This document shows, one piece after another, positions 1 through 64,000 of a DNA stretch of 64,000 nucleotides (positions are counted from its first letter, which is position 1; the number at the start of each line of letters is the position of its first letter). The stretch is from Haliclystus octoradiatus (Eukaryota; Cnidaria; Staurozoa; Stauromedusae; Haliclystidae). A program made the translations under genes and the position numbers. The stretch is from NCBI GenBank assembly GCA_916610825.1, contig OU744449.1, positions 19,809,344-19,873,343 of the forward strand. The letters run 5' to 3'. The notes beneath the pieces were generated by a model that saw only the letters and a list, made by a program, of their open reading frames with translations, was not told the DNA's origin and ran no database searches.

Positions 1-1745
1 TGTCTCATACGATTGGCTGTAAAAAGGGTGCTTTATTATACCTTGTCATTGCCATCGATGGTTCTGTCTCTTACGGATTGTTACGAACAGTGTATCAAAT
101 GTACTATCCGGTTTGCACGTTCCATCAAAGGAAAATAGAAACTCATGTATCCCATCCGTTCTATGTTACGCGAGGCCAATTTATCTTGGGGCCGGTGTAC
201 TTATATGCTCCCTATAATATAGTAAAATGTGTAAATCACTCCAACTGTCAAAAGTGTAAAGATTTTCCGAATTTTATTTTGTATTTAAATATATAGTGCA
301 CAATGCTTTGTAAATATATAAATAAATATCTTGAACAATAATAACTCATAATAACGCGTTGTGTGTATATATGCTTCTTCGTACTATAATATATAAATAA
401 TTTAAATGGATAGATTGAATTTTGTACTTTATAAGTATCATAACAAACGCGTATATGTTAACAAGCGCATGGATGTATGTGTAGCCAATATGGTACTTTC
501 CAAATGTACATAGTGATACTTCATTTTATTTATAGTGAATAGTTGTATTTGGCAAGGTAAATCGCAAAGAAATGCATAGACGTCAACGATACCTTGATTA
601 CAGCTTAGTTTAATTGGCCAAGTATTGATATGTATGGAAAGGAGGCTTATATTTGAAAAATGTTGCTAAATTACGCCAATATATGAATAACTCATACTGC
701 CAATTTGTATATTTTGTGAATCAGATGGTGCTGTGATCAATTGAAAGTTGTGTCTTTGAAGTACACTGATCATCAAAACACACTGTCCATCCCCTCACAA
801 TGAAAACCTAAACGTTACCTATAGGGCCAGGCACAAAACATAATGGAACAATAAATTTCTTCAGAGATAATCTTCCGTACCTCTATCGTCAGTATCACTA
901 TGATCATAGTATGGCGGACCTTGGTATAACCTTATTTACAAGAGTTATTTCATGCTTTATTGTTTGTGCTAGAACTCGCATTCTCATATTTTGTATAAGT
1001 TGCGTTACGTTTGATTCTCATCCCACGGTGTAACACCATGTTAGAGTGCTCTTTCAAAATTATGCGATAAAACGATACATTTTACAGCAAAGAGAGTCAT
1101 AACTTTCACATCTTTGGAAAAGCTGATTTTAAATTCACCATAACAGTACTTTTTGGTTGCTAGTAGCGTGAGTAAGTAAATGTTGTCAACGTAAAATGGA
1201 GCATAGTCATTAAATCTTCTCCCCTAAGTGATATTTGTCGACTAGTACAATATTATATTACGGGTCTGATCCGTCTGGAAATGATCTAGAATAAATCAGT
1301 ATTGATCTAATTTAGAGTTAATTCCATGCCAAATTCACGAAAAAACAATGCCCATCGGATTTAACCCCAAGCACTTTTGAAGACTTAGTAGGTCATCTTG
1401 ATACACAAACGTGTAAATTCTGTTACATTTGTAAGTTCACTACAAATCTACCGTGAGACCAGCCGTGAGAAATTTAAAAAAGTTATTCAATTTTGAAACT
1501 ACCCTTGGCTCTTGGTAGTAAACGGTTAGGACTAGTAAAAGCTATCATTTGTTGCGAATTGCGATAAATAATGTCCAAACTTCTAGTTCTACTCTTACAA
1601 TAATATGCATTAAGATCAAGCCCTACCTATATAATATAGTCATAGCAGAATTTCATATTAACGATTTATGTTTATATGTTATACACCGATATAACACAGC
1701 GTTGAATAAAAATAAAATGTAATTAAAATTGATTTTCTGAATAAT
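1..1745. other. intergenic / GFER 3' flank, no gene recognised
   Basis: Open frames here are short and show no recognisable domain. The stretch next to 1745 must contain the 3' untranslated region of GFER, which is read from the minus strand, but no clear minus-strand AATAAA was found close to the stop. No repeat or mobile element was recognised. Confidence 0.4.
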
Positions 1746-4700
1746 TCAGTCACATGACCCATCTTTCCAGCCGTCTTTCCATCTTTCAAATACTTTTGAA
1801 CAGTCAAATAATGGTTTACCAAGTCTCTTGTTAACATCATTATGAACATCACAAAACCACAATGATAAAGTTTTATTACTTGATGTATCAGGATCTTCAT
1901 TTTCAAGTCTGTTAGGAATAAGGAAATAACAGTCTAGATTGATTGATATGGACATAATAAGGCCTACAGTAGATGATCATCCAATGGTGTAAGGCTAGGC
2001 GGCAAACTCCTTTACCCGTTCATGTGATTAAGACTCTCAGTTTCATGGAGAAGAACATTGAGTGGAGGGTCTTGCCTAGTGTAATCCTCTGATCAATTTA
2101 CTTTTATCCTCATATTGTCATAAGTTCCCATATTCCGAAAATAATGTGGATGCCCAAATTAATATCTTGGCAATGGGGCTTCGACGCCACTCCATCTTTT
2201 ACATCAATAATCATCAGGGCCTGAATAATCGTTACAAACGTATTTTATTAATTATCTCTGTGAAAAAAGTTCATGAGTTCATCAATGTGAAATTGCCCAA
2301 AAGTTCATGAACAGTTTGTGAAATGTAGCTTTTATAAATGAATTCATGAACTTTTAAGCAATTTCACGTTCATGAATTGTATGTGACTGTTCATGAACTG
2401 TTCATGCACCTACAAAAACTGTTCATAAACTGTTCATGAATTGTATGTGACTGTTAATGAACTGTCCATGCACCTACAAAAAATGTTCATGAACTGTTCA
2501 TGAACTGTATGTGACTGTTCATGAACTGTTCATGAACTGTATGTGGCTATTCATGAATGTTCATGATATGTATGTGATTATTCATGAACTGTTCATCCAC
2601 CTACTACAAAATGTTCATGAACTGTTCATCCACCTACTACAAAATGTTCATGAACTGTTCATGAATTGTATGTGACTGTTCACGAACTGTTCATGATATG
2701 TATGTGACTATTCATAACTGTTCATGCACCTACAAAACACGTTCATGAACTGTTCATGAATTGTATTAGTCTGCGTTACAGACCGCGATTCATTCACAAA
2801 AGAATAGGGTCTGTGTGATTTGCACAGTTCTCTGTAAAGCCACTTTAAGAAAACGTAGAGTGGAAGTCCCTGATCGATGCATGGTAAATCTATTGTTCTT
2901 AGATAATAATTTCATCACCTCTGTTCGATCAATTAATTGTCATAGCTACGAAGCCAAAAATAGAACTTATTGCATTCATGTCAACTGAAGTGAACAAAGT
3001 AATGTGAGAATCCCATTGAGAATCCCGGTGAGAATCACATTAACCTTGCATAATTATGTGACATTTTATTCTGATACGAGGCCCGGACAGAGAAACCGAG
3101 CAATTATCACAGACCCTATTCATTTGTGAATGAATCGCAGTCTGTAGCGCAGGCTAGACTTGTATGTGACTGTTAATGAACTGTTCATGCACCTACAAAA
3201 ATGTTCATAAACTGTTCATGCATTGTATGTGACTGTTCATGAACTGTTCAAGTGTTCATGCACCTACAAAAAAATGTTCAGGGAATCATGGATTTTTTTC
3301 ACAGGGGGATTGTTACTATTTTTGGTACCGTAACAGATTACACATCAGCATATTTTAGTTTTAGCTCCGTTAATATTGCTTTGTGAACTTGTGATATCAT
3401 CATCATCATCATCATTTATTGAGTACTGTATACCTTATAAGCCATTTCCGACTTTTTTACAAAGATTAAAAGCTAATTAATTAGAATACATGAATATAAT
3501 TATTATTTCGATAGATATAGATATGATTTGCATTTTTCTTTATAAATGGCACTGTCAGCAATCACTTTCATCGAGGATGGTAGACCGTTCCACAAACAAG
3601 CACCTGCTGATTGGAAAGAGTGACGATGGCTTTGTTTGATATAGATGTCATTATTGGTTGAGGATCGTGTTTTGGCGGTTAATGGAGAAGACAAGAATGT
3701 GGTTAACAGAGGAGGAGCTTTCTGAAATTTAATTTTTTGTATCCAGGAAAGTTGGCTAAGCATGTCTGAGACAGGAGTCCTGTAGTGGCATTGGAGTACC
3801 GTCCTCATGCCTCTATTTTGTAGTATCTGAAGGCGATCGAGGTGTTTGTTCATACAGTTCCCCCAGACAACAGCACAGTGGTCAAAATGTGGCAAAACAA
3901 GAGCGTTGAACAAAAGTTTCCTCGTTTCAAGAGGTAAAAATTTACAGCTGTATTTTAGAACTCCCAGACCCCTGTTGACTTTGCTAATGATTTGACCTAT
4001 GTGGGCATCGCAATTAAGGATACTGTCAAATATTAGATATCACATGTTCAGTTTTGCTTTTAAGTAATCCGTAATCAAAATTATTTTTAAAAGTTGAGTA
4101 ATTTGTAATTGTAATTAACTACTTTTAGAACACAGCTAATGATAATTGTAATCATACAGCAATTGTGCAAAGTAATTGTAACGGTAATTGATTACAAAAA
4201 TCTCAGTAATTGACATCCCTGATAATCATACACATTATAAAAACAATAATTTTCAGATTCGTTGCAAAAAGTGTAGATTCTAACACGAAATTTTACAGTG
4301 CTCAAATGTTGCAATGGCAATACCAGTGATATTCAAAAGTGTTACTGTTGAGTGAGACTACATGAGAAGGAGGCCCGGTGGGCAGGAGTTAGAGAAGAGA
4401 ATATGGCTGATTAGCAACTTGTATTATTCTATGTGTATGATCTTTATCTTGCAATATCTTCGTAATCCTTGTAAACAGAAGCACACAACATGGTACCAGA
4501 AGTGGAGTGATAATAAAATTATTAGTTCTAAAAACATTTTACATAAAATATTGTGATATTTAAAGTTATTAAAAGATGCTGACAAGAGGTAATACAAGCA
4601 ATTCAGATCAAAACGAAGGAAATTCAAATATGTTTGGTTTGGGAAGTCTAAAACTGCCACAGCCTCTATCACTTGTAGAAAACAAAGTAGAAAACTGGAG

Positions 4701-7700
4701 AATATTCAAACAAAGGTGGGACAATTATGTATTACTAAGTAATATTGATTCCAAAGATAACAGGTTTCAGGTAGCTGTCTTTGAAAACTGTTTAGCTGAT
4801 GATGCACTAACTATTTGCAATTTTTCTTACACAACACAAAAAGAAAATAGAACAATACAAGAAATCATCACAAAGTTTGATGAATTTGCGATAGGACAAA
4901 TAAATGAAACCATGGAAAGATACACATTCCATAACAGAAAACAGAGAGAAGATGAAGAATTTGAGCAGATTTTAGCAGATATACATCGTTTAGCCAAAAC
5001 ATGTCAATTCTGTAAGACATGTATCGATTCCATGATAAGAGATCAGATAATTGTCGGCATTCATAAAAAGGAAACACGTGAAGATCTATTGAAAATACGA
5101 AAACTTGATATAAAACAATGCATAGACATATGCCGTGCTGCGCAATCTGCAGCAGCTCACACTAGATCGTTAATGTCAACGGATACAATAGACAAGATTA
5201 CAGATTACCATAAGCAAACAAAACCAAAAACACAGATGACATGCAAGTTTTGTGGTTATCAGCATGAATTTGGAAGAGACCTTTGTCCAGCATATGGAAA
5301 AGTATGTGACAACTGTGGGAATAAAAACCATTTTGCCAATTGCTGTAAAACACAAAAGCCTGCACAATACAAGAAAAGACAAAGCAACAGTAGAAGAAGA
5401 CAGCCTAAAACAGTTAATCAAATAGAAGAAGAATACACTAGTAGTGAGGAAGATTGCACAAGTAGCTCTGCATACGAATGGTGTAACGCAATATGCAATT
5501 CCACACCGAGACGAAAAAAGATGCTAAAATGCCGAATGCTGGTGGAAGGAAAAACAATAATTTTCCAAATCGACACAGGTGCTTCAATAAATATGATCCC
5601 AGAAAAGTATGCATCAAAGATAGAACCATACACTGGAGTTCTCAAAATGTGGAACGAGACAATCCACCATCCAGTAGGCGCTAGTCGAATGAGAGTAGTC
5701 AATCCTAATAATGAAAAACGATATTCAGTTCCATTTATCGTATTCAAAGATGATGAACGTCAACCAATTCTAGGTTATCAAACCTCTTTACAAATGGGAC
5801 TAATTACAGTCGAACACAAAAATTGTGACATTGTAGCAACAGTAAACACAGAACAACAATTCAGTCAAGTTTTTGATGAAGGCATTGGTGAGCTCCCAGG
5901 TATACAGCACCTCAAGATAAAGAAAGATGTCCAGCCAGTTGTCATGCCAAGTCGTAGAGTGCCGATATCTATTCGACCAAAGTTGAAAGAAGAACTTGAT
6001 CGCTTAGTAAAACTAGATGTCATATCTCCCATTGAAGAACCAACAAAATGGGTAAGCCAAATTGCAATTATTCCTAAAAAGTCAGGAAAACTCAGAATAT
6101 GCATAGACCCTCATGCACTGAACAAAGCACTTCTTCGAGAACATTACACATTGCCTATATTGGATGATGTCCTACATAACATGCGGAATTCCACAGTATT
6201 CTCCAAGGCTGATCTATCATCTGGATACTGGCATGTAAAGAGTTAGATGAAGATTCCAGTCGGTTAACGACATTTCAAACATGTTATGGTAGATATTATT
6301 GGAATCGTCTGCCGTTTGGTCTCAATGTCTCGTCAGAAATATTCCAGCGAAAATTGCTGGAAGCCTTCACAGATCTTCCTGGTGTTGTCTGTATTGCCGA
6401 TGATGTAGTAATACATGGCTCAACCACAGAAGAACACAATTCTCGATTAACACAATTTCTCAATCGGTGTCAAGATGTTGGTATCAAACTCAACTCAGAA
6501 AAGATGCTTTACAATATGGACCAAATTACATTCATGGGACACAAGATCACAAGTGCTGGTTTGAGCGCAGATCCTGAAAAGATATCTGCTATTTGCGCTA
6601 TGAAAAGTCCAACAAACAAAGAAGAATTGAGAAGGTTTTTAGGGATAGTCAACTATTTAGCACGGTTCATCAAGAACTCAACACAAATCTTGAAGCCATT
6701 GCAAAATCTGTTGAAGAATGATGTTCCTTGGAATTGGTCTAGCGAAGAAGACAATGCATTCAAACTCATCACAAAGAAACTAACTTCAGCACCTGTACTA
6801 GCATTCTATGACCCAAACAAAGAACTGGTAATAGAAAACGATGCATGTGAATATGGGGTAGGCAGCGCAATGCTACAAGATGGCCACCCTATTGCTTATT
6901 CAAGCAGAACCCTAACAGAAACAGAACAACGATATGCTCAAATTGAAAAAGAAATGTTGGCTGTCGTGTTCGGCCTAGAAAAATTTCATCATTTTACGTA
7001 TGGACGTCCAGTTAAAGTGATAACTGATCACAAACCACTGGTTGCTATCAGTAACAAGCCTTTATACAATGCACCAAAAAGATTACAAAATCTATTGCTT
7101 CGTGCATTAAACTATTCGTACAAGCTAATATATCAACCTGGAACATCGATTCCTGTTGCTGACGCATTATCACGCTCACCTGTTGAAGAGACATCTTACA
7201 TCTGTCCCAACCTGCACAATATAACTCTCCATCCGATGACAAATGGAAAACTGGACGAAGTTCGTGTCGCAACAGTGAAAGACCCAGTCATGGTGGCTTT
7301 AGGAGAAGTCATCAGGAAAGGTTGGCCAGGAAACAAACATGAGCTCCCTTTAGCAGTAACGCCATACCATAGTTACAGGGATGAGCTGACCATTCAAGAT
7401 GGTATCATTTATCGTGGAGAGCGCATAGTAATTCCAACTAACATGCGAAAAGAAATGAAAGACAAAGTGCATGCTGGCCATTTGGGTATCAATTCCTGTC
7501 TGCGTCGCGCACGTGAACTTATTTATTGGCCTGGTATGTCATCTGAAATCAGACAATTCATTGAGAAATGTGGAACATGTGCAACTTACTGTGATAAACA
7601 ACCGACAGAACCAGTAATTAATACAGAGGTGCCAATAGCACCATGGAAAAAGATTGCATCAGATCTGTTCTCCTGCGGTGGTTGTGATTACCTCATAACT

Positions 7701-10700
7701 GTGGACTGTTACAGCAACCTATTTGAAATCGATCGCATGCATGACACAACTGCAAAAACATTCATTGCAAAAACAAAGCCACATTGTGCTCGTTATGGGA
7801 TTCCTGAAATTATTATTTCTGACTATGGATCACAGTACACATCCAAAAATTTCAAAGATTTCATAGATACATGGAAATTATCCCACGAAAAGAGCAGTCC
7901 AGGAAACAAGCGTGCTAATGGCGCTGCAGAAGCAGCAGTGAAGATTGCAAAACGTCTGATGAAAAAATGTAAAGCTTCAGGACAAGACCCATTTTTAGGG
8001 CTTCTAAACATCCGCAATTCACCAACTGCAAGCATGAACTCCAGCCCAGCACAAAGATTCCTTGGACGAAGAACACAAACAAGTATTCCGACTGCAACTC
8101 AACGTTTAGAACATCGTCCTCCCAACTCAATCATAGAAGCTGCATCCAAACAAATAAAAAACTTGAAAGCAACCAAAGAAACCAACAACAACCTTCCTCT
8201 CCTTGAGAAGGGCGATACGGTACGCATGCAACCACTGGAAGACCACCAGCGCGAATGGAGGGAAGCTGTAGTGTCAAAGTGTTTGACTGGGAGGGCGTAT
8301 GAAGTCATGACCCAAGATGGTAAGAAGTATCGTCAGACAAGACGTCACCTCAGAAAAAAGACCATTTCGAGTCATTCAATGCCAACCAATGAAAGATCAC
8401 ATCAATCACATGATCCAATTTTAACAGATAACACAGCTAACGAGCATCCAAAAGCAGGCAGTCAACAAACAATCCCAAATGAAGACATTACATCAGAAGA
8501 AGAAAAACAACCAGACAACACAAAAGTGGGTCAATATGGGAGAGTGATCAAGACTCCTGCTCGTTTCAAATAATGACTAACAATATAGTATACATGACAA
8601 TACTTGAAAGAGATGATGTATGAATAGAAAAATAGTAAATAAATCAAAAAAATAAATTAACAAAAATAATATGATTACTAACATGAACAATATTTGGAAT
8701 TATAACATTGTAACAATCTATAAAGAGGAGGATGTTGAGTGAGACTACATGAGAAGGAGGCCCGGTGGGCAGGAGTTAGAGATTAGAATATGGCTGATTA
8801 GCAACTTGTATTATTCTATGTGTATGATCTTTATCTTGCAATATCTTCGTAATCCTTGTAAACAGAAGCACACAACAGTTACCACGCCAACATATGCTAC
8901 AAAGTGTATATATCACCTTTGGGGACAGAACGGATTTTGATAGAACTTTTATTCTATCTGTGGTCTCAAATCTATTTAAACTGTCAAATTTAACCCGGTT
9001 CCAGCGTTATTGCGTAGCAAAATGATAATCCTGCTGATGACTGATGTGTTAAGTTTGTGCTAGAAAATGTTAAAACGATATAGGCCTATATATTATATAT
9101 ATTGTATATAGGCCTAGCTTTTTTTGGAATATGTTATACTATAAGAATTGAAAAGTAGCCAAAGTTGGCCAAACACCACGGTCAAACTTCAAGTGGGACA
9201 CGAGAATCTCTAAAATACCATGTTATTTTAATACCATGGCCTGCCAATTTGGAAGGGGAAAGAGTCACGCAGTGCAAAAGTGAAACAATGACATGAGCAG
9301 ATAGAAAAACAAGTTATATCTAAATCTGCTGTGTCCCAAAAGGGGCTTAAGAAAATTCACAAAAGCTTTCACTGACTAAGAAGAAGCTCAATCTAAAATG
9401 TTTTCACAATCCCCATAATTATGAATTTAAACTTTCATAAATGGGCAAAACCTACCTCTTACGTAAATGGTATGCACAAACATTGCATGGGTAAAACTTA
9501 GAAAATAGTTTAATAAAATCTTTCATTTCACTCTGTTGATCTTCCAATGGTTTATCTGGATAATAAGCTGCCATACTATGTAAGAATCCCCAAGTTGAAC
9601 GGCCCAGTTCTTTCCTGTCTAATGGACAATGTTCAGTATTCAGATTACCAGAATGTGAGGTTTCACTTTGAGCTTCATTGTCATTTACAATTGCCTTCTT
9701 CTCAATCGCTTTTACCTAAACGAGTCAATCCAACGAAAAAGTTTAAAAATAAATAAACCATGTACTTAATGTATAAAAAATAGAAAATGGTACACATAGC
9801 AATTTTTAAAAGCGGCTAGGTACAACACGTCTCCCATGCCATTCACACTTTTAACTGCAGCAACGCAAAACGCATGCATATTATGAACGATACAAAGACA
9901 TAGGCTAAACAAAAAACAGTATTGAAACATAAATAAATGATAATAAATTGATATTAATTAACAACGCTACCAGGAAGCTGGATAACCCGGCATACTAGTC
10001 AGACATATTAACTGCTACCCACCTGGTCGATGAGAGTTTATGAGACACATAAGTAATTAAACTAGAATGGGTTGCATCACGTTGTATTGACCTTAACCAT
10101 TAACAGGTTCCTAACGAACCCAGGGAAGTGTGAAACATATGATTGAGGATCGACCGCGATGTAGTGTCGAGCCTTGTGATGATCTGCCGTGATCTGCTGT
10201 TGAGCTGTCATGTTTTGGCTAGCGTGACATGTAGTAGGCTACCTATCTGCTTGTTCAATTTTTATTCAAAAATGTGCCAAATGTAAACGGTAGGCCTACT
10301 ATTTCCAAAACCAATAAAGCCACGTTCTTGAATTTTGGTATACACCTGTAATCTTAAACCACTGGGAAATGCATTTGAGAAAGTTTATGCTAAATAAAAG
10401 GGGATAAATGTCAAAACTCAATTGACTGTAATTTAGTTGGGAATGCGTCTCATGACTGTATATGGCATACTCTTCCGGATCGCCCCTTTGCACTGTCAAA
10501 TATATCCAATAAAAATCTGACGGATACTCTGATAGTTATTAGTGCCCAACTGCCCATGATATCACATGATTGGGTAATTTGATTTTTCTTTTGGGGGAGG
10601 GAGGGGTTATACTATTACGCAAACTGTATAAAATTTTGCTCATATTCATAGCACCAGCAGGGCACGCAATTTCCACGTCATAGCCTAGGCCATGGCCCTT

Positions 10701-10952
10701 ATTTCCGCAATATATTTACAATAGGATTAGAGTCTACATCAGTCCTCAAGACCTCAATAGTCAATCTCAATAACTCAATTCTTAAATTAGAAATTACTTT
10801 ACCTTATTTGAAGAGACTGCCATTCCTTTTCTCCATGATTTAAAATCAGTGCAGGCTCTACAAGGTTTCCGATAAAGTGGTAAACCTTCATATGCTGACA
10901 TGAAATCATCTATATCACTTTTAGTTTTCTCTTCTTTGCCTTCTGTAGCCAT
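1746..10952 (-). CDS. GFER: GFER/ALR, FAD-linked sulfhydryl oxidase (3 coding exons, complete)
   Basis: Sulfhydryl oxidase of the mitochondrial intermembrane space. In this family it reoxidises MIA40/CHCHD4 in disulfide relay import and passes electrons to cytochrome c or oxygen. Coding exons are 10952-10803 (50 codons, phase 0 exit), 9715-9456 and 1908-1746, all with GT-AG borders and compatible phases, giving 190 residues against about 205 in human. Visible are the N-terminal shuttle motif KPCRAC (C31, C34), the redox motif CNVC in exon 2 within [15 protein letters not shown], the [18 protein letters not shown] segment of the four-helix FAD domain, and the C-terminal [11 protein letters not shown] and [11 protein letters not shown] signature with its structural cysteines. 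The start at 10952 precedes the CRAC motif as in long-form ALR. Intron 2 (7.5 kb) carries a Gypsy element, a LINE fragment, MITEs and a palindrome array. The gene is divergent from FBF1. The call rests on remembered family motifs; intron borders are inferred. Confidence 0.93.
1909..2253. other. GFER intron 2, 3' part, nothing recognised
   Basis: Intronic sequence between the GFER last-exon acceptor and the first palindrome array. No coding potential, repeat or motif was recognised. Confidence 0.4.
2254..3310. repeat. GTTCATGAAC palindrome array, copy 1
   Basis: A run of near-identical short palindromes, GTTCATGAAC, separated by a few bases or by short linkers (TGTATGTGACT, CACCTACAAA). It is interrupted by a nested MITE at 2767-3156. 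The outer borders are related as inverted ends: ATCTCTGTGAAAAAA at 2254 and TTTTTTCACAGGGGGAT ending at 3310. The same border type flanks two other arrays in the window (from 41397, and ending near 59606), so this looks like a repeat family with defined termini rather than a random satellite. No coding capacity is seen. Confidence 0.7.
2767..3156. mobile_element. MITE with ~49-bp inverted repeats, nested in the palindrome array
   Basis: The ends are inverted copies of each other over about 49 bp with four mismatches, starting TAGTCTGCGTTACAGAC on the left and TAGCCTGCGCTACAGAC read inward from the right. The flanks are gaattgtat (2758-2766) and gacttgtat (3157-3165), an 8/9 match that fits a 9-bp target duplication. 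That size is typical of Mutator-like elements. The 390-bp body has no open frame, so the element is non-autonomous. It inserted into an existing array unit, so it is younger than the array. Confidence 0.75.
3398..4036 (-). pseudogene. 5'-truncated LINE, 3' end of reverse transcriptase
   Basis: The minus strand encodes the C-terminal part of a Jockey/CR1-like LINE protein. An open frame of 136 residues (3913-3503) contains [15 protein letters not shown] and a [13 protein letters not shown] stretch. The same frame continues upstream of its first ATG to about 4036 through [18 protein letters not shown]. These match the post-catalytic region of LINE reverse transcriptases. Downstream on the minus strand the copy ends near a (GAT)n tract at 3398-3418, as in 3' tails of these LINEs. 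Catalytic motifs are absent because of 5' truncation, so the copy is dead. Confidence 0.75.
4037..4221 (-). mobile_element. truncated hAT-like MITE, partner of the copy at 61132
   Basis: Read on the minus strand this starts CAGGGATGTCAATTACTGAG and aligns along its whole length with the first 200 bp of the element at 61132-61700, which starts CAGGGCTGTCAATCACTCAG. Shared internal words include GTAATCAATT, ATTACAAATTACTCAA and GATATCTAATA. Only one terminus is present; the other side abuts the LINE fragment. CAGGG ends are typical of hAT elements. Confidence 0.6.
4346..4490 (+). repeat. Gypsy 5' LTR
   Basis: 145 bp, TG...CA ends. Same length as the 3' LTR; the only difference seen is AG against TT in the middle (GAGAAGAGA here, GAGATTAGA in the other copy). 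Confidence 0.95.
4491..4508 (+). promoter_or_regulatory. primer-binding site of the Gypsy element
   Basis: TGGTACCAGAAGTGG begins at the first base after the LTR. TGG is complementary to the CCA end of a tRNA, as expected for minus-strand priming. The tRNA was not identified. Confidence 0.7.
4576..6246 (+). CDS. Gypsy gag-protease-RT (N-terminal part, stopped by frameshift)
   Basis: A 556-residue open frame with gag and pol fused. Residues about 30-200 are the capsid-like gag region. Residues 223-257 hold zinc knuckles; the second is a CX2CX4HX4C motif ([14 protein letters not shown]). The aspartic protease active site DTGAS lies at residues 333-337. Reverse transcriptase begins near residue 450 and reaches [12 protein letters not shown] before the stop at 6244. 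RT continues in another frame from about 6237, so the reading frame was broken by what looks like a one-base loss around 6237-6241. The arrangement resembles the K02A2.6-like Gypsy elements common in invertebrates. The gag and protease parts look intact. Confidence 0.88.
   Translation: MLTRGNTSNSDQNEGNSNMFGLGSLKLPQPLSLVENKVENWRIFKQRWDNYVLLSNIDSKDNRFQVAVFENCLADDALTICNFSYTTQKENRTIQEIITKFDEFAIGQINETMERYTFHNRKQREDEEFEQILADIHRLAKTCQFCKTCIDSMIRDQIIVGIHKKETREDLLKIRKLDIKQCIDICRAAQSAAAHTRSLMSTDTIDKITDYHKQTKPKTQMTCKFCGYQHEFGRDLCPAYGKVCDNCGNKNHFANCCKTQKPAQYKKRQSNSRRRQPKTVNQIEEEYTSSEEDCTSSSAYEWCNAICNSTPRRKKMLKCRMLVEGKTIIFQIDTGASINMIPEKYASKIEPYTGVLKMWNETIHHPVGASRMRVVNPNNEKRYSVPFIVFKDDERQPILGYQTSLQMGLITVEHKNCDIVATVNTEQQFSQVFDEGIGELPGIQHLKIKKDVQPVVMPSRRVPISIRPKLKEELDRLVKLDVISPIEEPTKWVSQIAIIPKKSGKLRICIDPHALNKALLREHYTLPILDDVLHNMRNSTVFSKADLSSGYWHVKS
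6237..8573 (+). CDS. Gypsy pol, RT-RNase H-integrase (C-terminal part)
   Basis: Open frame in a different phase from the upstream gag-pol; its first ATG is at 6354 but RT homology starts at the frameshift. RT carries the catalytic box as IADD within [10 protein letters not shown], the usual YxDD replaced by I-A-D-D as in many Gypsy lineages. RNase H follows ([19 protein letters not shown], then ITDHKPL). Integrase has an HHCC zinc domain ([13 protein letters not shown] to CGTCATYC) and a D-D-E core visible in [13 protein letters not shown] and [11 protein letters not shown]. The tail [11 protein letters not shown] resembles the ends of related polyproteins. No chromodomain or envelope is seen. 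Confidence 0.88.
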   Translation, partial: KELDEDSSRLTTFQTCYGRYYWNRLPFGLNVSSEIFQRKLLEAFTDLPGVVCIADDVVIHGSTTEEHNSRLTQFLNRCQDVGIKLNSEKMLYNMDQITFMGHKITSAGLSADPEKISAICAMKSPTNKEELRRFLGIVNYLARFIKNSTQILKPLQNLLKNDVPWNWSSEEDNAFKLITKKLTSAPVLAFYDPNKELVIENDACEYGVGSAMLQDGHPIAYSSRTLTETEQRYAQIEKEMLAVVFGLEKFHHFTYGRPVKVITDHKPLVAISNKPLYNAPKRLQNLLLRALNYSYKLIYQPGTSIPVADALSRSPVEETSYICPNLHNITLHPMTNGKLDEVRVATVKDPVMVALGEVIRKGWPGNKHELPLAVTPYHSYRDELTIQDGIIYRGERIVIPTNMRKEMKDKVHAGHLGINSCLRRARELIYWPGMSSEIRQFIEKCGTCATYCDKQPTEPVINTEVPIAPWKKIASDLFSCGGCDYLITVDCYSNLFEIDRMHDTTAKTFIAKTKPHCARYGIPEIIISDYGSQYTSKNFKDFIDTWKLSHEKSSPGNKRANGAAEAAVKIAKRLMKKCKASGQDPFLGLLNIRNSPTASMNSSPAQRFLGRRTQTSIPTATQRLEHRPPNSIIEAASKQIKNLKATKETNNNLPLLEKGDTVRMQPLEDHQREWREAVVSKCLTGRAYEVMTQDGKKYRQTRRHLRKKTISSHSMPTNERSHQSHDPILTDNTANEHPKAGSQQTIPNEDITSEEEKQPDNTKVGQYGRVIKTPARFK
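8722..8732 (+). promoter_or_regulatory. polypurine tract of the Gypsy element
   Basis: AAAGAGGAGGA directly before the 3' LTR, the expected primer position for plus-strand synthesis. Confidence 0.8.
8733..8877 (+). repeat. Gypsy 3' LTR
   Basis: 145 bp, near-identical to the 5' LTR, followed at 8878 by the GTTAC target duplication. Confidence 0.95.
8883..9455. other. GFER intron 2, 5' part, nothing recognised
   Basis: Intronic sequence between the Gypsy target duplication and the GFER exon 2 donor. It contains a small self-complementary TATAGGCCTATA motif near 9080-9117. No coding signal was found. Confidence 0.4.
9716..10802. other. GFER intron 1, nothing recognised
   Basis: Sequence between the GFER exon 1 donor and exon 2 acceptor. 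Open frames are short and featureless, and no mobile element was recognised. Confidence 0.5.
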
Positions 10953-11256
10953 ATGATAATTTATTGTCAGTCATTATCTCATCGCAGTCGCCATGTTGCG
11001 CGCGCGAATTTGAATCCCTGGGACCGAAAACAGCATATTATATTGCTGCACCTGAAGAAAATTGTTTTGACAGCACTAAGCCACTAATTCGTCCGGAAAG
11101 TTGCTAACATCAGATGATCAGACGCTGCTGTTTCGTCTGTTTCAGCATCATGTAACATTTGATATGTCTATTTTAAGGACCAGAAAGCCTTGTTTTTCTT
11201 TTCTACTTATTTGATATGGGTTAAAATAACTGCGTGAGTTATCAAGAGCTCAAACA
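10953..11256. promoter_or_regulatory. shared divergent promoter region of GFER (-) and FBF1 (+)
   Basis: Only 304 bp separate the two start codons, so both 5' leaders and both promoters must lie here. The stretch around 10994-11007 (GTTGCGCGCGCGAA) is strikingly rich in CpG for this AT-rich window, as in TATA-less divergent promoters. On the minus strand CAACATGGCGACTGCG resembles a YY1-type site and also contains a short upstream frame (10994-10974, ATG plus five codons and TAA) ahead of GFER. A GTTGCTAAC at 11100-11108 contains an RFX-like half site, of interest because FBF1 is ciliary. Binding is inference only. Confidence 0.6.
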
Positions 11257-14200
11257 ATGAAGAAATCTACAGGTAAGACCTTCCTTCATATTGAGCAACT
11301 TGCAGGTAGTAGTTCAAGTTTTGCAGCATTAATGTAATTTTATGTAATTTAATGTAATTTGCTCAGCAGAATAACTATCTCAACTATTTGAACCAGCCTG
11401 GACTCACCTCTTTCTTATAAAAACAAGTTTGATAAGATCTAGGCCTACATCAAATTCCCCAAAAATTGTAGGCCTGTTGAGCTTTTGACGAAAAATGTTG
11501 TGCCTAAAGTGTTGTGACCACCCATCCACACGTTCCAACAAGTCAAGAAGAAAAGACTAAAGAGAAGTCAGCTGAAGACAAAAAGCAAGCCAGCTAATTT
11601 CCACTATATGTTGTTACCACTCCAAGACATTGTGTTGCCTACTTTTGTGTTGCTGTTCTATCGACCTAATTGTAACTTTATACATGTATGAACAAATTTG
11701 AAATTTTGACATTGTGTAGGCTAACAGCGTTAATGCTATATCATACCTGGGCCTAAACAAATCCGAAAATTGTTGAACTTAGTTGAATCTGTCAACCCCC
11801 CCCCCAACCTCGAAATTTTTGGTATCAAAATTTAGTTCAAAACTGCTCAGTGGTCAAAAAATTTGCTCACGCAAAACTAGTGCTGTAAATAGCATTAATA
11901 ATCACTTGAAAAAAACTCATGTCACGATTGGTGGATTTGTACCACGTGTTTAGCAGTTATATCAAGACAACCCACAAGATTCCATGGCAGCCACTAAAAG
12001 CGTGCAGGTATAGGTCTATACCCGCACGTGTGCTGTTATAGACCTATACCTGCACGGTTTTATGTGTTTTAAACATGGCGACAAGCTGCGACCGTTGGAA
12101 TATTTTTCAAAATCACAAATTAAATGTATTTAAAACTTTGACTTGAGAAATTCAAAAAGTAACAACTTGGGACTTGCTATATTCAAATGTAACTCTTATT
12201 TTACTTTTAATATTGCACATATGTTTGAAAAACAATTATGTTGCAATCTTCGCGTCATATTTTGAAATGATATTCGTAAGAATTTCATTCCAATTGTATT
12301 TAATGAAAATCAATGACCCATTAAATTAGAAAACAAATCATTGTTTTGGTGAAATTGATGAGAGATAATTGATGTTCCAGGCAAAGGTTATGTTACATGA
12401 TTATTAAAATGATTACATTATTAACATTACATCACTCTTTGTTCGTGGGTCATCGAAATTTAGACCCACTCGTTCTCTAACAGCAAACTCGTGGGTCTAA
12501 ATTCCTATAACCCACTCACAAGAGTGATGTAATCCCTCAATAGCCTACTAAGGTCACTGTCTGGTCAAATGTCATTTGAGCACTTCCTGGGTGGTATAAC
12601 GTGGTAATATTTGGGGAACTAACATATAATCAGGTCAAATCAAAAATAAATATATCAACATTTGAAAATTCTAGTTCCTTCATGTATCACAACACGAAAT
12701 TACATACCCAGTCTTGACGCATATTAAACAATTATTATTCACCTAATCTGCTATGTATTCAATGAAAAACACTCCAAGATACATGCTTTTATGCAATGAA
12801 TGTCTCAAACTGTGATAAATTATGTTATATACAAGAAAAATGACATCATTTCGAAAAAGTACGAAAAACTGGATTTTATTACAAATTCTACTAGTCAACA
12901 TTTTGAAGTTCTTTATTATTACTGTGTTCATGTTAATTCATTGCACATGTTTATTTCTTCGTCTAAGAAATGTTGTGAATACGGTCGATTACCGGCACTC
13001 TGGTTGGATTTGGCATTGTAGGAAACTCGTTTGTTCAGAATGAAATATGATTAGACACCAAGAAAAACACTGATTGACGTATTCAACAATCTATTTTATA
13101 AAACCAAACACTATACGAACGAAAGGTTTCTCTAAGAAATAATACAAATTAATTAATTATAGAGAATACATACTAAATTACTAAAGGTAAATATACATAA
13201 CAAATTAGATGAATAATTACCTCTGCGTTGCATTCCAGAGCTTTATTTCACTGCTTATACAATAATACTTTTACTAATAATCAATGTTAATTATAGCGTC
13301 AATCCTATCGCTAAGGATGTCTTCGCTAGTCTACTTCATCTACTGTTTACATAAAAGGATATGATTAATATATTGGCTATAATAACGACGGAAATAAAAT
13401 ATGGACATAAACAATAAATGAAAGAAAACTAAATCCAATATATTTGGACGATTAGCAATTAATGCATATTCAGCGTTTACACCGGCCCCTATAAGTGGAT
13501 CAAGGAAACTCTTATCAATTACTGTAGCTGAATATTACTTAGGGTATTTTTATTTTACGTATGCTTTAACTATTTCATTATTATTTAATTTTTTTTTCTT
13601 AATTTTGTTTCAAGACGGAGCATGTGTAGTGTACGTAACATATAATTCTGTCAGTTAAGAACAAGATCATTTATTTTAAAATGTTTCTCTTTTGCTATTT
13701 TTGTCGTAGTTGCATTGTTTATAGGTAAGTATTAAATTTGTCTCCAACGTTTTCTCCAACCATTCATCCATCTATTACTCTTTAATTGCTTCTGCACTTC
13801 TGAACCTCTTGATGCGTCATCTGTGGGATCCTCTTGTGTTGATATATAGCAACATTGGTGTAGGCTTGAATACGTATCCACCATTTACAAACATGCATGC
13901 GGTATTCAACTCTTTCTTTGGCTTAGCTAATTGCTTTAGCGGTGCAGGGCGTGGCTTTCCCATTACTACTGAGTTTTTTACTTCTTTACTCTTGACTTTC
14001 TTAAGATATGCCACCGAACTATACCCATCCATTACTCATATAATGTTGCTGCTCTTTATTATGATAATGGTAGGCCGTGCCTGCTGACATTACAGGGAGA
14101 GATGCTAAGGGCTACTATAGCCGTTAGTCAGAGCTCTTTGATACAACAGACACGGCCGTACAGTAAGATAGTAAGAGGCGAAATAGAGCGTTTACGTGGT

Positions 14201-17200
14201 ACAGTTTACATACATATAGATTTACAGGAAATGAATAACAATGGACAATAAGGCAATGACGTCAATACAATATTAAACGACTACAAAGGTAGCAAACAGA
14301 CAAAAGAGAACCGTTCTCTTATTTTGCAGCTCGAAACAATGCAGTGTGGAAGTCGCTCTGAGGAGGATTCTGAGGAGGATTCTAATTGGCTCTCGTATGT
14401 AAGTCTCTTTTCAGAGATAAATTACATATTATAGATGAGACTGAAGGAAAATGACTGCGTGGAAATGAAAGAACACACCTTTATCAACAAACAAGCTTTG
14501 ATTGAGCAATTTCGGTCAACTATAGCTCATTTTAGAAAAAATATACTATCATGTTAGCAAAACTAAAGGAATTACAAGGAATTAGATGCGCGTTTTGCAG
14601 GTTGGGGTACAATAATGCAATTATGAGTATGATAACATATTTTTTTCGGGCAAACAAAATTTTGGAAGTAAAATAATAATGATAATATAAGTACCCATTT
14701 CCGAAATAATATTTTTCTTGATTTTTTAAAAAAATATAATAATTTTGACTAGACAGTGACCAAGTGTATCACCATTAGCTCACAGTTGTTCAGTGATCAA
14801 TACATTGCTAACACAGTAGTCATTCCTGGAATCATGTTGTATTTGAACTGCGTACCTTTGCGTACTTTTCACATAAGTTTTTCACATTTTAATAAAATGT
14901 TTAAACAACACAGACCGCGCTGCAAAATTTTTGATGAACACATCAGAAATATAAGACACTTTTACTACACAAAATTTCATGACATGGTTATTATGGGTAC
15001 TGTTTTCAAATTTATGATTTTACTTGTATTTATTGCTTCAAAATCAAATCACATAGAAAGTAAAGCTACCGTAGTAACATTGACATCATTGGCATGGCGA
15101 CACAAAATAATCATGGAAACTCAATAGCCTACAAAACCCCTAAACGGCTAAATGTTTTCATAAATCAAATTCTTCTTTCAACTTTCACAAAAATGACGAA
15201 TTAAGCATAAGAAGTCTTCAAACAAGGCTTCATGGCAACGCCGACCATCCCAAACAGCATTACGGCTTTTGGTTATATAGCACATATATCAGCAAAATAT
15301 CATTATTATATAATCGCAATTTCTCATGAAACAAATGAGAATTCGAAGAAATCGCTATTTAGTCAACTAATAGCATATGAAGATTAGTTGTTCTGTATTC
15401 TCCGTTTGATGCTCATCTGTAAAATGCCCAACTGATTACAGATGTGGAGTATATAGTCGGGCTTTTGTTTCTATTTCGTCAAACTGTCACAAATGCCGTT
15501 TTTTGTCGAAATTTAGATCACAATTGCTCAGCTACTTTAAAATGTGCTCACATAGTAGTTTCAGGGATGTTCGAAGACGATTACCGGTATGTCTTCGTCA
15601 ATTAAATCAAATAATTGGTTCAATTAATCGGAATTTCTGATTATTTCTACGTCTTGAAATGAAGAAAATAGCAACAAAGGCAAATAGAAAATGCAAACAG
15701 GATGTCAATCAAACATATAGAAGTTACAAATTTATTATTCAACGAATGAACTTAAATAATATAGCCTACAGGAACAATGAAGTCGCGATAATAAGAAATA
15801 AGATATAAACAAACTACAATCATAATTAATCAAAACTATGACAGCAAAGTATAAAATAAAAACAACTATTCTTCAGTTGAAATTAAACAAGGTGAAGTAT
15901 GATGTAAAAATAATATGTCATTTGGTTTGTAGGGCAAGTCTTACTCTGAATTAATTGGCTATATTGCAGAACGGCCTCACTGAATAAATGTTTCGATTAC
16001 ACACTTGAGCTAGGTTGACATGTACATTAAAGTGAAAATAATTTATCCTTCTTCGGGTGCATGCTCTTCTTCTTCTATGTTAATTGTTTCGTGTTGTTGT
16101 TGTTGTAATTCTTGAATTCCTATATCCATGATTAACATGTCTCTTGCATTTTCACCAGCAAACTTAGATTTAAATCTTGGATCTACGGCAGTGGCCATAT
16201 TTTGCCAATTTTGGGATAATGACACTGTTGGTAGTCTATATATGAGAGTTTGTTCTAGATATGTTTCGATTATGAAACTGCCAATTGTTTTTATAATCAA
16301 TGTTTTTATTTCCGATTGAGAATCCACAATTGGCCCATTTAATAAACTTTCCAGGATTGTTTCAACAAGTATATTAAGCTCCTTTACATCATGTTTACAC
16401 TTATGAATAGGTTATTTATGTGTTTCCCAAGGTAATTAACTACAGTCAAACCTGTATGTAACGATCACTGTTTAGGTAAGGGAATTGACCGTAATAGACA
16501 AATGGCCGTTATACGTTGTATGACGCAATTTCAATAGAACAATAGGACATTACATTATAAGATCAAAACAAAGGCTTGAACACAGTCGAATACAGCGAAT
16601 GTTCATGGTCAATTTAACAGTCAAAAATAGAATGACATAGTTTTAACAAATCAAAGACAACTACAGTTCAAAATTGAAATAAAGATAACACTAAATACAG
16701 TACAAATCTATTGGTCAGAGCTTCGCTTTACAAAATAATTATTTAAGGTAGATTGTTTTGCTGCATAGACAAATTTGTAACATGCATATTAGTTATGTAA
16801 TTTTCTAGTGTAGTAACAGAACCCATGACTTCACTTAGTCCTTTAGTAATTATGATTATTTAGTAATTTGCTTCACAAAGACTAATCACAGGTTCTGAAT
16901 GATTAAGATTTCGATTAAGAACGATCGATTCTTCATCTCCGTCTAATTCGTCATCATTTAAATTGTCCAAAATATCGCCTGCATTAGCATCCCAATCCCT
17001 TTCCTCTGTAGGCTATTGTAAATATCTATTGATGCCTCAATGTCCAATAACTCTTGTACCTGGGTGACACCAAATATTTCCATAGCCAAACTATCTCTCT
17101 GAACCGTTTCATCAAGTTCATCAAAATCAATGTCGATACCATCATCATTTTTGTCGGTCTGACTCTCGGTGGCAACAGTATCGTCAACGGGATATAAACC

Positions 17201-20200
17201 ACATCGTTTGAAGCATTTCGTAATTGTAGTTGATGTGACATCTTTCCAAACTTGATCAACCCATAGAATAGCCTTGCCTTTAGTACATCTACTTCTTTAA
17301 GAAATTCACTGCCACATAGGTTTCCATAGAGTTATCGATGTTTTGTTTGCTGGCAAAAAGGTTTGTTTATATTTTTTCATTTTTAAAGAAGAAGGATGTG
17401 TTGTCGAGGAAGAGAATAATTTTTCGCTTTTGACGTCTCATTTTTTGGTCAAGCTGCTTTAGCCAATCTCCAAATACGAGGGAGTTTATCAAGGCTTTCT
17501 TGTTTGAATGATATTTCACAGTTAATTTCTTTGCATTAACATCATTTCGACTAAAACAAGGTGGCCTTCTTGCATTCCGTGTGACCAAAGCAGGCTCTTT
17601 GTCGCCAACCGAATTTGAACATAACATTACAGTCAAGCGATTTTTAGCCTTTTTGCCACCAAATTATTTAGATTGTACTTGTGTACGGCCAATTTTGAAT
17701 CGTTCTGCCAATTTTCTAGTACTGATCGAATTACCACTTTTATCCGCTGTCTTAATCATTTCCATTTTGTCATTCAAGGAAAACGAATTTCTTTGAATTT
17801 TGGCATTTTGATTCGCACTCAATTTAATTAACAGACATCTCCAGAGTATGTGTGATTTGCGCCCTATCAATAAGACATTGCATCGTACCCAACAAACATG
17901 ATGCTTTATAAGGTAAAGCGAACAATGCTATATTTTCATTTTTCAAAGCAGGTAGAGAAACTAAGCCAGGCATTTGCAGATCTTTTATAGTAATGATACC
18001 TTTGTCAGCATTGCCAGCAGGCTTAGGCAACTGGTACGATAATAAACAGCCTTTTGAAACACTACCAAAAGTAGTTTGTACGAATTCGGTGGGCTTATTA
18101 GTAGACCAAATCTGAGCAAATAGTGGAAGTGGATCCATGAATGGAAAATGGGCAGGCATCTTACAGTCAATCCGGACATTCTCTAATGATTCAAGGTCAG
18201 CATTGTAAACAGTGCTAGATATTCCACATATCCATCTCTTTTAATTCCCTCCTGTAGGATTCTTGGGCTTCTGTACCACCAGGGATTAGAGTAGCTGAGG
18301 TGAAATCTCTAACGTTCGAGGAGGTATGTGCCATGTTTGAGGAAAGCTAGTTTTAGACTCAAATGATGGAACTGCGGTTAATTTTAGTTTCATGTAGTGG
18401 GTCAGCATATAAAGTGTTGCAATTGTATGATGGCATACACCTTTCCCAGCAGCACAGTTACAGCTACTTTGTAGTATTGATATCCCATCAAATTCAATAG
18501 TGATCTTGTGGGGATCTTCGCTTTTTTTCTGAGATCGATAGTACTTGCTACGCAATCCCCAACGCATATTTTCTGCTTTATGCACTGAAATTGAATTATA
18601 AATTACACAAATTTGAATGAAAACTAAAACTAAAATGAAAACGGAAAGTACAATGTTTTGATCAGAAAAAAGTGTTAAACAGGCATTGGAAAGCCTACAT
18701 GACATGTAGGCTGTAGCCTATGACCTACCTTCGAAATCGTGAACATTTTCTGCAGATACACAGTTGTAACATTCAGGAAAGAATATCTCCGCGTTTCCTT
18801 TGAATTTTGCTATAATTTCCTTGACAAATTGATACGAGTGCTTTGCATCCTCGTCACTTTAACATACGATTTGAATTCACAACGGGTTTCGTTCGAATAT
18901 CATTCATCTGAGGATAACTTATAAGAACTTACATGGATCATGTTTTTGAAATCTACAACTGAAAGTCTCTCTTCTTCATCTGTATTTCCAGATGATATGT
19001 TGAGGTTTGATTTAGCAATATGCTTCGAATTATTATTTCTCGTCAAACCGCGCTTCGTTTTACAGATCTTCGAACAGTGTTCACGTCCAGAATCAGACAC
19101 GTCGACAATTATTTCATTAACTAAATTATCAATTTCATTGTTCAATTCCTCATCTTCACCGGGAACATCTTCTTCAAAAATCGCTAGAATAGCATCAAGA
19201 TCTTCACCAGAAATAAAGTTATCGTAGTAATTCGCCATTTTCAATGAAAGTGGTAGAAAGCTAATGCACGCAGGAAGCTGGGGACAAATTTAGCAGAACA
19301 TGAAAACGAACCACAATAGTGCGGAACAATAGCCCATTGTCCGTTGCCAGATTATCTCTTCTTATGACTATGACTTCAGTAACCTTGATCATCGAGAGGC
19401 TATTGCCACTTGAAATTTTTCTGCCATGCAGTTTCTCCATCAATACTGTCATTGATAATATCTGGTCCATGGATAATAATATCTAGATCTAGACGTCTTT
19501 CTTCCGCCATTGGATAATTATAGTGCACGCTCTTTCTATCTACATCAACGTCATATTACAGATGTAATTTTTGTCTACAAACAGATTACCTATATCAAAT
19601 TTGTCACTGAGAGGATTGTAATGCTTTTTATTAAATCTCGTCATCTGTCAAAGCGCAGATCAAAAGCTGTAACCATTCCAATGTGTGATAAGAACACTAA
19701 CATCGGCTTTATGTGTTGCAATGTTACACTGAAGTATATTCATTTTGGATGTATGCCATTGCTATTGCCGTTGTCTTGTGCAACGGTTGGAAATCGACAG
19801 GAGATTGGACTTTGATACTGTGAACACAGACATTTGTTAACTTGCTACAGTAACAGAAAATGGTAGAATTCTCGTAGAAAAAACTGTTCCGTTCTCGAAT
19901 GTGAAAGAAGGATTTTTGGAGGTTTTCTGCATTTGTAGAATGCCTGAGCATACCTTTACTGCTGAAGGCTTAAGCAGTTTGCTCGTAGAATGCAATGGAT
20001 ATGTTTGTTCTGCTCCTGACTGCAAGAAATTGTACCATATTCAATGTGTTCGGCATGGCTGACCAACGGCTATCACACAGTCTTTTCACAACAAATACTT
20101 TAATATCACTTCTACTGTTGGTATTCAATGCAAGTCGGTAGTCTTAAGCAAGTTTCATTCATGCATTTAATTTGAAAAGAAAACATATAGAAGTTGTACG

Positions 20201-23200
20201 AATTTGAAAATTTAAACAGCTTCTGGACATGACTCCACAGCGCATTGTCCCACTAGATTCAAAGAGTGTCCACATCATGGGACATGGACTGCCAAAGGAC
20301 CTTCTTCGTTGATTTTAGCTTGTAGACCATTGTACTTCCCGTTCATGTTTGCCGCATTGTCATACAATTGATCACGGCAAAATTTTATATTCACACCTTT
20401 AAATTTAAGATAAGTGAGCACAATATTTGACAACTCCTCCCCAGTGTGATCAGCTACTTCCAAATATGTTATAAAATATTCTACTGGTCCATCAAGCAAG
20501 ACATACGTCAATATAAGAACAAGTTTATCATTATGGGTAACATCTGGCGTGGAATCCATTGATATGTATTGATATTCAATTAGTTCATCACACACAGTAG
20601 AAGATAATTAGGATACATTTCCTCTGTCAATGGAACCGTATTTACTCAATAACTAAATAAAAAATATCATGTTTAGCTAATTACTCTGGTAGTGCCAAAT
20701 AATTTTCATTATAATGAGAGCCAATAATTTCATCATTACCGCGAAAAGCCAAACCGCGTTCTGCAAGAGAGTGTTATAGATACAGTTCAAGCTATCATGT
20801 TGTGGTAGTGTTAATAAATGGTTATTGAATACAAAGTTTTGGTTAAAGTTAAGACAATATGAGAAAGGAATAAAATTAGTTGTTGATTGTCAATAACCAT
20901 TATTATGGTTGTTGTTGTTGTTCAGGCATCTTGGAGAGTTCTCTGATCGATGGTATGGGCTATTGATGTTATTGCGACCTTGGTTGGAGCTGCGACGGTT
21001 ATGACCATTATTATGGTTGTTGTTGTTGCCATTGTTGTTGTTGTTGCGACCTCTGTAGTTGTTATTATTGCCATTATTGTTCTTATTATTGTTGTGTATG
21101 CCTCTTCTGTTGTTGTTGTTGTTGTTATTTTCTGGTTGTCTCAGAAAAGGAGTGATTATTTGTGAGACTGTTCGAGGTTGTAAGGCCCTGTTTACTTTAG
21201 TATGTAATAGCTTTGTTGTCTGTGATAGCAAGGTGGCAATGATCGATTATAAATAATAATGAAAATCTGAATGCATAAATAGAGTTTTTGCTCTTTTGTA
21301 AGATTTCTGTGTTGTCTTTTGGATAACTCCTGTAATGAGACCGTATGCTCCTCTATGCCACTGCAAATAATGTCAGTAATCTGGTCCCCGGCATTGATCA
21401 GACAGACACTGACTAGTTCGTGGCATTGTTGCTTTCAAATGTTTTGTTTTTGAGTTTTCATGTTGAAGAAGTACTCTTCTTGGATGATCAGTTAAGGACT
21501 TTACAGCATCTCTCTCAAACATGTACGTTGCTCTCCCTTCTATCTGTGATGATAGGAACATTTATACCTGATTTCAACAACGTTGTTATACAGCCAAGGG
21601 AAATCCTTCACATATTTGTCAACGCTTATGTGTCTATAGTCCGGCAATCTGTGTTTATCAGGACCATTCATCCTAAACAGAATATATAAATTGATGCTTG
21701 TGACTAATTATAATATTATTATAGTAATATGTAATAAACCGTTTCAAATAATTCACAATAAAAAATGAATGAAGTTTAATCTAAGTTTTTTAATTATTCA
21801 TAACATTTTATAATTTTATCTTAAATGTGTATCTATTTTTCCTGTCAGGATACACTTTGCTTGACATAGGCAATAGACACAGGAAAATTGCTGAAATTGG
21901 ACCAAATTATATTTTGTATCGGCGTTCCTAACCCACCGTTTAACTTCCCATTTATAAAAAGCGAGACATTCACCTCAACCGTGTTTTCGAAAATCAATAG
22001 AGATATTTCATTCAAATTGATTGCTAGATTGACTTCGGCTGGAATTTTTTTGAATATGGTATATCACTATGACAGTCATTAATAAATTTAATCATCATCG
22101 GCCTTTAAACCACGTGCCGTCTCATCTGTGACGTTTGAGTCTTTTACTCTTTTTTGATCAGCAACACGGTATAAACTATCAGTGTACATAATAGTTTCAA
22201 GAATACCAAGGTCTTCTAATATTGCTACCTTTGGAGTTAAGCCATGGTTATACTGTGTACCAGCAGATGCCATGACAAGGTCTAATCCTACTTTGCCAAC
22301 ACATATTGAATGACAGGTTTAATCTCATCAATTACAAATGCAGGCAGAACTGAGATATCTTTCTGTTTACTGCTTTTCACTGGACATCATTCCAAACATT
22401 TGCTGTGATTTTCTGCTTTGTGATGGTATATGGCCCATACAGCTTTCCTCGTCCCTCTCCGTTCCCTCCATGTTTTCTGATGGTAGCCCCATAATGGCTT
22501 TGAATACGCACCAGAACCTTTTGTTAGTTTCCCTTTTACTCCAATCCCTTTTCAAAATTTGCCGTTTGGTAGTAAATAGTTACTTTTTAACCTCTGCCAC
22601 AAGGGTCATAAACTTGCGGCCCATGCGTTTTTGTATGTGTCCTACACATTCTAATTTAGTGATTTCACAATCCTTGTATATTGGTGGATTTTCATCTGCC
22701 AAATTGCCAATACCTTTTGAGTCACCATCTCCCGAATACCCTGTATATTTCAACCCTTAATTAAATTAAGATTGTCTGATATTATGATCAATACCAACTG
22801 TTTATGGCACCTAAAGACCCTTTGTGGTTCTTTGTGCATTCATGATCAGCTGATCAGCTTTTGGTATCACATGAACATTAGTTGCAGTATTTCGACAGCA
22901 CGTCAAAATCAATGAGCTTTGACGATAGACCATTGACTGTTGCCACCGTGATTACTCCATTTCTTATTAGAGAACCACCTTCTTTGCATCTTCCATCACT
23001 TGAAACGGTATCTACTCTTCCTTCCTTCAATTCAATTTCATTCGCTGCCTTTACCATTCTCTTTTTACACTATTTGGTCATCGACTTAACTATTCCTTAT
23101 AGGTTTTTGTTCCATGTAGGTACAGAAACAAGTATTGACAAATTTAATATTGCACAAAACGTTTTTGGTTTTGGCATAATACATACTAACATCATATGCT

Positions 23201-26200
23201 GATATTTGCTCCCGTAAGTGAAGCAGCGTCTTTGTCGGCAGATGCAAATTAACAAAATATGTTATAATTATCAATATGGTCGTTCAAATTTCAGTTCAAG
23301 GTTAAATAATATGAGTAAGGTAAATCAATTAATTGGTTTTTAGTTAAATCAAACCAATACAGTATGAATAAAACAACATTTAATTTTGATTGCTTTGAAG
23401 CAATCCTTTGAAGTGGTTGCTTTTCTCTCAAAGGTGTCCATTTCTTTTGCTTAAATGTATTTCATATTATAAGTTGCACTGATTCGTGAGGGAAATAATA
23501 AGTCAAACATGACAATGGAAAGTAATGCAATTTATGTTGAAAATAAGATTACAAAAGGATGAATGGTCCATAGAAATAACACAAGGTCATTACTCGTGAA
23601 ACGAGGCAGCAATTTCACCAAGTTGATGGATTAAATTGAATAATTTCTTCTTGGTGTGAAATTCAAAGGCAGAGAAACAACAAGGCTAAGCAGCGTGGAG
23701 CCAGATTGTGATTGAATTCTTTCCCGTCTTGTTCCATTCAACCCCATCGTGATCCTCGCAACATAAACGCGAATGGGAAGACTTCTAAATAATTGATCAG
23801 CAGAAAAACCAAGCACAATATAACCACATATTTACCTGGACAACGGGTGACTTAGCTTTTTATTGCAGTCCCCATAGTAAACCAGACAATCAAGATTGTT
23901 CAAGAAAGTGGCCATTGTGGCCGGATCTCTGGAGACATTGACTACTTGACGTACTTCCTCGACGTATGAAGCAAGTATAAGTGAAGCGGAATTAAGAAAC
24001 TGTCAGAAGACCTTGTAATCAAACTTACAAGGCCCAATTATATTTCTTTGTAAATGTTCACTTTATAAAAGAATCATGATTATATACGCAATAAGAAATA
24101 TACAGTTATTCATGCAACAGTTTCGATTTAATCTTAAATCATCTTCAGGCAAGTTAAAAAAAGAGAGTTGAAAATTGTAGTTTTTAAATATAGCAAACCA
24201 TAATTATTGAAGAGATATTCTAATAAATAGTATTTACAATAAAAATAATTCCTCAGCTGCAAAATGTTTCTTGGGATTGTTATTACATTCTCTGTATTTC
24301 ATCTGGCTTTTGTTTTGAGTGGTTGACACGACATCATTCAGGGCCGTTTTAAGTCATTTTGGGCTGTAGGCACTCCTCCCAAAAGGGCCTATTTGATAAT
24401 ACCCCTGGTTCCATGTAATGTCATTATCTCAGAAGTGTAAAGACCAAAAGAGACCAAAATAAAATAACACATGACTTATGAGCACACAACATTATGTTAT
24501 AAATGTAAAACGTAAAATTTCTGTATAGGTTATATATATATACTGACATAATTTGAAACTTGAAGAAAAAAAAATTGTTTCATTTGAAAACGGAAGATTT
24601 TTAGATATATGTAAATTAGGCAATTGTAATTCAATCAAATAAAGTCACTTCAATACTGCTTCACGATTACGATACTACGTAAGCTAATGAACGTTCTTTT
24701 ACTTTATTTACAATGTCACTTTTCTAGATTTTAATCTGGCAAAGTCGTGAATTATATCATCAAAACTTAGTGAATTTAACAGTTTATGCTCAATGCTCAT
24801 AACTGACAAAGACCCAAGTCTTTCTTGAGACATGGTTGACCGAAGGTAATTTTTGATAATTTTTAGTTAAGAAAATGATCTTTCGCCACTGCAGTTTGAA
24901 ACCATCATTGACAGATAAATCCTCAAAGCTATTTCAACATTTGGGAACACAGTTATTATATCTTGCTCGTGCAAGGTTATGTACATTAGTATTTCGTCAC
25001 TTGACTTGCTCTTTTCTTCTTTTGCTTTTTCAATATTGGCGTCATAAAAGCTAAGAAACTCACGGAATAATGGCGATGATATGTCGTCTTTATATTTCAA
25101 AACAAGGTTGTCACATTTCAATTCAAGGTCATCATCTCCTAAAGATTGAATTTGCAATAAAAACCCAAATCTATCGGACATTTCTTTGTACGCATTTTTT
25201 CTTTTTGCAAGTTCTTTCTTCAAATCTATGATGATAACGTCAAATGTTTTCTGTTTGAAATTTTCACAGGGACTAAAATTGGCAATGTCATTGCGTTTGC
25301 GAGCACGCCTTTCATCTGTTGCAGAATACTCTGATGCGCCACAGAATGTTTTCGTTTCGTTTTCATATTGGCTGAATTTAGTTGAAATTGACTTTATAAA
25401 AGTTTCTAAAGAATTGAGCAGGCCGACTGCTGTATTTAAATGCAACCTTGATCTTTGTAATTTCTGACTGACATTGTTGAACACCTGTAAGATATCATTC
25501 CACAAGTGAGCCATAAATGTAGTCTCTAAGCAAAGAATAGTCTGGTAAAGCCCTTGTGCTTTGATTTTAGTCCCTTCATTTTCATCCTCCCTTTCTGCAA
25601 TATTGCCTAGCAAATTTGTATTTGCCGTGTAGCCTTTTCTGAGTGCATATGTAGCATCTGCATGCGCCGACCATCTTGTGTCACTCAAGCTCTTGACGAC
25701 TAAAAGCTTGTAACCAGAATTCGAGAATGCCTCTGTTAGCAAATGCCATCTATGGGTAGAAGCTGAGAAAAAATTGTATAATGAGCACTACAAGGCACAT
25801 ACATAGCTAGCGGACTTTTTCCACAGATAACGGCCTGGACACCTTTGTACTTCCCACCCATGTTAGGTGCATTATCATAAGATTGTCCTCTACAGTTTTT
25901 CATGTCAACTCCTTTATTCTCTAAAAAATCAAGTAGGGACTTTGCCATGGCTGCTCCTGTGTGGCCATGCATTTCCAGGTAAGTAGCAAATCTTTCCACG
26001 GGGCCAGAGGGTAGTACATATCTTATGATACAAACCAGTTAATCAACATGAGAAACATCAGGTGTTGAGTCTATAGACACTGAAAAGTATTTGACTGACT
26101 TCAGCTCATCGATAATTGTTTTTATTAGACGTGCACCTATTAGATTAATGATTTGATTGCAAATATCTGAAGATAGATATGAAACGGTACCTTTTCCTTT

Positions 26201-29200
26201 ATTTGCACGTTTCTCTAAATGCTTTGCCAGAAATATATCATAGTGTGCCAACAATTCTATAATTTCTAGAAAGTTTCCATTATGAATTGATCCGATATTT
26301 TGATCTGATCCACGTAAAGATAATCCACGCGTCGCAATAAATTTGATAACTGAGATGGTACGATGTAATACTGACTTCCAGTAGCTGCACTCCACTTCAT
26401 ATTGCTCAGTAAGAGGCTTGTCTATTGCATGACCAGAAATACGAAGGTTAACCAGAGTAAGCATGTTGCCACAATGTCCTTCGTTATTTTCATGCCTAGA
26501 AAGAGTCACGGCAGCATTTTTCCAGTTGTCGTAACCAGTGCCAGATAAATCTGTTGCTGAAGAGCTTGAAAGTAATTTGCAACAGAAGCAATATAATTTT
26601 CCTTTTGAGGGTGAAAAACAAAGCCAATTACGTTCTCTTAATTCACCATTATGACATTTACTTTTGAAAAAACTCATGTTGCAGTACCGAATTTTGTTGT
26701 CATTGCCTAATTGTCCTGTAGATTCCTTGAAGTTAAAGTTTGAATTTCTGCAATCACTGCTCCCTTGCTCAGCCCAATAGCGGCGCAATTGATAAGTTAG
26801 ACCTGTGGTTGGCCATTCACCTATGTCAGTTGAAGCACCAGGTGTTTGCATCAATTCATCTGGAGCTGTTGAACTTTCAACATCAGGAGTTACCTGACCT
26901 TCAGGATTAATGACCTCTTGCTGTTGAGAGAAATCACCTTGGATGAGTTGAATTTCATCTGAATGCTGAACTACTTCAGATGATGATGTGGTAGGCTCTT
27001 TTTCTGCAGAAGTATCGGCGGACCTGTCAATTTTTTTTCCAAAATGATGTCAGAGGCTTGGTATTTTTCAGAACATCTGCCTCTCTCTTCTCTTTCTCCT
27101 TTCTTTGCATTTGCTTTTGCCATCCACCTAGCTGCTTTTAGCCATTTTGGTAAAAAGTATAATTTAAATGCTTGAGCAATATGTAACTACTGTATAATTT
27201 ATACGATATTTCCCTACTGTAAGCAAAATGAATTTGTCCTAATTAAACGTATACTTGTATGAAAGTTTAATAGTTTGTCAGCTTTTGAATAGCAATGGAA
27301 TTCATGACGGATATAATCTCAATTACTGAGAAATTATCATTGAAACAAGAAATGTCACAACAACGGAAGAGAAACACAAGCAAACAATTCAAACGTCAAA
27401 CATTATAAATTTATTATAAATAACTTGTATAAACCGGCGTCTTCTTCTCACGTAAATTGTTATTTAATGTCGTTACCATTTCCACGTGGTAGAATTCACT
27501 ATTCCATGATATATTTCCACTCCCATTTTGATGTAAAAAAGCTAATAAAAATTATGACAAACAATTGCATAATGACACAATGAATTGTGCTGTGTATATT
27601 GTTATTGGACAAAAAACATTATTTGATAATCTATCATTAAGAAATGTGAATACTGTATTGGAAATTTGAATTTTAATGATGATGAGTAACACGATTCTTT
27701 GATGTCGTATCTTTATAGGCTTTTATACTAAACAGAGTTTACACTTTCATTAATGTTGAAAGAGAACTTCTATTATTGTTGAAAATAAATTAATTACATT
27801 TCTTTCGTAATTTTGATATTCATTCTTATTATGCCTCATAAGTTTTATTGATTGCTTACCGTGTAAACCGGGAAAAGTTGTTGCATGCTTTTGACACCAA
27901 CGTCAAAGTGTTGACCTTTCCAAATTTAAACAATAGGTGTCCAATAACGAAAAGAAAAATTCAAAACGACTTATTATTTGCCACGCTCGGCCGGTCTATT
28001 ATTGGACAAAAATGAATTACTGTCAATAATGAGCGGAGATTAGTTTGGCATTATTTATTTTAATTGATTGCTTGCCATTTTAATAAATACAAAAATTAAA
28101 TCAATTGAATAAAAATTTCAATTTTTTTAAATCTATTGTTTTCGTAAAAAGGGCCTATTTTAGCACGGGCCGTAGGCTCGTGCCTACAGTGCCTACGGCT
28201 TAAAACGGCCCTGACATCATTGACACTCTGTGTCTAAGTTCCATTCACAAACCACCCATTTAAACAATACTTGTCTCTATTATTTGTTTTAAATGCTTCT
28301 GGTCATGAAGAATATATTGTATGAAGCGGTTCTCGAGTAACCTCTGAATACCATGAGATCTCATACCATCATGTCTCAATTGATGATTAGCTGATAAGCA
28401 ACTAATAAACATTGTATATCCTAGAAATATGTTGTTTGATGTAGTTTGTTATTAATACAGCTTAACCATTAGATTTGAATGTTTTTTTGATTATTATTTT
28501 CCAGGGAAAGCTACAAGAAGTTCTCTTGACAACAGTTTAGCTGGCTTACTTGGAGATGAAGGTATGAATGTTATTATTGTAATGCAACTGCCACTTTGTC
28601 GCCTGCCTGAAGTGCATATTCAAAGATATTTCCAAGACATCACAAAGATTTTCTGCGATGGTCGAAAGATCTTGCATGAAATATTAGTGTATAACATGGT
28701 TCCAAAAACAGAGAAGAACTGCTAGCCTCAAAAAGTTTAATATGTGATAAAATACAGAAATTATAAGTTTGTCTACTCCTAATCTAATATATATCTCAAT
28801 TATGGCAACGATTAGCAAAACTATATTTAGCTTGATATGCTTATTTTTATCGAAAAGCGTGGTAAATAAGTTAGTGGTCTCACAACATGCACAATATAAG
28901 CACAGAAGGAAAGCCAACTATAGGCTGCTCTGTTTTAAGGTAAACCTAAAATTTAAATACCAATTAGTACATTAATTTTCATGGAGCATTATTGTACAAT
29001 ATTACGGATGTCTTTATACTTCTTTTGTTCAAAATATTTCTCGTTGTGAAATTCCCTTTGCTTGGTTTATGAATTAAAATTGAATTTTAAATTGTGAATT
29101 TGTGAATTGAAAATTCACCGTCTGATGATATTCTGACGTTTGTTTTATTTTAGAAAAGAGTTACCACACGCTTACACCAAGTTTTGTATTCATATTTACT

Positions 29201-32200
29201 AAACAAGAAAAAATTGGGAGACCCTCAGGATTCTAAAAATCACACGCTCGGAGCTCGGGATTGTTTTGCGTTTCATTTCTGTCTCCCAACTTTTTCTCAT
29301 TTAGTAGATATGAATACAAACATGAGTAGCAAAGTTTTGATTTCAATTTTTATGAATTTGATTTGTAGATGAGAAAAGCAGTCCAATTGTGAAATCAAGT
29401 GGAAAATCACACACTAAAAAGGTATGTTTGAATAGTTAGTCTTTGATATCTAAATTGTATCATCTGATGAAAAAAATATCATAAATATATTATTATTATG
29501 GTTATTGACCTACTAGGGCTTGAAATATATGATCAATAAATTACTTTGCTACTACCATCAACTGCTATATTTCTAGAACCAGGATTCGTCAAAAGTAGGA
29601 ATCCTAGAATCCTAGATTCCGGAAGGTTAGAACAAGTTCAAAATAATTTATCAGAAAAAAATCTTAAAAAAATCAGAAGAAATTGCTAAAATGCATAGGA
29701 TTCCAAAAGGACAAACCTTTGGTCGGGCCCTGTCTACAACCATTCTGAATGTACTTGCTTGTTTCAAGGCAGATGCACAAGAGGTGTGCTCATACAGCCC
29801 AGCTATCGTAGACCCCTTTTCAGTAAAAAATAGTAACCAACCTGATATAAATGGTATATAATACAACTATCAATTCAAATCTTGGACCAGATTAATTCCA
29901 ATCAATGATGAATTAAACAATGTCCTTCACATATATGAGCTCAAACTTGTTATAATTCATAGAAATGACCCTTTGAATGGCCTTGCTCATCTTATTGCTA
30001 TGTTTCTGTGTTTTGTAAGACCTTATTTGGGTTATAATGATTTACTTGATGATGTATAATAATTAACAATTATTTGCCATCCTCTTTTTTGCAGGCCAAC
30101 CAAAGTAGCAAGGGAAACCTCAAGTTGACATCAGAGTAAGATTGACATGCATATTTCCTTAGTTAGTTTCTAGTAGTTACATTAGCATAAATCTCAGAGG
30201 TGTATGGAGTCATTATTTCCAGACTCTGAGTCCAAAAAAGTCCTTTTAGAAGCGCTTGACTCTGAGTCCGGCTCTGAAAATGTAATAAAAATAGACTTCA
30301 ACTCCGACACCAAAAATGTAAGAAAAATAGACTCCGACTCCGGCTCAAAGATATCTCAGACAAACTCCAGTCAAAAGTCCTAAATTTGATCAATTTCTCA
30401 ACCCAAAATTAAGTAAACATGGGAATGTACAAAATAAATTAACATACCGGTACGTAGCCTCTCCAACTCTCAAAAAATGTTGGAATATCCAGGCAATTTT
30501 CAACTTTGAAATGTTTATTAAGAAATGATCAGGATTTTATTCTAGAGTCTGTCTCCTACTTCTGCTGCTGCCTGGCAAAACATTCACTCCAGTCAAGCTC
30601 CTGTTGAAATATGAATCAATCAAGCTCCTGTGCACCCTTAATGAGGCTGCCCCACCCTCAAACATGCATGGATGTTAGGTTGAGCCTTTTATATTTATAG
30701 GGTAACTGACGCAGAATTCTATAATAATCTTTCAAAGTTTTCACTTGATGAAGATGATGACGAGGTAATTCAACTTCAAGTTTTTGTACATTTTATACAT
30801 TGTCATTGCAGCGGTGGCAGGCTGAAATACAATTTACTTTACATAGTTTCAATATAACATTAAGAATAAAAACATATATATCACAAAATCAAAGGTTTAC
30901 TTGCTTATTATAAAAATTAAATCTTAATATACAATTTAATTTAATCTTAATATATACATTTATACATTAAAGGAAAACAGACGCTCACCCATTATTATCT
31001 TTATACACTGTAGACTCAGGAGTCAATAATTACACAAATCTCTTCCTGTTCTTTCAATCTCCAATATTCAGCAAATGAAATTTCGAATCAGCAATTAGTT
31101 CAGACTGTTCAGTTGTAGTTTTTAACTCTGTCTTTCTTCTTCCACCCACAATTCGTTTGACGCTGGTCGCAAAGTGAATTGATTTTTGTGGTACAAATTT
31201 CTTCAAGCGTCAAAAGTCCTTACGGAGTCCACCTTTATTACTCAGATGCAGATTGTAACTTTTTGAACCAGTTTGTTGATAAATAACTTAGCAGAGATAC
31301 TTCCATTTTCATTTTACAGAATGATTTTACAAAATCGTATGTGTGTGCAAAGGAGACACAAAGGCGGGCCTGTATCATGAAAATGAGTAATTGAAATTTG
31401 GGTCAAGATTTCAAAGACAAAATTATGCAAAGGCTGCTGGTCATTCTATGGTCCTTAATGTTTTACTGAAATATTCAATTGTTTGATTGTATTGAAATGT
31501 GTAGAATAGAATCTTGTCATGATACTGGTTGGCATGCACCACATACCCAATTAATTTACAATAGAATAGATCCTATTTAGTATGCTCTTTTGTTCTTCCC
31601 CGTCAAATGATATCCTATACTAGGATCTCTAAATAGGAGTGCATGCTCAAGTGCCTACGGAATTTGTCTAACTTCAATAATTTTGTGTTTGAGTGTTAAT
31701 CTCCTTGAACATTGGTTTTAGATTCTACTCACACATATCTTTCATTTCATTTCACACAGAAAGTGTACAAAAATTGCATGATCAAGTTAAATTATTTACC
31801 GCCCAGACATGTGATGGGACAGGGGATGGTTTGAATGAGTTCAACTGCATGATGTATTTTCTATTTCACACAATTCCTTCTATGTTTGATAGGATTTCAG
31901 TTTATCAGAAGATGACCCTGTTAATGCAGCATCTCTCGTTGGTGTAAGTTGTTTGATCATTCTTGCTGTGAATAGCTGTGAATATGGTCAATACTGACCC
32001 CAGTACAGTAATTATTCATTGAATTGTTATTGAGGTTAATACAGTTGCACTTGCTCAATACCCCCTCCTATCGTTGAAGTAAAAAGCTTCAACTGTACTG
32101 TATATTGTATAAGTTTATATTCCCAGTCTTCTTTTTTTTAATTGATATCAACTTATTTGTAAGATTTACCAAACTTGGTCAAGTTAAACATACATTCAGT

Positions 32201-35200
32201 ACAGTACAGTACAGTACAGTATCAGTACATTCAGCGATAGTGACACAATTACAATCATTTTATTACTCAAATTGTCAAATGCTGGTCTTGTCTACTTGAC
32301 CTATTTGCCGGCAGCAGTTGGGAGATATGTAATTTACATCCCAATGCTATAACAACAAACTCTATTCCTGTTATTCCTTACTTGTTATTGTACTGATTGT
32401 CAGATCAATATTGGGGTATTGAGAGTGATGAGGAAACTTTCTTTAATCTAATTTGAAAACTTAAATTATCTTCATTATCTACTGTTAAGAACCTTGAGTA
32501 TGATGTATGAGTATGATGGGCTACTGGTAGGTTAAATAGTAATGTGGACGGTGTCGCCCTACCGAACGCACCCGTACCACTCCTCTTTTTCTAGAGGAGT
32601 GGCTCTTTTTGCTGGGAGCAATGATTCTAAACCCTCTTTACCGATCTCCACTGCGACGCTGCAGAATCAGATCAATTTCAACATATTTCATGGCAGATAG
32701 GTGTCGATTGTCACTGCGCAACAATACACCACAGCTACTCACAATGCAATTCCCTCGGATCCATTTTATCCGCCATTCTCAGATGGTACTCATTTGATGT
32801 TTTAGATAAAGTCAAGACTGAGTTGACCTTCGGGGGATTTGAACCACAGTCGATCAGATATGATCTGATCTGAAATTCGGTTGCTCTGCCATCTGAGCCA
32901 ATCCTCTAATCTGAGCTACTAGTAGGTTCAAATGAATGATCACATTGTATTTGTTCATGAATTCACAGAATATGGATGATCTAGAATCAGATCTGTTTGG
33001 TGCAATGTCATCCTCCTCAGCAAAGCCTGCATCGTCAGCAAATCAAGTAACTGCAAAGGGTAAGTAACATTATACTTGTACGGTACAACTTATTTCAGTC
33101 TCCAGACAAACAATCCAATCTCTTGTTGTCGCATTCTCTCAAACAAAAATCCAACTTCGCAACCAACTGCTCTTCTGTCTATGGCAACATGCGAATGTCT
33201 TAATGATCGCAATGCAGTCATGTCCAGACAAGGAAATCTCATCAATGGTCTCATAACACCTGTTCTCGTATTCTAATTCGTATCTGGCCCAAAGTCAGAG
33301 ACGGAAATTTCATATCCCTAATATAATTAATAATATAATATAATATAATATAATATAATATAATATAATATAATATAATATAATATAATATAATATAATA
33401 TAATATAATATAATATAATATAATATAATATAATATAATATAATATAATATAATATAATATAATATAATATAATATTAAACAAATAGTTCATACTTTCCG
33501 TGAACTATGCTCTGATAGCACCACGAGAGGCACGTAAGGAGAAAACGAGAAGGCATCAGAAAATTACGAGCCGCCTCGGCGAGTAATTTTCGCCTTCGAG
33601 TTTTCTCCTGAAGTGACTCGAGTGGTGCTATCTGAGCATAGTTCACGGAAAATATGAACTATTTGGTTTAGAACATAGCCAACCCCGATTTGTGAATGTT
33701 TTGTATGTTTTTTCAGAGCATTTTCTGATCTTTACAATCCATGATCAAGTATGCAATTCTCCTATTTTCGTGACGTCACCGGAAGAAGGCTGAGTCGAGA
33801 GCTTTACACTTGTCTTTTTTAAATCAACTAAAAGCTGCGAGGAAAAATTGATATCGGGACATTTATATTTCTCTTCTTGAAATTAAAAGAATGGATGTGT
33901 AACATCGTTTTCTTACATAGTCATGGATTCTTATCTTGAAACAATATTTTGTATGTTCTTATGTGTGTTATTCATTATGGAAAACTGACTGGAAAAACTT
34001 GAAAAGGAAAGAAAATGTTTCTTACCTATAATTTGAAGAATTTCGTAAAAAGCCGTCAACGTGAAGAAAGAAATGAAACTAAGAAAGATTTATTGACTAA
34101 ATGTTTGCTAATTGCCTATTTAAAATAGCAGATTATTGAATTTTTGATAACTTTTTAGCTAACTGATTATCTTATGTTGCTAACTTTCATTTGGAGAAAT
34201 GGTTTAATTATTTGAAATTTTAGCGGTTGAATTTGTTTGGTTTTGATAGCTTATCGAAAGCTTTCCTTTCTATGCCAGTTAGTGCTTATACTTATATCTA
34301 GGAACTTGAAAAAACTGGCCATAAAAGGACAAGGGAATGTATTAATTAAATGAAGTTATGTTATGTTTTTACAATTATCAATACTGTAAAAGTTAGGCAA
34401 ATTGTTTTTGAATTGTTAATTTGTGCAAAATATTTCTATACATTTTAAACATGTTTTTTTACTAGCTTACATATTTCACCCAGAGCCATTTGATTCATTT
34501 TGAACAACTGAGGCACTGCATGAAACAGTAACTCAATGAAATTGTATATGACTCTACAAATATTCACTGTATTTGCTTTTTACTTTTTATTACTTGCCAG
34601 TTTATAATGCCATATTTAAATAATTATCGGTTGTTTGATAATTTCATAAATTTCTTGAAATCGACGGGGTCAAGCTCGGCTATTTTGAAATGGCGTTATT
34701 GGCGTTAACCAATCAAATTGCAAGAATAAATCGTAGCAGATCCTCGATATGTTCTAAAATATAATATAATATAATATAATATAATATAATATAATATAAT
34801 ATAATATAATATAATATAATATAATATAATATAATATAATATAATATAATATAATATAATATAATATAATATAATATAATATAATATAGGGATTAACAAG
34901 AGACTAATGAAGAAAATAAATGAAGAATGATCAACGGATGTCCCTACCTTTGCCTGACTATCTGCCTTTCCCTACCTTAGCATCCATTTTGGAGGTAAGC
35001 ATGACCTCTTTGGGTGATATATTCCTTGATGGTATTCTAGGAATTATTTTGATCTCATTACTGTCATTTGTCATATACATAGTCTCTACTATATACTGAA
35101 TTTGTATTCTTTGCATGCTGCGTTTGCTGGTGGGTTTGCTGGTTATCTCAGTTGCTCCGGCTTATTCCGCATGAGATTTCTTTCAGAATTTCAGGTTTTT

Positions 35201-38200
35201 TGGGAGAGATATACATGTTTCCAGTGCTTGAGTTCCCATGATGCACAAATTTCTCTACAAGTATAACTGATCTGGTAGTTGAATTTTACAAAAGTGATGA
35301 AATCAGCCATCAAATGCCTGTTAAAAAGATGCTGTAGCTGTAGTAGAGAATAACGTAAGAATAAAAAAACAAAAAAGTCTTATATTATGCAACCTCTGTG
35401 AAGCATTACTTAGGCCAAAGTAATGTGCTTTAGCTGGTGCAATCTATACGCACAGTGTATGCGTATGCACTATTCATCAGAATGTAAAGCTAATGGTAGA
35501 GGGGGCTAAGTTAACCCAACTAACTAAAGACTACGCTATGCAGCTTGCTACGTACAAAGACTGTGTAGAATATGCTATGTGTGTGGAACCCTTGATGAGC
35601 TGCAGATTAGGAATGTGTAAATCCTGCTCGTCAACAGAACATTTGGAGGAGCTTATTTATGATATTATCAATGGTGCCTGCACCGATTATGTAAACTTCA
35701 AACAATGGGTATCCACCGATAGGTCCAACCTCACATCAGATTGTCAATCCACTGTTGAATTTGCCACACATTTTGCAAAAAAAAGGTTGAAAAACTGAAG
35801 AGACACGGATTCATAGCGAAACAACAAGGAAACTTTCTTAAATTAAAAAGAAACTTCTGGCCGAGGGTGAAATGATTATGCTTGGTGACTTTGCTGAGAA
35901 CTACTCTTTTATTTCGCAAGATGCCTCTCAAGGTTTTGGTTGGAACAATTCATGAGTAACGTTACACCCGTTTGTCTTCTATTACAGATTTAACGGTGAT
36001 CGACACCATATTAATTACGTTGTAATTTCGGACTGTTTAAAGCACGGCACGATTGCTGTGCAACTTTTTCAGAGAAAATTGCACGCGTATTTGACCAATG
36101 TATTATTAAAACATCCAACATACATTTACTATTTTAGTGATAGAGCTGCATCGCAGTACAAAAATTCCAAAAATTTCAAAACCTTATGTTATCATGAAGA
36201 CGATTTTGATTGTTTAGCCGAGTGGCATCTTTTGCTACATCTCACGGGAAAAATGCCTGTGATGGCGTCGGGGGGACCGTGAAACGTCTGGCAGCTAAGG
36301 TAAGCCTCCAAAACTGTTCACAATCATATTTTAACTCCACGGCATCTTTATGCTTTTGGTAAAGAAAACATTTCAGTTGTAGAATTTGAATATGTAACAA
36401 AAGGGAATGGGATGACGAATGCCCCAGTCAAGAGAAACGATTCAATAGTGCAAATACAATTGAGGGTAGGCCTACACAGAAATTGCATGCCTTTTTACCA
36501 TCGGGAGATAAAACCTCCTTGACAGTTAAGCCGTATTCTATATCAACAGACACGTCCACTGTATATTCTGTTAACACCGTGCATGAAGTACAGCTGGAGG
36601 AAATTGTTGTTGATTGCTATATTTTTCCCATTTAAAAATTTTACAATAACATTCATATCATTTGTCCATGTGGCAAGTCTTTTTTTTCTCTGCAGAGCTT
36701 TCTGCATTTGAAGAAAATCTTTGAAGATTCTTTCATCAGCTGCTCCGAAATAAAGATACCGTATTAGCGCGACTATAAGTCGATCCGAGTACCTGTGTTT
36801 TTAAGTTTAATCCTTGCACTGTGAACTGCTCGTCTTTTCCATATGTTGTTGAAATTCACAAGGACTGTTGGCTTTTGCTTGTGGTCCAGGTCACTCTCGT
36901 CATTTCCAAGTGATGTTGCTGTTGCGGGGTGGTGATTGTGAAACTTATTTTCTAAAGATGGCGGCAAAATATTTTTAGCGGAAAAATCATATTCATGCAA
37001 ATCAATGCCAAGAGACGACTTTACAAGATCTTTTACGCTGCCAGATATGTCTTCGCTTTCTGGTAAGTACATGACGATATCGTTTTTGATATTGATAACG
37101 GTGTTAGTAAGAAATACGGTAGATAATGGTATTCAGTAAGAAAATACGGTACATAAAACATTAATCAAATGTAATCAACATGTAATCAAATACAACAAAA
37201 AGCAAAAATCATGTATCGTAGTTGTTTATATGTCTTTAAATAAACTAATTCTATTTTCTATTTCATTAAATATATGTTGAAGAGGATTAAAAACATTCAC
37301 AAATACACTTTAAAATAAAATAAATAAACAGGCCTAAATGTAATAAATGTGGTGAATAAGTGTTTACTTTTAATAGAGTTCGTCTTCACGAAATCCTTCA
37401 AATTCCTCTTCGTCATCACTTCTACCAATACTTCTTCTAAATAACTTTGATAAATATCCTCATCGTCATCATTGTCACTGTCAACTACATTGTTTATCTC
37501 ATCAATGTCATCATCTGTACCATCTAACGAGTTTGAAATTCTACATATTTCAAATGATTTTACCACCATTTTAGTTTGGTAACGATGTTTTCTATTAGGT
37601 CAGCACTAAAAATATCCCAGACAGGCAAATAATTCTTCTTCGTAAGTCCGCCTGGTCGTTGATTCCTTATCAATCCAGATTTTTACACCTGCCTCATCCT
37701 TCCAGCCGTTTTCTTTATGTGTTTATCACAAGCCTTACTTTTCGGGAAAGCTAACTTTGGTATAGTCTTCCTTTTAAAGTTGCCATCGGTTGTAATTTTG
37801 TGCCATCAAGGCAGCAGAGTTTTTATTTTATTTTTCTAATAAAACGCTCAACATGTACTCTTTTCTGTGCTATTTGTCAGGTAGTGGCAACTTCCTCAGA
37901 TGTAAACTGCCTACCATCCGGTTTCTTAACAGGCATCCTGAGTAAAAGCCCCAGTTCTTCTATTTCGTGTTCTGACCCAAGAAATCCTTTGTCAGCCAAT
38001 TTATAACGTCATAAGGTAGCATAATATCTGTGTGTTTCATCTGATGTAGTCAGTCAAAAGTCAGTACAAAGAATGTCCAAGAATATATTTTATAGCAAAC
38101 GCGCAATAATGAATGAAGTTCAAATTTAGATTTAAGATGTATTTAGAATAAAAAAGATCAACAACAGAAATAGTTTGACAAGAAAAGTGAAATTTTATTA

Positions 38201-41200
38201 TAAAAAAGTTAAAATAAGTTAGTAAAATAAGTTTCACAATGTCATATTATACAAGGTTAATTTCGAGTTTAGCTAGTAGATATCTCTTTTCTTATTGTAT
38301 TTTCTTCGCAAAACTTTTTGATTGTTCTTGAACTGTCTTTTGAATGCCTCAGAATATATGCTTTCAACCTTTATAGCAAGCTTCCATTTTTTGGTGTCGA
38401 AATGCTGGCCTTGAGGCATCTTTTTCCCTTTCAAAGACTTTAACTGTGCTACTGCAGGCAGTCCACGGTACTGGTTCTCGTTAATCAAAGCATGAAATTT
38501 CGGTAGTTACATGCTACATTCAGATCCAATGGTATTAATGTAAAAGAAAATCATGCATGGAAGAGTAAGCATAAAGCTATGAACTGCTGTGTTGCTGGAG
38601 CTGTTATAACTTTTAGCAATTTCACAATGTATTAATGTCCAAACTTGGGCACTCGTTTATAAAAAGATAAAAAATGTTTTTATTTCCGCTCAGTTTATGG
38701 GTAATGCAGAAGCGTATATGCGATGTAGTCTTGTATGAACAATGCAAGATTGGTTTACGTCCTCACTAGCAGATTCAGATATTGCAGACTCCTTGCTGAC
38801 TCCTCACTTCAACATTCAGAATTTTCAGCATGGATTTCTTTTGTTGCTATTTCAGGGTTACACGATGAAGTACCAATCCCTTGAATATCCAACAGCATCA
38901 TTTTCTCGTTGAAGTATACATAAGTGAGATTCTAATATGGAGTCGACGCGGAGAAGACAGAAAACACGAAGTTAACTTCTCATAATAAACAATGTATTCT
39001 CTTCAACGATCAATCACCAAGAGAGAGAAACAACACGCATGCAAAATACACATAAAAGTTACTAATCACATGACAGTACGAATACAGTACAAGTACGAAT
39101 ACACTCAAACAATACAATTGCGTGAATAACATGCACAATACCTAAAATACCATATGAAATCATACGTTCAATACATCCTAAAGACAACACTTCACACAGA
39201 TATATGACTGAGACCAGGAAGACATGTTCACACGTAATTAGCATAAACAATATCAAAACTAAATCCTACAGTGAGCCAGTGTTTCCGCTTTTCTGAGCAA
39301 TTCCTTCTCTTTGCTATGTAAGTTCATTGAGCAGAACATCCCATTATTATTGACATATTGTAAAATTCCCAGGAATAAATTCCTCCGTCATGGTGAATTT
39401 GCCTTTGCAGTTTGTGCTTTGTCAAGTATGCAGGCCACTATCTGAATCTAGCGCCGAATCCAGCTGGGGATCTTTCGTCCATCTTTTGGGCAAGGATTCG
39501 GCAACTGCATGCATTTGGATTTGCTTCCTGGCATTTTCTTCTAGAGTGAGATCTCAGTTGTTGCTGATGACCTGCTCTGTAGTGGTGTTCTTTTGTTGCC
39601 AATTCAGGGTCAGACAATGGATTACCAACTTCTTGTATATCCAACAGCAAAATTTTCTCTTTAAAGTATACATAAATGAAATGATCCAGTGTTTCCGCTT
39701 TTCTGAGCAATTCCTTTTTTGCTATGTAAATCCATTGAGCAGAACATCCCATTATTATCGATATATTTTGTGAAATTATCAGGAATAAACTCCTCCATAT
39801 GGGCGAATTTGCCTTCGTACTAGTCAAGTGTGCAGGCCCATATCTAAAGCTAGCCCCAAATCCAGCTAAGGAATCTGGCAACTGTGTGCATTTGGATTTG
39901 CTTCTAGCATGTTCTTCTAGGGTGAGATCTAAGTTTTCGCCAGTCTGATTACCTGCTTTGCATTGGTGTTGTATGTTTTGACAACCCTAATTTTATTGGG
40001 GTCAGAAGCTATTAAAAGAATCTCAGAAGGCTCCTGACCCTAGTTTTACTTCCTTGACATTCAGCGATAATATTTCCAATGCATTCCATCCTCAGCAACT
40101 ACTGTTAAAAACAAACTTCCAATTGAAATATCATCTTTTTGGTTTTATGCATTTACCTGCTTTCATAAGAATGGCAATTGATGGAATTTATTTTTGCAAT
40201 AGATTTATTAGAGAAAGCAACATGATTAGTCCAGCTGGACAATTCTCATGAGGCATGTTTTTGTCTCTGGCAATGCAGCATTTTTATCACATAATGATAA
40301 ATAATATTTTCATTCAAAATGCTAACAAGAGCATGAATAGCGGTAGAGGAATTCTTCCCCAAATAGGCATACTGTTATGTAAGTACTGTAGACATAGCCT
40401 ACATTAAAAATACCAACTGTTTTTATGTGAAATTTTAAACTCTTTTTTGGGTTGTACTGCTTGTACTCCCATTCCATCCTATTACCATTTCATCAATAGA
40501 AGCCTCTTTGAAAGGGTAGAACACATTTTGATAGTTGGATAAAATTAGGCTAACAAATGGATCAATCTTTTCTTTACCAGATCTGTTTGGCTTTTCTGCT
40601 TCTTCGCCTACATGAATTATTGTTTGATAAATAGCAAGAAATTTTGCTCTAGGAAAAGGTTTGCTGTACCAAATCATGTGCAGGAAGTCATTTTTTGCCC
40701 ATTATCCCCTGTTAGTCGAAACCGACTAGGGTACTATTCGATGATCTGCATTCTGATTGGTTGCTCAATCGTTCACTATTTTGTCATAGTGAACGCTGGC
40801 AAGTTCCCTCGCAAATTCCAAAAAGTAAACAAGCGTTTTTCAAATGTTTTTGAATCAAAATGTTATACGAATTACGAGAGTAAATTATAATTTCTGTCCC
40901 CGAGAAAACAAAACAAGTAGCAAAATATGAGATGAAGTTGTTCAATGGTAAGCTATGCATACACAATTTTGATCTTATTCGACGGTAGCCAACTCGGGCT
41001 CGTTGTCTAATTGTTAAATAGTAGGCCTTTTATCTATGTCTTCGGCTATCAACACAGCCAACAAATTTTGTCAATTCTCATTTTGTGACAGGACCTCTGT
41101 AGACAAGTCTATTTAATGATTAGGCAACAAGCCCAGGTTAGCTTTTCTAATGGTCACTGAGGTCCAACAGGCGGCACAAGGATTTCATGTCAAAGAAATC

Positions 41201-44200
41201 AATTCAAACAAAACAATTTATTCACTTCTTGAATAATTAATTTTTAGATGAACACAAGGAAACTTGAACACGAGGAAAATTTATATAATTTATTCAGTTA
41301 TTTACCATTTCTGTTCGACTTTTTGCGTAAAATTATATTGAATATTCATAGAAACAATCGCGATTAGTTTTATTTGTCAAAGCAAACTAATAAGTGATCC
41401 CCTCTGAAAATTTCATGAACGGTTCATGAACCGTTCATGAACGGTTCGTGAACGTTAAATGGCACAATTTTTCATGAACAGTTTATGAACGTTGCGGAAC
41501 GTTCATGAACACAGAAAAATAGTTATTTGTAAAAGTTCATGAACCGTTCATAAACCGTTCATGAACCGTTCATGAAAAATTGTGCCATTTAACGTTCACG
41601 AACCGTTCATGAAAAATTGTGCCATTTAACGTTCACGAACCGTTCATGAACCATTCATGAAACGTTCATTATTAGTGCCATTTAACATTCATGAACATCT
41701 TGGTAAGAATAAATCTAATTAACAACAAAGGTATATGAACTTAGATCTTTGCTTTTATTCAATGAACAAATGAAACAGAACAGGAAATGTAATACAATAT
41801 AATACATGAAAAGGTTAAATATTGAATTTAGATGTAATAGTTATAGATTATGGATCAAAGCTATTTTTCATCTGGCATAACACCTGGCATAGCAGCTCAG
41901 GCTGGCGAATGAGGGTTTGATCAGATGGTGATGGATGGTATCCAAGATAAAGGAACTGGAGGAGAGGATACCATAGAGAATACCACATTTATTTTCTTGT
42001 CCCTACAAAATGATAAAGACAATCATGTTAATTTAGGTTCATTTTGTGTGAAGAAGTATAAAGAAAGAGGTCTGATATATAGTCAGTTACTAAGTTATAG
42101 ACTATAGGGCCATTTACACTGCAGCAAAATAGGCACGGTACTCGTCAATTAACACATCAAAGGTGTGAAGGTGTCAAGTGTTTTTGAGCACGGGCCAAGC
42201 AAAAACACTGTCTAAACGGCTTTTTCAGACATTGAAAAGCGGCACCGTGCCTACTATTTTGATCGGGCCGAGATCATTTCTAGAGGTAGTCTCGGCCCGC
42301 TCAAAAAGTGGGCACCGTGCCGTTTTGCAGTAATTATGACGTCATCGTAGAAGTTGCGTCTCTTTACAGTGGAATTCCGAGGTTTTCTAATAAAATCAGT
42401 AACAGACTAAAGATTACCAAAGCTAGATAAGCACATTAAGCATATTTTGTTACGTATTTCTTTTGAAAATTAATGAAGTTTCTGTAGTATAAGGTTTAAT
42501 TATGCAAATTGTAACTACGAGTGCGGAGCGTAAATTTAGATGTGTGTTTTGTCACAGAAATACTGATCTGGCGTGGTAGCATGTTCAGGAGGTGAAAGAC
42601 TAACCCAAATGTATTTGAATTTTGCTCAATGGAGATAGGAATGTAACAAAAATTTAAATATTATAATTGATGAAAAACATAGTGATTTTCAGTTCAACGG
42701 AATCCTTACAAGTTATTTACCATAATTGAATCTCAATTTATCGAATTTCACCTGTAAAACCATTAAATAATGAGAAACCTATAATTCAGTTTGTAAGTTT
42801 TCAATCTCGGCCCGCGTAAAAATAGGCACGGGCGATCTTGAAAACAGTTTTTAATAAGCTGTGTAAACCCTGAAAAAAAACAGCACGGGCCGCATTCTTG
42901 TTAACACCTCGGGTGTTAATTGACGAGTACCGTGCCTTTTTTGCTGCAGTGTAAATGGCCCTTATATGAAGAACCGAGAGCATTGGCTAAGAACATTTGA
43001 TTTTAGCTTGATTGACTCCCTGCATTAGAATGGCAACTAAATAAAACGATAAAAGTAGGCATTTGACATGGAGTTTATTTGATTTGGTCTTACTTGATGA
43101 CATCGATGTTTCAATCTCATCTTTCACTAAAATTAAACGAACATTGATATGCATGTCCATTGTCCAGTCAAAAGAGAGAGAAATTGAGTCTTAAATTATA
43201 AATTACAATGAGGCAGATAAAAGCTGCTGGTGAGAGTAACTCTCGTGCAGACTGCGTCAAACCAGAACAAGAACATTTACCAGTATTGCATGCATGCATA
43301 ATTGCATATTTCAGACATGAGAATTCTGTTTTGCCAATTTTGAAAATCCTTATTCACATATTAATTGACTTCTTATTTGAGTATGAGGGTTCGAATACGG
43401 GGTCGAATACAAACACACGGACGATTCATAAGTTCATAACAATTTATTTCGTAATCATCTCATGTTTCAATATATATAATTTCTATAATGTTGTATGATT
43501 TCGTTTCGAATGTAGCTTCTCATACTGAAGTTTCTGAATTAGTCTAGGCTTTTCTAAAGGTATATTTTGCTTACATAATCAAAATTATTTTAAAATATTT
43601 CGCAAGCTATAAAAATAACATAATGACGTAAATCAACACAAATAACATGACGTTTATATTAAAAAAATGGCGGATATAAGATTAATCGATCACTCCCCCT
43701 TAGTGAGAAGTTTAATTTAACAAATTTTGAACGATAGATGAGATCAATCTTTATTCATATAATTATCTTATTCTTTTTATACCAGCCAGGATTTCTTCTG
43801 TACCGTTGATGGCTTTTGCATCTATTTCTTCTTTTGTTGCCAATAGAATAAGCTTTGCAATAGGTCTATCATAACTTCCAGCTTTGTTTTGAATCTTCAC
43901 CTTCCTGACAAGTCCATCTGTACCAGGGAACGTTTCAGTTACCATAGCGACTGGCCATATTGCTCTCGGGGTAATTCCATTTAAGTTGTTCTTTTTTTCC
44001 AAAACAATATCTCCAACTTCCAGGTTTCTTCTTTGTGAAAACCACTTATTTCGACATAATAGACGATTTGGCATATTCGATGACCAATAATTCCAGAAAA
44101 TTTGAATACGCTTCTGAATTGATGCCATACGATCTTTTGGATGTATTTTATTTTCATCTTGTGGCTGTGGAAGAGTCAGATGATGTCCATACAGCAAGGA

Positions 44201-47200
44201 ATTTGGTGTTATAATCTCGTTCATATCAATAGGATCCGCACTTGAGTTTGGCCAAAGTGGTCTTGAATTTATAAGATAAGCTACTTCAGCAAGAGCAGTC
44301 ATCCATTCATCAGGCTTTAAAGTGTTGTTATAGCAATCTGCCATGGCGTCCAATGCTTTTCTGACCAAGTTGACAAATGTCTCAACAACTCCATTGTGAT
44401 GGGACGCAGTAGGACAATTCCATAACCATTGGAAACCATTTCCTTTAATTCCGTTTTCTAGCACTTTTATATCCCATTCTTTTACTAACTTTTCTACTTT
44501 TGGAGATGCTCCAATTAAATTTGGTCCATTATCGCTGTACAGTTGTACAGGCTGAATTCCTTTCAAGCTGACGAATCTCCTAAGAGCCATTAGAAATTTT
44601 TCAGTTGAAAGACCTTCCCCACCTTCCTGGTCGTAACAGAACTCAAGGTGTATTGCCCTTGTGACGGTGCATACAAATAAGGCTACATGAGCATCTTTCA
44701 CAGTTCCACGGTATAGCTTCGTTTTAAGTGGACCAAAGAAGTCGACAGCAGATGACCAGAAGGCAGGTTTGTCACAGTCCAGTCGAAAACTTGGGAGTTG
44801 ACCCATCTTTTGTTCCAACAGAGGACGTTTCCTTCTTCTGCAGTATAGACAGTTCTTTCCAATTGTTTTCAATATTCTGTTGACTCCAATTATCCAGAGT
44901 CCTGATTGTTCAATCGCAGATCGTGTTCGGTTGACTCCGCAGTGTCCTGTTTGTTCATGAAATTCTTTCGTAACCATGTTGATGACTTTTTTGTGATTAG
45001 TATAATGGTCATTTTCTTTGTTCCTTTTACATTTCGGAATGATTATTGGTGCTGCTAAGTCGGGCTTGAAATCTTTAAGGTGTTCTAATCTTCCACCTAA
45101 TCTGTAAATTTTGTCTTCGTCATCAATGAAAGGACAGAGTTTCTTGAAATTCTTATCGTCAAAGTTAGTATTTCTTTGCAGAGCTTGATATATCTTCATT
45201 TTACCTCCTTTGTGATCAGTCTTGTTTGATTTTTCTGAAATTTTGTTAATTGCTTCTTCCATTGAGTTGCTATCTGCTGCAATTTGTAGTATTTGTTTAC
45301 ATTCTTCATCACTCATCTTTGTAATTGTGTTTGCAACCGAGAAGTAAGCATTCACCTTCTTTGCTATACAGGTCTTCTTTTTGCGCTTTTTTCTTTCAGG
45401 TTTTATTTCAGTCAAATCTTTTCTTAGCTCAATTTCTTTAGTGATATTTGCTGTTTCAAATTCTGGAATAATCTTTTCTTGTAAGAATTTCGGTCCTTGG
45501 TGCCATTGCTCTAAGTCTACATTGTTCGGTTTTGTCAGTGCATCTGCAGCATTCTCTTTAGAAGGAACATAATGGAAATCTTCAATCTTGGTTGTTTCTT
45601 GAATCTCGTTAATTCTCGCTTCAACAAATGCCTTCATCTGAGGAGTTCTTGATCTAATCCAATGCAATACCACTTTAGAATCAACCCAGTATGAAATTGT
45701 GCTTGGTTTGATCATTAATGCTGAGACAATGTTCTTTACTAGTCGAGACATTACTAGTGTAGCAACTAATTCCGTTCGAGGTATTGTCCAACCTTTGACT
45801 GGTGTTACAAAAGATTTGGCTGCTACAAAGTGTACATTAAATGTGCCATCTTCTCTTTTCTGTCGTAGGTAAACGCATGTGCCAAAAGCTTTATCTCCGC
45901 CGTCGGAAAATGCATGCAGCTCAGGCAATTCGGTGTTGTTTTCTTCAGTGATGCAGCGCTCAATTTTGGTTGACAGCTTTCCTTCTAATTGTTTGAATCT
46001 ATCCACCCAGTCATCAGCATCTTCTCCCACTATGGCTGTGTCCCAATCATATTTTTTTCTCCACAGTTGTTGTAAAGGAATTCTCAAGTTTACCAATGCT
46101 GGTGACAGAATTCCGAGAGGGTCCCAAACTTTGGCTATCATGCTTAAAATGATTCTTTTTGACAGTTTATGTTCTTGGGTCTTTGAAGATGCATCAATTT
46201 CAATCTTTGGTAGTTTTTTCAATTTCAGTGAGATTGTATCTATGTCTTTCTCCCAGTAGTGACCCAAAATGGTTGTATCACGATTTTCTGATAGGTTATT
46301 ACTGTCTTCAATCTTCTTGTTCATTTTTTCTTCTAATTCAATGGAATTGGAATGCCATTTCTTTATTTCAAACTTTGCTTTTGATAACAGTTGAGTTGTT
46401 TCTTTGATGACTTGTTCTGCTTCTCTAGGTTGATTTCTGGAGCTGGCAACATCGTCCATATAGATGTGATTCTTTACGATGCTTGATCCAATTGGATAGT
46501 CCTTTCCAAATTTTGTTGCCAAATAGTGAAGACTTTCCTGTGACAAATCAGGACTTGGAGGGTCACCAAAAACAAGTCTTTGCCATTCATAAGCAGTTGG
46601 GTTTTCATTTCCTTCTTCAATCCATAGGAATCGATGATACTTTCGATCTTCTTCAGAAATGCTGATCATATTGAACATTTTTCTTATGTCTCCTGTGAAT
46701 CCAATCTGTTGCTCTCTGAAACCAATGAAGACCTTGAACAATGAGTTTAGTAAATCTGGCCCCTTTTCCAATGCTTTAGCTACTGATTGTCCACGGTAGA
46801 TCTTTGCAGAGTTCCAAACTACTCTTTTGGGAGTTGATGCACTATCATCTCTTTCAACTAGATGGTGTTCTAAGTAATGGGCCATTTCTCCTTCTTTGAG
46901 TTCTACCTTTTTCACAAATCCAGATTCTATTACTTCTTGAATTGCTCTTTGGTAGTCCTCCAATTTGTTTGTTTCTTGCAGTCGTTTTACTTTCCTCTTA
47001 AGATTGGTTGAAACTTCTTTGTAATTATTTGGTAGTCCTTCTGGATAGCCAGGTTTCCAAGGTAATCTGACTTCTATTCTCCCATCTTCATTGATTGTCG
47101 TGTTTTCTTTTGCTATCTTTATAAATCTAGCTTCTTCGATTTCCTTATCTGTACAAACACAGCGTTGCGTTGTGTTAACACCAACCAAATCTGACATCAT

Positions 47201-50200
47201 TAGTGTGCTCATATTTTCAGTAGATGATATGTCTGTTTCTTCTGCTAGTGTGACTGATGTGACTTTTCTTGTTGCTCCTGACTTCTTACTGACATGAGTT
47301 GTTCCACCAACGATTGTCCATCCTAATGGAAACTCGATTCCAATTGGGGCTGATTTGCTGCTCTCTTTCGTCATTCTTTGTAATTCTGTGTGTAACTCTT
47401 GAGCATCTCTCCCAATGATAACATCAATCTCACCACCATCTGTGTCTACAACTTCCTTGATTTGATTCAAATGTTCATTTTTTGCAAAGAATTCTTTGTG
47501 AAGTGATGCTGCTGCGCCACATGGTCTTTTCATTGCATAAGCTGTAATTCTTCCTTTCTCTGCCATGGGCTCCAAACGTCCTACAGTGAGTTCATACTTC
47601 TGTGTGACTTCTTTATGATGGCTTCCTCCAACGACTTCATAATGAATAGTAGTGTCTTCACCTTGAAGGCCTAATGATTCTACAAAGTTTCTTCGAACCA
47701 GAGTTGTATCAGCACCTCCATCCATCAAACATGTTGCAGCTCTAATTTGTGTTGTACCATCAGCATTTTTATAACCAGTTTTTATCCAGATCTTTAGTAC
47801 AGGTAGTCTTGTTGCTGTAGATTCTTGTGAACTGTTGAGACGTTTCGTTGTTGTGTTAGTTGATGCTGTCCTCTGTGTGATATTGGCTGTTGAGGCTTCT
47901 TGATTTGAATATGTACTTCTGTGCAGTAAACTGTGATGTTTCTTTCTACAATGTTGACATGTTACTTCTGATTTGCATTGTGGTCTAATGTGACCCTTTC
48001 CAAGACATCCAAAGCAATGGCCTTTGCTTTTACAGTATTCAGATCTCTCTGCTACTTCAAATTCTTTGAACTTGTTACAATCTTCTAATCCATGTTTTCC
48101 ATTGTTACACAGTTGACAATTGAGGTCATTGGTTGTTTGCAAGACGTTGACTTTTGCTTCTTTGAAGTTCCTTGACTCTTTCTTTGATAATGTTTGCTGT
48201 TTCTTTTCTGTTCTGTAAGAATTTGATGATAACAGTCTTCTTTCCAAGAATTCTAAAATATAGTCGGCTGAGAGTTCTTCTTCTTTCATGTTCATTTTTC
48301 TTGCGATTCTGTTTTCTTGTGCCAACTGGTCTTCAATTTGATCTTCGAATTCCGCTCCTGTCTTTCTCTTCAAATCTTTGATGAATTCCTCATCTTCTGT
48401 ACGGTTTCCTTTCCCAAAATCTTTTAGGTACATCATATGCGTACGTATTGTTGTGACAAATGTTTGGATTACGTTTTGGTCTTTATCTTGTATAGGTTTT
48501 AATTTTCGGAAATTCCACATCAGTTCATCAGATATTTTTTTGTCAGTTACAACTAACTTTAACGCTTTCCATGCTTCGACTAATGTTGAGCGTCCTTCAA
48601 TAGTTGTATGGTAAGACTGTGGTATTGATTTTTCAAGCCATTGTAGCTTGACATCATCATCCAAAACTCCGGCATTGTTCATTGCTGAAGTAAATCGCTT
48701 TTGGAAGGTTGGAAATCCTTTAAATTCTCCATTCCATGAATTGGGGGTGAATCCAGCTAAACGAATAGATGTTTTGTTTGAGTGTGTTGCCTTGCCCTCT
48801 ATGTTAATTGCTCTGATGGCTGCAACTGCAGCAGCTTCAGCTGCTGTTTTTGATAAATCTTTGAGTAATTCTATTGTGATTATGTTGTCATCTCTTTTGG
48901 TTGCATTTCCACTTTCGTTTTCTTTGCTTTGTTGCCCCTCTTCATGGGTGAGTTCATCCTGATGTCTTTGATTTCCTGCTGTGATTTCTTTTTCTTTGTT
49001 ATTTTCTGTTGGTCTTTCTCTTTCTACAACAGAGTCTGCGTCGTCTCCGTCGTTGTTTACATCGGTGACGTCATTTTGATCATTTTGTTCGAAAGAGGCT
49101 GATTCATGATGGCTGCTTTCACCTCCTGCGTTTTCTTCATTAATGTTTACTTGATTATTTTGCGTTGCGGCGGCGATCTCTAACGCGCGTTTGTGAGTTT
49201 TTTCTGCTTCATTTTCTTCAAGTTCATGGATCATCTTCGTAGTTTCTGCTCTGATTTCAAAGTGAAGTTTTCTGCATTCATCAACTCTGTGATCTATTTC
49301 CAATTCTAATTGGCCATTTAAAGCGTTATTTTCATCGAGCACGTCTAGGTAAGTCGACGCTGTTTCTTCTACTTGTTTTCTAGCTTCAGTTACCTTGAAT
49401 AGTATTGACTTCCAAGTGCCTATTGCTACAAATTCTTGTTCTTTTATCGTTGTAAATTCTTCTATTTCTCTATTATAAGCCTTTGATCTCCTCTCAAATC
49501 TCCTCCGAATCGCTTCAGCGTCGTCGGCCATTCTTGATTAATTTCTTTTTATTTCTAATTTCTTTATCGAGACTTTAATTCGAACTATGATTCGAAACTG
49601 TTTTGCCAATTTTGAAAATCCTTATTCACATATTAATTGACTTCTTATTTGAGTATGAGGGTTCGAATACGGGGTCGAATACAAACACACGGACGATTCA
49701 TAAGTTCATAACAATTTATTTCGTAATCATCTCATGTTTCAATATATATAATTTCTATAATGTTGTATGATTTCGTTTCGAATGTAGCTTCTCATACTGA
49801 AGTTTCTGAATTAGTCTAGGCTTTTCTAAAGGTATATTTTGCTTACATAATCAAAATTATTTTAAAATATTTCGCAAGCTATAAAAATAACATAATGACG
49901 TAAATCAACACAAATAACATGACGTTTATATTAAAAAAATGGCGGATATAAGATTAATCGATCAAATTCAAATTTCAAAAATAGTCTGAAATTAAGTATA
50001 TCTAGATTATTTGTAATATCTTTCAATGGGGGCAAAGGGCCAAAGGCTATTACTAGAGTTCGGAAGGCGGAAATAGTCTGAGACCTGCTAAAAGTCTGAA
50101 AATTGTCATATCTGATATTTACAGAATGATAAGCATCGCCGAGGAAAATTAGAAAATAGGTACTGTCGCTCAAAGGATAAAATTTAAAATATTAATTACA

Positions 50201-50750
50201 ACCTACAAAGCATTGAATGATATGGCACCAACTTATATCCAGGAATTGTTACATTTATACAAGCCTACTCGAGCGTTACGATCAGCAGACAAGAAGCTCC
50301 TTGTCCAGCCAAAATGCAATTTAAAAACGTACGGAAACCGGGCATTCTGTTACATGGCCCCCGAGTTATGGAACAGTTTAACTATTGACATCCGTAGTTG
50401 TACATCTCTTTCTGAGTTTAAAACGAACATTAAAACCTTCCTGTTTAAGGAGGCTTACAAGTTATGAAGCTCAGTTGATTATTTGATAATTTACATTTAG
50501 TATTAGTCAAAGCATAGTCAACAGTAAAAAAAAAAAAAAAAAAAAAAAATTATTCATTAAAGTAATCTAGTGTTCAAAGATTGTATAAATTAAGATTTAA
50601 GATTTCACCAAGATATTATATTGTTATAATATACCTAACTGATATATACCCTTCATACCTATTATGGGGGTTCTATTATAATTTCTCGATACTAATTAAC
50701 TATATTGTAAAGCGCCATTGGATTATTCTAAGAAATGGCGCTATATAAAT

Positions 50751-50785
<35 letters not shown>

Positions 50786-53700
50786 TATGTAAATCGACTT
50801 AGATTTGACTTTCTCTTCTCAAGTTTGGCTAATTAGGGTACATAAACACTTTTTAACACAATAGAGTAATAAACATGTTTCACACATATTGAAGGCTTTA
50901 CAGATCAGCAGCACAAAAAATGGCGTAAAGTAAAATCTGCCAAGAAAAATGTTTAATCTTACCATCAGTCTCTTTTGTGGATGCATTCACAGGGCTGAAA
51001 AGCGCTGCATTTTTGTCTAAATTAAAGTAATATAAAGTTGAATGTTTATACTAGAGTGCATTGTAAATAGAGTAATAGTTATATGGGGTATACTATACCC
51101 TATGAAGCCATATAGGGTATGCCTATATAGCCATATAGGGTATGAATAAATAAGAAAGTAATAATTAATATTCCATAATAAGTATTGACGACCGTTCATC
51201 GGAAGAATTAGTATCACATTGTCATTTATATATCATAACTAGTTTATGCCTAATAAATGCATATATTAATACTCACTGCTAATCTTCGAAATATAAATGG
51301 CATTTGTAAATTTTTCTTGAACTTTGTAGTCCTGGCATATACAATTTCTCCCTCTTTGTATTCTCCGACTGCTTTTATTGGAAATATTGTATTTAACTTT
51401 GCGACTGTTGTAAGTCTTGTAATTGGTTGTCGTCCCATTGGTAAAGAACATAAATAAGCCAAGAATAAATTATTTTCATTGATCTTTGAAGTCTTTAAAG
51501 CCATAATTATTTGATAATAAATGAGACTTCAGACAAGACTTTTACGGAAATTCAAACAAAAGAATTGCTAACGCCATTTGAACACCTTGCTGTTTTCTGA
51601 TCGTAATGCTGCCAACGGAGTTCAAGGCTCACACCTTGTATTTCAAAGTTGTCTCTATAGCCACATAGAACTTCTGGCGTACCGCTGTGATGCTATTTTT
51701 TTCAGTTTTAAATCGTGATTACATTGATTTTAAAAGTCACGCACCGTCGTTGTGATTTTCATTTATAATTTTATTGATGATTTTTATTATTATAAAGACG
51801 AGGAATTATTATCCCTCTTGTTTAAAATGACACGAGTTTCTCCGTGTCGCGGTATCATCCTTCTATTGACTATCACCATTCCAGTCAACCATCAACATGC
51901 GGTACTTGATCAAGATCGGTACAAGATCCCAAACTTGTTGGTCGCTGGTACAAGTTGCTACTTGACACACTGTTAAACAGTAGGGTATAGCTCCAACAAC
52001 TGCTTGCCAATATATCAATATTTTCCACAAATAATAACTGTTTCAAGCAGTATGCATTATAGCATTAGCAAAAATTTACAAACTTTCATAACAAATTAAG
52101 TAATGAAATTAGCCTTATTGAAGATTAATCAAAGATATCAAAGTACCGTCTCGTTACTCCAGAGTTAACCCCTCAAATTTGACATTTATATAGTATATGT
52201 TATCACATGTCATTCTAGGGCCATTATATAGCTGAAACCGGGGCTGAAACTGTAGGGTTCTTTGTAACTCGCCTGTAGGCTACAGGCTTTTGAATATTGA
52301 TAGAAAAACAACAACAAAAATTGATGATGCAAAGTACAATATCCAGAATAATCATTCAGAAATCACGCTTAAACACGATATAATCAGATCGTATTTCAAA
52401 TTTTCAATAGCATGTCTACAAGTAAACCACGTTGCCGTAATTCATCCTGGCTGTCGGATCAGAATTTGAAAGATGACATGGTTAAATACGTTGGGCAAGG
52501 TCTTAAACAAAGTGAAATGTTGAATTTCTTAGAGAGAGATTATTCGCACTTATGCTTGGAGTCTAAGGAGCATAGATCGTCGCTTACAATACTTTGGTAT
52601 TAATTATGTGAACAAGGAGGTTACTGTCGATCAAATTCGGGAAGTGGTCAAAAATGAGATTGATGGACCAGGAAAGCTTCTCGGCTACAGGGCAATGTAT
52701 CTGAAAATACGTCGAGTGCATGGACTCAATGTACCAACAGGTCTTGTTCACGATATGATGTATGAAGTTGACAAAGTAGGACTTGCTGCACAAGCACCTT
52801 TGAACAAGAAGAAGAAAGCTAAGGGGCATTTTGTTACAAAGGGAGTGAATTGGGTCCAGTCACTCGATGGGCATGATAAACTCATGGGCTATCAAAACAG
52901 TACTTTTCCCTTGGCTGTATATGGCTGCTTAGATACAGCTAGTAGGAAATTATTATGGCTAAAACTGTGGGTCAGTAACTCAGATCCCAAACTTGTTGGT
53001 CGCTGGTATCTGGAGAATTTATATGTGACAAAAGTGATACCCTCAATAATAAGAATGGACAAAGGTAGCGAAACTGGTGTGATTGCCGCAATGCACGCAT
53101 ATTTGATTCAGGATTGTAGCGATATGGACCGAATTGACACTGTAATATATGGGCCATCCATTTCAAATCAGGTGAGCCTATCGGATAAAAATTTTCACTA
53201 TTCAAAATTAGTATTTGAGGAATAGCATGTTTCAGTCTACCTTCCACGACGAGAAATTATAAAGAGCTATAATAGAACCGTACAGTTAAGACACTTAAAT
53301 CAATTTACTATAGTATTTGCAAGTGTAAAGGCAAGATCTAATTCGATTTTTAAGTGCAATTTATGCTAATATGTAGGGTATAAGTTGTTATCTACGTGGG
53401 TTAAAATTTATATAAATAGGTGGATAGATATAGATACAGGGTGAAACATTTCCCTTAAGGATAGAAAGGATGCCCCAGTGCATATAGTACCATATGAATT
53501 CGAACATGCTGCAAGCCATGTGTCAATGAGAGAGATTTTATTTTTAAACTCTTCCAAATTGAAAATTGACACGATTTGCTATATATTGTCTTCTGATTTA
53601 TTCCCAAAAATAGATTGAGGGGTGGTGGAGGGAGCTCAATGAGCGACTGGAAAAGTATTTCAAAGTACACCTTGCAAGATTGAAGGATGAAATGCACTAT

Positions 53701-56700
53701 GTCCCAACTGATAATACTGATCGGTAAGAGATTGAAAAAGTTTTTTATTTTAAGATCATTCTACAGAAGGTTCTGCAGGTATGCAAAGCCTGATGACCAA
53801 TAGTGTTGGTTGGTATTTTTGTTCTTCTGATCGGATAAGATTTGCAGTGGTATTATTGATTCAGATTATTTTGGATTTCGAAACTTGGCTGCTTATTTGG
53901 TTTTTGTAGTAATTAATGTGTTACAGCTTCCTTTTTACAGAAAATAAAGTTTCTCAGTGTAATTATAGTCACCTTAATTTGGCACTTATCTACATCAATT
54001 ACCATATCAAAATTATTCCTGCTAATTTTTTCCTACATCAAATTTTTTCTATAAATAGCCTTATCGGGTAAATCCTAGTGCAACCCAATCTCTAGTCTCA
54101 TATCACCTTCAATATATTACTTAAATTATGTTTTCCGATTGTAGAATGCTGCTAGCCTACATATTTATCCCTGTCATCCAAAAAGAATTGGATATCTTTC
54201 GTGAAACTATCTGGAACACACATCGAATCAGAAAACAGAAGGATACGATATTGCCTGAAGGAGTTCCAAATCATATGTATTGTTTTCCAGAGCAGTATGG
54301 AATGAGTAGATGTGGTAAGCGTAATATCATATATCTGTATAAAGTGTAATACGGTACTTCGATAGTATGCCATGGCGCTAATATGCAATTGAATTGGCCA
54401 TAGTTGTAGCGCTAAGGGCCTAAGGGGATGCACGGCGTCTGCTTTTTTGATATTCAAATTTCTCTTTTATTGCTTCAAGTGCTTATCACTTTCTAGAAAA
54501 AATCCTTTTATTTATTTTTCAGGTTTTCCGGTTACCGAGCAACAGCTAAAGGAAGTAGCAAATCAATCCGGAGTACTCGAGCTAAGTGAAGGTTATTTGG
54601 AGTCAGAATGCAGAGAAAAATTTGAGCTTATTCTACCTAATCCTGAAAATTTAATACCAAACCAAGTGTATGATGCTTATTTGTACCTTAAGAATAACAT
54701 CAATAACATATAATAACTGGATTATAGAAATATCTAACTCAAATTTTAATTCACAAAAAGATAAAAAATATATCCATTGTTGACAGTATTAATTAACGTT
54801 AATAAATTTGATACTTTACTTACTTTCTTACAATTAAGAGAAAAAAAATAAAAAAAATCAGGTTATTACTTTATTGTATTATTGAACTTCATTTCTGTCC
54901 TTATTTTTCACACATAATGTCATTCAACTTTAATATGTCACAATATTTATTACATAGCTGATGTCCACTGCAAAATGTTTCCATCGCAAGTATTGATAGA
55001 TTCCCTGTCGTGAATAAGTATTGATTGTTATCATCAGTAAGGTTACTCGATGCGATTTCAGGGTCTATCATATCGAAATTGCATCCCTGTATGTCAACGA
55101 CAATCAACTCTTTATTACTTTGCACGTAAGTATAATGAGCCAAGTATTCTGCTTTCTCCGCTATTTCATCTCCATCATTATATAGAATGGTCCCGTCATT
55201 ATTCATATATTTTTTGAATTTACCTTCAAAAAATTCCTCAATAGTGTAATAATCATTGTCCTTCTTTCCCATAAAAATTTTACCGTAGCGTAAAGGTTCA
55301 CCAAATAACTGTGACATTTTGACGTTTTTAACCACAGTTCCAGCTAACTTTTCTGCAAAATATTTCGCCAAAGAGTGCATCTGGACTACTTTCCTCGTGT
55401 GCTGCTCAACACTCTGATTTGTTACCTTCATGTTACTGAGAGCACATGGTTTGTACCGCTTTACCACCCATGGCTTTCCTTCAAACTCTTTATGACTTGA
55501 CGTAGCTTTGTGCGCATAGCGAAACGCACCTTCCCCCAAAAGGCGCTCAGAAATACAGAATTCTGCAGGCTTTGGCAGGGCCGACCAAGTCATGGATTCT
55601 AGGTCGAATGCCTCTATTTGAATGACACTTGCCTGTCTTTTTACTTCTTTTCCCAGTTGAAGCATATGGGCGATTGACAGGCTTCGCGGGACGATTATAT
55701 CACCTCCTCTCTTTTTCTTCGGACTTGGAGCAGATCCGGTTGCTTTCACTCTCTTTGCAGGGACTATAAAAAGTGACTTTATGGTTGAAGTTTGTCTTCT
55801 GGTCTCCGTTGTAGGCCCATCTGTAGCTTGATTACTACTGTTGCTTGGTCCAGCCACTGGCACAATAAACCTGACATGAATAAGTTTTTTATCAGGAATC
55901 TGATTGACGTCCATGCAAGAAGGGCCTTGTTCTCCAACCAACACGTCACATTCGTAGCCATCTCCTAATGCACAATTTTTGGAATAATGCCTCAAGCAGG
56001 CAGTCTTTATTGTTGATAGCGTCACCCCATCATCACTGACATTGTCATCATCATTACGATCTTTGATGCTCACAAATTCTCTAGCACCAATTCGAGAATA
56101 TTTCTGCGCTTTGCCACTGACTTCTGCACTGAGTCGCTGGACAGTGATGTCTGCTCCAAATTTGAATTTATTTACCACATTATTCCGTGGAACACCTTTA
56201 CGTTTTTCTTTCATCATTAATTGAAATTTGTTCCAATTGTTTCCTGTCATTGCTTATTACAATACGATAGTTTTGTTAAACTTAAGCTGTGGGCCCTTCC
56301 ATTTTATACTTTCTGCTAGCTTTAAAATTAGGTAGTCCAGACCATGGTCTCAACCAAACCAAGTCTCTGGTCTGCTCTCAACAGCGCTTAACTCTAACAT
56401 ATTAGCAGCATGCGCTAAGAAAACAGTTAAATGAATTATCCTTCTATATGACCAACAGTGTTCGCTTTCCCTATCAACCGGTAGCAAAATTTGAAGCGTG
56501 TGGCGCTATGATACTAATTCCATTGAAAGTTGGGAGAATAGCTAATAGACAGTCAACATTTTTTGTTGGATTAGCATCAAATAGTCAATTAGCGTCTATA
56601 AATTTTTGATAGAATCTGCAGATATCCATACCTATTTAAATACTTGCAACTATTTCAACAGGTGGGATATTAAAATTATCAACAATATTATTAATAAAAT

Positions 56701-59700
56701 TTAAACTGACAGTCCAAGAGGTAGGCCAAACGGAAAACACACATCTTTGAAATTGATATTTATGTCGACCATGTTACATTTTTAGTTAAGCGTCTATACT
56801 TTAGGGCAAACTAGCTGTGGGTGTAGAGACTATACAGTTAATGGCTGTTAACCCGCTAAGCTCTCAATATTGTATAGGCTAGAATCCACATTGTTGCTCA
56901 GAATATTGGTTCTATTTTCTAGTTATGTTATAGTTGTATAGACAATGCCACAATGCATGCTGGTCTATGGCGGTTCTCGGTCAGCGTGCTTTTGAACAAA
57001 TAAATGAATGAAATATATGAATGGAAAGTTTTTGCTATGCCAGCGCTCAACGTAGCTAGCTACAACAATTTTTTTTAACAATTTAACTTATTATCTTAAA
57101 TTTGATATATTGACAACCTTTTGAGCCTGGAGTTCCACCCTACTGTTTTAACAGTCTGTCATAGCTAGACCTAGACCTGTTGAAAAGACATAAGCATATG
57201 TGAATTATTATTTCCTGTGAAACAATATAATTGATTAATTGTAACTAGACTATTGAAATATTTAGGTTGGACATATCCAAATCCAAACGTGAATTTGCGA
57301 ATGTATGATAATGATGATTGATGACGATGATTTCAAAACACTCCCGAGAATTATACTTACATATTAATCTTGACTCCTGATGATTAGTGATCGTAAGTGT
57401 ATACATCATTTACATTGCATAGCCAAATAAACCATATCATAGCCATAGTCTAATATATTTACTATACTTCTTTTCAACTTGTACTACACATTCCCATGTC
57501 TTTTAGATATATTGTATACCATATTACATTACATTAAAGATATGAAATAGGCTCAATGTCAGCATTTGACAGAGCTAAATATAACAGAAGGAATCAAAGA
57601 AAAATGTACAAGATGGCAGTGTTTTAAATAAAAAATAACTTAATAATAAACATTTAATTTATGAAAAAGTAAAAATATTATACTATGGCAACGATGGGCC
57701 TAGTGATAATTTTTTTACTATGGCAACGATGGGCCATCATGTAAAAATATTATACTATGGCAACGATGGGCCACGTGGTAATTTTTTTTTACTTTGGCAA
57801 CGATGGGCCATCATTTAAAAATATTATACTATGGCAACAATAAAAAAAACGCTATTGCAACGATGGGCCACCATACACATGGTCAATAAACCATTCTTTC
57901 ATTCAAGTTCTCTTGCTAATAATAAAAGCAAGCAGAATTTGTGACATAAAATTTACTTTTTGTTGTTACAAAGATACTGGATTATGTTATTTGTGGCCGC
58001 TCTTATCAATTAAAATTCACGAAGTTGAAACTCGAAATAGATAAACACTTCCGCTCTAGACTTGACACTTCTCTTCTCGAGTAGCGTTGTCATTATGTGG
58101 TCATTAGTTTTTGCGAAGATAAAGTTATTGCTGTATTATGAATCTGTAAAAGAGTTTAAAAGCATCGGAATGTTGCTAAAAATTAATGGAAACTCTTTGA
58201 ATTTGCCATGCTGTAATTTATTAATTAATTTCCCGATATTGTTAAAAATAGCCGACTATCGACAAAAACCGATGCTACGGATACAATTGATCAGTTTCCT
58301 GCTGCTGATTTTGTGTTTTTATCTTCATGCTGCAACTTTATAGATTAATCTTTCTGCTGATTACATTCTAGCAGTCACTGCCATAACTGCCTGTTCCTCA
58401 CTGGGGGAGGGGTCTAATTTTCTGACAAAATGGTTGCACAGTTTCACGATTTCTTTATCTGCTATCAAAATTGCCTATATTTGACTCATGGTTTTTTATT
58501 CTCAAAATCTATATTGGGGAGATATCATCCCCCAGCCCTGCCAGGGTTTAGTGCCATGCTAACAATGAACAGTAAACATACCTGATGGGATACATAAGGT
58601 ACAAACAGGATAAAGCAAAACTGTTCCTTTAAAACATAAAGATTATGGCATTTATTAGTATTATTATTATTAGATTATGGCAATTATGGAATTTCTTGGT
58701 TGAGCATGATAATGAACCAAACATATATAAAGCATTGGGCAAACATTCACAACATTTAAAGGAAAAATTGTGACTATCTTTATAACAAATTGCAAAAATC
58801 GAAAGATGTCGAAGGGGTGGCTACTTGCTCAACAACAAAATCACAGGCAACATTATTATTTATGGGATATTTCCCAGAGAATATATGGCAAACAAGATTA
58901 CTCGTTAATGTGCCTTTTTACGATACAAAATTATAAACATGCATTCGCTTTTCATAACCATTATAAAGATTACACACAACAGCTGTACAAAAAACGTTTG
59001 ATATATATCAAATTATCAGTTTAAAAAAAAAATGTTATCAAGTGGTGCACATGGCTGAATCCCAACACTGTACTACCAATGTGATACCATAATTAGGACA
59101 ATTAAGAACAGTTCATGAACTTCAGAGGTGTAGCTTTGTTATGGACATTTCATGAACCGTTCATAAAAATTTTCATAAACTTGAGAAGAATAGGTTTATT
59201 ACTCATTTCATGAACCAGTTCATGAACGCGTTCATGAACGGTTTGTAAACTTTAGAAGAATAGTTTTAATATTAAAATTTCATATACCAGACTCCGTTCA
59301 TTAGCTGTTCATGAACCGTTCATGAACCGTTCATAAACTTTGGAGGAATAGTTTTAATATTAAAATTTCATATACCAGTAACATTGTATTCATGAACTCT
59401 GTTCATGAACTTTAGAGGAAGAATTTTATTATGAACATTTCATGAACCAGCTCATGAACATGTTCATGAACATTGTGTTCATGAACTCCATTCATGAACC
59501 GTTCATGAACCGTTCATGTACACGTTCATGAACCCTGTGTTCATGAACCAGTTCATGAACTGTTCATGAACCGTTCATGAAGTTCATGAACTCGTTTCAC
59601 AGGGGATATGTCAATAATTTATGCATGTGAGATTCGCTCAGAGGGCTTCAGCAGAATAGTTATGAGCAATTCTGAGCAGCTTCGGCAGTGTGCCGCAATG

Positions 59701-62700
59701 AGTTAATATTGTTATCAGTTTATGTATACTCATCGAGTATTTCTGAACGATGATAATGTTCTTTTTTATTTTTGCTGTTGTATGAACTCAAATAAATTTT
59801 TTTTATGAATCTATTTTCAGGATTGGTAAAACCTCCAGATCCTCAGACAAAAAAGAAATCATCAAAATTTGGTATGGGTAACATTCTTATACGAGACACA
59901 TCATTGTAAAAGACAGAAAATATCGACAGTGGCTTTATTATATGATTTAATTGATTTATCACATTGATTAACTAGAAAGTCTGTTGTAAACCAACAAATA
60001 TTACGATTGGTATAACAGTTAACTTTCAGCAGGACCAAGCTGCTGTGCAAACTGCAGGAGTCTGGGAACCTAATTCCTGAAAGATCAGTACAAATTCAGC
60101 AGGTTCTCAATTATCAGGATTATGTTTTATTTAAATTTATTTTTTGGATGTCGTGCTTTCTGTGTTATGCTTATTCTACATTAATTAAGAATTATGACTT
60201 CAATCCAAGAAGAGTTTTCATTTGAAGACATTAGGAAATAGGTCCCAGTGGTAGGGGTCGAAACATTTTCAGTGCCTGCAACCACATAATTTTGCCTTAA
60301 AAGTACCTAGAAATATCTTCTCAGAACTTTTCCCAGTTTGATTTATTAAATAAACTGACTTAATAAACTTATTTATACACAGAGTAATCATTTTCATCCA
60401 TTGCACCTCTCGGCTTCATTAATAAACTTCAAGAATTATTTATAGATTCAGAGTAGTTTTAAATTTTAGAAAAATGTGCCTGCAGGAATTTTATTGTTCA
60501 ATAATTGTGCCTGCAGCCCGCTGGTCCCAATTGTTCTAACGTTTTCTATCCCTGTGGAAGATCAGCCCACTGTGGAATCAGTCTGTTAAAGTATGATTGT
60601 TTACATATTCATGTAATTCTTGTTTATGAGTGATTTTCTCATAATAACATTCAGAAGTTTTCAAAGGAACATCGCTTTTATGCAGCCTTGCAATTAAATC
60701 CTCTACTTATTTTTTTTGTTATTGAAAGTATATCGTTCATTGTAGATTTTGATGCAGATGACCCTCTTGCTGGATTGGGACTGTCAGACGACGAAGAAGT
60801 AATCAAAAAATCAAACAGCAAACGTATAACAAAAGATCCTAAAGGCACTATCAAGAAAAATGAAAATAGCAAACCTGGTTTACGTCGTGAATCATCTCAA
60901 GAAAGAAGCACTGATCATGTAAAAGGTGATACGAATATCAGTCCTGATGTCTATATAGAACCAAGTATGTACAATAATATTATTGAGTTGCTCTTAGAGG
61001 CTTGCTTCATCAGTTGCATAAGCATATATATACCAGTATACATGAAGAATACAAATATTGTTGGTTTTTTAAGGAGGATTTACTATTTTTCCACAAGCCG
61101 AGTGTGCTAGTAGTTTTCGCAAAGCTATTGACAGGGCTGTCAATCACTCAGATTTGTGTAATCAATTTTTATTTCAATTGAACATATCACTGTATGATTA
61201 CTTAGTATCGTTACTGTGTTCGAAAATTAATTAATTACAATTACAAATTACTCAATTTTTAAAAGTAATTACAATTATTGAACAAATTGAACCATGTGAT
61301 AGATATCTAATATCACATCACAACCTGAGGAAAAACTAGAATACGCTGGTGTTACAAAATCATGTTTCTAGGAAACCATACTCTTATACAAAGCTACTAA
61401 ATGTTTCAATTTGAATAGATGTCCTTTTAAGAGTCATTTTGAGTATTGTTTTTTGTGGAACCAAAAAATATTACCTATTCAAAAGGGTAACAAACTATTT
61501 TTTTCGGCTAATCAAAAAAAAGAAAGTAATCTGTAATTGCTAGGCAATCAAAAATAGTAATCTGTTGCCATTACCAACAATAGTAACAATTACTGATAAA
61601 ATTACTTTTTTAAGAAAGGTAATTGATTACAGGTCAAAATCACCGAGAAGTAATTAATTACAGTAATCAATTACTTTGGTAACAATTACTCACAGGCCTC
61701 GTTATTGAGTAGTATTTGAAAGGTGATTGAGTTTTATGATGGGATGCCCTTCCTGTCACTAACTGATAGTGCTCAGTTTGACAGGTATCTACCCTGCAAG
61801 AAAAGGTCCTTAACCCTACATCAAGGCTGCACAAACGTAAGATTTGGGTCCTTACAGACATATCATTTTCAGTAACTCTATTGATTTGAAATTTGGCGTC
61901 TTTGCTAAATCGAATTGTAGAGGTGAATAGAATATTATAGTTCAGGCTTCTGTGCAACAACTCTGTATACAGTATTGCATGAAGAAAGTCATGTATAATC
62001 CAATGGATCTACAAAATATATTTGTGTCCGTGATCATATTGTTTTACCTTAAAAATACCTTCAAATTGTTCAACTTCATGACCCGAAATATGTAACAGCA
62101 GAAAAGTCTGCAACAATATTTTGAAATGCTGAGATAAGTGTAATTTATGAAGGTGTGCCTGCAGCAGTTATATTGTTTCTCTAAATGTGCTTGTTTTGGG
62201 CAGTTCTAGCAAACCTGATTTTATTGAGCCATGTATAACATTTTGTTCATCTATTATTTACTATTCACAGATATTACTACTACCCATCAATCGCATGATA
62301 GTAAACAAACTGATTCAGAATCGAAGACAAACAGAAGAAGCAAACTGGATAAAAAAGCATCTCCTCGTGAAAAACAAAGTCGTAATAAAATTTCTGATGA
62401 TCTTTTTGATGATGAGGATGGCTTTGCTGATGATTTACCAGGTATTAAAAACTGTCAAATACATTTTTCTTCTGTGCATTTTTTCAATTCAATTCTGAGA
62501 TATCCAGAAGAATCCCAGAGATCCAAATGACTATTGGAAGAGTCTGGTATGATATTTTCATCATTTTTACCTGAATTTGAAATGGAATGATTCCCTCATT
62601 TTCTTGCTGATTTTGTTAATATGCTGACAATTGGCAGCTTCAATGATCCATGTAATGACTGAATTTTTATTTATTTCAACTCAAATTCTACATCCATAGA

Positions 62701-63521
62701 TTGCGAAGTTAATACCAGATAAGATAATTGCGAAGTTATCAAATGCATGCTTTATATAATATCAAGTACTAATCCAATAAGAAGTTATAGTCTGTACATG
62801 TAACTATGTAAGTTAAGTGATGTAATATATATTATATTACATTATTGTTGCTGCTCAAGGCTGATTTTATAATTTTACTGTGCATTTCTGCCAAATTATA
62901 CCAAGCTTTAAATGAGTGTCTGTTGGTAATTTCTAACATTTCAGCATTCTTTCCTTTTATTATTCATTTTAAAATCTGCCACCAATTCTTGCAGCTCAAG
63001 TTTTACCCCACCCTAGATTGTACCTTGCAATTTTGAAGTTGTAGCGTTTCCCTGCCTGTTTGTTGCTACTTTTGTATTGGGTATTGGAATTACTCTGATA
63101 TATAAGCCGGTGTACAACCGTGTTGCACTTGCCATGCGATTTGTGTAGCCAAGACAAGACTTTGCTATAGTGAATTTATAGAATCTTCATATCAGTCACA
63201 TAGTCTGGTGATCACACTTAGCCTGAAGCTTGAGTTACAATAGCCTGTGGTTTCCTGTAGGTAATTATGCATACATCGTTATATGTGTAGGTCTTGGAGA
63301 TGACGACATACCTAGCAAGAAGCCCTCTAAAAAGAGGGCAATACTTTCTAAACAACGGTCAACTGATATTCCATTTGATGATAATGGTGATGAGATTGTT
63401 GCTCCTGCACGGTCTGCCCTTGATAGTTTATTAGGTGGCGTCAAGATTGAAAGTAAACGTAAAGTCACAAAACAACCATCGTATCTTGATAAGATATTGT
63501 CGAAAAGTGATAGCATGGAAG
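11257..63521 (+). CDS. FBF1: FBF1 homolog (Fas-binding factor 1), N-terminal part, at least 11 exons
   Basis: In vertebrates FBF1 (albatross) is a distal-appendage/transition-fibre protein needed for ciliary gating. Exons read: 11257-11272 (ATG), 28505-28561, 29369-29421, 30095-30135, 30701-30764, 31893-31943, 32969-33059, 59821-59871, 60746-60964, 62271-62441, 63291-63521. Every junction has AG/GT borders and all phases agree, giving about 348 residues without a stop; the 3' end lies outside the window. The protein is acidic, disordered and built of short modules: SLAGLLGDE, VTDAEFYNNLSKFSLDEDDD, MDDLESDLFGAM, DDPLAGLGLSDDEE, DDLFDDEDGFADDLPG and ARSALDSLLGG. The order matches the N-terminal half of FBF1 as remembered. 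The coiled-coil half would follow downstream. Weak points are the 16-nt first exon, chosen because it fits phase and position, and the 26.8-kb intron 7. No alternative family fits as well. Confidence 0.72.
11273..12000. other. FBF1 intron 1, proximal part, nothing recognised
   Basis: Starts with the GTAAGA donor. A short C run lies near 11798. No coding or repeat structure was recognised. Confidence 0.4.
12001..12056. repeat. perfect 20-bp inverted repeat hairpin
   Basis: Left arm 12001-12020 (CGTGCAGGTATAGGTCTATA) and right arm 12037-12056 are exact reverse complements with a 16-nt spacer. It could be a tiny foldback element or an RNA stem-loop. No flanking duplication was identified. Confidence 0.8.
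12426..12533. repeat. 108-bp imperfect palindrome (foldback)
   Basis: The outer parts ATTACATCACTCT and AGAGTGATGTAAT and the inner parts TTTAGACCCAC and GTGGGTCTAAA are reverse complements, with mismatches between, around a loop of about 20 nt. The arms are about 44 bp. It resembles a small foldback/MITE; no target duplication is obvious. Confidence 0.65.
12534..13735. other. FBF1 intron 1 segment, nothing recognised
   Basis: AT-rich sequence with only short overlapping open frames on both strands and no recognisable protein similarity. Confidence 0.4.
13736..14032 (-). pseudogene. BEL/Pao retrotransposon relic (end of the RNase H region)
   Basis: Two adjoining minus-strand frames resemble the segment after RNase H in BEL/Pao polyproteins. 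The first has GKPRPAPLKQLAKPKKEL, comparable to the family's S-x-V-A-P-L-K-x-x-(T/S)-I-P-R-L-E-L motif. The second, in another frame, has YISTQEDPTDDASRG followed by SNRWM, comparable to the NPAD-x-x-(S/T)-RG and RW motifs. A frameshift separates them, and no LTR or other domain is nearby. It is an old fragment unrelated in position to the intact BEL/Pao element at 43327. Confidence 0.5.
14033..16042. other. FBF1 intron 1 segment, nothing recognised
   Basis: About 2 kb of AT-rich DNA. The longest open frame (14756-15127, +, 123 codons) has no recognisable motif and a composition like random AT-rich sequence. A short duplication of GAGGATTCT lies at about 14360-14380. Confidence 0.4.
16043..16411 (-). 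pseudogene. hAT transposase relic (ZBED-like C-terminal region)
   Basis: The minus-strand frame contains NMATAVDPRFKSKF, closely resembling the (A/L)-LDPRFK motif in hAT/ZBED-type transposases just before the dimerisation region. The frame is open upstream of its first ATG to about 16411 and ends in an acidic, Gln-rich tail. BED finger, catalytic residues and hAT dimerisation domain are missing, so this is a fragment. No terminal repeats were assigned. Confidence 0.5.
16443..17822 (-). pseudogene. Tigger/pogo-type (Tc1-mariner) transposase relic
   Basis: Three minus-strand frames in transposase order. Frame 17822-17664 is a CENP-B/Psq-like helix-turn-helix (SISTRKLAERFKIGRTQVQ). Frame 17636-17367 is the DDE_1 catalytic core (VMLCSNSVGDKEPALV, then MRRQKRKIILFLDN with the second Asp). 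A third, shifted segment near 17290-17030 has the W-x-x-V-T-S-T-T-I type C-terminal helix. Frameshifts separate the parts. At 16443, right after TA, the sequence CAGTCAAACCTGTATGTAACG looks like a Tigger terminal repeat, marking the 3' end of the element. The opposite terminus was not found. Confidence 0.65.
17824..19244 (-). pseudogene. SWIM zinc-finger protein gene relic, multi-exon
   Basis: The minus strand carries pieces of one protein with intact-looking splice sites. The first exon (19244 to about 18934) starts MKMANYYDNFISGEDLD, is acidic, has a CKTKRGLTR finger-like motif and ends at a perfect GTAAGT donor. A second segment (about 18855-18731) reads FVKEIIAKFKGNAEIFFPE before a GTAGGT donor. 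The third (18705-18286) carries a SWIM finger, CNCAAGKGVCHHT, then PQTWHIPPR. The last frame (18190-17824) reads MPAHFPFMDPLPLFAQIW. SWIM-finger proteins of this kind with YqaJ-like nuclease domains are common in invertebrates, but no nuclease is seen here. Frame breaks near 18290 argue for decay. Function unknown. Confidence 0.45.
19505..20060 (+). pseudogene. Ulp1-like protease / PHD-like tail relic
   Basis: The plus strand shows VFCICRMPEHTF followed by LLVEC and CKKLYHIQCVRHG, the spacing of a degenerate PHD-type zinc finger, in the frame ending near 20060. Upstream, in another frame, MYAIAIAVVLCNG resembles the DCG-x-FAIAFA segment of C48 (Ulp1) cysteine proteases, which often precede such fingers in transposon-encoded proteins. 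The frames do not connect. It is a decayed fragment at best; identification is tentative. Confidence 0.3.
20215..20775 (-). pseudogene. hAT transposase relic (ZMYM1-like, DUF4371 region)
   Basis: The minus strand encodes LAERGLAFRGNDEIIGS, ISMDSTPDVTHNDKL, the 106-residue frame 20595-20275 with CRDQLYDNAANMNGKY, and finally GHSLNLVGQCAVESC. All are consecutive motifs of ZMYM1-like hAT transposases. Stops and frame changes interrupt it and a block between SSTVCDELIE and YISMDSTPD is shortened. It is related to, but more decayed than, the copy at 24867-27125. Confidence 0.7.
20890..21231 (-). repeat. (GTT/AAC)n-rich low-complexity tract with Asn-rich open frame
   Basis: The plus strand is dominated by GTTGTTGTT and ATTATTGTT runs. 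The minus strand reads as a 113-codon frame of poly-Asn interspersed with RRG, RGR, HNN and NRRSSNQGR. A short non-repetitive head (MLSQTTKLLHTKVN) precedes it. A basic Asn/Arg-rich tail could be RNA binding, but nothing shows that it is expressed. Simple-repeat expansion is the simpler reading. Confidence 0.5.
21232..22087. other. FBF1 intron 1 segment, no supported gene
   Basis: One exon-like minus-strand stretch (about 21670-21565) has an acceptor before GATGAATGGTCC and a GTATAA donor, encoding HRLPDYRHISVDKYVKDFPW. It matches no family I recognise. The rest is AT-rich and featureless. Confidence 0.3.
22088..23081 (-). pseudogene. Mutator-like (MULE) transposase relic
   Basis: Three minus-strand blocks follow the order of the metazoan Mutator-like transposase domain (PF20700 type). 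Near 23060-22880: GVITVATVNGLSSKLIDFDV then LSKYCN. At 22765-22590: GLKYTGYSGDGDSKGIGNL and CEITKLECVGHIQKRMGRK. At 22330-22088: the C-terminal segment with ASAGTQYNHG and DQKRVKDSNV. GDGDSK and ECVGH-x-QKR-x-G are hallmark motifs. Stops and frameshifts lie between and inside blocks, so the copy is dead. No terminal repeats were assigned. Confidence 0.65.
23082..24330. other. FBF1 intron 1 segment, nothing recognised
   Basis: Sequence between the MULE relic and the hAT element. Short open frames only. The first ~60 bp may still belong to the MULE N-terminus (VNTCFCTYMEQKPI). Confidence 0.35.
24339..28213 (-). mobile_element. complete hAT DNA transposon (ZMYM1-like transposase)
   Basis: A 3875-bp element flanked by the perfect 8-bp duplication ACATCATT (24331-24338 and 28214-28221), the hAT hallmark. 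Both ends start CAGGGCCGTTTTAAG reading inward, followed by GTAGGCACT-type subterminal words, so the terminal inverted repeats are clear. It contains one transposase gene on the minus strand with several lesions. The region between the gene and the right end (about 27130-28130) is AT-rich and non-coding. Confidence 0.93.
24867..27125 (-). pseudogene. hAT transposase, ZMYM1-like, mutated
   Basis: Reads from about 27125 to 24867. Domains: a basic N-terminus with ADVLKNTKPLTSFW; a TTF-type zinc finger around RNWLCFSPSKGKLYCFCCK; a DUF4371-like catalytic region with SLRGSDQNIGS, FSVSIDSTPDVSHVD and CRGQSYDNAPNMGGKYKG; and a hAT dimerisation end with SNCSGERSFS. Lesions seen: a frameshift at an eight-A run (27040-27047), an in-frame TAA at 26041-26039 within a conserved motif, and a deletion with frame change near 25760 that removes the segment normally following CSAH. 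The copy cannot make a full transposase, although its termini are intact, so it might still be mobilised in trans. Confidence 0.88.
28222..28504. other. end of FBF1 intron 1
   Basis: Unique-looking intronic sequence leading to the polypyrimidine tract and TTTTCCAG acceptor of exon 2. No other feature was found. Confidence 0.4.
30150..30380. repeat. short internal repeat of GACTCYGAGTCC-type words
   Basis: In FBF1 intron 4 the words GACTCTGAGTCC, GACTCCGACTCC and GGCTCTGAA recur within about 130 bp, separated by AATGTAAKAAAAATAGAC. It looks like a degenerate minisatellite. No function is evident. Confidence 0.35.
32193..32224. repeat. (AGTAC)n pentanucleotide microsatellite
   Basis: About five to six tandem copies of CAGTA/AGTAC in FBF1 intron 6. 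Confidence 0.8.
32820..32905 (-). mobile_element. tRNA-derived SINE head (or tRNA pseudogene)
   Basis: Read on the minus strand, this contains TGGCTCAGATGG (A box) and, about 45 nt on, GGTTCAAATCCC (B box), the internal RNA polymerase III promoter of a tRNA, with a tRNA-like 5' end GATTGGCTCAG. Downstream on the minus strand (32819 toward 32540) lies a GAGTTGACCTTCGG-type body like those of invertebrate SINEs. The anticodon arm does not look like a functional tRNA, so a SINE is more likely. It lies in FBF1 intron 6. Confidence 0.6.
33331..33475. repeat. (AATAT)n pentanucleotide array, left copy
   Basis: About 145 bp of uninterrupted AATAT repeats, preceded by TATCCCTAATATAATT. The same repeat in the same orientation recurs at 34757-34887. 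Long Tyr/Ile frames across it are artefacts. Confidence 0.95.
33481..33670. repeat. ~190-bp imperfect palindrome
   Basis: The left arm CAAATAGTTCATACTTTCCG and following bases (TGAACTATGCTCTGATAGCA) are mirrored as the reverse complement at 33591-33668. The centre is AAAATTACGAG with CGAGTAATTTT. The whole could form a long cruciform or RNA hairpin. It lies just inside the left AATAT array, as if part of the same element. Confidence 0.8.
33671..34756. other. segment between the twin AATAT arrays, non-coding
   Basis: AT-rich sequence without open frames or motifs; it contains a CRE-like TGACGTCA at about 33771. It may be the body of a larger repeat bounded by the arrays. Confidence 0.35.
34757..34887. 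repeat. (AATAT)n pentanucleotide array, right copy
   Basis: About 130 bp of AATAT repeats, ending ATATAGGGATTAAC, whose reverse complement resembles the TATCCCTAAT border left of the first array. Confidence 0.95.
35493..36650 (+). pseudogene. DDE-type transposase-like relic (SD-x-AASQYKN family)
   Basis: Frames in one order resemble a widespread but, to me, unnamed metazoan transposase-like family. The first frame (35493-35798) has FKQWVSTDRSNLTSD. After a frameshift at an eight-A run come KRHGFIAKQQGNFL and MIMLGDFAENYSF with SQGFGWNNS. Then follow YYFSDRAASQYKNSKNF, LAEWH and, after another one-base shift, FATSHGKNACDGVGGTVKR. The three acidic positions (D in GDFAENY, D in FSDRA, E in AEWH) could be a DDE-like triad; this is inference. 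Further similarity runs to about 36650. Disabled by several frameshifts; no termini found. Confidence 0.55.
36773..37072 (-). pseudogene. possible LINE ORF1-like fragment
   Basis: A 99-codon minus-strand frame with SVKDLVKSSLGIDLHEYDF and VLVNFNNIWKRRAVHSARIK, loosely resembling the RNA-binding domain of LINE-type ORF1 proteins. Similarity is weak and no partner ORF is adjacent. Confidence 0.25.
37297..38020 (-). pseudogene. PIF/Harbinger-like (DDE_4) transposase relic
   Basis: The minus-strand frame around 38010-37795 reads KLADKGFLGSEHEIEELG, KKPDGRQFTSEEVATT, then a stop and QIAQKRVHVERFIRKIK. This matches the last part of DDE_4-type transposases (ADRGF, EV-x-x-T, IA-x-x-R-x-HVER-x-I-x-R-x-K), with the catalytic Asp in AD and Glu in VER. 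Two stops disable it. The separate acidic frame 37569-37297 (DGTDDDIDEINNVVDSDND) on the same strand may or may not belong to it. Confidence 0.5.
38021..38835. other. FBF1 intron 7 segment, one unassigned open frame
   Basis: A 71-codon minus-strand frame (38488-38273, with GKKMPQGQHFDTKKWKL) has no recognised family. The rest shows nothing. Confidence 0.3.
38836..38930 (-). pseudogene. alpha-kinase domain fragment, copy C
   Basis: The minus strand encodes LTYVYFNEKMMLLDIQGIG followed by NPEIATKEI, the catalytic-core strand of alpha-kinases (Y-V-x-S-x-x-x-L-x-x-x-D-I-Q-G; DPEIA). DNA similarity to 39578-39680 shows it is a diverged copy of the same unit. Only about 30 codons remain. Confidence 0.6.
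39275..39684 (-). pseudogene. alpha-kinase domain fragment, tandem unit A
   Basis: One unit of a ~410-bp direct duplication; its neighbour starts at 39685 with the same CCAGTGTTTCCGCTTTTCTG. The minus strand reads YVYFKEKILLLDIQEVG, then LSDPELATKEHHYRAGHQQ, and in another frame EEFI and NNGMFCSM. These are the hinge, catalytic and downstream segments of the alpha-kinase (MHCK/EF2K) fold. Frame changes disrupt it. It resembles the intact kinase at 54901-56250 (EEFFEGKFKKYMNNDGTI, VVDIQG, DPEIA). Confidence 0.65.
39685..39975 (-). pseudogene. alpha-kinase domain fragment, tandem unit B
   Basis: Second unit of the ~410-bp duplication, truncated. The minus strand reads EEFIPDNFTKYIDNNGMF then CSMDLHSKKG, matching the stretch after the alpha-kinase hinge. 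In part the frame continues across the junction into unit A as KKELLRKAETLDHFIYVY, so a composite 147-codon frame exists by chance of the duplication. No Gly-rich ATP-site segment is present. Confidence 0.65.
40330..40760 (-). pseudogene. piggyBac transposase relic
   Basis: The minus-strand frame 40677-40435 reads KEKIDPFVSLILSNYQNVFY then KEASIDEMVIGWNGS, matching the piggyBac DDE_Tnp_1_7 segment L-S-I-D-E-x-M-I-x-(F/W)-x-G. In a shifted frame it continues YKQYNPKKSLKFHIKT, the usual next motif. The Asp in SIDE is the expected catalytic residue. The rest of the transposase is missing or unreadable and no TTAA-flanked ends were identified. Confidence 0.6.
40761..41396. other. FBF1 intron 7 segment, nothing recognised
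   Basis: AT-rich intronic sequence without supported coding or repeat features. Confidence 0.35.
41397..41700. repeat. GTTCATGAAC palindrome array, copy 2
   Basis: Repeats of GTTCATGAACC/GTTCATGAACG with a larger symmetry: GAACGTTAAATGGCACAATT on the left is mirrored by GTGCCATTTAACGTTC units on the right, so much of the array can fold back. Its left border ATCCCCTCTGAAAA resembles the inverted borders of the other two arrays. Non-coding. Confidence 0.7.
41701..42105. other. FBF1 intron 7 segment, nothing recognised
   Basis: Intronic sequence between palindrome array 2 and a MITE. A 60-codon frame at 41925-42107 has no recognisable features. Confidence 0.35.
42106..42962. mobile_element. 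non-autonomous DNA transposon with ~50-bp terminal inverted repeats
   Basis: Ends read inward as AGGGCCATTTACACTGCAGC on both sides and stay matched through GGCACGGTACTCGTCAATTAACAC with one or two differences. Subterminal parts repeat GGCACGGGC/GGCCCG words and small palindromes. The bases TAT occur just outside both ends (42103-42105 and 42963-42965), a possible 3-bp target duplication. The 857-bp body has no coding frame. Superfamily undetermined. Confidence 0.8.
42963..43321. other. FBF1 intron 7 segment, nothing recognised
   Basis: Sequence between the MITE and the BEL/Pao target duplication. A 96-codon plus-strand frame (43208-43498) runs into the LTR and shows no domain. Confidence 0.35.
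43327..43692 (-). repeat. BEL/Pao 3' LTR
   Basis: 366 bp; begins TGTTTTGCCAAT and ends GATTAATCGATCA on the plus strand. No difference from the 5' LTR was found by reading both. Confidence 0.95.
43693..43707 (-). promoter_or_regulatory. polypurine tract of the BEL/Pao element
   Basis: On the minus strand CTCACTAAGGGGGAG directly precedes the 3' LTR. Confidence 0.7.
43763..49531 (-). CDS. BEL/Pao gag-pol polyprotein, 1922 residues
   Basis: One open frame with all retrotransposition functions. Residues 1-240 are charged and partly coiled coil. A DUF1759-type gag core starts near 260 (FTPNSWNGEFKGFPTFQKRF). Zinc knuckles lie at about 472-537 (CX2C/CX2CX4HX4C pattern, ending CQHCRKKHH). The DUF1758 protease site reads LMDGGADTTLV near 602-612, with DGG where D-S/T-G is usual. 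RT has YMDD at 1024-1027, preceded by FTGDIRKMF. RNase H follows (ELHAFSDGGDKAFGTCVYL). Integrase has an HHCC zinc domain (TGHCGVNRTRS ... CLYCRRRK) and a D-D-E core (AVDFFGPL, YSDNGPNLIG, HNGVVETF). A DUF5641-type end follows (RRNLEVGDIVLEKKN). No envelope gene is seen. The ATG at 49531 is the first in frame after the 5' LTR. Confidence 0.96.
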   Translation of the reverse strand: MADDAEAIRRRFERRSKAYNREIEEFTTIKEQEFVAIGTWKSILFKVTEARKQVEETASTYLDVLDENNALNGQLELEIDHRVDECRKLHFEIRAETTKMIHELEENEAEKTHKRALEIAAATQNNQVNINEENAGGESSHHESASFEQNDQNDVTDVNNDGDDADSVVERERPTENNKEKEITAGNQRHQDELTHEEGQQSKENESGNATKRDDNIITIELLKDLSKTAAEAAAVAAIRAINIEGKATHSNKTSIRLAGFTPNSWNGEFKGFPTFQKRFTSAMNNAGVLDDDVKLQWLEKSIPQSYHTTIEGRSTLVEAWKALKLVVTDKKISDELMWNFRKLKPIQDKDQNVIQTFVTTIRTHMMYLKDFGKGNRTEDEEFIKDLKRKTGAEFEDQIEDQLAQENRIARKMNMKEEELSADYILEFLERRLLSSNSYRTEKKQQTLSKKESRNFKEAKVNVLQTTNDLNCQLCNNGKHGLEDCNKFKEFEVAERSEYCKSKGHCFGCLGKGHIRPQCKSEVTCQHCRKKHHSLLHRSTYSNQEASTANITQRTASTNTTTKRLNSSQESTATRLPVLKIWIKTGYKNADGTTQIRAATCLMDGGADTTLVRRNFVESLGLQGEDTTIHYEVVGGSHHKEVTQKYELTVGRLEPMAEKGRITAYAMKRPCGAAASLHKEFFAKNEHLNQIKEVVDTDGGEIDVIIGRDAQELHTELQRMTKESSKSAPIGIEFPLGWTIVGGTTHVSKKSGATRKVTSVTLAEETDISSTENMSTLMMSDLVGVNTTQRCVCTDKEIEEARFIKIAKENTTINEDGRIEVRLPWKPGYPEGLPNNYKEVSTNLKRKVKRLQETNKLEDYQRAIQEVIESGFVKKVELKEGEMAHYLEHHLVERDDSASTPKRVVWNSAKIYRGQSVAKALEKGPDLLNSLFKVFIGFREQQIGFTGDIRKMFNMISISEEDRKYHRFLWIEEGNENPTAYEWQRLVFGDPPSPDLSQESLHYLATKFGKDYPIGSSIVKNHIYMDDVASSRNQPREAEQVIKETTQLLSKAKFEIKKWHSNSIELEEKMNKKIEDSNNLSENRDTTILGHYWEKDIDTISLKLKKLPKIEIDASSKTQEHKLSKRIILSMIAKVWDPLGILSPALVNLRIPLQQLWRKKYDWDTAIVGEDADDWVDRFKQLEGKLSTKIERCITEENNTELPELHAFSDGGDKAFGTCVYLRQKREDGTFNVHFVAAKSFVTPVKGWTIPRTELVATLVMSRLVKNIVSALMIKPSTISYWVDSKVVLHWIRSRTPQMKAFVEARINEIQETTKIEDFHYVPSKENAADALTKPNNVDLEQWHQGPKFLQEKIIPEFETANITKEIELRKDLTEIKPERKKRKKKTCIAKKVNAYFSVANTITKMSDEECKQILQIAADSNSMEEAINKISEKSNKTDHKGGKMKIYQALQRNTNFDDKNFKKLCPFIDDEDKIYRLGGRLEHLKDFKPDLAAPIIIPKCKRNKENDHYTNHKKVINMVTKEFHEQTGHCGVNRTRSAIEQSGLWIIGVNRILKTIGKNCLYCRRRKRPLLEQKMGQLPSFRLDCDKPAFWSSAVDFFGPLKTKLYRGTVKDAHVALFVCTVTRAIHLEFCYDQEGGEGLSTEKFLMALRRFVSLKGIQPVQLYSDNGPNLIGASPKVEKLVKEWDIKVLENGIKGNGFQWLWNCPTASHHNGVVETFVNLVRKALDAMADCYNNTLKPDEWMTALAEVAYLINSRPLWPNSSADPIDMNEIITPNSLLYGHHLTLPQPQDENKIHPKDRMASIQKRIQIFWNYWSSNMPNRLLCRNKWFSQRRNLEVGDIVLEKKNNLNGITPRAIWPVAMVTETFPGTDGLVRKVKIQNKAGSYDRPIAKLILLATKEEIDAKAINGTEEILAGIKRIR
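49599..49964 (-). repeat. BEL/Pao 5' LTR
   Basis: 366 bp, same sequence as the copy at 43327-43692 as far as read. It holds the promoter for the minus-strand polyprotein. Confidence 0.95.
50168..50785 (+). pseudogene. 5'-truncated LINE (CR1/L2-like) 3' end
   Basis: The plus strand encodes KILITTYKALNDMAPTYIQE and then LKTYGNRAFCYMAPELWNSL, the conserved C-terminal tail of CR1/L2/Jockey-type LINE reverse transcriptases, ending at the stop at 50465-50467. The 3' region has a run of A (about 50526-50549), the hairpin AGCGCCATTGG...AATGGCGCT and an (ATT)n tail at about 50752-50785, typical 3' ends of such LINEs. RT catalytic motifs are absent through truncation. The BEL/Pao element is inserted about 200 bp upstream. 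Confidence 0.8.
50786..51923. other. FBF1 intron 7 segment, no supported gene
   Basis: Repeated CCATATAGGGTAT words near 51080-51140. An 84-codon minus-strand frame (51504-51250, MALKTSKINENNLF...) reaches a strong GTGAGT donor-like site after FIFRRLA, so it could be an exon, but it matches no family and has no partner exon. The rest shows nothing. Confidence 0.3.
51963..52020 (+). repeat. left terminal inverted repeat of the integrase/alpha-kinase element
   Basis: Matches the reverse complement of about 57100-57161, with one base difference and one A insertion in the first 26 bases and a divergent middle. It contains the self-complementary core CTGTTAAACAG. Confidence 0.65.
52021..52411. 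promoter_or_regulatory. 5' region upstream of the integrase gene
   Basis: Non-coding stretch between the left terminal repeat and the integrase start; it should hold its promoter. No TATA box or other motif could be assigned with confidence. Confidence 0.25.
52412..54713 (+). CDS. DDE/rve-type integrase (integrase core domain), 4 exons, one frameshift
   Basis: Exons 52412-53171, 53614-53723, 54145-54314 and 54523-54713 have GT-AG borders and matching phases (0, 2, 1) and give about 409 residues. Exon 1 has an N-terminal helix-turn-helix-like part (WLSDQNLKDDMVKYVGQGLK), then LRSIDRRLQYFG, GPGKLLGYRAMYLKIRR and the core with WVQSLDGHDKL (first Asp) and IRMDKGSET (second Asp). Exon 2 starts IEGWWRELNERL, the usual position of the catalytic Glu. 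Exons 3 and 4 read PVIQKELDIFRETIWNTHRI and a C-terminal tail ending NNINNI. The pattern matches the metazoan integrase core domain family (PF24764 type). A single extra base near 52550 breaks exon 1, so this copy may be inactive unless translation starts downstream. AATAAA lies at about 54801. Confidence 0.78.
54801..54806 (+). terminator. polyadenylation signal of the integrase gene
   Basis: AATAAA 88 nt after the stop codon of the last exon, before the convergent kinase gene. Confidence 0.45.
54870..54875 (-). terminator. polyadenylation signal of the alpha-kinase gene
   Basis: TTTATT on the plus strand (AATAAA on the minus), 26 nt beyond the kinase stop codon. Confidence 0.5.
54901..56250 (-). 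CDS. alpha-kinase (MHCK/EF2K-type atypical protein kinase), intact single exon
   Basis: A 449-residue open frame. Residues 1-230 show no known domain but hold a Lys/Arg-rich, NLS-like segment (PSPKKKRGG, 176-184). Residues about 230-445 form an alpha-kinase domain: GEGAFRYAHKA (239-249, ATP loop), WVVKRY with the presumed catalytic Lys264, hinge YTIEEF (335-340), KKYMNNDGT, AHYTYVQSNKELIVVDIQG with Asp386, DPEIA, TGNLS and a zinc-binding end with H430, C433 and C437 (GHQLCNKYCDIL). All core motifs are present, so kinase activity is plausible. Such kinases phosphorylate Ser/Thr; the substrate is unknown. Lack of introns inside an FBF1 intron suggests retroposition or transposon cargo. It converges on the integrase gene and both lie between inverted repeats. 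Decayed relatives lie at 38836-39975. Confidence 0.88.
   Translation of the reverse strand: MTGNNWNKFQLMMKEKRKGVPRNNVVNKFKFGADITVQRLSAEVSGKAQKYSRIGAREFVSIKDRNDDDNVSDDGVTLSTIKTACLRHYSKNCALGDGYECDVLVGEQGPSCMDVNQIPDKKLIHVRFIVPVAGPSNSSNQATDGPTTETRRQTSTIKSLFIVPAKRVKATGSAPSPKKKRGGDIIVPRSLSIAHMLQLGKEVKRQASVIQIEAFDLESMTWSALPKPAEFCISERLLGEGAFRYAHKATSSHKEFEGKPWVVKRYKPCALSNMKVTNQSVEQHTRKVVQMHSLAKYFAEKLAGTVVKNVKMSQLFGEPLRYGKIFMGKKDNDYYTIEEFFEGKFKKYMNNDGTILYNDGDEIAEKAEYLAHYTYVQSNKELIVVDIQGCNFDMIDPEIASSNLTDDNNQYLFTTGNLSILAMETFCSGHQLCNKYCDILKLNDIMCEK
56251..57099. other. 5' region of the alpha-kinase gene, no further gene seen
   Basis: About 850 bp between the kinase start and the right terminal repeat. 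It should contain the kinase promoter. No open frame or motif of note was found. Confidence 0.35.
57100..57161 (-). repeat. right terminal inverted repeat of the integrase/alpha-kinase element
   Basis: Reverse complement of the left end, with core CTGTTTTAACAG and the subterminal TTGATATATTGACA. Confidence 0.65.
57162..57680. other. FBF1 intron 7 segment, nothing recognised
   Basis: AT-rich intronic sequence, no coding or repeat features. Confidence 0.35.
57681..57870. repeat. tandem TATGGCAACGATGGGCC boxes
   Basis: The box TATGGCAACGATGGGCC occurs about six times (near 57684, 57719, 57756, 57794, a partial at 57832, and 57854) with spacers rich in T or AATATTATA. The reverse complement GTTGCCATAGTAAA resembles an RFX X-box (GTTGCCATGGCAAC-type), which is notable because FBF1 is a ciliary gene. 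A minisatellite is the plain reading. Confidence 0.7.
57871..59100. other. FBF1 intron 7 segment, nothing recognised
   Basis: Open frames at 58062-58343 and 58770-59024 (+) are hydrophobic or AT-driven and show no recognised domain or splice context. Confidence 0.35.
59101..59610. repeat. GTTCATGAAC palindrome array, copy 3
   Basis: Dense GTTCATGAAC units with AGAGGAATAGTTTTAATATTAAAATTT-type linkers occurring more than once. The right border TTTCACAGGGGAT matches the borders of array 1 (right) and array 2 (left, inverted). The left border is unclear. It ends about 210 bp before FBF1 exon 8. Confidence 0.7.
60255..60530. repeat. dispersed repeat, copy 1 (FBF1 intron 8)
   Basis: Contains CATAATTTTGCCTTAAAAGTACCT and later GTGCCTGCAGG, in the same order as CATATTGTTTTACCTTAAAAATACCT and GTGCCTGCAGC at 62020-62200. 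Probably two diverged copies of one unclassified repeat. Confidence 0.4.
61132..61700. mobile_element. hAT-like MITE, complete
   Basis: Starts CAGGGCTGTCAATCACTCAG and ends, read inward, GAGGCCTGTGAGTAATTG, so the termini are related inverted repeats. Flanks GCTATTGA (61124-61131) and GTTATTGA (61701-61708) match 7 of 8, as for an old 8-bp hAT target duplication. The 569-bp body is rich in GTAATTGATTAC words and has no transposase. A truncated relative lies at 4037-4221. Located in FBF1 intron 9. Confidence 0.7.
62020..62200. repeat. dispersed repeat, copy 2 (FBF1 intron 9)
   Basis: Partner of 60255-60530; similarity is patchy and was judged by eye. Confidence 0.35.
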
Positions 63522-64000
63522 GTATGTAATTATAAGACATATACTGATATGGTTTATGACAATCCCTCATTGAGAATTTGTCGCATTCCTGAAATAGTAC
63601 TCAATTTGTTCTTCAACTCTCATTACGGCTGCAATTTGAAATTACAAATAGGATTCTTTGTTGAAACAATGCTCAAATTCAAATTCAAATCATTTCTTTA
63701 CCTGTGCATGCCTCAGCCGCACAGTTAGAAATGCAAGTCATATTCTTGAGGGCACCTTGAACGTTGCACTTAGCTCTAATCAAGTTTCTTAATAAACTTT
63801 CTATTAGATAATTCTGTTGAAAATTAATTAATTTTTAACTATGTGATCTTAGTATTTATTATTCTATACCTCATACAGGCATGACAAGTTTCCTCCGATC
63901 AGCGGAATTCCCCCTTTTCTGTCATCTCCAAAACAAAGAAAACACTAATCAAGATATTTTATTTGATAGGTTTTCAAGTGTTTTCCTCCCTTTTGACTGA
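63522..64000. other. FBF1 intron 11 start, no exon claimed
   Basis: Begins with a GTATGT donor. A phase-compatible open stretch follows a CATACAG acceptor-like site near 63878 but shows no FBF1-like modules, so it is not called. Confidence 0.35.

Follow-up and report, generated by a model that had tools for sequence, protein, structure and literature searches.

What kind of mobile element carries an alpha-kinase gene opposite to an integrase gene, and what the kinase contributes there, is the question raised by a locus of the staurozoan Haliclystus octoradiatus. The window, i.e. the whole stretch of 64,000 nucleotides that was analyzed, had been described in a sequence-only reading as containing two convergent genes, a spliced integrase and an alpha-kinase, between terminal inverted repeats. 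We show that it holds one degraded DNA transposon with IS3EU features, which carries a transposase gene together with a convergent alpha-kinase gene. The element is of a known kind, the IS3EU superfamily.

The degraded element in the window

As it stands in the window the IS3EU element covers 51948..57875 (plus strand), the positions at which homology to other copies starts and stops. Its left outer part of about 480 bp is absent and 57875 is its right end. According to the further copies of the same family (family A) the true element ends are TATGGTGGCCC..GGGCCACCATA and the long inverted repeats are made of units of about 37 bp. In the window the right outer inverted repeat (57683..57875, minus strand) comprises five copies of GGCCCATCGTTGCCATAG and the true right end ..GGGCCACCATA. 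The inverted repeats of about 60 bp that had been taken for the element termini do exist, with a left arm at 51963..52018 (plus strand) and a right arm at 57102..57161 (minus strand), but they are inner (subterminal) repeats, and 51963 and 57161 are no element ends since homology among the copies continues to the outer ends. Both inner repeats are present at 25 of the 30 loci read as well as in the window, and the 14 bases outside each of them are identical or nearly so. The inner repeats are real and could be remnants of an older unit, but that they bound an element nested inside an unrelated larger repeat is very improbable, as the flanks outside them are common to nearly all copies read, part of the right flank is present even in a diverged copy (L040) and the 6-bp duplications sit at the outer ends; on these observations the inner repeats were rejected as termini.

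The broken left side is marked by a junction stretch (51902..51950, no strand assigned) with a direct repeat: positions 51924-51950 are an exact 27-bp duplicate of transposase exon 1 (52982-53008), a filler that template switching in the course of gap repair could have produced. Left of 51901 lies a different, dispersed repeat, for which 7 of 10 other matches stop at the same place. A search of Rfam gave no match. The end-unit pattern, searched in genome contigs, gave seven exact matches in bacterial records that were taken as chance.

The two convergent genes were confirmed, and so was an AATAAA behind each of them. The transposase gene is spliced as proposed, with four exons within 52412-54713 on the plus strand and GT/AG borders. 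Exon 1 (52412..53171), defined by homologues and a donor site, encodes the DDE integrase core; exon 2 (53614..53723) with the IEGWW motif and exon 3 (54145..54314) are delimited by homologue matches and splice sites, exon 4 (54523..54713) with the stop by homologue match and one splice site. We take the IEGWW motif to be the carrier of the third acidic residue. Compared with L061, the other copy with both genes, the frame contains one extra base near 52551. The window piece reaches 22.9 bits with Pfam rva_4 and stays under the cut-off of 26, which is passed by all five integrase homologues tested, one of them with a weak HTH_21 match in addition; these matches are consistent with an IS3EU transposase but no proof of it. 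An HHCC zinc domain before the core is absent in IS3EU; here a search at the level of Pfam profiles, covering the window piece and the five homologues, returned no zinc domain.

The kinase gene (54901..56250, minus strand) is an open frame of 449 amino acids without any stop, supported by a fold match and by 110 bits with PF02816 (cut-off 21.3). Its description as intact holds, with catalytic and zinc residues in place. K264, E338, K347, N350, H372, D386, Q388 and D396 are present in 45 of 45 homologues, and the zinc-site residues H430 and C433 in 43 and C437 in 42 of them. The protein displays the fold, ATP lysine, catalytic aspartates and His/Cys zinc site of the alpha-kinase family (PF02816), and kinase activity is predicted. 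The N-terminal residues 27-135 make up a conserved domain of their own, for which the fold comparison is at most suggestive of a ubiquitin-like (beta-grasp) fold. Degenerate kinase fragments had been noticed elsewhere in the same intron, and weak, degenerate ones do occur within 38830-40181.

Further copies and the assignment to IS3EU

That both genes travel on a mobile element is borne out by a second copy, by a diverged second family with the same pair and by target duplications, which are 6 bp long and located at the outer ends. Among family A copies with both ends 20 of 22 have a perfect 6-bp duplication. The diverged family B of the same genome contains the same convergent transposase–kinase pair, although the kinases of both families are only about 37% identical; its two copies with both ends read are flanked by perfect 6-bp duplications (ATAATC and GTCGTC). 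For the further family B copies, on C8 and C2, no right end was present at the position predicted from the copy on C1. Among the other family A copies L061 alone retains both genes at nearly full length. Both are frameshifted there, and neither L061 nor the window copy is whole. Only 350-1073 bp separate the two inner repeats at 25 of 30 loci, which means that neither gene is whole in those copies. The refuting outcomes named in the sequence-only reading, further copies with the integrase alone or kinases mostly at conserved host loci without these ends, had no clean result either way, with 25 of 30 short and L061 with both. For the two family A copies dN/dS was uninformative, being 0.56 for the kinase (11 synonymous and 24 other changes) and, for the transposase exon pieces, a value of 1.36 that is spoiled by a frameshift, with 0 for a third piece (74 codons).

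Eight of 44 transposase loci are convergent with a kinase at a distance of at most 1.7 kb, and at two loci both genes are on the same strand. No transposase match lies within 6 kb of 18 of the 28 kinase loci (among them C6:23688702 with an open frame of 415 amino acids), which counts against the sequence-only reading. These solitary loci would fit kinases that are host genes which a transposon adjoins by chance or insertion bias, but this is hardly tenable: ten were found within about 6 kb of a transposase in any orientation versus 0.06 expected by chance, and on C1 and C4 the family B kinase matches are enclosed by element ends that have perfect 6-bp duplications. Such an origin is thereby refuted for both families, A and B, though not for each solitary kinase locus. 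In other genomes three exact contig sizes above 20 kb are common to kinase and integrase matches (0.0024 expected), and probably both genes occur together on these three contigs.

A related IS3EU family of the same genome has, in four of its copies, a HECT ubiquitin-ligase gene in the convergent place that the kinase occupies elsewhere. Its ends are TACGG..CCGTA with agreement at 40 of 40 positions between the inverted repeats, and the one copy examined for it has a 6-bp duplication. As far as checked, a HECT ligase in this second-gene place is new; the term "HECT" is absent from the available main text of two IS3EU papers (PMC10045372, PMC12730594). A common N-terminal domain of kinase and HECT proteins was also considered, and the hhalign probability of 0.1, obtained with a single HECT sequence, gives it no support. 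At C5:18211769 and other IS3EU-type transposase loci the searches made revealed neither a kinase nor a HECT partner.

IS3EU elements, also called GingerRoot, are described in the available text of PMC10045372 and PMC12730594 with TAYGG..CCRTA ends, 6-bp duplications and an integrase-like transposase, and the TET-bearing fungal families have, opposite to the transposase, a gene for an alpha-kinase (PMC12730594, 2025). The earlier statement that no transposon family encodes an alpha-kinase is out of date because of the latter report. The element shares all four properties. Regarding the ends (TA..TA in general, TAYGG..CCRTA in fungi), families A and B show TATGG..CCATA and the HECT family TACGG..CCGTA, while in the window copy the right end alone remains; the 6-bp duplications are those of the sister copies in families A, B and the HECT family. 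As in IS3EU, the inverted repeats exceed 30 bp: the first 60 bp of both ends agree without gaps at 59 (L011), 47 (L008) and 44 positions (L007). Compared with the IS3EU elements described in the available text of these two papers, the differences are the animal host, the inner inverted repeats and the end arrays of about 37 bp, and in the sister family the replacement of the kinase by HECT. No TET/JBP gene was seen between transposase and kinase, and with only about 190 bp between the two stops (54713, 54901) the element is an IS3EU with kinase and not TET-bearing.

Two related classes were rejected. Ginger1 resembles the element in its Gypsy-integrase-like transposase and in protein-modifying enzymes (OTU, Ulp1) that travel along, but the available text of PMC2836005 gives it TGT ends, CCGG-type duplications of 4 bp and an extra domain that is fused with the transposase, whereas here TATGG ends, 6-bp duplications and a separate second gene are found. 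IS481EU has a related transposase class, but the available text of PMC10045372 gives parabasalid hosts, ends of the type TNT..AYA, duplication lengths of about 4, 15 or 25 bp and a single protein, in contrast with TATGG..CCATA and 6 bp.

Possible role of the kinase

We consider it fairly probable that this is an IS3EU-type transposon with the kinase as working second protein, most likely phosphorylating a host protein or the transposase. The transposase would bind the end arrays, cut and join, and would also mobilize in trans the copies with internal deletions. The kinase would act as a second protein of the element and not as passing cargo; its substrate would most likely be a host protein (chromatin, silencing, repair) or the transposase, and transposition could then proceed. 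We infer that it may aid transposition through modification of proteins of the host or of the element. The solitary kinase loci, same-strand pairs, partnerless transposase loci, the uninformative dN/dS and the lack of a whole family A copy among those with both genes were counted against a working partner.

A more special function, possible though on the doubtful side, is action against silencing, e.g., by phosphorylation of histones or silencing proteins in analogy with TET/JBP of fungal IS3EU. TET enzymes were proposed to evade methylation-based silencing in kinase-bearing elements (available text of PMC12730594), and cleaved TRPM6/7 kinase domains phosphorylate nuclear histones (as cited in the available text of PMC13143021), but the transposase or repair proteins are equally possible substrates. 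It is unlikely that the kinase is a passenger or relic, captured once and passively carried with no role in transposition. The spread of the short copies means that the kinase is not needed in cis, and the HECT family does without it. Mere carriage is at odds with the unchanged position and direction of the gene in two families with so divergent kinases, with the same arrangement in fungi (available text of PMC12730594) and with the eight invariant active-site or structural positions; the latter two, as well as the convergent HECT ligase, the 6-bp duplications, the convergent pairs and the contigs of other genomes, were also counted in favor of the working partner.

The occurrence of kinase and HECT in related elements is a hint that these transposons travel with enzymes modifying other proteins. 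It is an even call whether a standard convergent slot for a second gene exists in IS3EU elements, occupied according to lineage by an alpha-kinase with its own N-terminal domain or by a HECT E3 ligase (TET/JBP being added in fungi), with a product that acts on host regulation or repair for transposition, and whether many animal "TRPM6-like" kinases and HECT ligases are transposon genes. If true, a slot swapping kinase for ubiquitin ligase would offer a natural experiment to learn at which host step transposition is limited. The element also illustrates a route by which signaling enzymes are copied around genomes.

Relatives of the kinase

The host alpha-kinases TRPM7, MHCK-A, eEF2K and ALPK1 are about 19-26% identical to the transposon kinase, which differs from them by its own N-terminal domain and has no channel or calmodulin part. 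With TRPM7 as the best PDB match, we weighed whether the kinase domain of TRPM6/7 derives from a transposon; we do not propose this, since the available text of PMC13143021 traces this domain to ALPK2/3 via common intron positions. The same source calls cnidarian kinase-only "TRPM6-like" proteins misnamed and, in its available text, makes no mention of transposons ("transpos" occurs 0 times). These cnidarian proteins are relatives of the element kinase: the name "TRPM6-like" is borne by 6 of the 120 listed kinase matches and by 1 of 60 family B matches. Such orphan animal kinases are thereby given a home as relatives of an IS3EU gene. Alpha-kinase expansions are also reported for rust fungi (available text of PMC4469406 and PMC5295586), and we infer that they may represent the same IS3EU phenomenon.

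A kinase tree, suggested in the sequence-only reading as a check for one clade of element-linked alpha-kinases, addressed this question in part; it was reconstructed from 125 sequences, with short, joined pieces of three PDB structures as outgroups. All 122 non-PDB sequences fall into one clade (support 0.856), while the three outgroups do not form one. Family B diverges outside all others, and family A is placed within a clade of 61 members (0.963).

The element, its genes and its true ends

The degraded DNA transposon at 51948–57875 is almost certainly an IS3EU element that carries its own kinase gene. Its alpha-kinase frame (54901–56250, minus strand) is open and clearly of the alpha-kinase type, and the transposase (52412–54713, plus strand), read in the window as four exons, faces this frame, so that the intact kinase gene and the convergent transposase of the sequence-only reading are both upheld. 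Among the protein matches listed, kinase relatives bearing names are cnidarian and hemichordate and those of the transposase cnidarian, which makes a cnidarian, or else some other marine animal, the probable host.

The same reading regarded the inverted repeats of about 60 bp at 51963 and 57161 as bounding the element, which cannot be maintained. Searching the genome (261.9 Mb), in which the window occupies C5:19809344–19873343, with 68 bp of this presumed left end gave at least 40 matching places, 30 of which (L001–L030) were examined with 1.5 kb on either side. In 25 of these 30 loci, and likewise in the window, the two inner repeats occur together on one strand, and the adjoining 14 bases on their outer sides are identical or almost identical. 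The likeness of the flanks among copies continues far outside the inner repeats; exceptions were seen in the left flank of the window copy (L003 and L031 both denote it), of L029 and of L040, and in the right flank of L025 beyond its first 16 bases. Homology is limited on the left by TATGGTGGCCCATCGTTGCCATAG, which adjoins unrelated sequence, and on the right by its inverse. At these outer ends units of about 37 bp are arrayed, five to eight per side in the eight complete copies counted, five at the right end in the window and four in L061, where a single end was seen. A scan of 61 loci for end pairs 600–3000 bp apart (leaving aside rows in which an end was matched with an inner array unit, and a shorter alternative in L035) detected both true ends in 22 loci. 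Perfect 6-bp direct repeats occur in 20 of these copies and are absent from L030 and L035; a direct repeat of another length from 3 to 9 fits none of the 22. Because flank homology reaches the outer ends and the 6-bp duplications sit there, the inner repeats are subterminal.

In the window copy homology starts on the left at 51948 and the right end is 57875. The missing left ~480 bp were not found elsewhere in the window, the shared end array excepted. A dispersed repeat unlike the element (51650–51901; ten other matches, seven stopping at 51901) adjoins the broken left side, and within the 46 bp left of 51948 lies the greater part of a 27-bp segment repeated exactly from transposase exon 1. 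L061 (C2:16.83 Mb), the other copy in which both genes are present, is 94–97% identical to the window copy in its DNA. Relative to L061 there is a single additional base near 52551 in the window transposase frame; in L061 both genes are frameshifted, ~308 bp of an intron are missing and no left outer end is present in the stretch read.

The second gene among IS3EU lineages

PMC10045372 describes IS3EU elements with TA..TA termini and usually 6-bp duplications, and 45 families in Repbase (May 2022). PMC12730594 reports 6-bp duplications for fungal TET-bearing IS3EU elements, TAYGG..CCRTA ends for those of rust fungi, and transposase and alpha-kinase genes opposite in orientation with TET/JBP between. 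The earlier statement that no transposon family was known to encode an alpha-kinase is thus superseded, as this combination is already printed, in one sentence, for fungi (PMC12730594); among the papers listed by literature searches no further one joining an alpha-kinase to a DNA transposon or transposase is apparent by title, and animal Repbase entries with a kinase may exist. Rust-fungus alpha-kinases, which three papers present as expanded or as belonging to a selected set (PMC4469406, PMC5295586, PMC4150398), may be IS3EU genes. Some cnidarian “TRPM6-like” sequences are, according to PMC13143021, misnamed and consist of the kinase domain only; names of this type are borne by 6 of the 120 listed kinase matches and 1 of 60 matches of family B, a diverged second family with the same gene pair.

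A sister family comprises four transposase loci (31–32% identity) with no kinase near. The termini of its whole element (C2:22759676–22767461, from L076 1777 to L036 2734) are TACGG..CCGTA and agree at all 40 bp compared, and its duplication is ATTTAG; the same right end is found in copies at C8:15.67 Mb, C10:4.40 Mb and C2:35.59 Mb (one end read each). The gene convergent to the transposase of the whole element encodes a HECT domain (PF00632 at 39 bits against a cut-off of 23.9). Such a gene lies convergent beside all four sister-family transposases, its frame being open over 740 aa in two copies and broken by stops in one. Since the HECT gene replaces the kinase here, the second gene varies among IS3EU lineages within one genome. 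Further HECT matches agree less closely with this arrangement: near those at C8:8.93 Mb and C7:10.79 Mb no transposase is among the listed matches, and a 23%-identical one lies divergent to the C11:3.82 Mb transposase at a distance of 3.3 kb.

Gene pairing and the possible role of the kinase

Transposase pieces of family B are 43–66% identical, and its ends have the first 16 bases in common and then diverge. In one copy (C1:34366302–34372220, 6-bp duplication ATAATC) the transposase is convergent with an open kinase frame of 324 aa, and the N-terminal part of the kinase stands in a frame of its own; another copy, on C4, has the 6-bp duplication GTCGTC. Genome-wide there are 61 transposase matches in 44 loci and 50 kinase matches in 28 loci. 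At 8 of the 44 transposase loci a kinase is convergent within 1.7 kb, the chance expectation for a kinase within about 6 kb of a transposase being 0.06. Two further loci are off-pattern: kinase and transposase there share a strand, at distances of 1.3 and 4.3 kb (C4:19077214–19083696 and C4:21104414–21106976).

For 18 of the 28 kinase loci, many of them short and broken, no transposase match was found within 6 kb. One solitary match (C6:23688702–23689724, 41% identical, no transposase match near) is either an intact solo copy or a host gene, and because of its 415-aa open frame some kinase loci may be solitary or host copies. A group of four kinase matches, all on the same strand and all with stops, lies within 5.4 kb at C11:5583469–5588892 and looks like a decayed cluster.

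Structure, traces of mobility, gene pairing and a conserved active site are directly visible. Judging from its superfamily, the DDE transposase would cut and paste at the end arrays. The second enzyme would modify proteins of the host or of the element and so aid transposition, since its place and orientation are constant and its sequence is conserved, and since the sister family swaps in another protein-modifying enzyme and fungi add the TET gene. That the kinase serves the element is our moderately favoured reading; its narrower form, an action in anti-silencing, is rather doubtful.

Deleted copies, other genomes and neighbouring features

In 25 loci the inner repeats are only 350–1073 bp apart, so these are deleted copies without either gene whole. 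They must have been moved by proteins made elsewhere or have decayed, and given the perfect duplications we favour the former. The search with the originally proposed ends, suggested as a check for both genes and target duplications, thus yielded the duplications, at the outer ends, but 25 of 30 loci hold neither gene whole.

Protein searches listed 120 of 285 kinase matches (117 usable for the longest-contig comparison) and 120 of 662 integrase matches. Three exact longest-contig sizes above 20 kb (268778, 171206 and 162400) are common to both, with 0.0024 expected from jittered sizes, and point to contigs of other genomes that probably hold both genes; 29 sizes from 60 matches of the family B kinase gave no additional shared one. 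The predicted kinase protein P0020 opens with the N-terminus of a transposase, and the stretch after it, WPIVAIA, reads as a translated end unit; the protein is thus one more trace of this kind of element elsewhere. Kinase and transposase distance matrices of five linked pairs are correlated (r 0.75, a value reached in 2 of 120 permutations, true order included), which hints weakly at joint descent.

The window further contains a BEL/Pao retroelement (43326–49964), whose open frame runs to 1924 aa and whose two end repeats of 367 bp show 100% identity, and a Gypsy-like element (4573–8573) with two overlapping frames and protease, reverse transcriptase, RNase H and integrase domains. A frame at 26042–27049 matches DUF4371, a domain of transposase-like genes, and TTCATGAAC palindromes form a dense array at 59099–59582.
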